Assembly: GCA_009746045.1 (NCBI GenBank)
Contig: RPFO01000041.1
Coordinates: forward strand, 3,875,954-3,939,953
Reading direction: 5' to 3'
DNA length: 64,000 nucleotides
Source: Mesostigma viride
Taxonomy: Eukaryota > Streptophyta > Mesostigmatophyceae > Mesostigmatales > Mesostigmataceae
Part shown: positions 1-64,000 of the stretch, one piece after another
How the letters are laid out: each line of letters begins with the position of its first letter
How positions within the stretch are numbered: position 1 is the stretch's first letter
The notes under the pieces: model-generated
The model's database searches: none
Told to the model about the DNA's origin: nothing
The model's input: the letters and a program-made list of their open reading frames with translations, nothing else
Translations under genes and position numbers: made by a program

Positions 1-3000
1 CTGGGGTGGTGGGGGAGGGGGAGAGGGGGCCCTGGGGGCCCGGGGTGAGGCCGGGGTGTTGTCTTTTATGGCTCGCAGTCACATTGGTGGGTAACCTATA
101 ACAACCTGTGTTGATTGGTGCATTAACCAACTGGTGGTAATTCATACAAGTTTGTGTTTACCCATATTGTCTGTGTTAATTGGTTTTGGTATTCGATGAG
201 CTGATGTGGGCTATGTGTTGATATGGTATTGTGACTCATTGAGTGGGCAGAAGTCTGTCAGTGATCGGAAGTTGAGTACTTTCCTCCGATGTGGCCGATG
301 TGTGTGGCGCCGCGCCGGTACTTGTGCAGTTTTACTACTTGCGGTGGTATCGCTCTATTTCTGGGTACTTTGTGGCGTCGCGTTGATAGCTTCAGTTCGC
401 GGTATGTGTGTCTTGTGGTTGAGCTGATGCGTTGCGGTGATGATCCACAAAGGCAGCCGTCATTACATTTTGGGGCGCAGTCACCATGTGAGCGCGCGCA
501 CCTACGGGCCTAAGGGCTGCGGGCTATGGATCTGAGCACAATACCCACTACCATCATCTTCGAGGATCTTCGCCAACAGTCTCCTTAAGCTTGTAATTGA
601 TGCTTTTATTTAACATGTACTAGGGGAGTGCCAACCCCGTTATCAGGCGCCCATTGATGCCCTGCTCATATTATCAGCATGTGCTAGAAAGTCATGTAAG
701 CAAGCGAGAATACAAGACTGGTCCACCAAGACCATCTGTGCCACTGACCTCATCAACACTCAATCACTTTACGCCAGGCACTAGGAATCACACAGCCACC
801 TTTGCGGCTTTGCCAGGTGAACCAGGTGAGTCATTTGCCCACTGCCCACCAGATGATCCTTCCTGGACCAAAGTACCCGACTTCCCACGTACCCGAATAA
901 AACGAACATGAGCTGACACGGACCCGTGGGGTCAATACCACACTGACCATCAAGAGAGAAGCAAGAAATGAATCAAGAACTCAGGTACTCAGACCTGTTC
1001 AGCAATCAGATTTTCAGTGCCACATTATTCCAGTAGGCTTGATATTACCGGCACACACGCCCAAGGCCTTCCTGGCCCATACCCTTGCCTCCGGCCTCCC
1101 CAACGCCAAGGCATACACTGCAAGTCGTTCACACTGACTATCAACAAGCCATACGGTCACAGAACACATTCCCTCACTCCCATAAAGTAGACACCACTCA
1201 CAAGGACATCCAACTCCAATGACATGCTCTCACCAGCATCCATGCTTTGTCCACAGCAGAACATTCATCGCGGCCCCCAAATATACACCACACCATCTCC
1301 TCAGGCCACAACAAAGTGTAGGGCAAACTGCCCACCACATTCCAGATCTGCTCACATAGCCTCACACTCATAGGAAATGTCACATATTGATGCATATCAA
1401 TTGGGTTATTTCAGCCAATTAACTCGTTTGCACGTTTGGATGCCTACGTCAAATTCAACTATATACGGCCATCTCACAGCTCACAGCACCACATCATATG
1501 CAACAAGGACCATCACTGAATGAGACAACTCAAAACTGTGTGCATAATTCAAATACATCATGCAACACTTGTCCTATGCCCACATACCCATCCTCACAAG
1601 GTGCTTCGCTCATAAAACCATCATGCTGCGGAAGACCCTCGACACATCTACATTCCCGTGCATCTAAGCACATCCAGTGCCCACAACAAGCATACCCCGC
1701 CTGCGGCATGCACCACGCACTGCCGGCCCGCGGTGTAAAATCCCAGGCGTCATCTCCTTCCGCGTCATCATCAACACGTCTCTCCAAAGCGTGTATCCCC
1801 GCCTGTGGTTGATGCACCTTGCACCACCAGCCCGCGAATTGAGCGCCATCGGCTAGTGCCCGAGCACTACCGGACCCCGCGCTCGCTTGCCTTCAGTAGG
1901 TGTCACAGCACCGCTGGTCCGCAAGACCCCAGCAGTCGCTTCATACCGGGCAAGTATGAGCCTCGCAGACTGCTCGCATTACCATCAGCAAGTGGGGCAA
2001 CCCCCGAAATGCCTAGGTACTCTAGCCGTACTGCCACCGGATTTGGGCAACCCCTCATCCAGCAGAAGTGGGCAAGTGGCAAGTAGGGTAGCTAGTCCTA
2101 CTCTCACCACCCAAGTCAGCTTCCAAGCAGGGTTTCCCCCTCCTCAACATAAGGCATCAGCCTATGTCCTGTTCACCATCTGTCGCGGGGAGTGTGTCAG
2201 GGCCACTGTCTCCCCATGGTGCTGCTGGAGCTGAACTTCCCAGGCTAGGCACACACGTTCAGCTCTGCTGTTGTCAAGCATTATTGAGCATGAACACAAC
2301 GACCAGGGCGCGCGCATGACTCCACTCATGCTCCCCATAGGTCCCGCACCACAGACCCACTGCTTGGCAACATAAATATATCGGGGCATGTACACCACGG
2401 GTGCAGATCCGTTCATCACCAGACCAAGTATCTGTCTGCTAGCTCCCATCTCTGAACAACCCAAACCAGTGTCATGGTCACAGCCACCTTTCCAGAACAA
2501 TACCAACTGCGCAAAACCCGAATTGTTACCAAATGCGCATGAGGTACTTCTACGCCCGCAAAACAGCTAGTACAATTCCCAACGCTTTCCTTTTATTAAG
2601 GAGTAGAATGTGCGTTTGACTGACCAACACAAGCATAAGGACGCGTGAAGTGACACGCCACGGAGAAAACGCACCACGATGGGTTGGTTTAGAAGAAAAG
2701 GTCGTTGGCGGAGAGCAGACACAGCAAGTTCACACAAGCAACACCTGACTGCAGTTACGACCGCCAAATCAGTACCTGCACTAGTAACCCCACCTGATCG
2801 CTGGTACCCAAAACGTTGTCACTCACAGCACCGGCACCTTGCATGGGGCACAATACCACAGAGAGTAGCTGCACGCCCAGAGAGGTACTGTGTGATGAAT
2901 CAGACACCAATCTCAATCTGCCACCCATGCCCCACCAAGCGTCCGGATACTAAGTGGGACAACTCTGTCTGTGGTGGGCCCCCCTTTAGTGTACTCAATT

Positions 3001-5593
3001 CCAAGCTCCCATTTCTTCCTCGTTCCCAAGGGTAGCTTCCCCCGCTCACAGCTCCCTTTGCCCCAGGCGGGACCCTCCTACATGCAAGCTACAGCGGGAT
3101 GCCCCACTTTCTGTGCACACCCGCGAGCGATCTCCCATGGACCGAGCTGGCAGCTGCCTGGGCAACCGAGAAGGGACTAAGTCTCGGTGGGTCAGACCTA
3201 ACATGCCCCCTTCAACATGAGCATGCAAGTCCGCAGTGAACGCCATCAACCGGCACGCACCTTGACCTTAAACCGGCACGCACCATCTGACCTTCAACCC
3301 CAAACATATCCAGAGCACACTCACCAAGTGCCCTTCTGGAGGTCTGCACTGGCACAATCAAAAGGTGCCGCCAATGACTCAACATCATGAAACAGCACAG
3401 GCCATTCACATCAGAATTCAACTCCATGGAAGCTCGGGCACACAAATTACAATCCCAGTAGATAATCCCAGTAGAGGCAACCTGACCCAGACTATGCACA
3501 AATGGGCCGTTAGTCTGCTACTGTTGCCTCCTCCCACACCTATAGAAGTAGTCGGCGCATGGACAGAGCTCAAAGCAAGAGGACACGGGATAATGCCACT
3601 GTCAGGCCAGCAATCCCTCTGCCAGCCCCTGTCAGGCACATCTAACAGGCCTGTAAGCTATCACATGAAGGAACAACGCACATCATGTCCACATCAAGCC
3701 CAGTGGAACCTCCACATGACACGCACTGCCTGAAAGAAACGCCATACACAAGTCACACACCACTGCAACCTTGCTTAGCGGCCGGGTCACCATCCCACAA
3801 CCCATTCTAATGTGCAATCTCAGCTTAGACACCGCCTTGCAACTTCGTCAGATGTAGAGGCAAACTCCATAATCAACTCATAAAGAGCAGAGAGCAACCC
3901 TAGCCACAAAAAACAGATGAAAAACCACAGATGAAAAAAACAGAGAGAACCCATCGGAGCAAGTCGTTAGTGAGAACACGCCCCTTTCCCAGGTTTATGT
4001 AAGACATAGACACTTAGTCCAAGTAAGTCTCCAGTCATTGACACATAGAAAAACAGCGAGGGACATCTCATCAAGTGCTGTCCGCTCATAAACAACTGCC
4101 TTCATCCCAGCTGCCCAACCATAGTCAGCCACAAACATTAGCATGCCACACAGAGGCACCACGCATCATCCAACGAACGCCAAGCGACAAGTGTGACAGC
4201 CACTCATTCATTAACAAATTCCAAATAATCACCACATGGCACGTTCAAGTAGAGCGTCACACTTACTCCCAGACAATACAAGGCTCACTCGACTCAGTGA
4301 TACAGTAATTCCGTTATCGGAAATCCACTGCACCGATATTGCCCCAATGGGCAGGATGCACCACGGCTGGTTCAGCCAGACCACCATACCCAGTCACACA
4401 CATGTTACTGAAAATGCCTCTCACAATCATCATCACCACTAGTATCCCGACTCTCTGTCCCAGCAGGGCACAGCCCAACACTGCGCATGCGTATGTGGTA
4501 TAAAATGCAACCGTTACCTGGGAGAACGCTGAACAGCGCAGCCAGTACACTGTTCTTGACATGGCTGAAATGGAGAACAGAACACTAAGAGCAGGCACAC
4601 TCAGTGGCCCTCAGTTGGCAAAATCGTCCCAAAGCCGGTAGCACATAGCTCATGATGCTGCAAACAAGGAACAAGATGAAGCAAGCCTCTTCTCGGTACA
4701 TGCAACTTTCATCACATGCATAAACTTTATTTGAGTACGCTTAGCACCCTGGCTGAGAAGGAAGCCACCAGCCGAATCAAAAGAACAAATTATACATTGC
4801 AAGTCGTCATGGATTTGCTCCGGAGTACTAGCAGTTTCGCGGCGCAGAAGAAGCCCAGATATAAACGTCAAATAGCAGACTTTTGTAACACACACAGAGC
4901 CTACGTACGTTTCCTGCACAAAGACTTGCCCGTAGGCAACCACAACGTCTCAAGACAAGACAATAGTGCCCAGTTGACGCAGAGAAATAGCATACTGCAT
5001 GCAGCAAGTAACGACCCAAGAAAACTGCATTCCGACAATCAGCATGACGAGCATGACCCACGAGAGATCACCTCAGTCTATGCCGTTTGAGATACACAGC
5101 GCACAGTTACGGAATCTATGGCAAACTCAATGGACACGGCTATCATAATAAATCCATTAGCATTCTTAAAGGACAAGCGCACAGAGAGAAATTCTGGCGC
5201 AATTCAATCGGTCAGTCGAGACGACCCGAAATTCCAGGCACATCGCCTACCGAGCTCCGTTTCAGATCGAAGTTGTCGCAGCTTCAAGCAGCCAATCAGG
5301 AGTAGCTCGCCAAGATAGCAGAGGACATTTCCTTCGTCACTTCCGTTTACATTACCGCTAGAAAGTGTACAATTCCGTTAGAAATTCCGCATCATTTTCT
5401 CTTGGACAAATGCCGGCATGGTCAACTGACGCTTTCAGCTAAAACAAGAACCCCAACCTAGTACATGTTGTTCTGGCTCGTATTATTTTGTGTGGTGTGT
5501 GCAGATGATCTGTGCAATGTTGAAACTGAGTATGCGAGGATGTGTGGTGGTGGCAGATCCATGGTGGATTGTTGTCAATGCGTATGCATATAT
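1..5593. other. No gene recognised (5.6 kb)
   Basis: I read both strands and found only short open frames without recognisable domains, splice-supported exons or repeat structure. The first 60 bases are G-rich. Nothing else in this stretch can be supported as a gene, RNA gene or mobile element. Confidence 0.5.
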
Positions 5594-5625
5594 GATTTCT
5601 GGCCTGCGCTGGTTGTCTCCTTGAT
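5594..5625 (+). repeat. Dispersed motif, copy a
   Basis: A 32-base string running from GATTTCTGGCCTGCG to GTCTCCTTGAT recurs at 36361-36402 on the plus strand and 40101-40141 on the minus strand. The other two copies extend 5' through a shared TTCTCCC. It is followed each time by different short AT-rich or tetranucleotide sequence, which would fit the conserved 3' end of a retroelement. The family is not identified. Confidence 0.6.
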
Positions 5626-6892
5626 ACATTTAGTGATGCGTAGTTGACAAGTGATACCGTTATAGCCAAGTGATGTTGATTTTGGTTATCTTGGTTGTCT
5701 CATTGATTCTGGCTTATTATCTTTGTTTGGTATGCTGTTACGTCCTAAACTTCTACCACCACCTCTAGTACCTCTACCTGGCCTAATCCAACCTAAATTA
5801 GTCAGGCCACCTCTACTCAATCCCCTAGCGAAAGACGAACGAGACGGAGCTGATCTCAATGCATTCACGTATGTATTACTATAATACGCCATAAGCCATT
5901 TACACGAACCCGTTTACTCCAGGAATAGAGGAAGGAAACACACTACACTGCCGTGACCCAAGCCTATATGTGTTAATTCATTTAACACACGCCGAGTGCC
6001 AACACGAGGGGTAGAACGTGCATAAATGGTCACCAACGGTCCAGCATGCTCGGGCCGACCTGGCCCTCGCCTACAATTGCACAGATGCACGCTGGTCCAC
6101 TACATTCTACCCAAAGGATAAGGACCACTAATAAAGTACGCGGCGCGACGCCCAAAAGCATCCAATGCACCACAGTACTGTTACGAGGACAACAGTGTCC
6201 CAGTACGAACTACACGTAAACCTAGGAACGACCGAGGCAAAAGACCTAATTTACGTCCGTAACTACAACGAATTGTTACGCGACGTAACACCTCCCCCCC
6301 CACAAAGGTAGGGAGCCCTCTCCCTACGCACAGGGAGGAAACCAAGGGGTAGGAAAAACCTAATGCACCCAGCACACACCAACACAATCGACAGGCCATC
6401 CAAGATACAAAGCACCAACATGTTAACTCGGTTCCACCTCGAGTGGTGTAGGGTTAACCAGCACCAAGCCTGGTGGGAGGATCCCCTAACTGCCTGGCAC
6501 AGAGGCCTTGCCGGGAGGGACGGCACTAGGCAGGACACACAGAGTAAACAAATCAGTACCAAGGACCAAGAACGACCAATCAACTGGCCAGAATATGAGG
6601 GCGACTCTATATACCGGAGGGACAACACCCTCAGGTCGGGCCTAAGGCCCTCTATCTAGTTGCCATCAGTCTGGTAAGTGCCACGCGAGGCCAGCAGAAC
6701 ATCCAGATACGCCTGGTAGTGGGCCACATCATCGGCATTATCATGCCTTAGTATCTACAGTGAGGAAAACATCGGCCCACACGCCATCAGGAAAAAGGCC
6801 CAGAAAGGCCCAGTAATACCTATGCTGCGTAAGAACGACCTGGCCACGGGCCCAGTCCAGGAAGCCACAGGCAAAGAGGCGTAGGAAAGGCT
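5626..6892. other. Non-coding, possible retroelement 3' flank
   Basis: No convincing gene. The stretch lies downstream, on the minus strand, of the gene half ending at 6893, so it may hold the 3' untranslated region or LTR of the chromovirus remnant. A TATA-like CTATATA lies near 6607 on the plus strand. A 68-codon Arg/Gly-rich minus-strand frame at 5686-5892 is not assigned. Confidence 0.35.
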
Positions 6893-7764
6893 CTAGGCCG
6901 CGATCAAACAGAGAGCCCGCAGGAGTAGGCGATGGTACCGGATCCGAGGACGCAAACCCGTCGGGAAGAACAGATCTATCAGAGGCTCCACGTTAGCCGG
7001 CCACAACCGGATGTGCCGAACCTCACGTGAGCGCCACCGACGAGCGCACTGTCGCGACCCGAACGTCTCTAGGTAGTCGCTAGCCCGAGGGGGAGGGTGG
7101 CCACGGGAGTCCAGGCCCTGGCCCGGGAGGGGCGCTGGACGACGGGCATCCCACTCCAGGAGGGGTTGCAGGAGAACCGCGCCGTACGTAGCACCCGGCA
7201 CCGCAGGAAACTCTACCGTAAGGGCATCTGAGGCCATAATGCCCAGAGGCGGAGGGTAAGCCCACTGGAAACCACCGTAGGTGTCCAAGTCATTGTGACG
7301 CCTAGCCCAGCGATACAGGACTCGCCGAACCAGGATCTCGCCCTGGAACACAGGATCAGCTAAAATAACCATATCGAAAGGAGGCCGATCAGTATCAATG
7401 GGTAGGCCACGGTCCCGCGGCGCCCGACACACCTGGGAGAACCCGTAGGACATGGGCGAAATGGCCAGCTCGGCAGAGGCGCGCGGCAGGTCACACTGTC
7501 GGCAGGCGATCGCAGACATACCGTACCCAGGAACGGGCGTGTCGCGCGACTCCGGCGTCGCATGTACCACAGAAGGGGCCCGGTCCCGGTCGCCCTGGGA
7601 CAACTCCCGGAGGGAGTCAGAAGCGCGGATGGCGCGATGATCAAGGCCGCTGGCCCGAACAACCGCAGCCAACGACCGCGAGGCCGAAGGGGCCGGAACC
7701 GAAACAGGGGTAGGAACCTGCACAGGCGCAGGCGGCGCCGGTACCACAGGAGGCCGCGACGGAC
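6893..7764 (-). pseudogene. Downstream half of a gene split by the 29.6-kb TIR insertion
   Basis: This minus-strand open frame has no ATG at its start; it opens directly after an in-frame TAG formed at the edge of the inverted repeat (7767). It begins GPSRPP, the motif that also occurs near the end of the upstream half at 37401-38622. Joining G37401 to G7764 after removal of one GG copy keeps the frame, giving about 697 codons overall. The visible protein is Pro/Ala/Val-rich at first, then has a C-x2-C (CRQC) and a globular-looking region with many Arg, Trp and Asp, ending at a stop at 6893. No known domain was recognised. Its position behind a chromovirus pol tail suggests a retroelement-encoded extra ORF or gag-like protein; that is inference. 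Confidence 0.6.
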
Positions 7765-7766
7765 CC

Positions 7767-7822
7767 CACTATACTTTTCGTCCGAGGGTAGTAAAAAGGA
7801 TCCGAGGCGTAAATTACGAGGT
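7767..7822 (+). repeat. Left terminal inverted repeat, 56 bp
   Basis: Starts CACTATACTTTTCGTCCGAG and is a perfect reverse complement of 37345-37400; the match stops at base 57 (G on the left, C on the right). Confidence 0.85.
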
Positions 7823-8100
7823 GGTAATTTACGGCACAGACTACTCTTACCGTTTGTATAAGAGTTCGGATCTTTCTCGTAAGCTACGAGTTAGATCCGA
7901 GGTAAGATCCGACGTCGTAATTTACGAGGTAGTAATTTACGAGGTAGTAATTTACGAGGTAGTAATTTACGAGGTAGTAATGTACGAGGTAGTAATGTAC
8001 GAGGTAGTAATGTACGAGGTAGTAATTTACGAGGTAGTAAGGTACGAGGTAGTAATTTGCGAGGTAGTAATTTACGAGTTGGTAATTTACGATCCCGGTA
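7801..8100 (+). repeat. Subterminal repeats, 15-bp TACGAGGTAGTAATT units
   Basis: From about 7913 to 8090 a 15-bp unit (TACGAGGTAGTAATT with T/G changes) repeats roughly twelve times. Looser TACGAG/GTAATTTACG copies run back into the left inverted repeat. Matching GTAATTTAC and GTAATGTAC motifs lie inside the right end (37190-37344). Short direct and inverted subterminal repeats are typical transposase-binding sites in CACTA elements; that role here is inferred. Confidence 0.7.
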
Positions 8101-8815
8101 CTCGGTCCCGTAGGTTACGACGTCGTATGCTTCTCGCGTACACTACCGGTACTACAATCATGTCGCTATGTCGTTCTGAATTGCAGTACGCATGTCACTT
8201 ATCAGAATTTCACTTTGATTTCACTTATCATTTCGGTCAACCTAACCCCTAACACCCATTTACCCGGGGGAAAAAAATGAATGGCATTTGCAGCAAGGCT
8301 CATGCAAGACGAGTTCCTATTTCATAAAAAATTTCATTATTAAATGCAGGATTACATGTCATGCACAAAAATCCAACGCCTTCACAGAAAATAGCATATC
8401 AAGTCTTCTGACGACAATATCAAGTCAATATCAAATTCGTGGCTTCTCTTCGTGGCTTGAAATACTGTTTCCATGCGGTGCTTAGGACAGCTCCGGGGAT
8501 GTCGGCACCGCACAGAAGCTCCATCCGGGAGCAAGTGCGCCGGGGGAAGATGTTGTACATCCAGAGCTCGATATGTGCGGGAAGCCGTCGTGTTGGAAAC
8601 CGAGGTGTCTGCACATAATTCCGCGCGCAGGCAGCTTGTGCCTTTACGGGGGAAGACCTGCGACACAAAAACCGTGTCCGGACAATGCAATACGGAGAAA
8701 TGGCAACGGCAGATGGAGTCGGCTAAGGCCGCTTGTAAGGAAAGTGATTTTTAATGCACGAATAAATGTATAATGCATGCTACATCGCCATCGCTTGGGC
8801 GGTGAAAAGACAAGG
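8101..8815. other. No gene recognised
   Basis: Short frames on both strands lack recognisable domains. A G-run/A-run (CCCGGGGGAAAAAAA) sits near 8263-8277. Confidence 0.4.
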
Positions 8816-9045
8816 ACCAACCACATGCCCCCACCTACCCTTCGTGCATCCCGCCCTTGACGAGGCACAACCATGTGCCCCCACCTACCCTTTGTGCGTC
8901 CCTCCCTTGACAAGAAACAAGCACGTGCACCTATCTAACCTTTGTGCATCCCTTCCTTGGCAAGGAACAAGCACACCCACCCACCTACTCCACATGCATC
9001 CCTCCCTTGACAAGGAACAAGCACGATCACCCAGCTACCCACTAG
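8816..9045 (+). repeat. Minisatellite, four units of about 57 bp
   Basis: Degenerate units contain CCACCTACCC, TTGTGCATCC and CTCCCTTGACAAGGAACAAG in the same order four times, with point differences between copies. Open frames across it are by-products of the repeat. Confidence 0.75.
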
Positions 9046-9289
9046 CACGGCAGCAAGGCAGACCTTACAATGGCAAGTGATGTTTATCGGTAGAAACTGT
9101 TAGACAACTAGCAAACGAGCCAGCCGGTGAAGAGCAAGGCACACATGCAAGGAATTTGTCGTTGCCTATGTCTACGCTTGTGTTTGTCACTGCAGTTGAA
9201 ATCTGCATTTGCATCAGCAGGCCCGATCGAACCCCATGTCGCCACCCGCATTTCCACTTATACTTCACGGCCCCTTATTCTTCTCTTGT

Positions 9290-9670
9290 GCCTGCCTTTG
9301 CCCTAACTGTTACCCTAGCATCTGCCCTTGCCCCTATCCTTTGATCCCCAGTGTTTGCCGTTGCCCTCATCCTTTCCCTAGTGCCTGCCCTTGTCTTCAT
9401 CTTTTCCCTTGTGCCTGCCCTTGCCCTTGTCCGTTCCCTCGTGCTTGACTTGTCCTAATCTCTTTCCCTTGCGCCTGCCCTTGCCCTTATCCGCTTCCCT
9501 TGTGCCTGCCCCTGCCCTTGCCCTTGTCATTTCCCTTGAGCCTGCCCTTTTGGCAAGCACAAGTGCCTTTGTCCTTTCCTTGGCCTTGTGCTTGCTCTTC
9601 CAGTTTCCCTTTCCTTTGCTCGTGCGGTTGCCTTTGCTCTTACCCGGGTGCTTGCCCTTGCCGTTTGCAA
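9290..9670 (+). repeat. Degenerate CCCTTG/TGCC pyrimidine satellite
   Basis: Roughly 380 bases built from variants of TGCCCTTGCCCTT with no clear long period. The Leu/Pro/Cys-rich (plus) and Lys/Gly-rich (minus) frames here follow from base composition and are not taken as genes. Confidence 0.7.
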
Positions 9671-11559
<1,889 letters not shown>

Positions 11560-11965
11560 GGGTGGTGGTACACAAATACCGTACAGGTGGTACACAACTG
11601 CAGCCAGGACAACAGCCGGGCGCTGCGTACCTGCCGTGGGAAGGAGGGGGGTGGTACACAAATACCGTACAAGTGATACACAATTGCAGCCAGGACAACA
11701 GCGGGTCGCTGCGTACCTGCCGTGGGAAGGAGGACAAGTGATACACAAATACCGTACAAGTGATACACAAATACCGTACAAGTGATACACAATTGCAGCC
11801 AGGACAACAGCGGGTCGCTGCGTACCTGCCGTGGGAAGGAGGACAAGTGATACACAAATACCGTACAAGTGATACACAAATACCGTACAAGTGATACACA
11901 ATTGCAGCCAGGACAACAGCGGGTCGCTGCGTACCTGCCGCGGGAAGGAGGGGGGTGGTACACAA
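11560..11965 (+). repeat. Compound minisatellite of two alternating modules
   Basis: A 22-bp module (TGATACACAAATACCGTACA) alternates in varying number with a roughly 65-bp module holding TTGCAGCCAGGACAACAGC and CTGCGTACCTGCC. Four copies of the long module are visible, with 1, 2 or 3 short modules between them. All six frames are partly open across it, so the frames are not counted as genes. Confidence 0.85.
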
Positions 11966-11969
11966 ATAT

Positions 11970-12520
11970 CCGACCTATATATTAGCAATAGCCGCCGCCT
12001 ATCAAACAGGTCCTATTCATCACGAGCGTCAACGCCCCGTCATCGCCCCGTCATCGCCCGGCCGAGGGCCTTAACCTGTTAACTCTTTATTCGGAGTGAT
12101 AGTCAACGACCTATATACTACGGACTACCAATAGCTACCGCATATAAAACATGGGCTTTTCATCACGCCCGTCGAGGGCGATGACGGTGACGCTCGTCAC
12201 CGTCATCGCCCTCGACGGGCCAACATCTAAACTCTTCTCTTAATCAACAAAGTATATTACCAATAGCCGCTGCCTATCAAACAGGTTCTATTAATCACGC
12301 GCGTGAACGCCCCGTCATCGCCCCGTCATCGCCCCGTCAGCGCCCCGTCATCGCCCTGCCGAGGGCCAACCTCTTAACTCTTTATTCGGAGTAATAAAAA
12401 ACGGCCTATATTGTGAATAGCTGCCGCCTATCAACCAGGTACTTTTCATCACGCCCGTCGAGAGCGATGACGGTGACGGCCGTCACCGTCATCGCCCTGC
12501 CGGCATTGCCATACAAGAAG
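11970..12520 (+). repeat. Satellite with GTCATCGCC blocks and long hairpins, ~145-bp units
   Basis: Four degenerate units each hold an AATAGC(C/T)(G/A)CCGCCTATCAA-like block, TTCATCACG, and then either a run of CGCCCCGTCAT repeats or a long palindrome, with CTCTTTATTCGGAGT between. The palindromic units contain a perfect 25-bp stem with a 4-base loop (12167-12191 / 12196-12220) and a perfect 16-bp loopless palindrome (12464-12495). Confidence 0.75.
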
Positions 12521-13636
12521 AAGCTCTCGATCCCAGGTATAGACTACCTCGGGTATCATCATCGTAATTGCTAGCATCGAGATCATTCATACCTACCGAC
12601 GATGGCCAGCTGCAAAAGAAAAATGTCGACCAACAGACAGGACCTATCGCCGGGAACCCTCAAGGCAATAAGGGCGAGACAGGCTTTCACCGTTAAGTAA
12701 AGTTGTCCACATCGTGCTAAGGAATTTGTGCTAATCTATGAGTACCTATATGGACACTTTGTCGCATTTTTTACATGGCAAATAAGCGATGTATGTGTCA
12801 TGTAGGCTGCCATTGGTGCATGCATGCATGGGCCAGCAATGATGGTCAGAGGTACATTGTGCCTATGAGATAACCATCGATTTGTTGATCAGCAAGTGAT
12901 TCATTACGTGAGACAACAATATGTTTGGGGGCTAAGCTTCTTACATTCCAAGTCACATGGCCCGCCATAATTGTTTTCTTATGTGTTTAAGGTTAGGGCT
13001 CTGTTCATGACTGAACGTCATGAACGCGCTCTATTCATGACATTGATTAATTGATTTTAATTAGTCTCATGTCCATGTTGGGGGACCGGGATCTCTGAAT
13101 TCCCCAAAGAAGATATAGTGGAAGTCACCCCAAGACGTCAATATCCGTCAAGACGTCAATAACAACATGTATGTCCACAGCTCAGCTAGTAGTCTAAAAT
13201 ATGGGCCTCGAGCTAATCTTGCACGCAAGCAATGCCTATCATCAAGGATTAATTAATGCCTATCAACAAGGAGACAATCATGCTTGTTAAATTTCCTAGG
13301 ACCCACAACTGGGGGGTCGTAGTCTTTGACAATGTCCGCCTGGGCAACGCTACTAATCCTACACATCCGAGGTCCCATGTCTGAATAAGAGGGGTTGAGC
13401 GGATGACGCCAACAATGTCTGTGCTCTGCATGTCAGCTAAAATCATATCGCGGAGACAAACATATGGCGGTATGTCCAATGCTGGCCACTGCGTCGCCTA
13501 ACAGGTTCTTACATGGTCGGCAAGGGCCTGACCATGTAAGAAGATATCTCCCTGGCTGGCCAGTCCACAAGGAACCAGCACAGACCTCATCTGAATCAAC
13601 CTGATTATAATTAACTAACTACTTAATTCATTTATT
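12521..13636. other. No gene recognised; one hairpin
   Basis: No coding region was supported. A 13-bp inverted repeat TTCTTACATGGTC / GACCATGTAAGAA (13506-13518 and 13530-13542) encloses an 11-base loop. Confidence 0.5.
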
Positions 13637-13740
13637 AAACTCATGCCCCCATTAGGGAGTCAAGGAGCATTAGCTAACCCCGATTAATTAATTAATTAAT
13701 TAATTAAACACGTGCTCCTGTTGGGGAGTCACGGAGCACC
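13637..13740 (-). repeat. Two LINE-tail-like units around (ATTA)n
   Basis: Two diverged copies of the roughly 43-bp tail unit also found at 14501-14546 and, reversed, at 36450-36493 (GGGGAGTCACGGAGCAT core) flank a short (ATTA)n run at 13682-13706. The unit can fold because GTGCTCC and GGAGCAC pair. Confidence 0.65.
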
Positions 13741-13982
13741 GAAGTGCTTTTAATCCCTGTGTGTGCACAACAGGAGAAAGGGCAGAGACCCCCAGTCTCC
13801 TTCATGCCTAAGGCATGCCACAGCTGCATTCGGGAACGCTAGCTAAACGGACACGCCAACGATCCGGCAATCTGTGGGTGCAATAAGACCCATGTGAGCA
13901 TGGCATAACACTAGGAGCGTGGGCAAGTAATCTCATCATAGCCAGGACGTAGCATGGCTGTACTAGGACTATACCCCGATCA

Positions 13983-14484
13983 ATGGATGGATGGATGGAT
14001 GGATGGATGGATGGATGGATGGATGGATGGATGGATGGATGGATGGATGGATGGATGGATGGATGGATGGATGGATGGATGGATGGATGGATGGATGGAT
14101 GGATGGATGGATGGATGGATGGATGGATGGATGGATGGATGGATGGATGGATGGATGGATGGATGGATGGATGGATGGATGGATGGATGGATGGATGGAT
14201 GGATGGATGGATGGATGGATGGATGGATGGATGGATGGATGGATGGATGGATGGATGGATGGATGGATGGATGGATGGATGGATGGATGGATGGATGGAT
14301 GGATGGATGGATGGATGGATGGATGGATGGATGGATGGATGGATGGATGGATGGATGGATGGATGGATGGATGGATGGATGGATGGATGGATGGATGGAT
14401 GGATGGATGGATGGATGGATGGATGGATGGATGGATGGATGGATGGATGGATGGATGGATGGATGGATGGATGGATGGATGGAT
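13983..14484 (+). repeat. (GATG)n microsatellite, ~500 bp
   Basis: About 125 perfect tetranucleotide units. The long Trp-Met-Asp-Gly frames (three plus-strand frames) are artefacts of a period-4 repeat that contains no stop codon. Confidence 0.99.
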
Positions 14485-14500
14485 TAATTAATTAATTAAT

Positions 14501-14860
14501 TAGACTCGTGCTCCCGTTGGGGAGTCACGGAGCATTAACCCCGATGAATGGATGGATGGGCGCACACATTCCTACCGGTCTAATCTATCTACATTGGCTA
14601 CATACTACATCTATCTAACAACATTCTAACTACATCATCTATCTAGGCAGCCGCACGCTGCCCTGGGGGGAGCTATCTAGCGTGCCTCCCGCGGGATTGC
14701 ACACGCGGGCGCTTCCCCACTGGGGGGGCTCGTTGTCCTCTATGACCTGGGCCCACTTGGCCTTGTCCATCATCTTCTTCCAAATCACGGAGAGGCCTAG
14801 GCCCCCCATGTCCTCTACTAGCTGTTCTTTGAAGGTGCGGGCCTTGCGGCGTCTAACGTG
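14501..14860 (-). mobile_element. LINE 3'-end fragment (reverse-transcriptase C-terminus and tail)
   Basis: On the minus strand, 14860 to about 14644 encodes an Arg/Lys-rich tail with [19 protein letters not shown] and then [15 protein letters not shown]. This matches the style of the extreme C-terminus of many non-LTR retrotransposon polyproteins (an Asp-Lys/Arg-x-x-Trp motif shortly before the stop). The 3' untranslated stretch follows, then the foldable tail unit (14501-14546) and (TTAA)n. A diverged second copy lies at 36054-36493 on the plus strand. The 5' side is cut off exactly at the next (GATG)n array. Catalytic domains are absent, so the family assignment is tentative. Confidence 0.6.
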
Positions 14861-16112
14861 GATGGATGGATGGATGGATGGATGGATGGATGGATGGATG
14901 GATGGATGGATGGATGGATGGATGGATGGATGGATGGATGGATGGATGGATGGATGGATGGATGGATGGATGGATGGATGGATGGATGGATGGATGGATG
15001 GATGGATGGATGGATGGATGGATGGATGGATGGATGGATGGATGGATGGATGGATGGATGGATGGATGGATGGATGGATGGATGGATGGATGGATGGATG
15101 GATGGATGGATGGATGGATGGATGGATGGATGGATGGATGGATGGATGGATGGATGGATGGATGGATGGATGGATGGATGGATGGATGGATGGATGGATG
15201 GATGGATGGATGGATGGATGGATGGATGGATGGATGGATGGATGGATGGATGGATGGATGGATGGATGGATGGATGGATGGATGGATGGATGGATGGATG
15301 GATGGATGGATGGATGGATGGATGGATGGATGGATGGATGGATGGATGGATGGATGGATGGATGGATGGATGGATGGATGGATGGATGGATGGATGGATG
15401 GATGGATGGATGGATGGATGGATGGATGGATGGATGGATGGATGGATGGATGGATGGATGGATGGATGGATGGATGGATGGATGGATGGATGGATGGATG
15501 GATGGATGGATGGATGGATGGATGGATGGATGGATGGATGGATGGATGGATGGATGGATGGATGGATGGATGGATGGATGGATGGATGGATGGATGGATG
15601 GATGGATGGATGGATGGATGGATGGATGGATGGATGGATGGATGGATGGATGGATGGATGGATGGATGGATGGATGGATGGATGGATGGATGGATGGATG
15701 GATGGATGGATGGATGGATGGATGGATGGATGGATGGATGGATGGATGGATGGATGGATGGATGGATGGATGGATGGATGGATGGATGGATGGATGGATG
15801 GATGGATGGATGGATGGATGGATGGATGGATGGATGGATGGATGGATGGATGGATGGATGGATGGATGGATGGATGGATGGATGGATGGATGGATGGATG
15901 GATGGATGGATGGATGGATGGATGGATGGATGGATGGATGGATGGATGGATGGATGGATGGATGGATGGATGGATGGATGGATGGATGGATGGATGGATG
16001 GATGGATGGATGGATGGATGGATGGATGGATGGATGGATGGATGGATGGATGGATGGATGGATGGATGGATGGATGGATGGATGGATGGATGGATGGATG
16101 GATGGATGGATG
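14861..16112 (+). repeat. (GATG)n microsatellite, ~1.25 kb
   Basis: About 313 uninterrupted GATG units with no visible substitution, bounded by the LINE fragment on the left and unique sequence on the right. Such uniformity over more than a kilobase implies recent expansion or assembler extension of the array. Confidence 0.99.
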
Positions 16113-17493
16113 TCAGGCTTGTCTTACATGATGCAGTGGAACTTTGGTGCTGGAGGGTTAATTGTGGCCCGGTCTGGTTTAGCTTCAGTGCTCTCATGGC
16201 GGCCTTCATTTGTAATTATTTGAATGCATGCCCATTGGGCCATGCATAGTGTATATTTTTTACGCATGCACGCCCATTATGTATCGCTGGGTCCATCCCA
16301 TCAATGCTTGTTTATTGCCAGGTCTGGTGTAAGTAAGTTAGTGCTATCTAGTCTACAAAATCCTCACTACACTTCTCCCCAAAGCGCCCCTTCCGCTTTG
16401 GGGGAGGGGGCTTACCCACATGGGCTGGCGTGTGAGCCGGGACATTGGTCTTCCACCTCTTCTTGTTCTGCATAGGAACAGAGAGCGAAGAAATGCGGTG
16501 TGGGGACCCCTTCTCGTGGTAATGCGTTACATGTACTCCCCACCGGGCTTTGCTCTTCATGGGTTCATAAAGACAACAATTATTCAGTAAGAATTTAATA
16601 AATTAGGAACATATATCCGTTGGGAGTCACTGTTACACATATACCTGAAAAGGGGCATATGATTTTAAATACATTCTGAGCTACAACCTGCACGTGCATG
16701 GGTTTAGTTAACTGGCACCTATACTAGAGGCCTGACATGGGGTGGAGCTTCAGTGCTTCCCCGCCTTCTCCTTCTCCCACACTGGGTGCTCCGCGTCCTT
16801 CTTCTCCGGCCCTGCCCATGGGTGCACCGGCCCCGCCTCCTCCTTCTCCTCTCGGGACGATTCGCGCTCCACGCATGGCTGCAGCATCAGTTAGCACGGG
16901 CAAGACATAGCAGTAACCGCGCTATTGCTGTTCTAGCACCAGCCTAGCAGACTGCCATGATCACTCAGCAAACCCACGACAGCTAAACCCTTGGCTGTCA
17001 CAACCAGTCCATGCATCATTAAGTATGGGTACAGGGAAAGCTTCCCGCATATCCATGGCCATATGGATGGCAGCAACACAACGACTTGCCCCCTAGCCCC
17101 CCGTGCACACACAAAAACGTGGGTCGTGGCTTCCACGCCCCATCCGCCATGCATGACAGCGCGTACCTTACTCGCATTCACACCGGGCTGCATCCCAGCG
17201 CCGTTGCTGTCCCCATGTGACACGTCGGCTGATTAAGCAGACACACAGCAGAGTCTGATGTAAACCGCTAAACCCCAAACCCATGCAGACCACAGTCAAG
17301 GACGCGTGCATGTCAAGCCATGCCAATTGTGAACCGTACAGCAATTTACTTTTCAAGCCTGAAGAGGTGGATAGCAGATACTAGCCTGGAAGAGGTTACA
17401 GGGGCACATGTCCATTAGCGAGCGGAACAACACAGCATACACCCTACAAGCGTACCGCACAATGTCCTCCTGCAATTGTCTGCAGATCTCCCA
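16113..17493. other. No gene recognised
   Basis: No coding region could be supported. GCATGC and CATGCATGG motifs are frequent but not arranged as a clear tandem repeat. Confidence 0.4.
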
Positions 17494-17585
17494 ATGCCGC
17501 AGACATCTCCACTGCTCTCATGGCGATTGCAAATGCTTCATGCCGCTGACATCTCCACTGCTCTCATGGCGATTGCAAATGCTTG
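17494..17585 (+). repeat. 46-bp tandem duplication
   Basis: Two adjacent 46-bp copies beginning ATGCCGC and containing CATCTCCACTGCTCTCATGG differ at only two positions. Confidence 0.9.
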
Positions 17586-17663
17586 ATGCCGCACCTCTGC
17601 TTACAGCAGAAAAGCTTCCTCCGGGCGAGGCACCTGACTGGAACCAACACCCATTCCTTGGCT

Positions 17664-18771
17664 TCACAACGTGGCCATGACAGCATCGTGAATCTGCTTC
17701 GCCAACGCCCACACTTCAGGACCCGCGCCCTGCACCGCCATGGCCACAGGCTGCACCGCTGCAATCGATGCAGCATTCACTGCCTGCGCCGCACCATGTA
17801 CTGCATGCACGAAAGCCAATCCTGGCTCGGTTATCATGGTCTTGCCCGATTCCTGCTGCTTCTTCTTCTTCGATGCGGTCATGCGCACTTTATACCCCTT
17901 CCTCTCCAAGCACGCCTTCAGCACCTGGCTCGTGCGGTGCTGAATATGCTTCTGAAGGCGCGCCTTCTAAACACGAAATGTTGGCAATGTATGATTCCCA
18001 AACGGCATGATAGGCACATAATCAGTCCCATTAATTGCTTTGCGGCAGTCAATGCACCAGAACACCTGTTGAAAAAAGAAGGTTATGCGCGCTAGCGATT
18101 ACCCGCGGCAAGAAGCAATCAACACGCCTCGCTAACAACTGCAACCACAATGTAATTCATGACGGGCCACTCACCGCTACCCTGCTCTCCTGATTCAATG
18201 TCTCCCCATTCTCAAGGCCTCCATTGTAAACCTCTCCATCTTCACCATCGTCATCGTCTTCCTCTTCCTCCACTCCGACGTATCCGTGTTTCCTTTTCCT
18301 AAGATACCTAGGGTTGTTCAAGTCGTATGTGCGGCGTTGGCACACTTCCAACAAAATTTTGGCCGCCTCTACCCATTACCATTTATTCGTACTATCATAA
18401 CATATCCAGGCGTTTGAAAAATCATTCCCTCGTTCGAACTTCTACCCCTGGGCGTCCATGACGAGGCAGTCACGACGGGACGCAGATGCACAAAAATAAA
18501 ACAAGGCGACATCCCTTCAATCATTGACCAAAAAACAGAATACGCGCAGAACTTGGATTTCAACACCACGCACCCATTACCAGCGAGCACGGCTGGCCTG
18601 CAACCGCCATCATTTCATAACCAGAAGCCAGGGCCCACACTCCATCCCGTTACCTCATCTTCCACGCACGGCTTCCGCTGCTTCCCTCTGCTCTTTCGCA
18701 TTCTCCGCCAGCAACCTCGCCTTCTCCTCGTCCAACAATCCACTAAGAATAAAATCCCCTCTATTGGACGC
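17664..18771 (-). pseudogene. Possible spliced gene of unknown function, with an in-frame stop
   Basis: Three minus-strand blocks look like exons. The 5' block starts at ATG 18771 with MASNRGDFILSGLLDEEKAR and a charged helix. A middle block (18368-18175) holds LRKRKHGYVGV and an acidic run, and ends at GCG|GTGAGT. A 3' block starts after a pyrimidine-rich TTTTCAACAG at 18065 and reads VFWCIDCRKAING, then KHIQH, a basic KKKKQQ stretch and an Ala-rich tail ending at 17664. The middle and 3' blocks join in phase 0. The spaced C-x2-C and H-x3-H could be a BED-like zinc finger of a transposase. A TAG near 17967 interrupts the 3' block. Function and exon linkage are inference; the link between the first and middle blocks is not resolved. 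Confidence 0.35.
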
Positions 18772-19214
18772 CATTCAGACGAACTTTGCTAGCGTCTTTT
18801 CACCGGCCCCAGCACACATAATCTATAGCCGCTTAATGACAACGGCCGACAACGACAACTGCTGAATAGGCGAAAAAGGCTGATAACTACATTTTTATCT
18901 GGCGGAGCCAATTTTCGGAAGAACCGTTAGGTTCGCCAGAATTGGCGAAGCTTATAAGGCCGTACACGTGAGAAAACATAGGAATAGGGGATGAAAATCC
19001 GTCAATCCATCCATCCATACATACATACATCCACCGAATTTGTCCCGAATTTGCAAGCAGAAGGGGTCGGGGGTCAGGCCATGTCCCGAATTTGCACGCA
19101 GAAGGGGCCGTGGGACACAAGAATGCTCATCTCTCCCACCCATTTACTCTCCCACCGATTTACGACCGTCAGATGGGTGAATCTGACGGACGGACGGACA
19201 GGTACACCCGAGAA

Positions 19215-19285
19215 CCGCACAGATGTAGCCGAAATCCGCACAGATGTAGCCGAAAAACCGCACAGATGTATCCGACAAACCACAT
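19215..19285 (+). repeat. Short tandem repeats in the Helitron leader
   Basis: Three copies of CGCACAGATGTA(G/T)CCGA(A/C) spaced 20-22 bp lie in the segment present only in Helitron copy 1. Confidence 0.7.
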
Positions 19286-19739
19286 AGACGCGACGCGAGG
19301 GATTGGGGCCGTCGGATGGTGGAGGCGTTGTCCCCAACCCGAGGGGCGACGGGTTGACAAGGGTAAAGGTGGCGCAAGCCACCGGAGGTGGGTGGGGGCG
19401 GCCAAGAGCCTATGGCGCGGTGGAACCAACAACAACAACAACACGGTAGCAGAAAGGTGTATAGGCTGCACGGCAGGCAACCTAACGGATATGTACTCGG
19501 CAGTCGGCACCAGCAATGCGCCCGAAATGAAAAAATGAAAGAAATGCTCATCAGCTGCTACCTACAGTGCTGTAAGCGGAACCACAGACAAGAAATTAAA
19601 GAAATTACGGTAGCGCCCGCACCATTGTGAGATTAAACGCTATATCCCATATTCTGATACGATGCCCATGATTTGCCGGACCAAATCCATTTCATCAATT
19701 CTAATGATGATCATGATTATGATGATCATGATTATGACC

Positions 19740-21430
19740 GCTGTTGTCGGAATGCCAGCGCACACGTCCCCTATGGCGCAAGACAATCCAGGTACGCTCC
19801 CCATGTGTCTTTTGCGCCTTTCTGTAGTCGGGGCTGATGTCGTTGGGTCGCTAAAACACGCTACGATGCTGGAAACGTTACCCATTATGACGACCGCGAT
19901 CATTCTTGTCTTCCTGCACGCGCCTTGCCGTTTACTTTCTTGGCGCAGTTGCCGGGGCGCTCCAGGGGGGGGATGGCCCCGGGCTACCAGCGCACACGTC
20001 CCCTATGGCGCAAGACAATCCAGGTACGCTCCCCATGTGTCTTTTGCGCCTTTCTGTAGTCGGGGCTGATGTCGTTGGGTCGCTAAAACACGCTACGATG
20101 CTGGAAACGTTACCCATTATGACGACCGCGATCATTCTTGTCTTCCTGCACGCGCCTTGCCGTTTACTTTCTTGGCGCAGTTGCCGGGGCGCTCCAGGGG
20201 GGGGATGGCCCCGGCACACCCCTATTATGGCGCAAGACAATCCAGGTACGCTCCCCATGTGTCTTTTGCGCCTTTCTGTAGTCGGGGCTGATGTCGTTGG
20301 GTCGCTAAAACACGCTACGATGCTGGAAACGTTACCCATTATGACGACCGCGATCATTCTTGTCTTCCTGCACGCGCCTTGCCGTTTACTTTCTTGGCGC
20401 AGTTGCCGGGGCGCTCCAGGGGGGGATGGCCCCGGGCTACCAGCGCACACGTCCCCTATGGCGCAAGACAATCCAGGTACGCTCCCCATGTGTCTTTTGC
20501 GCCTTTCTGTAGTCGGGGCTGATGTCGTTGGGTCGCTAAAACACGCTACGATGCTGGAAACGTTACCCATTATGACGACCGCGATCATTCTTGTCTTCCT
20601 GCACGCGCCTTGCCGTTTACTTTCTTGGCGCAGTTGCCGGGGCGCTCCAGGGGGGGGATGGCCCCGGGCTACCAGCGCACACGTCCCCTATGGCGCAAGA
20701 CAATCCAGGTACGCTCCCCATGTGTCTTTTGCGCCTTTCTGTAGTCGGGGCTGATGTCGTTGGGTCGCTAAAACACGCTACGATGCTGGAAACGTTACCC
20801 ATTATGACGACCGCGATCATTCTTGTCTTCCTGCACGCGCCTTGCCGTTTACTTTCTTGGCGCAGTTGCCGGGGCGCTCCAGGGGGGGATGGCCCCGGGC
20901 TACCAGCGCACACGTCCCCTATGGCGCAAGACAATCCAGGTACGCTCCCCATGTGTCTTTTGCGCCTTTCTGTAGTCGGGGCTGATGTCGTTGGGTCGCT
21001 AAAACACGCTACGATGCTGGAAACGTTACCCATTATGACGACCGCGATCATTCTTGTCTTCCTGCACGCGCCTTGCCGTTTACTTTCTTGGCGCAGTTGC
21101 CGGGGCGCTCCAGGGGGGGATGGCCCCGGGCTACCAGCGCACACGTCCCCTATGGCGCAAGACAATCCAGGTACGCTCCCCATGTGTCTTTTGCGCCTTT
21201 CTGTAGTCGGGGCTGATGTCGTTGGGTCGCTAAAACACGCTACGATGCTGGAAACGTTACCCATTATGACGACCGCGATCATTCTTGTCTTCCTGCACGC
21301 GCCTTGCCGTTTACTTTCTTGGCGCAGTTGCCGGGGCGCTCCAGGGGGGGGATGGCCCCGGGCTGCCAGCGCACACCCCTATTATGGCGCAAGACAATCC
21401 AGGTACGCTCCCCATGTGTCTTTGACCCTA
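19740..21430 (+). repeat. 231/232-bp tandem array in Helitron copy 1
   Basis: Seven units plus a partial one. Starts of the GGCGCAAGACAATCC motif lie at 19775, 20007, 20229, 20460, 20692, 20923, 21154 and 21386, so most units are 231-232 bp and one is 222 bp. Differences are limited to the length of a G-run and small indels near the unit border. Because 231 is divisible by three, long frames stay open on both strands; they show no domain and are treated as by-products. A matching array lies at 27561-29252. Confidence 0.9.
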
Positions 21431-21619
21431 CACGCGCCCTGTTTACACACTTAACTAACAGGTGTAGGTACGCTCCCACGCCCACTAACCACGACCACGA
21501 TGTTCCCCGTGATATACTTGGTGCAGCCATGTCATGACTTACCGCTCCAATGTAATGTGCGTGCCCACAACTGAACAGTTTTTTTCTCCCTCCTATGATT
21601 TTCCTCGTATTATGTTCGT

Positions 21620-24600
21620 ATGTCTTGTGCAGCATTTGAACCCCCCGGTGAAAGGTCCTTTCAGGGTGGTAGTAGGGGGGCGTTAAGGAGTCGTGGGAGG
21701 GGGATAGGAAGGGGCGGGAGGGCACGCGGAAGACCACCGGTTAGGACTCCTAGTACCAGAGTTTCTAGAGTCACGGTCTTCACACCACAAGGAAGCCGGT
21801 CCGTGGATGTAGCGCAGGAGGACACCCCACCGTGGAACGAGACGCCAAAAAGTAAAAACAGTCGGAAGAAGGCCAATGCCAGGAAGCGCAAGAACGCTCT
21901 AGACGAATTACGGCAAAGGGGTGGTCCTTTGACCGCCGAGCTAAATGCGCTAGCACCTGCAGATAGAGAAGCAAACCGGCGGCAACGCTTGGCTGTAGAT
22001 GTGGATTATGCAAATAGGCGGGCTGAACAGCTACAGGGCGCAGAGGCCACCCGGCAAGCGCGCGCAGCGACCGATCCAGACTATGCACTTAGGCTGGCTC
22101 AGCAACAACAAACTGCAGAGGCCAACCGGCAAGCGCGCGCAGCGACCGATCCAGACTACGCACTTAGGCTGGCTCAGCAACAACAAACTGCAGAGGCCAA
22201 CCGGCAAGCGCGCGCAGCGACCGATCCAGACTACGCGCTTAGGCTGGCTCAACAACAACAAACTGCAGAGGCCAACCGACAAGAACGCATGGCTGTAGAG
22301 GTGGATTATGCAAATAGGCGGGCTGAACAGCTTCAGGGCGCAGAGGCTGCCCGACAAGAGCGCATGGCTGTAGAGGTGGATTATGCAAATAGGCGGGCTG
22401 AACAGCTACAGGGCGCAGAGGCCACCCGACAAGAGCGCATGGCTGTAGAGGTGGAGTATGCAGACCGGAGAAGACAACAGTTACGGGGATCTCAAGCAAC
22501 GTTCCAAGAGCGTATCTCTAATGATCCAGATCGTGCAGGAGAGCGGCTTGCCTCGCGTAGACATTATGAGCAGAACCGGGCAGAGCGTCGGCGTTTAGAC
22601 AACGATTATGATGAGCAGCGATCCGCGCAGCTAAAGGCTATCCAAGCTCGTGTGAAGGAACGTGCTAGTCAACCAGAATATGCTCAGCGGCGCAGGGATC
22701 AAATCGATAAGGCATCGGCCAACCGAATTGCGCTAGCCCAGTTGGCAGCCAAGCCAACAACTGATGTGCAGCGACAAAGTAATGCAGTCCGCCGAACGAG
22801 GGAAGCCTCGCTTGCGCGGGGGGATCCTCAAAAGCCGGAGCCTTGGCATTCTATTCAATGTTTCCATGAGAAGTTGGCTAGCATCCCCATCCCAGAGTGC
22901 ACTACATGTAATGAGCGGTGGCCCAATATGGTAATGGCGCGGTCTCTTGCAAACGTGTGCGATCGTTGCTCCAAGGACAAGGGAGTTGTAAAGAAATTCT
23001 CGGTGGACAACGATATGGACCCTGGGCCAATGCCGGAAGGGCTTCCCGAGCTGACCATTGTAGAGGAGGCTCTTATTTCACGGATCTCTACGTGCATGAG
23101 CATGTATAGGATGCCTCACGGGGCCATTGGCTACCGTGGCCATGTATGTAACGTGCCGCAACGGGTGGAAGAGGTTGTGGAGCAGCTTCCACGGCGGGTA
23201 GGTTCCTTGGACATCTTGGTAGTACGGAGGAAGGGGAGGGCTGGCACACACAAAGATTTCAAAGTGCGGCGTGAGGCAATCGTGAAATGGCTTGTGTGGC
23301 TACAAAAGCACAACCCGTTCTATCATGATATTCAAATTGATGCAGCGGCACTGGATGCCTTGCCTAGTGATGACTATGTTACGGAGCAGTTGCCCATCTT
23401 GGAAGAGGATGGTGCAGAGGGCAATGAGGAGCAAGGGCCTGCAGGGACTGGGGCGCGAGATGGCATTGCCGATGGGCCTTGCCCAACAATGGATGACCCC
23501 GACGCTCCGTTGCCATCCTCAGGCGCAGTAAGGGAGCCCGCACTTGCACTAGAAGCGCACACCATCCAACGCACGTTAGACGACCTCAGGGGCGAGCCTA
23601 GGCAGGACAGGCATGTGAGAAATGAGCCCATAGCATGGCCTGAGCATGGCCAAGACCCGATCAACGAGTATAATCACGAAGGTTATTTCTCAATGGCGTT
23701 CCCAACACTATTCCCCTATGGGAAACCCATCCTCGAGGGATCCGCTGAGCATCCGGCTCATCCGTGGGGTTGCGCACTACACTCTGTGCGCGTTATTACT
23801 GTTTCAATGTCCGAGTATATGCGCCATTTAATGATGTACCGCGACGGTCGCTTTGCCCAACATGCTCGCTTCCGATATGCTGCATTGAACACCGTGATGA
23901 GGTGGCAAGCAATGAGTGTATCAAAGGTATTTGTGCGTAGGAATTGCCCGAACCTCAGCTTTGAAGAACTAAAGCAACGTATCGAAGCAGGAGATGTGTC
24001 TGTTGTCAACCAACTGCTCCGCTGGGGTGGCGTCTTGCGTGGCACTCCGCAGTATTGGGCGAAAGAACGGAGCAGAGCATCCGCATTCCTTTACTTTCAC
24101 CATTTCTTTTACGACACAATGCCAACTCTATTCTACACTACCTCAGCCGCTGAGCTGCATTGGCCGCATTTGCATCGGCTGTTCCCAGACCATGGTGCAT
24201 ATTTGGGCAACGAGGGGTTGTCAGAGCAGCAACAACTCAAACTAAGGCAAGCGGCGGTCAACTCAAATCCAGCTTTATGTGCGTGGCATTTCCATCACTT
24301 CAACGAGCTTTGGCATAGCGAGGTGTTGTATGGGGCACAGGGCTGGGTTGACGATTTTGGTCGTTATGAGTTCGCACAAAACCGGGGTATGACACACTGC
24401 CACAGCCTCGGTGTGGTTCAAGGTGCGCCCACGATAACAGAAATCGAGGATATGCTAGCCATTCTAGACATGGGGCGCACTGAGGAGTATGCCACCGCAG
24501 TGCAACATGTTCTAGACTGGATAAGAGATAACATCGGGTTAACGTCGTGGCACCCCGGGTGTTGTGCCCATCATGCATGGCCGCCCCCCGACGGTGGAAA

Positions 24601-25324
24601 AAACGCACCACCCGCTGTGTGCCCCCTTAGACGGTCGTGGTTGGATATTCCAGACACCGAGGAAGACCGGGCCAAGGATTTTGAAGACTTAGTAAATCGG
24701 GTTATGATCCATAAATGCAACTCATATTGTTTAAAGTTGCAGCCCGACCGTGTCACCCGCAAATGTAGGATGGGGTACGATGGTAGTGCCGCTTTCCGGC
24801 GTGCGTGCTCGTGCGCTTCTTGTGCACCTAGACATTGTGGTGGTGCCACACGCCCACCGCATGCGCATCACGGCACGGAATGTACTGCATGTAAGGATGA
24901 AGCTGAAGAGGCTATGACATCCGGTGACAATGAGGACATGCCTGCCTGTTATTGGAGGGTGGAGAAGGACATGAGGGGGCAGTGGGTCGTTGTCCCCCCG
25001 CGCAACCACCCCAAGATGGTTATGGCGACTCCTTGGCATTTGTGTGGGTGTCGATCGAATTGTGACATGCAGTATATATGCAGTTTCCGCGCGCTGGTGA
25101 GCTATGTGCTAAAGTATCAAACCAAGGCGGAGAAAAAATCCTCCGCATTCCAATCAATGTTCCAAGACATCTTCCGCGATGTGGCGCAACGCGCCACTGC
25201 GGCGGACCGTACCCCAACCGTGCATGGCGCCCTCAACAAGGTGTTAAACATTGGGATAGGGGCAAGGGACTACAGCTCTGTGGAGACATGCCATCTGTTG
25301 CTCGTTGCTTTCGTTGCCAGTTAA
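21620..25324 (+). CDS. Helitron Rep-domain protein (HUH/Tyr), copy 1
   Basis: A 1234-codon frame starting at ATG 21620. Order: Arg/Gly-rich start; six or seven Arg/Gln-rich repeats of about 24 residues (DPDYALRLAQQQQTAEANRQ type, reminiscent of STPR-like repeats) at about residues 120-300; a Cys-rich segment CTTCNERW...CDRCSKD with PGPMPEGLPELTIVEEALI, a module often seen ahead of the Rep domain in Helitron proteins; the Helitron-like N domain with HFHHFNELWHSEV; the HUH motif MTHCHSLGVV near 24392; a Cys/His cluster; and the catalytic-tyrosine region SYVLKYQTKAE near 25100. The Rep domain nicks and joins single-stranded DNA in rolling-circle transposition. The frame ends at 25324, exactly where the helicase frame begins in another phase, so no complete RepHel is encoded. 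Confidence 0.85.
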   Translation: MSCAAFEPPGERSFQGGSRGALRSRGRGIGRGGRARGRPPVRTPSTRVSRVTVFTPQGSRSVDVAQEDTPPWNETPKSKNSRKKANARKRKNALDELRQRGGPLTAELNALAPADREANRRQRLAVDVDYANRRAEQLQGAEATRQARAATDPDYALRLAQQQQTAEANRQARAATDPDYALRLAQQQQTAEANRQARAATDPDYALRLAQQQQTAEANRQERMAVEVDYANRRAEQLQGAEAARQERMAVEVDYANRRAEQLQGAEATRQERMAVEVEYADRRRQQLRGSQATFQERISNDPDRAGERLASRRHYEQNRAERRRLDNDYDEQRSAQLKAIQARVKERASQPEYAQRRRDQIDKASANRIALAQLAAKPTTDVQRQSNAVRRTREASLARGDPQKPEPWHSIQCFHEKLASIPIPECTTCNERWPNMVMARSLANVCDRCSKDKGVVKKFSVDNDMDPGPMPEGLPELTIVEEALISRISTCMSMYRMPHGAIGYRGHVCNVPQRVEEVVEQLPRRVGSLDILVVRRKGRAGTHKDFKVRREAIVKWLVWLQKHNPFYHDIQIDAAALDALPSDDYVTEQLPILEEDGAEGNEEQGPAGTGARDGIADGPCPTMDDPDAPLPSSGAVREPALALEAHTIQRTLDDLRGEPRQDRHVRNEPIAWPEHGQDPINEYNHEGYFSMAFPTLFPYGKPILEGSAEHPAHPWGCALHSVRVITVSMSEYMRHLMMYRDGRFAQHARFRYAALNTVMRWQAMSVSKVFVRRNCPNLSFEELKQRIEAGDVSVVNQLLRWGGVLRGTPQYWAKERSRASAFLYFHHFFYDTMPTLFYTTSAAELHWPHLHRLFPDHGAYLGNEGLSEQQQLKLRQAAVNSNPALCAWHFHHFNELWHSEVLYGAQGWVDDFGRYEFAQNRGMTHCHSLGVVQGAPTITEIEDMLAILDMGRTEEYATAVQHVLDWIRDNIGLTSWHPGCCAHHAWPPPDGGKNAPPAVCPLRRSWLDIPDTEEDRAKDFEDLVNRVMIHKCNSYCLKLQPDRVTRKCRMGYDGSAAFRRACSCASCAPRHCGGATRPPHAHHGTECTACKDEAEEAMTSGDNEDMPACYWRVEKDMRGQWVVVPPRNHPKMVMATPWHLCGCRSNCDMQYICSFRALVSYVLKYQTKAEKKSSAFQSMFQDIFRDVAQRATAADRTPTVHGALNKVLNIGIGARDYSSVETCHLLLVAFVAS

Positions 25325-27020
25325 CAAAGCATTTGAGGAGTTAGAAGACGAAAAGCTGTTTGCGCTTCAGTCTAGGTGTGAGCATCTTAAGATATTAGTC
25401 ATTGATGAACGTAGCATGGTTGGTCAAGTGATGTTATCACGGGTGGACCGGCGGCTACGTCAGGCCACAGGTGTTGCAGATTTGCCATTTGGAGGTGTAA
25501 GCGTGATTCTAGTGGGGGATGATGGGCAGTTACCACCCGTGGGAGATATGCCACTATACTCCAAAAGCGTGGGCAGGCGGGCGCAAGAGGCTATCGAGGG
25601 GATAACCGCCTACCAACAGTTCAAGGACGTGGTGGAGCTCGACCGAGTGGAGCGCCAAGATGGAGACTCCCCGTTTCTGCAGGTGAGGAACAAAAAGCGA
25701 ACCTTCCTTCAAGTAACATTCAGCTTTGGTGTTTCAGTTGATCAAGTTGGCGTGACGCGATGTTTATAACATCTTCTCCTCATTTCTTGTTTATTTTCTT
25801 GTTTATCCATTTCATGTTTTACATTGCTGCAGGTGTTATTGAGGATACGGGACGGAGACATCCAGATGGCTGATTGGGAATGGCTGAAGACAAGGCAACT
25901 GCAAACGTTGCCAGCTCCTGAACAAGCTGCGTTTGCCAGCGCGACTCGCTTAATGGCCAAGGCGAGTGATGTGCGGGATTGGAACATGGACAAGATCAGA
26001 GAACTGGGGAAGCCAATTGCGCGCATCCGTGCCTTGCATAACTATGCCATTGCGGCCCAAGCTGATGCCGATGATGCCGCGGGGTTAGAGACTGAAATTT
26101 GTTTGGCAGAGGGTGCGACGGTGATGTTGCGTAGCAATTTGTGGCTAGATCACGGGTTGGTGAATGGGGCGGTAGGGGTTGTCAAGGCCATTGTATACAA
26201 TCCGGGCACAAAGCCACCCGATGTACCAGCTGCTGTACTAGTCCACTTCCCTGGATATACGGGGCCAGGGTTCAATGGGGTGCCAGGCTTGGTTGTGGTA
26301 GAGGCGTTAACGTGCCCACCGTTCATGTACAAAGGTAAGTTTTGTACCAGAACACAGCTGCCATTGTCACTTGCGTGGGCTATTACTATCCACAAGAGCC
26401 AGGGGATGACCATTGGGCCCGGGAATCCGATTGAAAGGGCGGTAGTCAATATCGGTAGCGAGGAATTTGCAGCAGGACTAACGTTTGTGGCGTTGTCTAG
26501 AGCTAAGAATCCTGAATGTTTTGCGTGGGACCCTGCCCCAGACTTTGCTAGGCTTCAGCGCATAGCAAAAGGGAAAAACTTGAAGGCAAGGAAACATGAG
26601 GAGCAAAGGTTGAGGAACATGGCAGCAGATACCAAGGTCAGGTACCGGCATTTACTACGTCAAGAACTTGCGCGACCGGTGGATGATGTAGACCCACGTA
26701 GCAATCATCAGGCAGATGACATTCAACACCAACCACACACACCCATGGATGACTCTACCTCGCAACGTCCCATGCGGTTTAGGACAGTTAATGGAGTGTG
26801 GCCTTGCAGTTATGGCACTATTGACACAACATTTGATTTTCTGTTGACCCCCCAAGCACCCACACTCACTCCTGCGGCGATGTTGGGAATGACCCCCATC
26901 GTGGGTAGGGCAAGTGGCAGTCGAGTCCCTTTGCACACACATGTTGGGCGGCCTGCAAGGGGCAGGGATGTACATTTCACGGTGAATCCAGGCGTTACTT
27001 ACGATGAAGCTCGGGCCTTG
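25305..27020 (+). pseudogene. Helitron PIF1-like helicase fragment, copy 1 (two exons, truncated)
   Basis: Exon A (25305-25682) begins LLSLPVNKAFEELED in mid-domain and contains Walker B VIDERSMVG and the GDDGQLPPVGD motif. Intron 25683-25832 has GTGAGG...CTGCAG borders and splices in phase 0 to exon B, which holds TIHKSQGMTI and FVALSRAKNPECF (motifs V and VI of SF1B helicases). The Walker A loop and about the first third of the helicase are missing: the frame is joined directly behind the Rep sequence CHLLL in a different phase. The 3' end is lost at 27020, where the next Helitron copy starts, so the last 32 codons seen in copy 2 are replaced by leader sequence to a stop at 27095. Confidence 0.85.
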
Positions 27021-27560
27021 ATCTGGCGGAGCCAATTTTCGGAAGAACCGTTAGGTTCGCCAGAATTGGCGAAGCTTATAAGGCCGTACACGTGAGAAAA
27101 CATAGGAATAGGGGATGAAAATCCGTCAATCCATCCATCCATACATACATACATCCACCGAATTTGTCCCGAATTTGCAAGCAGAAGGGGTCGGGGGTCA
27201 GGCCATGTCCCGAATTTGCACGCAGAAGGGGCCGTGGGACACAACAACAACAACAACAACAACACGGTAGCAGAAAGGTGTATAGGCTGCACGGCAGGCA
27301 ACCTAACGGATATGTACTCGGCAGTCGGCACCAGCAATGCGCCCGAAATGAAAAAATGAAAGAAATGCTCATCAGCTGCTACCTACAGTGCTGTAAGCGG
27401 AACCACAGACAAGAAATTAAAGAAATTACGGTAGCGCCCGCACCATTGTGAGATTAAACGCTATATCCCATATTCTGATACGATGCCCATGATTTGCCGG
27501 ACCAAATCCATTTCATCAATTCTAATGATGATCATGATTATGATGATCATGATTATGACC

Positions 27561-29252
27561 GCTGTTGTCGGAATGCCAGCGCACACGTCCCCTATGGCGC
27601 AAGACAATCCAGGTACGCTCCCCATGTGTCTTTTGCGCCTTTCTGTAGTCGGGGCTGATGTCGTTGGGTCGCTAAAACACGCTACGATGCTGGAAACGTT
27701 ACCCATTATGACGACCGCGATCATTCTTGTCTTCCTGCACGCGCCTTGCCGTTTACTTTCTTGGCGCAGTTGCCGGGGCGCTCCAGGGGGGGGATGGCCC
27801 CGGGCTACCAGCGCACACGTCCCCTATGGCGCAAGACAATCCAGGTACGCTCCCCATGTGTCTTTTGCGCCTTTCTGTAGTCGGGGCTGATGTCGTTGGG
27901 TCGCTAAAACACGCTACGATGCTGGAAACGTTACCCATTATGACGACCGCGATCATTCTTGTCTTCCTGCACGCGCCTTGCCGTTTACTTTCTTGGCGCA
28001 GTTGCCGGGGCGCTCCAGGGGGGGGATGGCCCCGGGCTGCCAGCGCACACCCCTATTATGGCGCAAGACAATCCAGGTACGCTCCCCATGTGTCTTTTGC
28101 GCCTTTCTGTAGTCGGGGCTGATGTCGTTGGGTCGCTAAAACACGCTACGATGCTGGAAACGTTACCCATTATGACGACCGCGATCATTCTTGTCTTCCT
28201 GCACGCGCCTTGCCGTTTACTTTCTTGGCGCAGTTGCCGGGGCGCTCCAGGGGGGGATGGCCCCGGGCTACCAGCGCACACGTCCCCTATGGCGCAAGAC
28301 AATCCAGGTACGCTCCCCATGTGTCTTTTGCGCCTTTCTGTAGTCGGGGCTGATGTCGTTGGGTCGCTAAAACACGCTACGATGCTGGAAACGTTACCCA
28401 TTATGACGACCGCGATCATTCTTGTCTTCCTGCACGCGCCTTGCCGTTTACTTTCTTGGCGCAGTTGCCGGGGCGCTCCAGGGGGGGATGGCCCCGGGCT
28501 ACCAGCGCACACGTCCCCTATGGCGCAAGACAATCCAGGTACGCTCCCCATGTGTCTTTTGCGCCTTTCTGTAGTCGGGGCTGATGTCGTTGGGTCGCTA
28601 AAACACGCTACGATGCTGGAAACGTTACCCATTATGACGACCGCGATCATTCTTGTCTTCCTGCACGCGCCTTGCCGTTTACTTTCTTGGCGCAGTTGCC
28701 GGGGCGCTCCAGGGGGGGATGGCCCCGGGCTACCAGCGCACACGTCCCCTATGGCGCAAGACAATCCAGGTACGCTCCCCATGTGTCTTTTGCGCCTTTC
28801 TGTAGTCGGGGCTGATGTCGTTGGGTCGCTAAAACACGCTACGATGCTGGAAACGTTACCCATTATGACGACCGCGATCATTCTTGTCTTCCTGCACGCG
28901 CCTTGCCGTTTACTTTCTTGGCGCAGTTGCCGGGGCGCTCCAGGGGGGGATGGCCCCGGGCTACCAGCGCACACGTCCCCTATGGCGCAAGACAATCCAG
29001 GTACGCTCCCCATGTGTCTTTTGCGCCTTTCTGTAGTCGGGGCTGATGTCGTTGGGTCGCTAAAACACGCTACGATGCTGGAAACGTTACCCATTATGAC
29101 GACCGCGATCATTCTTGTCTTCCTGCACGCGCCTTGCCGTTTACTTTCTTGGCGCAGTTGCCGGGGCGCTCCACGGGGGGGATGGCCCCGGGCTGCCAGC
29201 GCACACCCCTATTATGGCGCAAGACAATCCAGGTACGCTCCCCATGTGTCTT
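27561..29252 (+). repeat. 231/232-bp tandem array in Helitron copy 2
   Basis: Same unit and the same number of full units (seven plus partial) as in copy 1, but the shortened 222-bp unit of copy 1 is absent and the G-run lengths are distributed differently. The two arrays therefore diverged slightly after the duplication. Confidence 0.9.
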
Positions 29253-29449
29253 TGACCCTACACGCGCCCTGTTTACACACTTAACTAACAGGTGTAGGTA
29301 CGCTCCCACGCCCACTAACCACGACCACGATGTTCCCCGTGATATACTTGGTGCAGCCATGTCATGACTTACCGCTCCAATGTAATGTGCGTGCCCACAA
29401 CTGAACAGTTTTTTTCTCCCTCCTATGATTTTCCTCGTATTATGTTCGT

Positions 29450-32400
29450 ATGTCTTGTGCAGCATTTGAACCCCCCGGTGAAAGGTCCTTTCAGGGTGGT
29501 AGTAGGGGGGCGTTAAGGAGTCGTGGGAGGGGGATAGGAAGGGGCGGGAGGGCACGCGGAAGACCACCGGTTAGGACTCCTAGTACCAGAGTTTCTAGAG
29601 TCACGGTCTTCACACCACAAGGAAGCCGGTCCGTGGATGTAGCGCAGGAGGACACCCCACCGTGGAACGAGACGCCAAAAAGTAAAAACAGTCGGAAGAA
29701 GGCCAATGCCAGGAAGCGCAAGAACGCTCTAGACGAATTACGGCAAAGGGGTGGTCCTTTGACCGCCGAGCTAAATGCGCTAGCACCTGCAGATAGAGAA
29801 GCAAACCGGCGGCAACGCTTGGCTGTAGATGTGGATTATGCAAATAGGCGGGCTGAACAGCTACAGGGCGCAGAGGCCACCCGGCAAGCGCGCGCAGCGA
29901 CCGATCCAGACTATGCACTTAGGCTGGCTCAGCAACAACAAACTGCAGAGGCCAACCGGCAAGCGCGCGCAGCGACCGATCCAGACTACGCACTTAGGCT
30001 GGCTCAGCAACAACAAACTGCAGAGGCCAACCGGCAAGCGCGCGCAGCGACCGATCCAGACTACGCGCTTAGGCTGGCTCAACAACAACAAACTGCAGAG
30101 GCCAACCGACAAGAACGCATGGCTGTAGAGGTGGATTATGCAAATAGGCGGGCTGAACAGCTTCAGGGCGCAGAGGCTGCCCGACAAGAGCGCATGGCTG
30201 TAGAGGTGGATTATGCAAATAGGCGGGCTGAACAGCTACAGGGCGCAGAGGCCACCCGACAAGAGCGCATGGCTGTAGAGGTGGAGTATGCAGACCGGAG
30301 AAGACAACAGTTACGGGGATCTCAAGCAACGTTCCAAGAGCGTATCTCTAATGATCCAGATCGTGCAGGAGAGCGGCTTGCCTCGCGTAGACATTATGAG
30401 CAGAACCGGGCAGAGCGTCGGCGTTTAGACAACGATTATGATGAGCAGCGATCCGCGCAGCTAAAGGCTATCCAAGCTCGTGTGAAGGAACGTGCTAGTC
30501 AACCAGAATATGCTCAGCGGCGCAGGGATCAAATCGATAAGGCATCGGCCAACCGAATTGCGCTAGCCCAGTTGGCAGCCAAGCCAACAACTGATGTGCA
30601 GCGACAAAGTAATGCAGTCCGCCGAACGAGGGAAGCCTCGCTTGCGCGGGGGATCCTCAAAAGCCGGAGCCTTGGCATTCTATTCAATGTTTCCATGAGA
30701 AGTTGGCTAGCATCCCCATCCCAGAGTGCACTACATGTAATGAGCGGTGGCCCAATATGGTAATGGCGCGGTCTCTTGCAAACGTGTGCGATCGTTGCTC
30801 CAAGGACAAGGGAGTTGTAAAGAAATTCTCGGTGGACAACGATATGGACCCTGGGCCAATGCCGGAAGGGCTTCCCGAGCTGACCATTGTAGAGGAGGCT
30901 CTTATTTCACGGATCTCTACGTGCATGAGCATGTATAGGATGCCTCACGGGGCCATTGGCTACCGTGGCCATGTATGTAACGTGCCGCAACGGGTGGAAG
31001 AGGTTGTGGAGCAGCTTCCACGGCGGGTAGGTTCCTTGGACATCTTGGTAGTACGGAGGAAGGGGAGGGCTGGCACACACAAAGATTTCAAAGTGCGGCG
31101 TGAGGCAATCGTGAAATGGCTTGTGTGGCTACAAAAGCACAACCCGTTCTATCATGATATTCAAATTGATGCAGCGGCACTGGATGCCTTGCCTAGTGAT
31201 GACTATGTTACGGAGCAGTTGCCCATCTTGGAAGAGGATGGTGCAGAGGGCAATGAGGAGCAAGGGCCTGCAGGGACTGGGGCGCGAGATGGCATTGCCG
31301 ATGGGCCTTGCCCAACAATGGATGACCCCGACGCTCCGTTGCCATCCTCAGGCGCAGTAAGGGAGCCCGCACTTGCACTAGAAGCGCACACCATCCAACG
31401 CACGTTAGACGACCTCAGGGGCGAGCCTAGGCAGGACAGGCATGTGAGAAATGAGCCCATAGCATGGCCTGAGCATGGCCAAGACCCGATCAACGAGTAT
31501 AATCACGAAGGTTATTTCTCAATGGCGTTCCCAACACTATTCCCCTATGGGAAACCCATCCTCGAGGGATCCGCTGAGCATCCGGCTCATCCGTGGGGTT
31601 GCGCACTACACTCTGTGCGCGTTATTACTGTTTCAATGTCCGAGTATATGCGCCATTTAATGATGTACCGCGACGGTCGCTTTGCCCAACATGCTCGCTT
31701 CCGATATGCTGCATTGAACACCGTGATGAGGTGGCAAGCAATGAGTGTATCAAAGGTATTTGTGCGTAGGAATTGCCCGAACCTCAGCTTTGAAGAACTA
31801 AAGCAACGTATCGAAGCAGGAGATGTGTCTGTTGTCAACCAACTGCTCCGCTGGGGTGGCGTCTTGCGTGGCACTCCGCAGTATTGGGCGAAAGAACGGA
31901 GCAGAGCATCCGCATTCCTTTACTTTCACCATTTCTTTTACGACACAATGCCAACTCTATTCTACACTACCTCAGCCGCTGAGCTGCATTGGCCGCATTT
32001 GCATCGGCTGTTCCCAGACCATGGTGCATATTTGGGCAACGAGGGGTTGTCAGAGCAGCAACAACTCAAACTAAGGCAAGCGGCGGTCAACTCAAATCCA
32101 GCTTTATGTGCGTGGCATTTCCATCACTTCAACGAGCTTTGGCATAGCGAGGTGTTGTATGGGGCACAGGGCTGGGTTGACGATTTTGGTCGTTATGAGT
32201 TCGCACAAAACCGGGGTATGACACACTGCCACAGCCTCGGTGTGGTTCAAGGTGCGCCCACGATAACAGAAATCGAGGATATGCTAGCCATTCTAGACAT
32301 GGGGCGCACTGAGGAGTATGCCACCGCAGTGCAACATGTTCTAGACTGGATAAGAGATAACATCGGGTTAACGTCGTGGCACCCCGGGTGTTGTGCCCAT

Positions 32401-33153
32401 CATGCATGGCCGCCCCCCGACGGTGGAAAAAACGCACCACCCGCTGTGTGCCCCCTTAGACGGTCGTGGTTGGATATTCCAGACACCGAGGAAGACCGGG
32501 CCAAGGATTTTGAAGACTTAGTAAATCGGGTTATGATCCATAAATGCAACTCATATTGTTTAAAGTTGCAGCCCGACCGTGTCACCCGCAAATGTAGGAT
32601 GGGGTACGATGGTAGTGCCGCTTTCCGGCGTGCGTGCTCGTGCGCTTCTTGTGCACCTAGACATTGTGGTGGTGCCACACGCCCACCGCATGCGCATCAC
32701 GGCACGGAATGTACTGCATGTAAGGATGAAGCTGAAGAGGCTATGACATCCGGTGACAATGAGGACATGCCTGCCTGTTATTGGAGGGTGGAGAAGGACA
32801 TGAGGGGGCAGTGGGTCGTTGTCCCCCCGCGCAACCACCCCAAGATGGTTATGGCGACTCCTTGGCATTTGTGTGGGTGTCGATCGAATTGTGACATGCA
32901 GTATATATGCAGTTTCCGCGCGCTGGTGAGCTATGTGCTAAAGTATCAAACCAAGGCGGAGAAAAAATCCTCCGCATTCCAATCAATGTTCCAAGACATC
33001 TTCCGCGATGTGGCGCAACGCGCCACTGCGGCGGACCGTACCCCAACCGTGCATGGCGCCCTCAACAAGGTGTTAAACATTGGGATAGGGGCAAGGGACT
33101 ACAGCTCTGTGGAGACATGCCATCTGTTGCTCGTTGCTTTCGTTGCCAGTTAA
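29450..33153 (+). pseudogene. Helitron Rep-domain protein, copy 2 (frameshifted)
   Basis: Same protein as 21620-25324 except that a G-run of six (copy 1, near 22819) is five here (near 30650). The frame breaks after about codon 400: the first part ends at 30763 and the rest continues from about 30660 in the next phase to 33153. The HUH (HCHS) and YVLKY motifs are intact in the second part. A homopolymer length change could be real or a sequencing error. Confidence 0.85.
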
Positions 33154-35020
33154 CAAAGCATTTGAGGAGTTAGAAGACGAAAAGCTGTTTGCGCTTCAGT
33201 CTAGGTGTGAGCATCTTAAGATATTAGTCATTGATGAACGTAGCATGGTTGGTCAAGTGATGTTATCACGGGTGGACCGGCGGCTACGTCAGGCCACAGG
33301 TGTTGCAGATTTGCCATTTGGAGGTGTAAGCGTGATTCTAGTGGGGGATGATGGGCAGTTACCACCCGTGGGAGATATGCCACTATACTCCAAAAGCGTG
33401 GGCAGGCGGGCGCAAGAGGCTATCGAGGGGATAACCGCCTACCAACAGTTCAAGGACGTGGTGGAGCTCGACCGAGTGGAGCGCCAAGATGGAGACTCCC
33501 CGTTTCTGCAGGTGAGGAACAAAAAGCGAACCTTCCTTCAAGTAACATTCAGCTTTGGTGTTTCAGTTGATCAAGTTGGCGTGACGCGATGTTTATAACA
33601 TCTTCTCCTCATTTCTTGTTTATTTTCTTGTTTATCCATTTCATGTTTTACATTGCTGCAGGTGTTATTGAGGATACGGGACGGAGACATCCAGATGGCT
33701 GATTGGGAATGGCTGAAGACAAGGCAACTGCAAACGTTGCCAGCTCCTGAACAAGCTGCGTTTGCCAGCGCGACTCGCTTAATGGCCAAGGCGAGTGATG
33801 TGCGGGATTGGAACATGGACAAGATCAGAGAACTGGGGAAGCCAATTGCGCGCATCCGTGCCTTGCATAACTATGCCATTGCGGCCCAAGCTGATGCCGA
33901 TGATGCCGCGGGGTTAGAGACTGAAATTTGTTTGGCAGAGGGTGCGACGGTGATGTTGCGTAGCAATTTGTGGCTAGATCACGGGTTGGTGAATGGGGCG
34001 GTAGGGGTTGTCAAGGCCATTGTATACAATCCGGGCACAAAGCCACCCGATGTACCAGCTGCTGTACTAGTCCACTTCCCTGGATATACGGGGCCAGGGT
34101 TCAATGGGGTGCCAGGCTTGGTTGTGGTAGAGGCGTTAACGTGCCCACCGTTCATGTACAAAGGTAAGTTTTGTACCAGAACACAGCTGCCATTGTCACT
34201 TGCGTGGGCTATTACTATCCACAAGAGCCAGGGGATGACCATTGGGCCCGGGAATCCGATTGAAAGGGCGGTAGTCAATATCGGTAGCGAGGAATTTGCA
34301 GCAGGGTTAACGTTTGTGGCGTTGTCTAGAGCTAAGAATCCTGAATGTTTTGCGTGGGACCCTGCCCCAGACTTTGCTAGGCTTCAGCGCATAGCAAAAG
34401 GGAAAAACTTGAAGGCAAGGAAACATGAGGAGCAAAGGTTGAGGAACATGGCAGCAGATACCAAGGTCAGGTACCGGCATTTACTACGTCAAGAACTTGC
34501 GCGACCGGTGGATGATGTAGACCCACGTAGCAATCATCAGGCAGATGACATTCAACACCAACCACACACACCCATGGATGACTCTACCTCGCAACGTCCC
34601 ATGCGGTTTAGGACAGTTAATGGAGTGTGGCCTTGCAGTTATGGCACTATTGACACAACATTTGATTTTCTGTTGACCCCCCAAGCACCCACACTCACTC
34701 CTGCGGCGATGTTGGGAATGACCCCCATCGTGGGTAGGGCAAGTGGCAGTCGAGTCCCTTTGCACACACATGTTGGGCGGCCTGCAAGGGGCAGGGATGT
34801 ACATTTCACGGTGAATCCAGGCGTTACTTACGATGAAGCTCGGGCCTTGATACAAGCACTTGAGGTATCCGGCATTTCGTCTGTTAGGGTAGGTATCGTC
34901 CAAAGTGATGGGCAGGGTCCCTGGCGCTTCTCAGGTGCTGTTGCAGAGGGGGATTATGATCGGATGTTGTCTTACTTGGGCGAGTTGACAAGGATGATTT
35001 TTTACACTCACGTTGCTTGA
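33134..35020 (+). pseudogene. Helitron PIF1-like helicase fragment, copy 2 (complete 3' end)
   Basis: Exon A 33134-33511 and exon B 33662-35020, with the same intron borders and the same missing Walker A region as copy 1. The 3' end is complete: after the point where copy 1 is truncated it continues with QALEVSGISSVRVGIVQS and stops at 35020. The identical internal deletion in both copies shows that the deletion predates the tandem duplication. Confidence 0.85.
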
Positions 35021-36053
35021 TACGGCACATGGTTTAGGTGCCCAGGCCGTTTTCACGCAGGTGCTCCGTCCGTGCATGTGTAGCTTGTGTCACTTGACCC
35101 GAGCAGGTATATCGGGAAGACACCGCCACACCTGACGTGGGACCAACGAGCGCGATCCGTGTGACATCCTGCTGTGGCTCGAGTGCTGAAGAAGAGTTGC
35201 TCGCGGTTGTCATAACCCATTGACGATAACGCTACAAATGTCCGGCACTATACGGTCTCTATGGAGCTTGAGAAAAACGTGGCAACTTGCATAGCCATGG
35301 AGTGTAGAGTAGAGGGTTGTAGGCCCGCCCTGCGCACGCCTGTGAGGGTGCTCCGGTATACAGTGTGCATCCTTTGTCTGTGTTATCATTAGTTGGCCTA
35401 CTCACTACCAAGTGGGAGTGTAATTGTTCGTGGTGGGAGTCCTGCCTTGGATGCCGTCCGCCCCGGCAAGCCCTCCTCCACGCAGTCAGGGGAACCACCA
35501 TTGGGGGGAGGTGGCTCAATTGATGGAGGTGGTAAGCCCCTGCACCGATTGGCTAGTCGGTCGATTCCCACGGATGACGTAGCTCTCACTGCGTAATGGG
35601 AAGCTGATTGGTGGTGGCATAGTCATGGGATGCGTAGGTCTACTTCATTATTACCCGCTGTCTTACTTTGTTTTTCGGAAGACACCGACGCACGGCTGAC
35701 ACGCATGGTTGACACTATACCAATTTGATTAATTGGGTGGTTATGCCCTTTCATCCGGCTTCACGATGCATGGCTGAGCAAGGTGTGACAATTAATTCAC
35801 TGCTATAAATGTGAATGGACCAAGTTCGTCGAAACGGGGAAATGACGTTACTTGATACTAGATTTAGGGAGGTCCTGTGTTCGTAACTTGCTGGTAGCTA
35901 CTGTGGTTTCTCATTTTCGGTGTTGTCCGTGGAATCTCATGTTTGGGCAGCTAGCCCCATGCACGTTGAGCGCTTACTGACAACAATACAAGATTTAGAC
36001 GCGTAGGGGGGCAAGAATCATTTGTGCGTCGGCACGGTAGCTTGCATCATGCA
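35021..36053. other. Helitron 3' non-coding part
   Basis: No gene recognised. It lies between the helicase stop and the inserted LINE fragment. Short frames here have no domain support. Confidence 0.5.
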
Positions 36054-36493
36054 CATTAGACGCCGCAGGGCCCGCACCTTCAAAGAACAGCTAGTAGAGG
36101 ACATGGGGGGCCTAGCCCTCTCCGTGATTCGGAAGAAGATGATGGACAAGGCCAAGTGGGCCCAGGTCATAGAGGACAACGAGCCCCACCCCCCCTGTGG
36201 GGAAGCGCCCGCGTGTGCAAGCCCGTGGGAGGCACGCCAATGCTGTATAGATAGATGCTGTAGTTAGTAATGCTATTAGATAGATGTCGTAGGTAGCTGA
36301 TGTAGATAGCGAAAAAGAAAATGCGGAAAAGATAACGGCAGGCTCGAGCTACCATGGTCCGGATTCTCCCGATTTCTGGCCTGCGCTGGTTGTCTCTTTG
36401 ATGTAGATAGCTTACACCGGTAGGACTGTTTGCACCCACCCATCCATCCATCGGGGTTAATGCTCCGTGACTCCCCAACGGGAGCACGAGTCT
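36054..36493 (+). mobile_element. LINE 3'-end fragment, second copy
   Basis: Plus-strand counterpart of 14501-14860. It encodes [18 protein letters not shown] and [17 protein letters not shown], then a 3' untranslated part containing the dispersed motif (36361-36402), CATCCATCCATC, and the foldable tail unit at 36450-36493, ending in (TAAT)n. It differs from the other copy by several substitutions and small indels, so the two are separate insertions rather than one recent duplication. Confidence 0.6.
36361..36402 (+). repeat. Dispersed motif, copy b
   Basis: Copy of the motif at 5594-5625, here inside the LINE 3' untranslated region, which suggests that all copies are LINE-tail relics. Confidence 0.6.
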
Positions 36494-36574
36494 AATTAAT
36501 TAATTAATTAATTACTTCACGATTTGTGCGTTTTAATCGAAGGGCATCTACTTAGTTCGGCAGAGCAATGGGGG

Positions 36575-36660
36575 TTGTTTAGTTAGTAGTTAGTTACTAG
36601 TTAGTTAGTCAGTTAACATAGTTAGTCAGTTAGTTATCTAGTGAGCTAGTTAGAACTTGA
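36575..36660 (+). repeat. Degenerate (GTTA)n
   Basis: Imperfect AGTTAGTTA repeats of about 85 bases; the remainder of 36494-36952 shows no gene. Confidence 0.8.
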
Positions 36661-37344
36661 TATGTAGGTAGGTTGGTAGGTAGATTTCCCTCCGGCTCGC
36701 CGTGAGGTCCGACGTAGACGGGGGTAACATCATGCCGGTTCGAGTAGGGCCTACTGTTTCGCTACTAGGTAGTTAGGGCGTCCGTACTAACTAATAATGA
36801 TTGGGAATCATTATCCATCTTATATCCATCTTTCTTCTATTATACATCTTGATACCCTAGGCTTAGCAGGGATTAACTACCGACTGGCTATATTTGGAAT
36901 AAACGTACACCTATTTACCTGGAAAAAAAAAAATAACGATTGGGAATAGCCACTTCCGAAAATTGGCTCCGCCGTAGAGTTTCAACGGGCAAGTAGCAAA
37001 CACGCACGTTACTTGATATTTCGCTGCATTTGCTAATAGACACGCACGTTCTCCCACTTCTCCATTACAATATAATTATCCATCTGGCCGTGTACAGGCA
37101 AAGATCCCCGAAGTAACTTACTGAAACGTATCTTACAGCATCGGATCACTGGCACCTAATCTACAGGTGGTAGATTACCAACCAAGACCCGTCGCGGTAA
37201 TTTACTCTGTCGGTAATGTACTACCAAAGATGTGCAGTCGTAACGTTACTCTTACTTACGGCTAGTAAAATTACTACGTAGGATGATAGGTAGTAATGAT
37301 TACGGCGTTGGATCTCACGCCTCGTATCTAGGTAGTAAGATAAG

Positions 37345-37400
37345 ACCTCGTAATTTACGCCTCGGATCCTTTTTACTACCCTCGGACGAAAAGTATAGTG
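37345..37400 (-). repeat. Right terminal inverted repeat, 56 bp
   Basis: Perfect reverse complement of 7767-7822, ending TATAGTG at 37400 and followed by CC. The inner side (36974-37344) is non-coding and carries scattered GTAATTTAC-type motifs. Confidence 0.85.
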
Positions 37401-38622
37401 CCGCTGCCGAAGGAGGTCGCGACGGACCCGCCACCGCAGCTGGCGCTCCGGTCTCCGGTGGAGGCGCACCCTCAGGCCACATGTTGAAAATAGGGCCCGT
37501 AGGGACAGGCACGTTAGCATAAGACTGGTTACCATCCAGGCTCCAGTCTGGCACTGGAATCCTCTGCGGGGGACCACCCTCCCAGAGCCTGGGAAGCCCG
37601 CTCGTATCGCCAAAGAAGCCCCGCGATGGCTGCGACGGAGCTTGTGGAGGCTCGGAAGCAGCGACGGCGGGCGCGGCCGCTGGGGCGGAAGACTCGCGCG
37701 AAGGCGCAGGTACGGCGGTCGCAGGCGCAGAGGCCGCCGGAGGCGTAGGAGCCGCAACAGCAGACGAAACCACAGCGACCGAGGGCTCGCACTGGGACGC
37801 AGGCGAAGCCGTAGTCGCCGAGGCAACAGGAGGGGTAGGTGGCACGGAAGCAACAGACGCCCCACCTGGCGTGGCTGGAGCATGCGACTGGGACGCCATG
37901 AAGGCCCCGAATGCCGAGGCCAGGGACTGGATCTGGGCCTGCATTGCAGAAACAGTAGCCGCAAGATGGTCAGGCTCGCGATCCAAGCCCGGAGGGGTAG
38001 GCTCCACCGACACGCGCTGGGTCGACCGTGGTGAAGACGGGACAGGGGAAGGAGCCGACACGGAGGAGGAGGACGCTGCGACTGAGGCCGAATACTCTGG
38101 CGTGTACTGCATCTCTACCGGCGCATCCACAGGGGAAGGATCGCCATGTGATAAAATCCCCGCTGACTGATCCGCAATCTCCATAAATTCAACCGCCCGT
38201 AGGAGGTCGCAGGGGTGGTCATCTACCTCGGCCTCGCCCTCGACCGGAAGCCAAGGGAAAACCTCCCGAAGGCAGGAGCGGCCCACAGGGGTAGACAGGT
38301 AAGAGAACACCCTAGGGCACTGAAGAACGGCGGCTATTTGCCCCAAGGCAGGGCAGCGGGAACCACACCCCAAAAGACAGTGCCCAGCATCGTCAAACCC
38401 ATGCACGACCAGCTGTTGCGGATCATTGGGATCTGGGCCGAACCAAGAAACCCCAAAGAGGGCGGCCCGGACCAAGGCCGCATGATGAGCCTGAAGGGCA
38501 GGATGAAAGGGGCCACCCGGATAACTGGAACGGGAAACCCATCGGCCCGGAAGGGCCTCATAGTAGAACTCTGGGTCAGGGGAAGGCGGCAAGATCTCCG
38601 TCGGAGGGGTAGGTTCCGCCAT
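37401..38622 (-). pseudogene. Upstream half of the gene split by the TIR insertion
   Basis: Starts at ATG 38622 (MAEPTPPTEILPPSPDPEF) and runs on the minus strand into the right inverted repeat, where the open frame continues artificially to 37315. Features: an N-terminal globular region with FYYEALPGRW, a Cys pair and a hydrophobic core (residues about 10-150); a long Ala/Pro/Ser/Val-rich linker; a short predicted coiled coil DHLAATVSAMQAQIQSLASA; then Pro-rich sequence ending GPSRPPSAA. The downstream half is at 6893-7764. A coiled coil next to a Pro-rich linker is common in retroelement gag proteins, but no zinc knuckle or diagnostic gag motif is seen. It lies 117 bases behind the stop of the chromovirus pol remnant. 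Confidence 0.6.
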
Positions 38623-38738
38623 GATGGCTGCGGAGGGAAGGGGACAACCAACCACCCATCGACAGCAGGCATACTATAAGGGAGGGGCAGGTCGCCAGCT
38701 AGAGCTGGTGTAGGGTTTTGTAATCCTGCAACAAACGG

Positions 38739-39345
38739 CTACAACCATGCATCTAACTCACTCTCCGTGTACCATACTTTATCTACCTCACTACGAGCAT
38801 ACATCCACTTCACCTTATACTGGCGTTGAGTACCGCGGCCCTTTTTAATATCCCTATGGGCCACGATACTCTCTACCTCGTCTTCTACCTCACCAGTATC
38901 AGGATTATGCTCTAAAGGGGCAGGGGCTAATTCTCTACCAGCGAACGTGCTTTGGTGATAAAGCTTCAGCTGGCTTCTATGGAAGGTGTTTGAATGAGTC
39001 TGCCAAGAGGTAGGGATATCTATTTTATATAAGAAATTACCTACTCTAGTGTCCAACACACGGAAGGGTCCTAAGAAGGCGGGCCTAAGTTTCACTTTAA
39101 GTTCAGCTTCGAACTTGTGAGCAAATCGGCCAACACGGGGGCCTTCTACTAAGACTAAATCTCCTATATCTATCTCAGGTGCTCTTCTATCTAAGGAGGC
39201 ACGCAACCTAGCAAGGTACTTGGCCTGAGCCCTATGGTACCCTGAAATAGCGTGGTCATGTGCATTTTTCATTTTATCTAATAAGGCCTGCACACCTTGT
39301 ACGGTATCCCGGGACACATCGTCCCTGTCCCTTAAAGGACTAGCT
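38739..39345 (-). pseudogene. Ty3/chromovirus pol C-terminus (integrase tail and chromodomain)
   Basis: The minus-strand frame from about 39345 to the stop at 38739 reads KMKNAHDHAISGYHRAQAKY and later GDLVLVEGPRVGRFAHK, LRPAFLGPFRVL and NTFHRSQLKLYH. That is the linker, the GPF module and the typical end of a Ty3/Gypsy integrase. It is followed by VESIVAHRDIKKGRGTQRQY and KVKWMYARSEVDKVWYTESE, a chromodomain with its aromatic residues. Chromodomains direct integration of chromoviruses to modified chromatin. RT, RNase H and the integrase core are missing; the 5' side is replaced by GGTGGGACA-type repeats. This is the outermost element of the nested 7-39 kb region. Confidence 0.85.
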
Positions 39346-39352
39346 GAGAGAG

Positions 39353-39600
39353 AGGTACAGGGGCAGCTCACGTAGGTGGGACAGTGTCCCAACTCCGGTA
39401 GGTGGGACAAATTCAGCAAAGCGGGACATGTTCAGGTGTCCCACCTAACTGAAATTATGTCCCACCTTGTTGAATTTGGAAAAACATGGTGTCCCACCTA
39501 CCGGCATTTGTGATACAGGTCTGTCTCACCTACCCGAACTTGAAGCTGTGTCCCACCTAACTGTATGTTTCTATGTGTCCCACCTTCCTGAATGTAGTGG
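39353..39600. repeat. Degenerate GTAGGTGGGACA / TGTCCCACCTA repeats
   Basis: Three AGGTGGGACA copies are followed by about six TGTCCCACCT copies in the opposite orientation, spaced 25-45 bp. Related AGGTGGGACAG and CCCACCTTGC motifs build the tandem array at 47178-47475. No gene is seen in 39346-39840. Confidence 0.6.
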
Positions 39601-39854
39601 CTACGCACATATGGGCTCTATGTGTCATACTCCTACATATGTTATACATACATGTCCCTATTACTCCTATGGGGCATGCTACCTATTCTGCACGTTTGCT
39701 CATGGCGTAGAGACACTTGATCTGTGTGCAACCGATAATACGCTGGAAATTAAATCAATCAAGTGCAAATATGGTAGTTCTTGCAGATTTGTATGACAAC
39801 ATTGTTATTGTTATATGGTGCATGGGGGTGGGGTTAGAACCCCCCACCCCCACC

Positions 39855-40034
39855 CCACTTCACCGCACTTCACCCCACTTCACCCCACTTCACCCCACTT
39901 CACCCCACTTCACCCCACTTCACCCCACTTCACCCCACTTCACCCCACTTCACCCCACTTCCCACCCCCCACCCCCACCCCACCCCCACCCCCACCCCCA
40001 CCCCACCCCCACCCCACCCCCACCCCCACCCCAC
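39855..40034 (+). repeat. (CACTTCACCC)n then (CCCCAC)n microsatellites
   Basis: About eleven copies of a 10-bp unit ACTTCACCCC run to 39962, followed by C-rich CCCCACCC repeats to 40034. Confidence 0.95.
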
Positions 40035-40100
40035 CATATAACAACAACATAACAACACCACGATAAGAAATGACATCGTGGTGCAGTCGCCACCGCCATC

Positions 40101-40141
40101 ATCAAGGAGACAACCTGCGCAGGCCAGAAATCGGGAGAATT
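40101..40141 (-). repeat. Dispersed motif, copy c
   Basis: Reverse-complement copy of the 36361-36402 motif, with GCGCAGG in place of GCGCTGG. Confidence 0.6.
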
Positions 40142-40875
40142 CGGGCAATCATGTACAAGACAACAGGCTCCAGGTCAGCCAAGCGCTCGTACGTGCGAAA
40201 CTTGATGACTGGGTCTGCAATCGCCATAATCCAAGTGATGCACATGTACAACCACGTCATAACTCGGAAGCTTTGGATTAGGATCATAAAAGATTGACTC
40301 AAACAATTACCGTGCTAGCAAGATGTGGGCAAGAGAATGCACCCATGGTTGTTGTAATGGTGTAAAAAGGGTGCCAGATTTTCAAGTAAGGAATCATGAA
40401 TAACCATGCCGCACCTCATGGCCATGCATATACATGGTGGCAAAAAATTTCACATCATCCACACGGCCATGTGTGTGCCTGCACGTGTATGGTTGTGAAA
40501 ATTGACAGCATTTTTATTATGCACACGCCCATGTATGCATGATTGCCTATGACGTCCACGCAGGCATTAAAATTCACAAGGCCTCGCATTCGATCGTGCT
40601 TGCAAAAAACTGTCCATCAACACAATACGCCTAGCCTGCAGCCTGCATGTAGTGCATGGTTGCACAAAACAGAACTACATGAACACAATGAATGAATGCG
40701 CAAACTTTGTGCCCACACTTGGAATTACCCCAAACTGAACAACGCGGTTATAATGCACATGGCCTCACATTTACTCATGCGAAAACCCTTTAAGCATCAG
40801 CACAATGGCCATCATGGGGAACCCAGCAACGGGATTCGTGATTGGAAGGATTCTGAATCACGCACCTATGTTCAG
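40142..40875. other. No gene recognised
   Basis: CATG-rich sequence with loose recurrence of CACATGGCC and TGCATGG motifs; no coding region supported. Confidence 0.4.
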
Positions 40876-42052
40876 TCATATTTGCAAAGAACCGACATCG
40901 GGTTGACCAGAGCTGACGTCCACGGACCACTCTTCAGTTAGCAGACAACCAGAACTGTGAGTTCCTGGTCTCTCATGCACACAACGGGATGAGCCAAAGT
41001 TGCAAGGCAGCAACCTTTTAACCTGTGCACCAAGCCACGACCACGGTGAGCGTTTCCGTGTCCAATGTGGGAGCCTCGGTTCGTGCTTGCCAAGATAGCT
41101 GGTCATCCCCCATGACCAAGCTATATCCTTTGCGTTGTTCCTCGTTCCCATCGGCGTGACGAGGCACGTGCAGGCAGGCAAGCAAATCCTCAACGTCCAC
41201 TGGCATCAGTGCAGAGCCAGGACGAACTGGATTTGCCTAGACTCTGCAACCTAGGAAGTACAGGACCTGTCACAAGCCTGCAAGGTCTAGTATCCTTGCA
41301 GACCTGTGCCAGCTCCTGTATTCCACCAGTCACAGGCTGCTGCTCCTCTGGTCTACGTGGACCACAGTCACGTGATAGTCAGGCTAAGCCTGTGCAGGCA
41401 CGGCCTGCCACGTGTCCTGTCCACTATACCAGAGGACTGTACCCTAGTCGGCCACGGACGGCTAGGACTTCGGGACCTCATATCTTTCTCGTCCCTTGTC
41501 TGTGTCAGGCGGTCAGCACGGCGTTGGAAAGGTCTTTCCAAACTGCATCCACTTAGCATATTGGTTGCCCAAAATGCTAACTTCTTCGTCACTGGAATTC
41601 CCTTCATAATTATCCTCAGAACTTGAATCGCTGGGCTCAGAGCTTGAACCAGCTGCGACGTGTAGAAACTGCCCCGGCTTCTTGGTCGGTAAGAGAATGC
41701 CTTTCTGGGTGCGCACCAGCTTCCAAAACTTCTCCGAATCCCCGGAATCTGAAGACCCCCCGGAATCTGTTCTTGCCAAAACGGCCTCCGCTTCATTTTC
41801 TTGCCGGTTGTGAGTCTCAGAAGCCAAGGATGCAGAAGCTGGTTGTTCTTCCTGGATCACTGTAAGACCTGAAGGCGATGCCTTGGTACTTATGTCCTCA
41901 TCATTTGTAGAGGACGCTAGGCCTGGGGTGGAGTTCAACTCATCATCAACATCAACGCTGGGCTGGACCTTCACCGGTGTAGAGGCCCCGGAAGCTGCCT
42001 CATAAGCAGCCTCCGAATCTGCCTCTGAACCATGATGAAGCGCTTTATCCAT
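40876..42052 (-). pseudogene. Acidic small ORF interrupted by a solo LTR
   Basis: The minus strand encodes MDKALHHGSEADSEAAYEAA from ATG 42052 and runs as a Ser/Glu/Asp-rich protein with one basic-hydrophobic patch (FWKLVRTQKGILLPTKKPGQ) up to the LTR edge at 41583. Beyond the LTR the sequence continues EEWSVDVSSGQPDVGSLQI and stops at 40876. Removing the LTR and one copy of the 5-bp duplication rejoins the frame as ...SSDEEW..., a protein of roughly 175 residues. Acidic N-terminal regions of this kind occur in piggyBac-type transposases and in many regulatory proteins; no domain allows a choice. The rejoined frame shows that the ORF was intact before the LTR arrived. Confidence 0.6.
40936..41582 (-). 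mobile_element. Solo LTR of the copia family at 49448-57910
   Basis: Reverse-strand sequence clearly related to the 603-bp LTRs of the complete copia element, with AGTTAG...CTAACT ends, flanked by TCTTC on both sides (40931-40935 and 41583-41587). It is 647 bp because of an insertion of about 45 bp around 41372-41420, and the terminal 60 bases are more diverged. A solo LTR arises by recombination between the two LTRs of a former full insertion. Confidence 0.9.
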
Positions 42053-42242
42053 CGTTTCAAGAAGAAAAACAAGCTATATGTACCGCTAGCTGCTCACGTA
42101 GTGTAAGTATTTATGCAGTTAACGATACTTGATAATAAAGCCACGTCGAATTATATACAATACGTATGTGCGGTGTAGTGAAATATAGGTCTTGGTAGTG
42201 ATATGTGACCACTTGTGTGTACATGTACACAGTACAGTACAC

Positions 42243-42375
42243 CGCCTCACGGGTACGTGGGCTGTTCCCACACCACGTTTGCGTACTACGTAGCCGTGAA
42301 AGTGGGACGGTTCGCGTACCACTTAGCCGTGAAAGTGGGACGGTTCGCGTACCACGTAGCCGTGGAAGTGGGCTG
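42243..42375 (+). repeat. 34-bp tandem repeat, about 3.5 units
   Basis: Units read GCGTACCAC(G/T)TAGCCGTG(A/G)A and AGTGGGACGGTTC with few changes. Confidence 0.85.
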
Positions 42376-42410
42376 TATGCGCCTGTGGGACGGTCTCAAC
42401 CACAATCTGA

Positions 42411-42560
42411 GTTGTACAAGCTAATGCTTATACTTTTTATGCGCAAACCTTTTAGCTAAGGTTAACGCATATTCTTACATCCTGCGCAGGATGTAAGAAT
42501 ATGCGTTAACCTTAGCTAAAAGGTTTGCGCATAAAAAGTATAAGCATTAGCTTGTACAAC
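42411..42560. repeat. Perfect 150-bp palindrome (intact copy)
   Basis: Arms 42411-42485 and 42486-42560 are exact reverse complements with no spacer. The sequence starts GTTGTACAAGCTAATGCTTA and is centred on CCTGC/GCAGG. A second copy of the same palindrome, split by the HUH-element array, is formed by 42808-42827 plus 47046-47175. Confidence 0.97.
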
Positions 42561-42807
42561 TTAGAACCGGCGCGGCGCGGAAGTCACGGGTTCGAAACCT
42601 CGTGGGGACAGTGCCGAGTAGGGATTATTTGGGAGGATCCGCCGGGGCACCGGTCGGACCTAATTAATCGCCTAGCGAGGTAGATATCGGACCTTCCCGG
42701 GATTGATATCGAATCAGTAATTCGATATCGAATTAGTAATTCGATGCGGAAGTAAACCCTAGTTAGGGAGCCGCTTAATATTCCGCCCCAACGCGCAAAG
42801 GTTTTAA
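42561..42807. other. 247-bp spacer between palindrome copies
   Basis: No gene. It contains GGGTTCGAAACC, which resembles a Pol III B box (tRNA T-arm), but no matching A box or cloverleaf was found. Short ATTCGATATCGAAT repeats lie at 42708-42745. Confidence 0.5.
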
Positions 42808-42827
42808 GTTGTACAAGCTAATGCTTA

Positions 42828-43405
42828 TTCATGTCCCACGTAGCTCCCACAAAAACCAGCATCTTCATTAAAACAATAAGTGGAAGCATAAATGTGACAC
42901 TATTGACATGCCCGGAGGCACGCCGTTCAAGGCCCTTCATGAAGTACGTTGCCCTAGAGGCAACCAAAACAAGGGTGGGTGGGTGGGGAGCAAAGAAAGA
43001 GGCCGACGAAACCAGCCAGAGCGGCTTTTAGTCGCAAAACCTCCCTTATCCCTAGCTAACTGACGTCATTAAACCCTTATGTTCAGTGATGCTAGTAAGA
43101 CGCTAACCGTACAGACCGGGGGTAGAATATCCCGAATCTGCACGGCTAGTATTAAATAATGCGTAGGTTGTTCTTTTCAGGGGCACTGCACCTCACGCCC
43201 CGTTCCGCCCGGGTATAATCAACCCAAGCGCGGAACGCACATTTTATTTAATTCATTTTTCAACCATGCACTATATTGCATCTACTAATCACAAAAGCTC
43301 TAGCCAAACAGCTACGAGAAAACACTACGACCTATAAGCCGCTCAACCAGCGGCCTCTTGTTCCCGCATTCACGTATAGAAGAAACTCCGTTCAAAGAAC
43401 CCCGA
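42828..43405. mobile_element. HUH element, deletion derivative (578 bp)
   Basis: It starts TTCATGTCCCACGTAGC, ends AAAGAACCCCGA and is followed directly by a second element with the same start. It consists of a 5' block (42828-42954, repeated at 43406-43532), a 34-bp remnant, a middle block (42989-43274, repeated at 44371-44656) and a 3' block (43272-43405, repeated at 46912-47045). The middle and 3' blocks are fused at a shared TAT, where the full element has 2.25 kb of coding sequence. It is thus a non-autonomous internal deletion of its neighbour. Confidence 0.9.
43338..43354 (+). promoter_or_regulatory. Subterminal hairpin of the deletion derivative
   Basis: GCCGCT-CAACC-AGCGGC, a 6-bp stem with a 5-base loop, 51 bases inside the 3' end. 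The same hairpin lies at 46978-46994 in the full element. A 3' subterminal hairpin often marks termination of rolling-circle transposition; the role here is inferred. Confidence 0.6.
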
Positions 43406-43532
43406 TTCATGTCCCACGTAGCTCCCACAAAAACCAGCATCTTCATTAAAACAATAAGTGGAAGCATAAATGTGACACTATTGACATGCCCGGAGGCACG
43501 CCGTTCAAGGCCCTTCATGAAGTACGTTGCCC

Positions 43533-44370
43533 AATCACCCCCGCCCTGGCTTTCCCTTGAAGCCGCACTCCACCTTGCTCGTTGTCACAAGTGACCGCCC
43601 TGCCGCAAAACGGGAGCCCCCCCACATCGGGAGGCGTGTGCCCGGCGGCTGTGGATGCATGGCCAGGCCCCAAAAGGCCCAGCGCATTTGCACTGCGATT
43701 GCGCACGGCCAGCCTATCATGACCCCTCTCGGGGCCCCGAGTCGGTACCGCTATGGCCGTCTCCCCATAGACCCGGGGTGCTTCGAGAAAAAACGTGGAC
43801 CTAGCCCAGGCCCCGCCAGCCCGGATGCCCGAGGCCACAGCCCCAGGCACCTGGCTGAACGAGAGTCCGTTCAGCCAAGACCGCATTCCCCCCTGAGGTT
43901 TCTATGCGTGGGGAAAAAATTTCTAGCTTAGGCGCTTTTCCCATCGCCGTCCCCAGCCCCAACCACCCCCCCCTCGGCGGAAGGCAATTGCAAAGTTTGC
44001 TGGCCAGCAGCAATTTCCGAAGAAAAAGCCTCAGGCCGCGGACCGAGACACGGGTCGCCAGTGCCAGCCATCCGGCTCCAACCCGGGGTGCAAGCATCCC
44101 CAGGTACGGAGCACCGGCTCGCGCACTGGGCCGACCGAGCGACAGTTGAGCACCTGTCACGGCACCCGGCCCACCAAAGACCCCAAGCTGGGGAAAAGGT
44201 GCGGACCGGAGGTAATCATTTTCTTTTCTTTTAGTTAACCGGGCGAGGAACTACGCCTGGCCGGTTAACAACTGGAAGTCTCACCACTGGCCAAGTGGCC
44301 GGTGCAACCAGTGCTTTTGGGATTTTGCTCCGCAGCACCCATAGCTGCGGCTGCCGCCGCAACGACAACG
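43533..44370. other. GC-rich segment inside the HUH element
   Basis: 838 bases, clearly richer in G and C than the surrounding element, with open frames on both strands (134 codons at 43527-43931 plus, 123 codons at 43515-43886 minus) but no recognisable domain. The derivative has only a 34-bp unrelated stretch at this place. It may be passenger sequence. Confidence 0.5.
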
Positions 44371-44923
44371 AGCAAATAAAGAGGCCGACAAAACCAGCCA
44401 GAGCGGCTTTTAGTCGCAAAACCTCCCTTATCCCTAGCTAACTGACGTCATTAAACCCTTATGTTCAGTGATGCTAGTAAGACGCTAACCGTACAGACCG
44501 GGGGTAGAATATCCCGAATCTGCACGGCTAGTATTAAATAATGCGTAGGTTGTTCTTTTCAGGGGCACTGCACCTCACGCCCCGTTCCGCCCGGGTATAA
44601 TCAACCCAAGCGCGGAACGCACATTTTATTTAATTCATTTTTCAACCATGCACTATTCTTCTTTTTTTTTTTTTGAGACTATATCGATGTGCACATGTCA
44701 GTTGGCTAAGCTTAGCCGCCTAGCGGCTAAGCTTAGGTAAGGTTTACGAAAATTTTCAAACTTTTCATTAAAATTATATTAAAATATTTAAGCGCGACGC
44801 ACAGACATTTTTCTACCTACAAAGTCCAGTGTGTTGTGGCGCCTCAGAAGTCATACAACAAATTCTGGCGCTGTCACAAGGTCCGGCCGGTGACGTGCAC
44901 CGGAAATGCGCGGACAATACAAA

Positions 44924-45880
44924 TTAATTTAGCACACGGACACGGCCAGGCCGTTTGGGATCATAAAAATAGACTTTCCTCACGTGATCTACTGTCTTCA
45001 TGTTTACATCATGCCCATTTAATATTAATGCTGCTGTTACCCTGCCCATGACCATGCCCTGAAGTCCATTCTTGGGTGCAACCCAGCTCTCGTGTACAAC
45101 GTAATGGCCACTGCGGTGCATGTGGAGGAGCAATTCATCGGGCTCAATGTCCTCCCACATCCGGTTGGCATTCATGTACGCCACCATCTTCTGTAAAATG
45201 TTGGATGGCGACAGGGCGACCTTGCCCTTTGACGTTGCGTGGTACTTCATGAAAATAATGCGTCCGTCTTCCATCATGGCAGGCGTGTTGCCCACGTTGA
45301 CGATGAGGCGAAAGTCAGCGGCAGGTTTGTGCGCGTCTTTGTTGCAATACCCGAGCATGCCCAGGTACGTGTGCATGTCCTTTTCTGCCAGCTCTGAAAC
45401 CATCACCTTGCTACCGGGCGGCACGTGGGGAACCCAACCCAGGGCCTCCTTCAGCGATTTAGCGACAGGTAAGGATCCGGACGTGAAGATGGTGGCGACG
45501 GCTTGGACGTGAAGCTTTCCAGCAGCAGCACCCCGCTCGCACACCGCGAAGCAGCGGCTGGCGTGTGTATCAAGCCAGTCGTGCACGACCTGCACTTGTT
45601 CATCCGTGATGTCGCTGTTGCCAGGCGGGTTTACAGTAATGCTGAAGTCGCGCCAAAGAAAAACATGGGTCGCTTTGACCTGGCGGGGTGGGATTGTTTT
45701 TTCACCGTCGACAAATTCCGGGCACGGCGCTGCTGGTTCTTCATCGTCATTGTCGGCATTGCGACGACGACGCGGGCGACGTGCAGCGGCTGCTGGAGGG
45801 TCTTGCGCTGGAACGTCGTCAGGAGGCACTGGAGGCGGAGCGTTGGCAGCAGGAACCGGGACGAGGGCAAGGGACAGGGT
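44924..45880 (-). CDS. HUH Rep endonuclease, helicase-less (CRESS-like motifs)
   Basis: A 318-codon open frame. After a Pro/Ala/Arg-rich linker (PAAAARRPRRRRNAD) come three Rep motifs in order: FSITVN (motif I), CERGAAAGKLHVQ (motif II, HUQ form of the metal-binding site, near 45511) and YLGMLGYCNK (motif III, with nucleophile Tyr near 45349 and Lys three residues later). These resemble Rep proteins of circular single-stranded DNA viruses and related transposons, which nick DNA by a covalent tyrosine link. About 140 residues follow without Walker A/B motifs, so no helicase is attached. There is no ATG ahead of the motifs in this frame. The only in-frame ATG is that of the zinc-finger ORF, separated by one TGA (45881-45883), so the protein was probably a zinc finger-Rep fusion. 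Confidence 0.8.
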   Translation of the reverse strand, partial: TLSLALVPVPAANAPPPVPPDDVPAQDPPAAAARRPRRRRNADNDDEEPAAPCPEFVDGEKTIPPRQVKATHVFLWRDFSITVNPPGNSDITDEQVQVVHDWLDTHASRCFAVCERGAAAGKLHVQAVATIFTSGSLPVAKSLKEALGWVPHVPPGSKVMVSELAEKDMHTYLGMLGYCNKDAHKPAADFRLIVNVGNTPAMMEDGRIIFMKYHATSKGKVALSPSNILQKMVAYMNANRMWEDIEPDELLLHMHRSGHYVVHESWVAPKNGLQGMVMGRVTAALILNGHDVNMKTVDHVRKVYFYDPKRPGRVRVLN

Positions 45881-46198
45881 TCACATGTTCTCTTCAAGGA
45901 TTCTGTTCGTGTGCTGCACTGTCGTGTGTCTTTTCAACCCTCGCATGGAGGAAAAGGTTTTTTTGCAATACTGACACCCCGCAGAGAAAGGTGGAGGTGC
46001 CGCATGACTTGCAGAGGTTCCGGGAGGTGCAGGACTAGCGGACGGGAGGTGCAGGACGGGAGGTGGTGTCTCCTCCCTGGGCGGGGGCGAGCCCTGGCTG
46101 ACCTCGGCGTCATCTATGAAGTCCTTGTCGCTTTGTGTTTCAGTAAACTCCTCCTCGTCTTCGCTGTCACTGCTGTGCCCCGCTTGATCATCGATCAT
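45881..46198 (-). CDS. C2H2 zinc-finger ORF upstream of and in frame with Rep
   Basis: A 105-residue ORF: an acidic start (DDQAGHSSDSEDEEEF), a Pro-rich middle, then a single finger CQYCKKTFSSMRGLKRH...H with standard C2H2 spacing, ending ILEENM and TGA. Its ATG overlaps the stop of the preceding ORF as ATGA (46195-46198). Behind the TGA the same frame continues for 318 codons through the whole HUH domain. A zinc finger fused ahead of a Rep could give DNA-site recognition. The TGA is either a nonsense mutation in this copy or a recoded stop. Confidence 0.75.
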   Translation of the reverse strand: MIDDQAGHSSDSEDEEEFTETQSDKDFIDDAEVSQGSPPPREETPPPVLHLPSASPAPPGTSASHAAPPPFSAGCQYCKKTFSSMRGLKRHTTVQHTNRILEENM

Positions 46199-46638
46199 TG
46201 TTGAAGGTAGGTTATTCCCTCCACTGCATCTATAAGCAGGGGAAGCACCTGGTAGAGCTTGTCGGCCGCCGCCAGGCGTTTGTTTTTGTGATCGTTTTCA
46301 AGTCGCTCAACCTCCTCCTGCTCCTGCTTATAACGCTTTTGAATGTTGAACCACCCTCGCCTCATCTGTAGGTTGTGCACTTCTGTGGCGATCACTTGGA
46401 TCTGCGTCTTTGTTTCTTCCACCTTTTTTTTGGCCAGGGCAATCTCCACTAGGATGCCGTCGTCATCCCGTTGTCTTTTCTTTGTGATACTTTCGAGGGC
46501 GCTCTTAGCGCACCTGCCCACATCTACCAGTGAGTCAATTTCATCTTGCGGCGTTCTAGGGGTTTGGCCCCCAAAGTCCGCCTGCGTGGCCTTGGTGGGC
46601 GTGAGGTATTGTGGGTTTTCCTCGTCGTCAGAAGACAT
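46195..46638 (-). CDS. Coiled-coil ORF of the HUH element
   Basis: Starts at ATG 46638 (MSSDDEENPQYLTPTKATQA), 147 residues. The second half is a long heptad-like helix (KKKVEETKTQIQVIATEVHN to KRYKQEQEEVERLENDHKNK) likely to form a coiled coil; Lys/Arg/Glu-rich, no signal peptide or membrane segment. Its TGA overlaps the ATG of the zinc-finger ORF by the ATGA arrangement, which suggests coupled translation or a common transcript. The open frame extends upstream of the ATG to 46965 without a methionine, so extra coding sequence from an upstream exon is possible. Function unknown; an oligomerising partner of the Rep is a guess. Confidence 0.7.
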   Translation of the reverse strand: MSSDDEENPQYLTPTKATQADFGGQTPRTPQDEIDSLVDVGRCAKSALESITKKRQRDDDGILVEIALAKKKVEETKTQIQVIATEVHNLQMRRGWFNIQKRYKQEQEEVERLENDHKNKRLAAADKLYQVLPLLIDAVEGITYLQQ

Positions 46639-46977
46639 GGTGGCTGTCGGTGCGGCCTGCGGCTGCGTCGTTTCGGTGGTCTTATCGATTTCGGGTCGTT
46701 TCCGTTGGATTTGTGACCGTTGGGGCCGAAGGCCGTTTGTTTTTCGTAGTTTGCTTATTTTTGATTGGTTGTTTATGTGTAGTATTTTGTAGTATTCTGG
46801 ACGGACGACCCAAGCCGCTAACTTAGCGGGTTTATCGCGTCCGTTGGATCCATCATCGGACGCTCCAGATTGTCGGCGGCTAACGTTTTCACTTTTTTCA
46901 TTTTGCCTTCGTATATTGCATCTACTAATCACAAAAGCTCTAGCCAAACAGCTACGAGAAAACACTACGACCTATAA

Positions 46978-46994
46978 GCCGCTCAACCAGCGGC
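46978..46994 (+). promoter_or_regulatory. Subterminal hairpin of the full HUH element
   Basis: Same 17-base hairpin as 43338-43354 and at the same distance (51 bases) from the 3' end. Confidence 0.6.
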
Positions 46995-47177
46995 CTCTTG
47001 TTCCCGCATTCACGTATAGAAGAAACTCCGTTCAAAGAACCCCGATACTTTTTATGCGCAAACCTTTTAGCTAAGGTTAACGCTTATTCTTACATCCTGC
47101 GCAGGATGTAAGAATATGCGTTAACCTTAGCTAAAAGGTTTGCGCATAAAAAGTATAAGCATTAGCTTGTACAACTA

Positions 47178-47475
47178 TCTGAGTACGTGGAACAGGTGCC
47201 CCACCTTGCCGCGTAGGTGGGACAGTCCCATCCAAAATCCGAGTACGTGGAACATGTGGCCCACCTTGCTGCGTAGGTGGAACAGTCCCATCCAAAATCT
47301 GAGTACGAGGAACAGGTGCCCCACCTTGCTGCGTAGGTGGAACAGTCCCATCCGAAATCTGAGTACGTGGAACAGGTGCCCCACCTTGCTGCGTTGAGTT
47401 GCTGCGTTGGTGGGACTGGCTCTTCCAAAATCTGAGTACGTGGAACAGGTGGCCCACCTTGCTGTGTTGGTCGGT
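47178..47475 (+). repeat. 60-bp tandem repeat, about five units
   Basis: Units contain GAGTACGTGGAACAGGTG, CCCCACCTTGCTGCG and AGGTGG(G/A)ACAGTCCCATCC. The long frames on both strands are periodic by-products because 60 is divisible by three. Confidence 0.9.
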
Positions 47476-47741
47476 GGGCTGTCGCATCCACAATAACCGT
47501 ACATCAGTACACGTGGCACTGTAGGCGCCCCACCTTATGAATTCCCCTTCTGCCGGCGTAATTAACATGGTATACTGTAAGGAGGTGAGAGAGGCACATG
47601 CTGGCTACGTACAGTACGTTGGCACGTGACTTTTGTTAGAGAGTGCTAGTCAGCTGCATCAGTTAATGATCAATTAACTAATTATTGAACACGTGACTGC
47701 ATCCGTGGTCTGAGGACTCTAACTATATACGGTGAGCCGCT

Positions 47742-48292
47742 ATGGCGAGCGGCTCAGGCGAGCCGGAGTGCAGTCCATCATCCGCAGGGCCAGCTGTCGG
47801 CGGCCCGGGTGATGCCCCCGCATGCGCAGGTCTGGACCTGCAAGCTTTCTTGTGCCGCATGTCACCGAGGACGAGGGAAAAGCAACTACGACAGGCAGGG
47901 CTAACCACGGCATCAGAAGCGGGGCTGGTAAACTCCGACAAACCAGCTGACAAGGGCGAAAAAGTAAGCCGTGCGCCGCGAGATGAAATTACGTTCAGGG
48001 ATATGCGCACCAAGCGGAAGATTCTGGACGCCTTTCACGAGAGCGGATTGTCGCAGCGCCAATTCTGCAAAACTAGCGACCCCCCCATCCCGATTTCAAC
48101 CTTCAACCGCATGCTCACAGAGGAGGCGGCCATCAAGGCTGCAGCAGACAACCCCAAGCTAGCGGGAAGAAGTGCCCAAGTCGTGTCAGAAACCCGACTA
48201 CGGCCAAGTTTCCCTTGGTGGAGAAAGAGGTGGCCACTGAGATTCGCGAGTATCGGAGCAAGGGGTACATGGTCAACCGCGCGCTTGTGCGC
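47742..48292 (+). CDS. Transposase exon 1 (HTH region)
   Basis: Begins at ATG 47742 (MASGSGEPECSPSSAG) and ends GTGCGC|GTAAGT at 48292. The first frame carries the N-terminal HTH to about 48165. The CENP-B-like HTH (FPLVEKEVATEIREYRSKGY) is in a shifted frame that alone matches the phase of exon 2, so one indel near 48150-48180 separates them. Confidence 0.7.
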
Positions 48293-48721
48293 GTAAGTTT
48301 ATTTCCATCATAATTGTCGGTATTTTTCCTGCTGCATTTTGTACATGTCGCACTAGTTTGCTGAGTTTCGATTGTTTCATGAGTATGCATGCAGCCCGGC
48401 CCCGTGAGAATTCGACGTGGAAGAGCCGAAAGTATGTAATGGTCTTCTTCGTTGCATGCAGCCAAATGATGCAGCGTAACCACCCAGCAACGGGTGATCA
48501 TGAATTATGTAAGGGTTGGAAACTAGCAGTCTTGCTCATTTCTTGGCGATATCCCAGCTGCCCCCCCTTTATTTGAAAGATATTGCTCATGATGCAGGGC
48601 AATGTCACGAGATAATCAGTTGGGCTTAAGCAGCTACCTGCACCAAAGAAACCTTTTTTGCTGCCTAAAATGTTCTTCTTGTCCTGTTTTAATATTTGTT
48701 TGTGCAATGCATGTTGTGCAG

Positions 48722-49273
48722 AACATGATGTTCAAGTCCATGCGCAAGCTTCACCCCGAGAACGCGAAAATTTTCGTGTGCAGCGACGGCTTCTTGACCA
48801 AGTTTCGGCTCAGGCACGGCTTCACAACCCGCCTTCGCACCAATGTGAAGTCCCAGGCACGCTCAGCTGAGGAGAAGATGGCGACCATGCAAGGGTTCGT
48901 CGAGAGGGTGCAAGGCTACCTCGTGTCCATGCCTCACAAGGGCAGCGCGGACCATCCGGTCAACGAATTCGACGAGTTGTGGGGCAACTTCCCATCGTGG
49001 CTCAGATGGTGCTTCGATGAAACTCCCGCAACTTTCAACAACCCTGCAAGAGAGACGTGGGACGAGAAGGGGGAAAAGGAGGTGTGGGTGGCAGGCCAGG
49101 CGGGTTCAGCATCGGACAAACGCTGGTGCACATTCATCATCCCCTACAGCGCAGGGAAGGGCCCACACTCACCCGTCATGCAGCCACGCCCCGCAGTGAT
49201 CTTCGGCGGCGCAGGGAACGTCATGGCTTCAGAGAAGGACAGCTACCACCTCGACGTGGACGTCTATTTCCAG
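48722..49273 (+). CDS. Transposase exon 2 (end of HTH, first catalytic Asp)
   Basis: Starts after TTGTGCAG with NMMFKSMRKLHPENAK, includes SDGFLTKFRLRHGFTTRL and the first catalytic block WCFDETPATFN, and ends DVDVYFQ at CAG|GCATGT, a possible GC-AG donor. Confidence 0.75.
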
Positions 49274-49447
49274 GCATGTCCGCCTTCATGTTATAATTAT
49301 ACGTGCATTATTATTTTATTACATTATTACGTACATTCAGACTGTGTACCACTCATCTGAAAATATTGTATGTATGCCAACCTCACCTCCAGCATTTTTT
49401 TCGTCTAGCAGTATGTAGGGTAATTTTATATTTTCACTATTACTACT

Positions 49448-50050
49448 AGTTAGCATTTTGGGCAACCAATATGCTAAGTGGACGCAGTTTGGAAAGACCT
49501 TTCCAACGCCGTGCTGACCGCCTGAAACAGACAAGGGACGAGAAAGATATCAAGTCCTGAAGTCCTAGCCATCCGTGGCCGACTAGAGTGCAGTCCTCTG
49601 GCATAGTGGACAGGACACGTGACTGTGGTCCACGTAGATCAGAGGAGCAGCAGCCTGTGACTGGTGGAATACTGGAGCTGGCACAGGTCTGCAAGGATAC
49701 TAGGCCTTGCAGGCTTGTGACAGGTCCTGTACTTCCTAGGTTGCAGAGTCTAGGCAAATCCAGTTCGTCCTGGCGCTGCACTGATGCCAGTGGACGTTGA
49801 GGATTTGCTTGCACGCCTGCACGTGCCTCGTCACACCGATGGGAACGAGGAACAACGCAAGGATATAGCTTGGTCATGGGGGATGACCAGCTATCTCGGA
49901 AAGCACGAACCGTGGGTGCCACCTTGGTCGTGGAAGTGCCCATTGTGGTCGTGGCCTGGTGAACAGATTTAAGGTTGCTGCCTTGCAACATTGGCTAAGA
50001 CGCGCTGTGAAAGATCAAGAGCTCACGTACGTTGGGAGCTCTTTCTAACT
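49448..50050 (+). repeat. 5' LTR
   Basis: 603 bp, AGTTAG...CTAACT. No tRNA-complementary primer-binding site of the usual TGG type was seen directly after it. Confidence 0.92.
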
Positions 50051-50075
50051 CGTATTATTGTCTCCTTACTTCTTC

Positions 50076-51263
50076 ATGTCCAACGTGCCGAGGGAACAGG
50101 CCATTGAGCCTTCGCAAAGCCAGAGCTCGCAGCCGCAGCTTCGGGTAGGAGCCCCGGAGCGATCACGACCTTTTCATCCCTACGCTCATCCGAGCACCGC
50201 ATCAACCTTCGTCCAGGCGGCGTACCTGGCAAGGGGGCTGGCGAAGAAAGGTTGGGTAGCAGTTTGCGGAACTGCAGCAGGGCCGGCGGCGAGCGACCCC
50301 ATTGTGATGCAGATTGAGGCTTCGACAGCTCCCGGCGAATTGTCGCGAGAGGCCGTCGAAAAGTTTGTGTCAATACGGGACGAGCTGTCCTCGACCATTT
50401 ACGGTCTGGAGGTGGCTCACCAGGGCGGGCACGTGACCGTGTCGCAGCTGGATTTGGCGCGGGAGGCACTGGGCCAGATCGTGGCCATTGGACTGGGAGC
50501 AGCGCGACTGTTCAACCATCAGGTGGCAACGTCTGTGCTGGGCGCGGGAGTTGAAGTCCCGGACGTGATCAGGCAAGCGCAGGCGCGCGAAGTCGACAAC
50601 CCCTGGTCGTCGGCGGAGGTGGTTTCACAAACGTGCGAACACCTCGTGAACATTCTTTTGCAGGAGTCACGGGGTAACGCAGACCGGTGGGTGATAACCA
50701 CACGACCATTTGGGATTTGGTCAACACTCGACACACCGCGGGCGGCGGAACCAGACGCACACGATCCAGTGGTCGAGGTCATCACGGGTCGGGAGGTAAC
50801 GCCAGAAGACTTCCATTACCAATTCGTTGATCAGCCAGAGGGGATCATCGAACGTTCATCTCAGCAGATAGATCAAGGCGACGGTACCACAGAAGGGTAC
50901 GCTGCACGACGTCGTGCTGAGCTGCACGTCCCGCAAGAGCCCGAACACGACTACGGTGGTCGTGGGGCTTGCAACGACAAGCGGGGTGGTGGAACGCGGT
51001 GGGTGAGGAGCCTTGAGTGGGATCGCTCGAGTGGGAGCGAGCCCCGGATCCCAGTGGAAAAGTCTGCAGACGGGCGACCCGTTAGCAGAGTGTTTGGACC
51101 CTACGCCGACGGGGAGGACGCCGCTGGTAGCGACGAGGAGCGACCAGAGACGCCCATCGCAGCCACTGCTCAAGAGCGAGAGCTGGAGGCAGCGAACCAA
51201 GCAGGTGCTGAGTCAGTAGCTGGGACGGTGCCCACGGCATCCCCCAGCGACACCAGTGCTTGA
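50076..51263 (+). CDS. Extra ORF between LTR and gag (395 aa, unknown)
   Basis: Begins at ATG 50076, only 26 bases after the LTR (MSNVPREQAIEPSQSQSSQP), and stops at 51263, 53 bases before the gag ATG. A Gln/Ser/Pro-rich start is followed by a helical, Ala/Val-rich region (about residues 60-190: FVSIRDELSSTIYGLEVAHQ, LDLAREALGQIVAIGLGAAR, VIRQAQAREVDNPWSSAEVV), then a polar, acidic C-terminal half. No zinc knuckle, protease or other retroviral motif. Canonical copia elements begin with gag, so a full-length ORF here is unusual. It could be a second structural protein or a duplicated, diverged capsid gene. Confidence 0.7.
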   Translation: MSNVPREQAIEPSQSQSSQPQLRVGAPERSRPFHPYAHPSTASTFVQAAYLARGLAKKGWVAVCGTAAGPAASDPIVMQIEASTAPGELSREAVEKFVSIRDELSSTIYGLEVAHQGGHVTVSQLDLAREALGQIVAIGLGAARLFNHQVATSVLGAGVEVPDVIRQAQAREVDNPWSSAEVVSQTCEHLVNILLQESRGNADRWVITTRPFGIWSTLDTPRAAEPDAHDPVVEVITGREVTPEDFHYQFVDQPEGIIERSSQQIDQGDGTTEGYAARRRAELHVPQEPEHDYGGRGACNDKRGGGTRWVRSLEWDRSSGSEPRIPVEKSADGRPVSRVFGPYADGEDAAGSDEERPETPIAATAQERELEAANQAGAESVAGTVPTASPSDTSA

Positions 51264-51315
51264 GTCAGTTCTTCCTTTTCCTTCGCCTTTATTGTTGTGT
51301 CCCCACCTGTATATA

Positions 51316-52674
51316 ATGCCTCGTGGCAAACCGGGCGACGGCGACAAGGGCGAGGAGGGGGCACCGGCTGGAGAGAGCCAGGAGCCTGGGAAGGGCAAGG
51401 AGGCGCTGGTGGGAGAGGCGATCCCAGCCAGCGACGGCGATGGGGGAAAGCGACCAGGGAGCAAGAGGCGACACGAAGACTCGGTGGAGGAGGCGCGCAA
51501 GGCGCGGGCGCTGGGGGCATCTGATGCAATAACGGTGGCGAATGGGCAACCTGCCGTGGAGAAGCGTAAGAGGGACCCCTCTGCTGACGGCAATGGTAAG
51601 AGGCCTCATGTGGATGTGCTCTCCCCTGTGCCTGCTGGACCAAGTGGTGCTGTTGTTGTGACACCCGCTGTGGTGGAGCCAGTGAAGGCGCTGCCAGGGT
51701 CGAGACCTCACATGAGTGCTGTCACTGTTATGAATGGACAAAAGCCTCTTAACCCACCACTAGCACAGGAAGCTTTGGACAAGTGGCTAGAGGACATGGA
51801 GCTTGTTGTGTTCTCCGTGGACCCCACTGTCAACCTAGTGCAAGTGTTTCACTCGTCCACGTGCAACAGGGACTCGTCAGAGCGTGTCAGGGAGAAGGCT
51901 AGGACTGCTGTCAAGGATAAGATAACCTGGGCACAGTTCCTGGAAGGGTTGAGGGAAGAGTTCTCTGACAAGGTTCTCAACCTCACCAACTACTACAAGC
52001 ACCAGTATGACACCTTTGAGATAGTGGGCCCTGACATGGCAGAGGAATGGGCTAGGCTCAACCGTATCAGAGACAAGGGGGCCAAGTATGGCTTCCTGGT
52101 CACAGATAGGGCCTTGGCAGACTATTTCCTGGACCGTATGGGTTTGAGTGTGGATGGGAGGAACGGTGCCCGCATGTTTCTTAACCAGACTGATGGCTCC
52201 TTGCGTGCTCTGGAGCTTGTAATCCTCAGCATAAGGAAGCCAGAACCTGCCTGCAAGGCTATCCAGTCCCATGGCAGCAATGCCACCTCCGCTGTGCAGG
52301 GCCAAGGTGATGTCCCCGGGTACCCAGCCCGTGATGGGGCAAGGCCCAACAAGCGTAAGCGCTTCAGGCGCCAGAGGCAAGGGGCTCAGGGTGGCAAAGG
52401 TGCAGGTCCCCAAGGAGGGGTTGGGGGCCAGCAAGCTGGTGGTCAGCAGGGTAAGGGTGGCCAAGGGCAAGGCAAGGGCCAAGCTCAAGGCAACCAGGGC
52501 AAGCAGGGTGGGCAGCCTCAGGGAGGCCAGGGGAAGCCTGGCAAGGGTGGGGCTGGGTCTGGGAAGAAGGGTGGAGCATGTTTTGTGTGTGGCAAGGAAG
52601 GTCACTGGCGTCGTGAGTGTCCTGACAGGAAGGCCAAGCCTGCTGGGGCAGGAGGCCAGTCTGGGCAGCAGTGA
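51316..52674 (+). CDS. gag: Copia Gag with CCHC zinc knuckle
   Basis: Starts at ATG 51316 (MPRGKPGDGDKGEEGAPAGE) and is 452 residues. A charged N-terminal region precedes a capsid-like helical core (ALDKWLEDMELVVFSVDPTV to LTNYYKHQYDTFEIVGPDMA, about residues 150-290), then a basic RPNKRKRFRRQRQG stretch, a long Gly/Gln/Lys low-complexity tract, and one zinc knuckle CFVCGKEGHWRREC near the end. Gag packages the RNA in virus-like particles. The frame is intact. Pol starts in another phase after the stop, without a fused protease. Confidence 0.9.
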   Translation: MPRGKPGDGDKGEEGAPAGESQEPGKGKEALVGEAIPASDGDGGKRPGSKRRHEDSVEEARKARALGASDAITVANGQPAVEKRKRDPSADGNGKRPHVDVLSPVPAGPSGAVVVTPAVVEPVKALPGSRPHMSAVTVMNGQKPLNPPLAQEALDKWLEDMELVVFSVDPTVNLVQVFHSSTCNRDSSERVREKARTAVKDKITWAQFLEGLREEFSDKVLNLTNYYKHQYDTFEIVGPDMAEEWARLNRIRDKGAKYGFLVTDRALADYFLDRMGLSVDGRNGARMFLNQTDGSLRALELVILSIRKPEPACKAIQSHGSNATSAVQGQGDVPGYPARDGARPNKRKRFRRQRQGAQGGKGAGPQGGVGGQQAGGQQGKGGQGQGKGQAQGNQGKQGGQPQGGQGKPGKGGAGSGKKGGACFVCGKEGHWRRECPDRKAKPAGAGGQSGQQ

Positions 52675-52711
52675 CTAGCTACATCATCCCCTGTAAATAG
52701 TCAATCACCCC

Positions 52712-54718
52712 TTGGGGAAGGTGTGCTGGATGTACATAAGGACGGGGGGGTGCCCCTTGTGCAGCACCAAGGGTGTAAAGATGTTGTTCTTCCACTGGAT
52801 TACGGGGGGGTGCCCCTTGTGCAGCACCAAGGGTGTAAAGATGTTGTTCTTCCACTGGATTGCAATAACAATGCTGCAGCTGAATTCCCTATGCCTCATG
52901 CAGGTGGTGGGTCTCCAGCAGGTGCTGGCCTGGAGGGCCTTGCTGGAAGGGCCTGGAGCGGTCCAGGGTGCAGGGCCTGACTTGGGGCGTCAGGACGGCC
53001 TGCAGGGAAGCCCTGGAACCTCAGGAGTGGATCATGTGTCCCCACACACGGTTCAGACGTCTCGCCAGGTCAGTACTGACAGAGTGCTGAGCTATGCTGA
53101 GGCTGGCCATAGATTGCATCATATGTTTGGGCATTCTGGGCAGGCAGCAATGTTTGCTTGGAAGCTAGGTAGGGAGCCTCTGTGGGAGGCATGCCAGGCT
53201 GCTGCTGAGAATTGTGGTTGCCAGGAGAATGCTGTTCACCCACCTCAGTCCCATGCTAGGGAGCCTGCTAGGGAGCGTGGCGACATCCAGATGGATATCC
53301 AGCATATCAGGGGCTTGTATATATTGGTGGGGGTGGACAGGTTCAGCAGATACAGGCTGATAGACGTTCTGCCTGGTATGCAGGAGCACCACTTGTTGTT
53401 GGGTATGAAGGCCCTGATCCCAGGCTTTGGGGTGTGCAAGAGTGTGCAGGCAGACTTGCAGTTTGACTGTTTGCTCAAGCATCAGGACCAGCTGCCTTGT
53501 AAGCTGGTAGTAGTCCCCAGGGAGAGTCATGGGCAGCAAGGGGCTGTAGAGAGATCCATACGTGAAGTGAAGACAGTGGTGCTAGCAGCAGAGTCAGTGC
53601 CACTTGTGGCATCTGCCTTAGAGAGGGCAGCCTGGTGTAAGGGGATAGAAGAGCAGCTGAACCACAGGGTTAACTATTACTTTGATGGTGTGGCTGTCTC
53701 TCCCCTGGCCCTGCAGTATAGCTTGTTACCTGAGAACGTGGTGCAGGCCAGTCTTAGGAAGGCAGATAGGTTATTTGCCCAGCTGAGACGTAAGGACAAG
53801 AACTGGAATGTGCTGAGGCCTCAGGTGGGGCTGAAGGTCAGGATGTGGAAGGAACCATCTATTCCAGGCAAGCGGGGGAAGTGGCAGGATGGGGTTGTCA
53901 CTCGTGTGGAAGAAGCTAACAGATCTTGCCTGGTGGCTTTGGAAAAGGATCCAAGGCACGTGTACAGGTTGTCCTGGGCTCATGTCAAGGAAAGAAGGCC
54001 ACATGCAATCTGGCCTGCAGACGGGCCAGGCCCTCCCAGCTGGGTTGAGGAGCCAGGCCAGAGCCAGGCAGCAGCAGCTAACAATCCTCTGGTGGTGGAT
54101 GATGGTCTGTCCCTGCTGGAAGATGACGAGCAGGAGGAGGCTGCTGAAGCAACTGTCACAAGGCCAGAGGGGACGGGGCAGCCACCTAAGGCCCGGGGGC
54201 CTCTCATGGCGGACGTCATCCGAGCACTCATGCGCAGCAAACATGATCCCAAGGTATCCAAGCTCACGGGGTGGGGGTCGTGCTGGGCAGCTACAATGGA
54301 GGTAGATACCAACTCACAGGTGTCTGTCATCAGGGAAGAGGATGCTGTAGGCTTACAGATGTCCCATCCCAGTTGCCTTGCTGTGTCTGATTTCTCAGGA
54401 AAGGTGTCCATGAAGATCCTTGGGGAAGTGAGTGTGCCTATCTTAGGGGTGCCCACCACGTTCTGTGTGGTAGAGGGCTATCAGGGGCCTGCCATTCTGG
54501 GTCAGAACTTCTTGTGCATGCCAGGGGTTACTTTGACCTCTGATGAGTTGGCACTAGAAGGCAGGGGCAGCCTCCCCCTTGAAAGATATCACTATTCCCA
54601 GGGTCTTGCAGTGGCGGTGAAGGCTGTTAGGAGTCAGCCAGCTGAGGGTCCTCAAGGTCAGGAGCCCATAGCTGAGGACCTGTTGATAATCCCAACCACC
54701 TTTGATCCAGGCAGTTAG
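52712..54718 (+). CDS. pol: Copia Pol part 1: integrase followed by a retropepsin-like domain
   Basis: One frame of 668 codons. Integrase: zinc-binding region HRLHHMFGHSG with later CGC, then the DDE core with Asp in DIQMDIQHIRG, Asp in SVQADLQFD and Glu in GQQGAVERSIREVK (residues about 195, 248 and 280). After a C-terminal domain and an acidic linker comes MEVDTNSQVSVI (residues about 528-539) and later ILGQNFLCMPG (594-604). These match the active-site loop and the ILG-F motif of retropepsins, though the usual Asp-Thr-Gly reads Asp-Thr-Asn. In canonical Ty1/copia the protease precedes the integrase; here it follows. The frame stops at 54718. The usable start is unclear because only TTG/GTG open it. 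Confidence 0.8.
   Translation: MGKVCWMYIRTGGCPLCSTKGVKMLFFHWITGGCPLCSTKGVKMLFFHWIAITMLQLNSLCLMQVVGLQQVLAWRALLEGPGAVQGAGPDLGRQDGLQGSPGTSGVDHVSPHTVQTSRQVSTDRVLSYAEAGHRLHHMFGHSGQAAMFAWKLGREPLWEACQAAAENCGCQENAVHPPQSHAREPARERGDIQMDIQHIRGLYILVGVDRFSRYRLIDVLPGMQEHHLLLGMKALIPGFGVCKSVQADLQFDCLLKHQDQLPCKLVVVPRESHGQQGAVERSIREVKTVVLAAESVPLVASALERAAWCKGIEEQLNHRVNYYFDGVAVSPLALQYSLLPENVVQASLRKADRLFAQLRRKDKNWNVLRPQVGLKVRMWKEPSIPGKRGKWQDGVVTRVEEANRSCLVALEKDPRHVYRLSWAHVKERRPHAIWPADGPGPPSWVEEPGQSQAAAANNPLVVDDGLSLLEDDEQEEAAEATVTRPEGTGQPPKARGPLMADVIRALMRSKHDPKVSKLTGWGSCWAATMEVDTNSQVSVIREEDAVGLQMSHPSCLAVSDFSGKVSMKILGEVSVPILGVPTTFCVVEGYQGPAILGQNFLCMPGVTLTSDELALEGRGSLPLERYHYSQGLAVAVKAVRSQPAEGPQGQEPIAEDLLIIPTTFDPGS
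52742..52860 (+). repeat. 60-bp exact tandem duplication at the start of pol
   Basis: Two adjacent copies of a 60-bp block beginning ACGGGGGGGTGCCCCTTGTG and ending CCACTGGAT, seemingly identical. It lies where the protease would be expected in a canonical copia element. Confidence 0.95.
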
Positions 54719-55365
54719 GGGTAAACAGGTACCAGATAGCTGCTCACAGTCCTATTCCCTGGCGCCAGCTAGTCGAGATGATGCAGAGCCCCAAGATGGC
54801 TAAGGCATGGACTCTTGGCTTTGTTGCTTCTGGGCATGAGTGGATAGTTTCCAACTGTGCAGAACCTGTGGATGAGCTGCCAGAAGTTCACCAGCTGCTC
54901 AGATTGATGTTTGTCCTCAAGCTCAAGGAGGTAGATGGTGTCCAGGTGCCACATGTCAGACCAGTTGTAACCGAGTATCATGGCACTGGCCAGTTGTTAG
55001 ATGAGGAGCTCTATACTCCAGGGATGCTGCATGACACGTGGAGGATTCTGCTGTGTATATTTCTGTCTTTTCTGGTTAAGGGTGTGCCCTATAGCTCTGT
55101 GCTGATTGATTTCAAGAGGGCTTTTCTCAAGGGTGACCAAGATCAGGCTAGGCAGACTTGGAGAGATATCCCTCCTTTCTTTGTGACTGTACCTGCTGTA
55201 TGGAGAGCAGAGATAAAGGCCAGGTACCTGAGAATTCTGAAAGGGTTGGAAGGTCTCAGGTCCAGTCCCATTATCTGGAGAAAGAGCCTAGAGAAATTCT
55301 TGAAGAATACTTGTGGGTTTTCTGTGTCTCCAGTGGATCCCTGTTTGTTCCAAGGGTCCACAATG
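54719..55365 (+). CDS. pol: Copia Pol part 2: reverse transcriptase, N-terminal part
   Basis: The -1 frame relative to part 1 is open across the part 1 stop and continues IPWRQLVEMMQSPK, ARPVV-like HVRPVVTEYHGTG, LIDFKRAFLKGD (first catalytic Asp, near 55108), LEGLRSSPIIW and SPVDPCLFQ, the standard series of copia RT motifs. It runs out of phase near 55365; the frame itself stops at 55413. The two phase changes are either decay, sequencing errors or recoding sites; the near-identical LTRs argue against long decay. Confidence 0.8.
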
Positions 55366-56297
55366 GCCTTCCTGTCTTTGCCTCACTGCATGGTGATGAC
55401 CTGCATCTCATAGGTCCACCAGACTGGGTTGAGGCTGTCTTGGCTAAGATCCAGAAGCGGTTTGAGCTGGGTAAGATACAGCACATGGTGGAGAATGAGC
55501 CTATGGTCTTCTGTGGCATGCAGGCTACGTTGTTCCAAGCCAAGGGCTCGTGGTTCATCAGGATGGAGGGTGGTAAGGACTACCCACAGCAGATTGTAGA
55601 TGCATTGCAGGAGCCCATCACGCAGGCTAGGTGTGCTACCATCAGGGGCATGCTGGCATGGCTTGCAAGTATATGTGCCCCTGACTTGCTGGTTCTGAGT
55701 CGACTTACTGATTCCCAGCTGGTTGAGGTGGGTGCTGAGAGTGTGGTGCAGGCTGTCATGATGTCTCCCCCTCTCATACTGGGTCCTGTGGATTTGTACA
55801 AGCCCCTTGACATGGTTCTCTATGTGGACAGTTCTATGGATAATAGGAAGGTCACAGAGGTCAGGGGCAGGGCAGCAGCATTAGTTACCCTGGAGCAAGA
55901 TCACACCTCACTTGTTACCTGGTACAGTCGGTTGCAGAACAGGGTTACACCCAGCAGTGATATTGCTGAGTGCAGGGCAATCTGTGAAGGGCTGCATACT
56001 GCTCTTTACTTGAGGGAGCTCTTCTACCAGCTATGTCAAGTGGCTTCCTGTAGGTTGCAGCTGCACACACTGGTGAGGACTGATAGCATGGGCATGGTGC
56101 AATTTGTGCACAGGCAGCTGGCCAGGAGCAGGGACCTTGACTACTTGTTGCTCAAGGAGATGTCCTACCTAGCTCACATTGAACATGTGCCTGGTGTGGA
56201 CAACCCTGCAGATGCCCTCACCAAGCTGGAGGAGAAGGCGGAGAGGCAGTACCCCCTGCTCCGTGGGCTCATGGACCCCTTACACGGGCGGCCATAG
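55366..56297 (+). CDS. pol: Copia Pol part 3: RT active site and RNase H
   Basis: Frame joined by another -1 change. It has SLHGDDLHLIG (the catalytic Asp pair; copia usually has YVDD), KRFELGKIQHMVENEPMVFC and YPQQIVDALQ, then RNase H with MVLYVDSSMD, VTWYSRLQNRVTPSSDIAEC, LYLRELFYQL, RTDSMGMVQF, and the copia-type ending HIEHVPGVDNPADALTKLEE. It stops at 56297. RNase H removes the RNA template during cDNA synthesis. Confidence 0.85.
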
Positions 56298-57307
56298 AGA
56301 CCAGGCCTTGCTTCAGCTTGGGTGTCCCCAGTGGGCTGCTTGACCAAAGTACCAAGTGGTGACTGGTGCTTACTGGTTGACAGCCGGTCCTTCAGGGTTA
56401 GGTACACCCTCCTGGACAGGAGTTGGTGTGGAATGTCACTCCTACCAGCTGAGAATCATGCCTGGCCCTCCCCATGGGGTTCAGAAGAGTCGCCAGGACT
56501 TAAGTCGACGCCTTTGGCCTCAAACAGTTAGGCCATGCAAGGGCAACCCGAATGCTGGTTCTTACAGGTTGCTGTATATATGTTTTCTAGTGCTTGTTTC
56601 CAACCTGTTGCTAATAAAGAACCTGGTTGTGTGACCATGTGGAACATGGTTGCCAGGGAGCCACATTCTGGGTTATATAATGCTTGAATAAAACATAATC
56701 ATGTCATGTCATTCTCATGTTGTTCTCATGGTTGTAATGTTTCTCTTGTGTAAAGTTCCAGGTCACCTATAAACCTGGAGGTTGGGGTGGGGTTCAATTC
56801 CCCAGCAGAGCCACAGCCTGGCATGAGTGATTCCTGGGCTTAACACCCAGTGAAGACATGGGCTCCCCAATAAGGCAGTATTTGTATGGTGCTACCTGAG
56901 TCTCTTTGAGCATAAAAGGGAAAGGCTGGCCAAGGCGGGCGCCATAAGAACGGGCGCCTGTGATAACTGTGAAAGATCAGGAACTCACAATAATACGTTC
57001 TTGGCATCCTTTAATCCCAGCCATTGGACTAGGTAATGTGCCTTGACTTTAATCTAACACCAAGTTCCCAAGGAAAGGTTGGGAGCTGACCAAGGGGTCA
57101 GGGGATAACCTGGGGTGACCTCTGATTCACTGGCCAGTACACCTAGCCTGGTCCAAGGGCGTATATGTTGTTACCCAAAAGGAGGCAGGACCCTGGGCCC
57201 TATCAGGTCTGATCAACCCAAGGGACCAAGCGGTCTGTGGCTGAGTGGGCACAAGCAAGGTTAGGCTTGTTTCAAGCTGGTCCAGCTCCAAAAGAAGAAA
57301 GGGTTGG
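56298..57307 (+). other. Copia 3' non-coding region with polypurine tract
   Basis: No gene. AATAAA-type signals lie near 56611 and 56688. The purine run AAAAGAAGAAAGGG (57291-57304), a few bases before the 3' LTR, is the likely plus-strand primer. The sequence GGTTCAATTCCCC at 56791 resembles a Pol III B box but no tRNA fold was found. Confidence 0.6.
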
Positions 57308-57910
57308 AGTTAGCATTTTGGGCAACCAATATGCTAAGTGGATGCAGTTTGGAAAGACCTTTCCAACGCCGTGCTGACCGCCTGAAACAGACAAGGGACG
57401 AGAAAGATATCAAGTCCCGAAGTCCTAGCCATCCGTGGCCGACTAGAGTGCAGTCCTCTGGCATAGTGGACAGGACACGTGACTGTGGTCCACGTAGATC
57501 AGAGGAGCAGCAGCCTGTGACTGGTGGAATACTGGAGCTGGCACAGGTCTGCAAGGATACTAGGCCTTGCAGGCTTGTGACAGGTCCTGTACTTCCTAGG
57601 TTGCAGAGTCTAGGCAAATCCAGTTCGTCCTGGCGCTGCACTGATGCCAGTGGACGTTGAGGATTTGCTTGCACGCCTGCACGTGCCTCGTCACACCGAT
57701 GGGAACGAGGAACAACGCAAGGATATAGCTTGGTCATGGGGGATGACCAGCTATCTCGGAAAGCACGAACCGTGGGTGCCACCTTGGTCGTGGAAGTGCC
57801 CATTGTGGTCGTGGCCTGGTGAACAGATTTAAGGTTGCTGCCTTGCAACATTGGCTAAGACGCGCTGTGAAAGATCAAGAGCTCACGTACGTTGGGAGCT
57901 CTTTCTAACT
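57308..57910 (+). repeat. 3' LTR
   Basis: 603 bp, differing from the 5' LTR at two visible positions. Confidence 0.92.
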
Positions 57911-58019
57911 CTACTACTCTTATACTTTAGCTAATAAAGTAATATTTATTAGTTTACTCTAATACTGTACAGAAATAAACTGATTCAAATAAATATATTG
58001 GTTACGTTTGATTATAGTG

Positions 58020-58436
58020 TCTTCCTTCCTTCCTTCCTTCCTTCCTTCCTTCCTTCCTTCCTTCCTTCCTTCCTTCCTTCCTTCCTTCCTTCCTTCCTTC
58101 CTTCCTTCCTTCCTTCCTTCCTTCCTTCCTTCCTTCCTTCCTTCCTTCCTTCCTTCCTTCCTTCCTTCCTTCCTTCCTTCCTTCCTTCCTTCCTTCCTTC
58201 CTTCCTTCCTTCCTTCCTTCCTTCCTTCCTTCCTTCCTTCCTTCCTTCCTTCCTTCCTTCCTTCCTTCGATCCTTCCTTCCTTCCTTCCTTCCTTCCTTC
58301 CTTCCTTCCTTCCTTCCTTCCTTCCTTCCTTCCTTCCTTCCTTCCTTCCTTCCTTCCTTCCTTCCTTCCTTCCTTCCTTCCTTCCTTCCTTCCTTCCTTC
58401 CTTCCTTCCTTCCTTCCTTCCTTCCTTCCTTCCTTC
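58020..58436 (+). repeat. (CCTT)n microsatellite, ~415 bp
   Basis: About 104 units with one interruption (TCGATCC) at 58267-58273. The Phe-Leu-Pro-Ser and Lys-Glu-Gly-Arg frames are repeat artefacts. Confidence 0.98.
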
Positions 58437-58456
58437 TTTAGCATAGTCCTCAACAA

Positions 58457-58694
58457 TGTATGTATGTATGTATGTATGTATGTATGCATGTATGTATGTA
58501 TGTATGTATGTATGTATGTATGTATGTATGTATGTATGTATGTATGTATGTATGTATGTATGTATGTATGTATGTATGTATGTAGGTAGGTAGGTAGGTA
58601 GGTAGGTAGGTATGTAGGTATGTATGTATGTATGTATGTATGTATGTATGTATGTATGTATGTATGTATGTATGTATGTATGTATGTATGTATC
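58457..58694 (+). repeat. (TATG)n microsatellite with an internal (TAGG)n block
   Basis: TATG units with one TGCATG change and a (GTAG)n patch at 58582-58618. It lies next to the left 138-bp inverted repeat. Confidence 0.98.
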
Positions 58695-58725
58695 ATGTAT
58701 ATATTGTCTCCTTGATATATATATG

Positions 58726-58863
58726 TTAAAAATATAATTACTTACAGCAGAGTGAAATCACTCAAACCAAAGCAAACGCCCAGCTATGAACCTATATACA
58801 GAGCCATGTCAAAGCTCTATACTACGATAAGACCAATGGAAACGCCTAACGGGAGGAACCTAA
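58726..58863 (+). repeat. Left 138-bp inverted repeat flanking an RLE fragment
   Basis: Reverse complement of 59540-59677 with one mismatch seen (CTATGAACC versus CTATAAACC). Confidence 0.92.
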
Positions 58864-59519
58864 TAGCCCTGCTGCACCGCAAAATCAGCCCGCGTACGGC
58901 GGAGCATGATGTCAGCCATGGCCCGAGTCAGCGCCACCGACAAGCGCTGACGCCAATATGACGTCCAGGTCCGCGCCGACCATGGGGCCCGCTGGCCCTC
59001 CAGGTCCAGCCGGTCCTCCCGGAGCCGGCAACACTCCTTGAAGAAGGCGGAGGTCAGGGGCCCCATGGCCCCAAACTCCTCCAGGACAAAGGGCACCACA
59101 CGATGGTGCCCAACGTCGCCGTAGGCCAGGAGCTTGGCCCGCTCCGCCCGGTCCGCCGTGTAACCTGCCGTGAGGGAGGCCCCAGCCACGTGGCTAAGAG
59201 CCAAGGGCCGCGCCACCGAAACGTCGATAAGCAGATGCCGGCCACCCCCCTCAAAGTCCAGCACCACGATGTCAGGCCGGTGGTTGGGGGAATAGAAGGC
59301 AGCGCCATCCGCATCCTCGGACCGGATGTTCGCGTGGGGGAAAACCGACCGAATCATGGCGAGCACCACCGTCAGGAGGACAGTGTGCAAATACAAATAC
59401 CAATTCTGATTCTGTTGGCCCCCCATGCAGGAAAGGTAGTGAGTCCCCGTGGGATCCAGCGGCTGCCCACAGCTACCACAAGGCCGCCCGGCCGGAACAA
59501 GAGGACCGTTATATGTATG
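58864..59519 (-). pseudogene. LINE C-terminal fragment: zinc knuckle and restriction-like endonuclease
   Basis: The minus strand encodes CGSCGQPLDPTGTHYLSC, a Cys/His finger, followed by FYSPNHRPDIVVLDFEGGG and RHLLIDVSVARPLALSHVAG. This is the RPD...D arrangement of the restriction-like (PD-(D/E)XK) endonuclease found at the C-terminus of R2/CRE-type and several algal non-LTR retrotransposons. A helical tail with PWSARTWTSYWRQRLSVALT follows. No RT domain is present. The fragment sits between two 138-bp inverted repeats and (TATG)n arrays inside intron 2 of the DDE transposase gene. It is open for about 215 codons, so it was captured without much later decay. Confidence 0.65.
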
Positions 59520-59539
59520 CATGTATGTATGTATGTAGG

Positions 59540-59676
59540 TTAGGTTCCTCCCGTTAGGCGTTTCCATTGGTCTTATCGTAGTATAGAGCTTTGACATGGC
59601 TCTGTATATAGGTTTATAGCTGGGCGTTTGCTTTGGTTTGAGTGATTTCACTCTGCTGTAAGTAATTATATTTTTA

Positions 59677-59677
<1 letters not shown>
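59540..59677 (-). repeat. Right 138-bp inverted repeat
   Basis: Inverted partner of 58726-58863, bordered on the outside by (TATG)n. Confidence 0.92.
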
Positions 59678-59682
<5 letters not shown>

Positions 59683-59709
<27 letters not shown>

Positions 59710-59800
59710 TGTATGTATGTATGTATGTATGTATGTATGTATGTATGTATGTATGTATGTATGTATGTATGTATGTATGTATGTATGTATGTATGTATGT
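59683..59800 (+). repeat. (TATG)n microsatellite
   Basis: About 29 units followed by (TTTG)n. Confidence 0.98.
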
Positions 59801-60166
59801 TTGTTTGTTTGTTTAATTGCTCAATTAATTGTTTGTTTGGTTGACAGTGCGTAGTCACCACTTTGTCCACTGCACCCCACACTTAACTGCACTTGTCACT
59901 TCACAATTCCTATTCATTGTGCTGGCGTTTCTTAGACATCTTGCCTAACTGGCTTGCCGCAGGTTAGCTTGCCAGCTAGCCGCATATATTTGATTTATCT
60001 CTATTAATGCAATGTCATGTGCCCAACCTCTTAGTAGGGATTATTGGTGCTTTTCTAAGCTCAATTACATGCAATTGTGATTAATTGTAAGTAGTAGTAA
60101 ACTAATGGAACATGGTAGTGTTGGATTTATGACTTCTTTCATGTAATGCTTGTGCCTCATTTGCAG

Positions 60167-60465
60167 GCTCACGCTTGGAATGATACACCGACCATGTTGG
60201 ACATCATCGAGTGCACCATCAAGCCCTACGTGGAAGCGGTGGGCAACGAGGGCACGCAGTTTCTTCTCTTCCTCGATAACCTTGCATCCCACGTCGACAA
60301 GGAAGTGCTCGCGGCTTTCTGGAAGTTGAACATCCTGGTCGTCCTGGGCCCACCTGGGCTCACGGACGCCTGGCAGCCCGGTGACCTGCATGTTCAGAAT
60401 GAGGTCAAGAAGGCCACCTACCGCAAGCAGGATGCCTGGCTGCAGGAGGGAGACAACATGGCAGC
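60167..60465 (+). CDS. Transposase exon 3 (second and third catalytic Asp)
   Basis: Starts after CATTTGCAG with AHAWNDTPTMLDIIECTIKP. It contains FLLFLDNLASHVDKEV and TDAWQPGDLHVQNEVKKATY and ends ATGGCAGC|GTGAGT in phase 2. Confidence 0.85.
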
Positions 60466-60716
60466 GTGAGTTTACTTAAGTTAGACCGAGGTCATACGTT
60501 TTTTCCTTTCCCATGTGGATGTCTTTGATTTTGCAGCATGCCCGCCGGCTGGCCTGCCTTTCAATTCCACGTGTGTGTGCATTAATTTTGCTACGACTGA
60601 TGAGGTAGAATGACCACGCCTTTATTGTGTACTTGTCACAGTACTTACATCATTCTTTCGTTTGCCTTTGCCCCACGTATGGTGCTGCCATCCATGCATG
60701 CAATTGGGGGAAATAG

Positions 60717-60963
60717 ATGGACTGGTGCGGACGGGTTCAAGATGAGTGCGAGGACACGGCGGGTGTTGACGACACAATGGCTGGGGGAGGCCTGGAAAGA
60801 ATACCAAGTCGAGCACCAGCAAGTGCTGTGGAGTTATTTTTTGAAGACAGGCTGCCTCGTGACAGCCAATGGCCACGGCGACAGCGACATCAAGCCTCAG
60901 GGCATGCCGGGATTCACCTTCAAACGCATGGATGCGAGCAAGATCGTGTATGACAAGAGGCTG
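60717..60963 (+). CDS. Transposase exon 4
   Basis: Begins after AAATAG, completing the split Ala codon, with WTGADGFKMSARTRRVLTTQ. It continues WLGEAWKEYQVEHQQVLWSY, the helix usually seen after the DDE core, and ends at CTG|GTAAGC. Confidence 0.75.
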
Positions 60964-61193
60964 GTAAGCACTTTCAAGTCACATTATTATGGGACACGAT
61001 AGCGGTTCATTGACAGTATAAAGCACGGAAGGGCAATTTGGTGACAATGCTATGTGCAGGTGTTGGTCTTTTGTGATCACCAACAACAGATGCTTTTATA
61101 TTACTACGCCCAAGCAAGCTGACCCCATTCCGTAACATGAGTCTCTCTACTTGTATTTTGTTGTTGTCATAATAATGTAAAATATGAATGCAG

Positions 61194-61412
61194 ATCAACA
61201 AGGCCTGCTTCGTGAACCTGGACGACGCACAGGCTGTGCCAGTGGCCGGGGACGGCCAAGATGACCACGACGATTTCACGCACAAGCTGGGGCACAACAT
61301 GGACAGCGATGAGTGGTTTTTGAGCTCCGAAGCGCCGCCCCCTGAGCCTGAGCCCGAGCCTGAGCCGGGTGCTGCGGGCCGCTCCAAGATGCGCAAGTCT
61401 TTCAAACGCAAT
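61194..61412 (+). CDS. Transposase exon 5
   Basis: Starts after GAATGCAG with INKACFVNLDDAQAVPVAGD, then an Asp/His patch and a Pro-Glu repeat (PEPEPEPEPG). It ends AAACGCAAT|GTAAGT in phase 0. Confidence 0.75.
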
Positions 61413-62645
61413 GTAAGTAATATCTGTCGAAGCCTGAGTTTTGACGAGTTCTTAGGGTCATGTGTAGTCACACAGTGGGCGCTGTCGCCATAATTTTTGC
61501 ACGCATCATTGGGACAATGAGTGGCACGCAGTGCTGTGTACCAAGTCCAAGGTTAGGTCTGTCAAATATCTAGCGATGTTTCTCTACTTTTGTCACGCAT
61601 TATGTTATCACGCATTATATGCGGGGAAAATTGACGCCGTCAGCTAGGTGTTTATTTACACGACTTGTTGTTGGGTTTGCATCCCTATTAATTGCACCCA
61701 CAGGTCGTTGACTAACTTAATATCATATACAATGTTTGAGTGTACTAAAATCCGAATGATGTTGCTCGGAATACAGCAAGCTTTACCTGTCAGCACCGTT
61801 ACAGGTGCCGTAATTTACATCGGCTCTCTCCGGATCAGATCAGGTCCGCAGTTTGTGGTGCCGCCCTGGAGGCGATAGGACTTTGAGCCTATCAGACCAC
61901 ACACACAATGTACCATGATGTGGACAATAGATTACAGGCTGCAAAGTCGTTATTATCTAGTGTTCTTTCCGTGGTTGTAGAGACGCTAAGCTGCAGTGCC
62001 GTCAGATGTAAATCAACGGTGCATAATGCATTAGCCGCCACTACTTTGTGTGCCTAGAGTTGTTTGCTTGCTAGCCGTGTGTGGCCCCGACCCAGTGTTG
62101 GTCGTGTGACCCTGCCCAGTGTTGGCATTGTCATTTGCCCTGGCCCAGTGTTGGCTATGGTAGACTGCGCCCAGTGTTGGCCGCACCGTGTTTTCCACTC
62201 TCAGTAAACGTATTTTAATACAAGAAGTCTTTTCCATACACTTGTGCAATATCTGGGTCATAACAGGCAAAAGATCTTTCCTCCGAGCCCCGGTTTCTGA
62301 CAAGGTCCACCTGTGTTGGGGGGTTCATATTATTACCCAAGTGCCGGCCCAGGTAATAACTATACTAATTTTTAAAAACAATAAAAAGAATTACATAGCA
62401 TGGTACTTCCTTATCAAATAATAATAAACTTCATTAGTAATCATCTAAGTTAATAATAGTTATTGTTCTTGCCTGCTTGGCTGGCTATAAAGAAACTGAC
62501 CATCAGGCTCATCTATGTACCTCTCAAGCAACCATATAAACTACATGCACATAGGTATCCGCAGCACCGTTGCAATTCTGGCCGAACCGTCGACCCTCAT
62601 TTATTAATTGTTGGTTGGTTGCCTTCAACTTGCCCACACTTACAG
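61413..62645 (+). other. Transposase intron 5
   Basis: GTAAGT...TTACAG intron of 1.2 kb. It contains four copies of (G/C)CCCAGTGTTGG spaced about 25-30 bp (62090-62185). No gene seen inside. Confidence 0.65.
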
Positions 62646-63491
62646 GCTCCGGCCAAGCGTAAGGAACGCGCGACTGCCACGGGTGCCCCCCGCAAACACC
62701 CCAAGGGGAGTAAGCGGCCAGCCACGGGTGGCACGGCAGGATCGCGACGTGGCGGCAAGGGGAGGGCATCCAAAGCTCCCAAGGCCAGCGGCCCAGCCTC
62801 TGAGGAGGAAGAAGAGAAGGGGTCTGAGTCCGAGGCGTTGGAGTATGCGCAGGAGCTGCAGGGCCGGCGCAAGAAGAGCGTGGTTGCCAAGGCCAAACAG
62901 GTGTACGCTGCCCAGAAGCGCGGCGATCCGCTGCCGGGGATCTCCTCGGAGGAGGAAGATGACTGGGTGCCAGGCAATTCCCCCCAAGGCAAGAAGAAGA
63001 AGAAGACGAAGCGCGATGAAGTATGGGCGGCAGTGATTGAGATGAGGCTGGCGGACGAGAGGCGCAAGAGGGATGAAGATGAGGCACGCGAAAAGAAAGC
63101 GTCGCGGAAGGGGGGGATTGGCGAGGCGGGGTCAGTGAAGGCACCCAACAAGGCGGGGGCAAGCAAGAAGGCTGGAGCAGTGAAGGCAACCTGGGACAAG
63201 GCCGGATGTGAGGCAGCTGACGTGGTGGGAAGGGGGGGGGCAGCCGACCAGGTGGGGGCAGCAGGGGTCGGCAACCCAGCCGCGGGAGCACCACCACCAA
63301 CGGATCAGGCCACCCGCCCAGCCAACAAAAAGTCCAAGCCTTCTCTCCCTCCTCTCGAGCTTCCGCCACAGCGCACTGTGGCAAAGCATGCCGAGGTGCT
63401 GACAACGGCGGACTGGGCCAAATACCAGGTTTTCACCTTGTATGGTGACGGCCTGACGTACTACGGAAACCCTGACCCACAGGACCCGTAG
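62646..63491 (+). CDS. Transposase exon 6 (basic/acidic tail, ends at TAG)
   Basis: Starts after CACTTACAG in phase 0 with APAKRKERATATGAPRKHPK. Low-complexity Lys/Arg/Glu/Ala-rich sequence with acidic runs leads to TVAKHAEVLTTADWAKYQVF and GNPDPQDP before TAG. Thirteen further sense codons and a GTAAGT donor follow, so the TAG is probably a nonsense change. Confidence 0.7.
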   Translation, partial: APAKRKERATATGAPRKHPKGSKRPATGGTAGSRRGGKGRASKAPKASGPASEEEEEKGSESEALEYAQELQGRRKKSVVAKAKQVYAAQKRGDPLPGISSEEEDDWVPGNSPQGKKKKKTKRDEVWAAVIEMRLADERRKRDEDEAREKKASRKGGIGEAGSVKAPNKAGASKKAGAVKATWDKAGCEAADVVGRGGAADQVGAAGVGNPAAGAPPPTDQATRPANKKSKPSLPPLELPPQRTVAKHAEVLTTADWAKYQVFTLYGDGLTYYGNPDPQDP

Positions 63492-63532
63492 TATGCAAAG
63501 AAGTATGACAACCACTGGCGCATGGTGGTCAA

Positions 63533-64000
63533 GTAAGTATCGTTGCATGGGTTGGCTCCAAGATATACTGGACCATTTATGTGACAAGAATGTACACTCT
63601 GTATGTAACTCTGCAAACCCATGCCATGTGTGACTAGGTAGCATGCAGTACATATGTCTACCGCACACATGCGACAGGTCACGTCGGCATGATCAAATGG
63701 GCCAACATATTAGTAGGCGTATGAGCACACACACATCACACATCACACATCACACATCACCCATCACACATCGCACATCACACATCACCCATCACACATC
63801 ACGCGTACATCACACGTACATATGCACTGTCACACGCACTCGCACCACAACACAGGGACGCACCCCCCACACCCCCACACCCCCACACCCCCACCCCCAC
63901 CGCAACCCCCACACCCCCACCCCCACCGCAACCCCCACCCCCCACCACCACCATGTACCGCCGCCTTCGCCGCCACCACCACCACAACAACAACCACCAC
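63533..64000. other. Window end: (ACATCAC)n and C-rich simple repeats
   Basis: After the GTAAGT donor, CACACATCAC repeats run from about 63726 to 63815, followed by CCCCACAC and CCACCA-rich sequence to the end. No gene recognised; any further transposase exons lie outside the window. Confidence 0.7.

Follow-up and report, generated by a model that had tools for sequence, protein, structure and literature searches.

In the window, the whole 64,000-nucleotide stretch of Mesostigma viride DNA analyzed here, three layers of sequence are in all probability stacked: a palindromic element, a gene-less dimer (units A and B', about 1.96 kb) that would have entered one 152-bp palindrome, and a 2,255-bp replitron that would then have entered unit B' of the dimer (Table 1). 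The original prediction had read the tandem as one 3,640-bp HUH transposon with the ends TTCATG and CCCCGA, joined by a 578-bp deletion derivative through rolling-circle transposition. We now consider that reading barely credible for the reasons given below.

Table 1. Positions in the window of the three layers and their parts.
Feature	Positions	Strand	Details
Intact perfect palindrome, 152 bp	42410..42561	.	Empty-site twin of the palindrome interrupted by the dimer
Interrupted palindrome, left 21 bp	42807..42827	.	
Unit A, dimeric gene-less element	42828..43405	.	Order: left 126 bp, 33 bp, middle 287 bp, right 135 bp
Unit B, whole	43406-47045		3,640 bp including the nested replitron
Unit B', part 1	43406..44656	.	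Left block, 836-bp segment absent from A, middle block
TAT, left copy of the 3-bp replitron target duplication	44654..44656	.	Right copy 46912-46914
Replitron nested in B', 2,255 bp	44657..46911	-	Other copies without dimer blocks; empty sites
Transposase frame	44924..46198	-	C2H2 finger, proline/alanine/arginine linker, HUH domain, C-terminal domain
ORF1	46195..46638	-	147-aa coiled-coil-like protein
Unit B', part 2	46912..47045	.	Right block, terminating AACCCCGA
Interrupted palindrome, right 131 bp	47046..47176	.	

Structure of the tandem and the nested insertion

Units A (578 bp) and B (3,640 bp) abut exactly, CCCCGA of the first running into TTCATG of the second, and have three blocks in common: a left-end block (126-128 bp, 100% identical), a middle block (287 bp, 99.3% identical) and a right-end block (135 bp, 100% identical). 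Judged from these alignments, chance likeness is out of the question, and this part of the original prediction stands. Rejoining the outer flanks of the dimer restores a 152-bp palindrome that differs from its intact twin at a single position (151 of 152 match). The dimer thus made no target duplication in the window, as had been claimed for the outer ends.

The Rep-bearing segment has boundaries of its own. In coding orientation it starts with CGAAGGC (at position 46911) and finishes in a poly(A) run on the 44657 side. The filled site in the window reads CACTAT-[replitron]-TATATTGC and the empty site CACTATATTGC. The latter occurs exactly in 18 of 21 dimers elsewhere in the genome, in loci L043 and L049 and in unit A of the window; in the other three dimers (L013, L018 and L021) the middle block abuts the right block as well. 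Furthermore, four Rep copies (L051-L054, 94-98% identical) carry the segment complete or nearly so (the last ~170 bp are missing from L051 and the first ~20 from L054); no block of the dimer, whether left, middle, right or 836-bp, lies within the 4.6 kb examined at each. The block-free Rep copies, the Rep-free dimers and the empty site with its TAT duplication together identify the segment as a nested insertion.

The common blocks, the exact junction and the presence of an HUH gene within unit B speak for a single HUH transposon. However, that reading is contradicted by the four near-complete Rep copies without dimer blocks, by the absence of the Rep segment from all 21 dimers and by the empty site and 3-bp duplication around the replitron. 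TTCATG and CCCCGA are consequently not the termini of the Rep transposon, whose gene lies in an insertion nested in B'. Nor is the 578-bp unit a deletion derivative, given that the usual dimers are gene-less and Rep copies elsewhere lack the dimer blocks.

The pentanucleotide ATATA occurs twice: as target at the 5' boundary of the replitron, and 16-23 nt inward of its 3' end. No target duplication is evident at copies L052 and L053, for neither of which an empty site is known. The transposase may nick donor and target alike, at ATATA^ on the coding strand, and the replitron may travel as single-stranded DNA; its 3-bp duplication and poly(A)-like 3' end are known from sequence alone.

Genes of the replitron

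The window Rep is, by profile comparison, a replitron transposase of the helicase-less HUH type. Its 318-codon frame contains the motifs FSITVN, KLHVQ and YCNK and scores 54.3 bits against the Pfam model Replitron_HUH (PF21859; cut-off, 28.5), a cut-off passed by all five other genomic Reps scanned. The tyrosine of GYCNK is invariant in seven aligned Reps. Neither helicase models (ORF sets of 3 and 8) nor Helitron_like_N matched any ORF scanned. The proposal of a helicase-free HUH Rep belonging to the replitrons is upheld. The Pfam model of the C-terminal domain (PF21860) aligns at 227-283 with 15.3 bits, below its cut-off of 27. Viral Rep and SF3 helicase Pfam models gave no match at E up to 1, a search of solved structures with a profile of the seven Reps gave no hit (E up to 10), and no relatives were found in viral contigs. 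A structure model of the Rep built from three sequences failed, with a mean pLDDT of 38.

In the window, one in-frame TGA (45881-45883) breaks the transposase frame between the finger and the Rep. The same frame is open over 424 aa in L052, L053 and L054, and over 423 aa from a different start in L051. This organization indicates that the zinc finger is the N-terminus of the transposase; Pfam finger models score below cut-off (best, 20.0 versus 27). We therefore dropped the finger ORF as a separate accessory gene, since it forms one frame with the Rep that is open in other copies.

By the same comparisons, the coiled-coil ORF1 is a second, separate replitron gene, and only this one of the two accessory ORFs originally proposed is retained. 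Its stop codon and the start codon of the transposase frame overlap in ATGA. Relatives of the protein, 39.5% identical across 129 aa in one case and 39.7% across 116 aa in the other, are encoded upstream of two diverged replitron transposases (~49% identical). Public gene models P0001, P0002, P0005 and P0006 describe spliced ORF1-Rep fusions, which we set aside as pieces from different frames joined together. The two unspliced ORFs in open copies show that splicing is not needed for ORF1 and Rep. Open replitron copies encode the 424-aa zinc-finger/HUH/C-terminal transposase and the 147-aa coiled-coil protein.

The gene-less dimer family and its mobilization

A search for the head-to-tail junction (at most 2 mismatches) found 640 places in the genome and none in the control. 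Other copies with the same ends, the preset test of the original prediction, therefore exist, and the repeats themselves are not refuted. We also sampled matches to TTCATGTCCC (100 of 2,088 listed; control, 1,364). The first 20 regions fetched comprised 18 in which two or three places on the same strand lay 578-587 bp from each other, one whose two places were separated by 3,619 bp and one holding a single place (297082 on C1); the pair 346685/347265 (L004/L005) was added from the same matches. L002 retained 66 bp of the left block, and L006-L009 had no dimer block. In the second sample, 20 of 53 further places were fetched: 16 had no block match, three were lone A-type monomers (L049 and the diverged L046 and L047) and one (L043) had just a block fragment elsewhere in its stretch. 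Among the other 33 places, C58 is the left end of another pair according to the junction search. The dimer-to-monomer ratio can be read from the sampled loci only.

All 21 dimer loci (L010-L029 and L004/L005) consist of a gene-less unit A (~580 bp) followed by a gene-less unit B', the replitron coding segment is absent from every one of them, and an A-type unit is on the left in 23/23 fetched junctions. As far as the sampled sequences tell, the A+B' tandem is the normal form of a separate gene-less family, inside one member of which the replitron landed. The outer dimer forms a non-autonomous family of its own, with several hundred copies, and moves as an asymmetric pair in fixed order. The standard A-B' order in all 21 dimers speaks against a rolling-circle tandem of a Rep transposon and its derivative made at this locus.

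Target sites were compiled from the window, 17 dimers and the monomers L047 and L049 (20 in total); L011, L012, L023, L029 and L046, with one end missing or cut, were left out. The target consists of an A-rich stretch and then TT: 6 of the 20 sites have A at -1, 14 have T at +1 and 18 have T at +2. Insertion between A and T, as predicted from the window (TA^TA), is thus not strict over the 20 sites, and we replaced the A^T target with the A-rich tract plus TT. The targets of L025 (AC^AT) and of the window make TT a preference of the dimer and not a rule. No target duplication accompanies the dimer at the three sites for which an empty counterpart is known (window, L025 and L022). Flanks match over at least 2 bp at 5 of 20 sites versus 56 of 380 with swapped flanks.

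The lack of duplication and the T at +2 are consistent with a HINE-like, non-autonomous relative of Helentrons or Helitrons that is moved by a Rep with a helicase, encoded in the same genome and reading through the inner end. The short palindrome GTTCAAAGAAC, which ends 5 nt from the right end of the dimer, and the Helitrons in the same window, themselves in head-to-tail tandem, also agree with this mode of transposition. However, the Helitrons in the window have different ends from the dimer, no autonomous partner with the dimer ends was found in a search that was not exhaustive, and subterminal inverted repeats between the two ends were not detected at 14 bp or longer, the lengths covered. 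We hold the HINE-like reading tentatively, at somewhat less than even confidence. A rolling-circle (Helitron/Helentron-like) enzyme would then mobilize the dimer in trans.

The target (A-rich, C at -3, TT) is also laid out like the joined ends AAAGAACCCCGA-TTCATG, as expected if a site-specific recombinase (Crypton-like tyrosine or serine) moved the dimer via a circle, with recombination between the joined ends of that circle and the A-rich/TT target. Such a circle would yield tandems too. However, an A+B' circle with its two like junctions predicts the B'-A order as well, and the A-type unit on the left of every fetched junction makes recombination through a circle rather unlikely. Mobilization of the dimer in trans by the replitron itself, suggested by the presence of both elements in one genome and together at the window, is very unlikely: the two differ in their ends, in their targets (ATATA^ versus A-rich..^TT) and in target duplication (present in the window copy of the replitron, none in the dimer).

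The common blocks of the dimer appear to vary largely in concert, in an LTR-like manner. Seven variants are present in at least two loci, and six of them occur in both units wherever found; the discordant one is a single-base deletion in a G run (L017 and L022). Middle blocks differ at 1.25 positions within loci versus 2.23 between loci. Assembly polishing could mimic part of the likeness between A and B'. Under the HINE-like reading, the two units may be made alike while extrachromosomal or replicating. A stronger version, for which we see a low probability, is that each transposition rebuilds the dimer from a single template, with the common blocks of A and B' copied from one parent strand. 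If true, this would place LTR-like twin repeats in an element without reverse transcriptase and would be a novel mode of replication for an element of the rolling-circle type, with the inner junction serving as a working origin or terminator.

Comparison with known systems

Replitrons, reportedly described by Craig in PNAS in 2023, are the second known eukaryotic group of HUH transposons, and their movement is little understood. Like them, the window element has an HUH domain that the Pfam model for replitrons recognizes, a single tyrosine of the catalytic type (GYCNK) and no helicase among the ORFs scanned. It may differ from them in having an N-terminal C2H2-type finger on the transposase, a second, conserved coiled-coil gene and a poly(A)-like 3' end; apart from the ATATA mentioned above, direct repeats of 5-11 bp are not clearly recognizable at its termini. 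CRESS-DNA virus Reps carry motifs of the type FTLNN, HLQ and YCxK. The motifs of the window Rep are of the same type, but it has no match to viral Rep or SF3 helicase models (E up to 1). It also differs from Helitron Reps in lacking a fused helicase (no Helitron_like_N or helicase match). The size of the window element (2.26 kb) and its 3-bp duplication are within the ranges published for replitrons (0.9-4 kb and 2-8 bp; PMC10741241). The Mesostigma genome supplies near-complete replitron copies in which the 424-aa frame is open, a second gene that is conserved, a transposase that includes a zinc finger and an insertion whose empty site is known.

The outer dimer is closest to the HINEs (non-autonomous Helentrons), for which a published account lists no duplications, a TT/oligo-T preference and a 3' palindrome (PMC7492417). 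Like HINEs so described, the dimer is gene-less, abundant and palindromic at one end, targets TT/oligo-T and leaves no duplication. It differs in its unequal units, fixed order and largely concerted blocks, and subterminal inverted repeats, which belong to the HINE description, did not show up at 14 bp or longer. Head-to-tail junctions of whole Helitrons are on record in plants and bats (PMC5876387), and the dimer is likewise made of whole elements joined head-to-tail. Unlike chance concatemers, it keeps its A-B' order constant at the 21 independent insertions examined. With 640 inner junctions and unequal units that vary together, the family offers a testable case of how uniformity is kept up in tandem rolling-circle-like elements.

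Nesting of a replitron in a gene-less dimer

Two head-to-tail units with shared end blocks had been described in the original prediction, and their repeats proved exact: units A and B share left, middle and right blocks and meet at the joint CCCCGA|TTCATG. The assignment of Rep, a 318-residue HUH protein, as a gene of the 3,640-bp unit B did not hold. A genome search with Rep yielded 125 scored matches, the four best of which outside the window (L051–L054) are 94–98% identical. The coding segment (see the table) is present in the 4.6-kb stretches of all four (without its last ~170 bp in L051 and its first ~20 bp in L054), and these stretches lack the left, middle, right and 836-bp blocks altogether. 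Furthermore, the segment is absent from all 21 dimer loci sampled elsewhere in the genome. On its coding 5′ side the sequence breaks after GCCTTCG and continues with TATAT in every copy with that end (the window, L052, L053 and L054), and the other side carries 10–13 T on the + strand (poly(A) on the coding strand) in the window and L051–L053.

The empty replitron site, CACTATATTGC, is present in unit A. An exact match is found in 18 of the 21 dimers and in the single-place loci L043 and L049; the middle block also abuts the right block in the remaining dimers (L013, L018 and L021). The filled site in the window reads CACTAT-(2,255 bp)-TATATTGC, in which the 3 bp TAT are duplicated. The replitron, which inserted independently of the dimer, is thus nested in a gene-less unit, B′, which measures 1,382 bp without it and matches the spacing of two junction pairs among the listed dimer junctions. 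Many of the 125 Rep matches span only residues ~264–318, mostly at 69–82% identity; they may represent a multicopy, gene-less derivative of a replitron in which this part is retained.

Features of the window and their coordinates
Feature	Position	Remarks
G-rich region	14001-16000	extreme GC skew (0.78); both strands have long ORFs that overlap, resembling a G-rich repeat
Two Helitrons (DUF6570 + Helitron_like_N), head-to-tail tandem	18894-34851	99.8% identical over 7.6 kb
Two 152-bp palindromes and the 245 bp between them	42405-47181	ATCTG at both outer limits; a 60-bp minisatellite adjoins
Intact perfect palindrome	42410-42561	
Unit A	42828-43405	
Unit B	43406-47045	
Replitron	44657-46911	Rep on the - strand

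A dimeric family with largely concerted units

The further copies with the same ends that the prediction called for are abundant: the inner junction occurs 640 times genome-wide at ≤2 mismatches, against 0 for its control. TTCATGTCCC matches 2,088 places versus 1,364 for a control, and same-strand pairs ~580 bp apart are frequent among the 100 of these places that were listed. We sampled 20 regions plus the pair L004/5, giving the 21 loci. All have an A-type unit followed by a B′-type unit (left block, 836-bp segment, middle block, right block), in L022 as A-A-B′; part of the left block is missing from the A unit of L011 and L029, and B′ is cut short in L012 and L023. The A-type unit lies on the left in 23/23 junctions both listed and examined. 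Among 20 single places sampled, lone A-type monomers were few (L046, L047 and L049) and no lone B′ was seen. The insertion points all differ (40 flanks of 300 bp were compared; the few matches between loci are partial and positioned elsewhere), so the dimer has inserted many times as a unit. The tandem is therefore a trait of the family rather than a peculiarity of this locus. In L011 the truncated A unit is preceded by CATCCATGTACGTAG, a stretch that recurs there after the right end (TTCCTTGACATCCATGTACGTAG); it may mark the left end of a diverged relative that is part of a longer array repeating every 3,619 bp.

The blocks vary largely in concert. In 21 of 22 within-locus comparisons the left blocks do not differ at all, as opposed to a mean difference of 1.25 positions between loci; the corresponding within- and between-locus differences are 0.26 and 1.97 for right blocks and 1.25 and 2.23 for middle blocks. 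Seven variants are shared by at least two loci (one edge column set aside), and six occur in both units at every locus carrying them, three of these not being independent because the same six loci carry them. The remaining variant is the loss of one base from a G run; L017 has it in a single unit and L022 in two of its three. All further differences between units are confined to single loci, and some private variants occur in both units (for example, the window has one in its left blocks and one in its right blocks). These comparisons indicate that the units are for the most part homogenized before or in the course of transposition and later drift apart, as LTRs do. The plain reading is gene conversion acting on an intermediate that is circular or replicating. 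A bolder one, copying of the blocks from one template at each round, seems unlikely to us, and assembly polishing could mimic part of the pattern.

Target sites and surrounding palindromes

The dimer in the window splits a 152-bp palindrome, one part lying left of A and the other right of B, and an intact twin lies 245 bp upstream. The joined flanks reproduce the twin with 1 mismatch, which upholds the claim that the tandem inserted without target duplication. Since ATCTG bounds the whole on both sides, the palindrome pair and the 245 bp probably represent the termini of an older element, and the full interval is probably of the foldback type, with palindromes as its ends. By eye, dimer L026 and replitron L052 also lie inside inverted repeats; hairpins may be favored as insertion targets.

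Twenty insertion sites were compared (the window, 17 dimers and the monomers L047 and L049). A occupies 67 of the 100 left-flank positions from -10 to -6, whereas random 20-site sets from the examined stretches reached at most 42 in 5,000 draws; T is found at +1 in 14 sites and at +2 in 18. Left and right flanks match over at least 2 bp at 5/20 sites versus 56/380 swapped flanks. Duplication is absent at all three dimer sites with a known empty version (the window, L025 and L022). For example, L025 sits within a tandem repeat; the two neighboring repeat copies without an insertion read CTGCACATGTATG, compared to CTGCAC|..|ATGTATG at the insertion, and L022 likewise inserted in a repeat. L010 (L010:590-2575, both flanks) has the sole 5-bp repeat among the 20 insertions, ATCTT (1/380 in swapped flanks), which is either chance or a real duplication. 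The joined ends, AAAGAACCCCGA-TTCATG, have the same layout as the preferred target, with an A-rich stretch followed by C and TT, which suggests that a single enzyme recognizes both.

The two Helitrons of the window meet at GGGCCTTGA|TCTGGCGG, and their outer flanks (left TTTA|, right |TACAAG) indicate insertion at A^T without duplication.

A replitron variant with two genes

The suspected replitron membership was borne out by a Rep match to Pfam Replitron_HUH (54.3 bits, cut-off 28.5). The Replitron_C match falls under its Pfam cut-off, as do the finger models, yet the C-x2-C-x12-H-x4-H pattern is plain. Of 7,996 database candidates that were scored, two were relatives with E up to 10, both carrying the Mesvir1 label (Mesostigma viride). 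The finger, proposed as a separate accessory ORF, belongs instead to the Rep reading frame, which is split by a single TGA; stops as few as these occurred in 0/20,000 shuffles of the stretch. The first ATG after the TGA lies past motifs I and II, so Rep alone cannot start at an ATG and keep them. Among the window copy and L051–L054 the TGA is unique to the former: L052, L053 and L054 have an uninterrupted frame of 424 aa, and L051 has a 423-aa frame with a similar end and a different start.

Upstream of Rep, ORF1 (147 aa, coiled-coil-like) keeps its full length in L052 and L054; the L053 version is longer, and that of L051 is disrupted. It is also contained in public gene models and has four database relatives, all labelled Mesvir1. 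Two diverged replitrons of the same genome (Rep 48–49% identical) carry the finger and HUH domain in one frame and ORF1 relatives upstream (39.5% identity across 129 aa in one and 39.7% across 116 aa in the other; searches of the two stretches gave E = 4e-25 and 2e-23). ORF1 is thus a conserved second gene, and a lineage of replitrons with two genes and a finger in the transposase has persisted in this genome. ORF1 may assist the transposase. More distant Reps (24–27%) have the classical HUH motifs KHAHM and KHCHI and also score above the replitron cut-off.

The inner element falls within the replitrons, as a variant. Its transposase would nick at ATATA^, with Rep nicking and transferring a single strand. 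The dimer would be mobilized by a rolling-circle enzyme that reads through its inner end. HINEs, as described in PMC7492417, resemble the dimer in that they prefer a similar target, make no target duplication and have a palindrome at one end.
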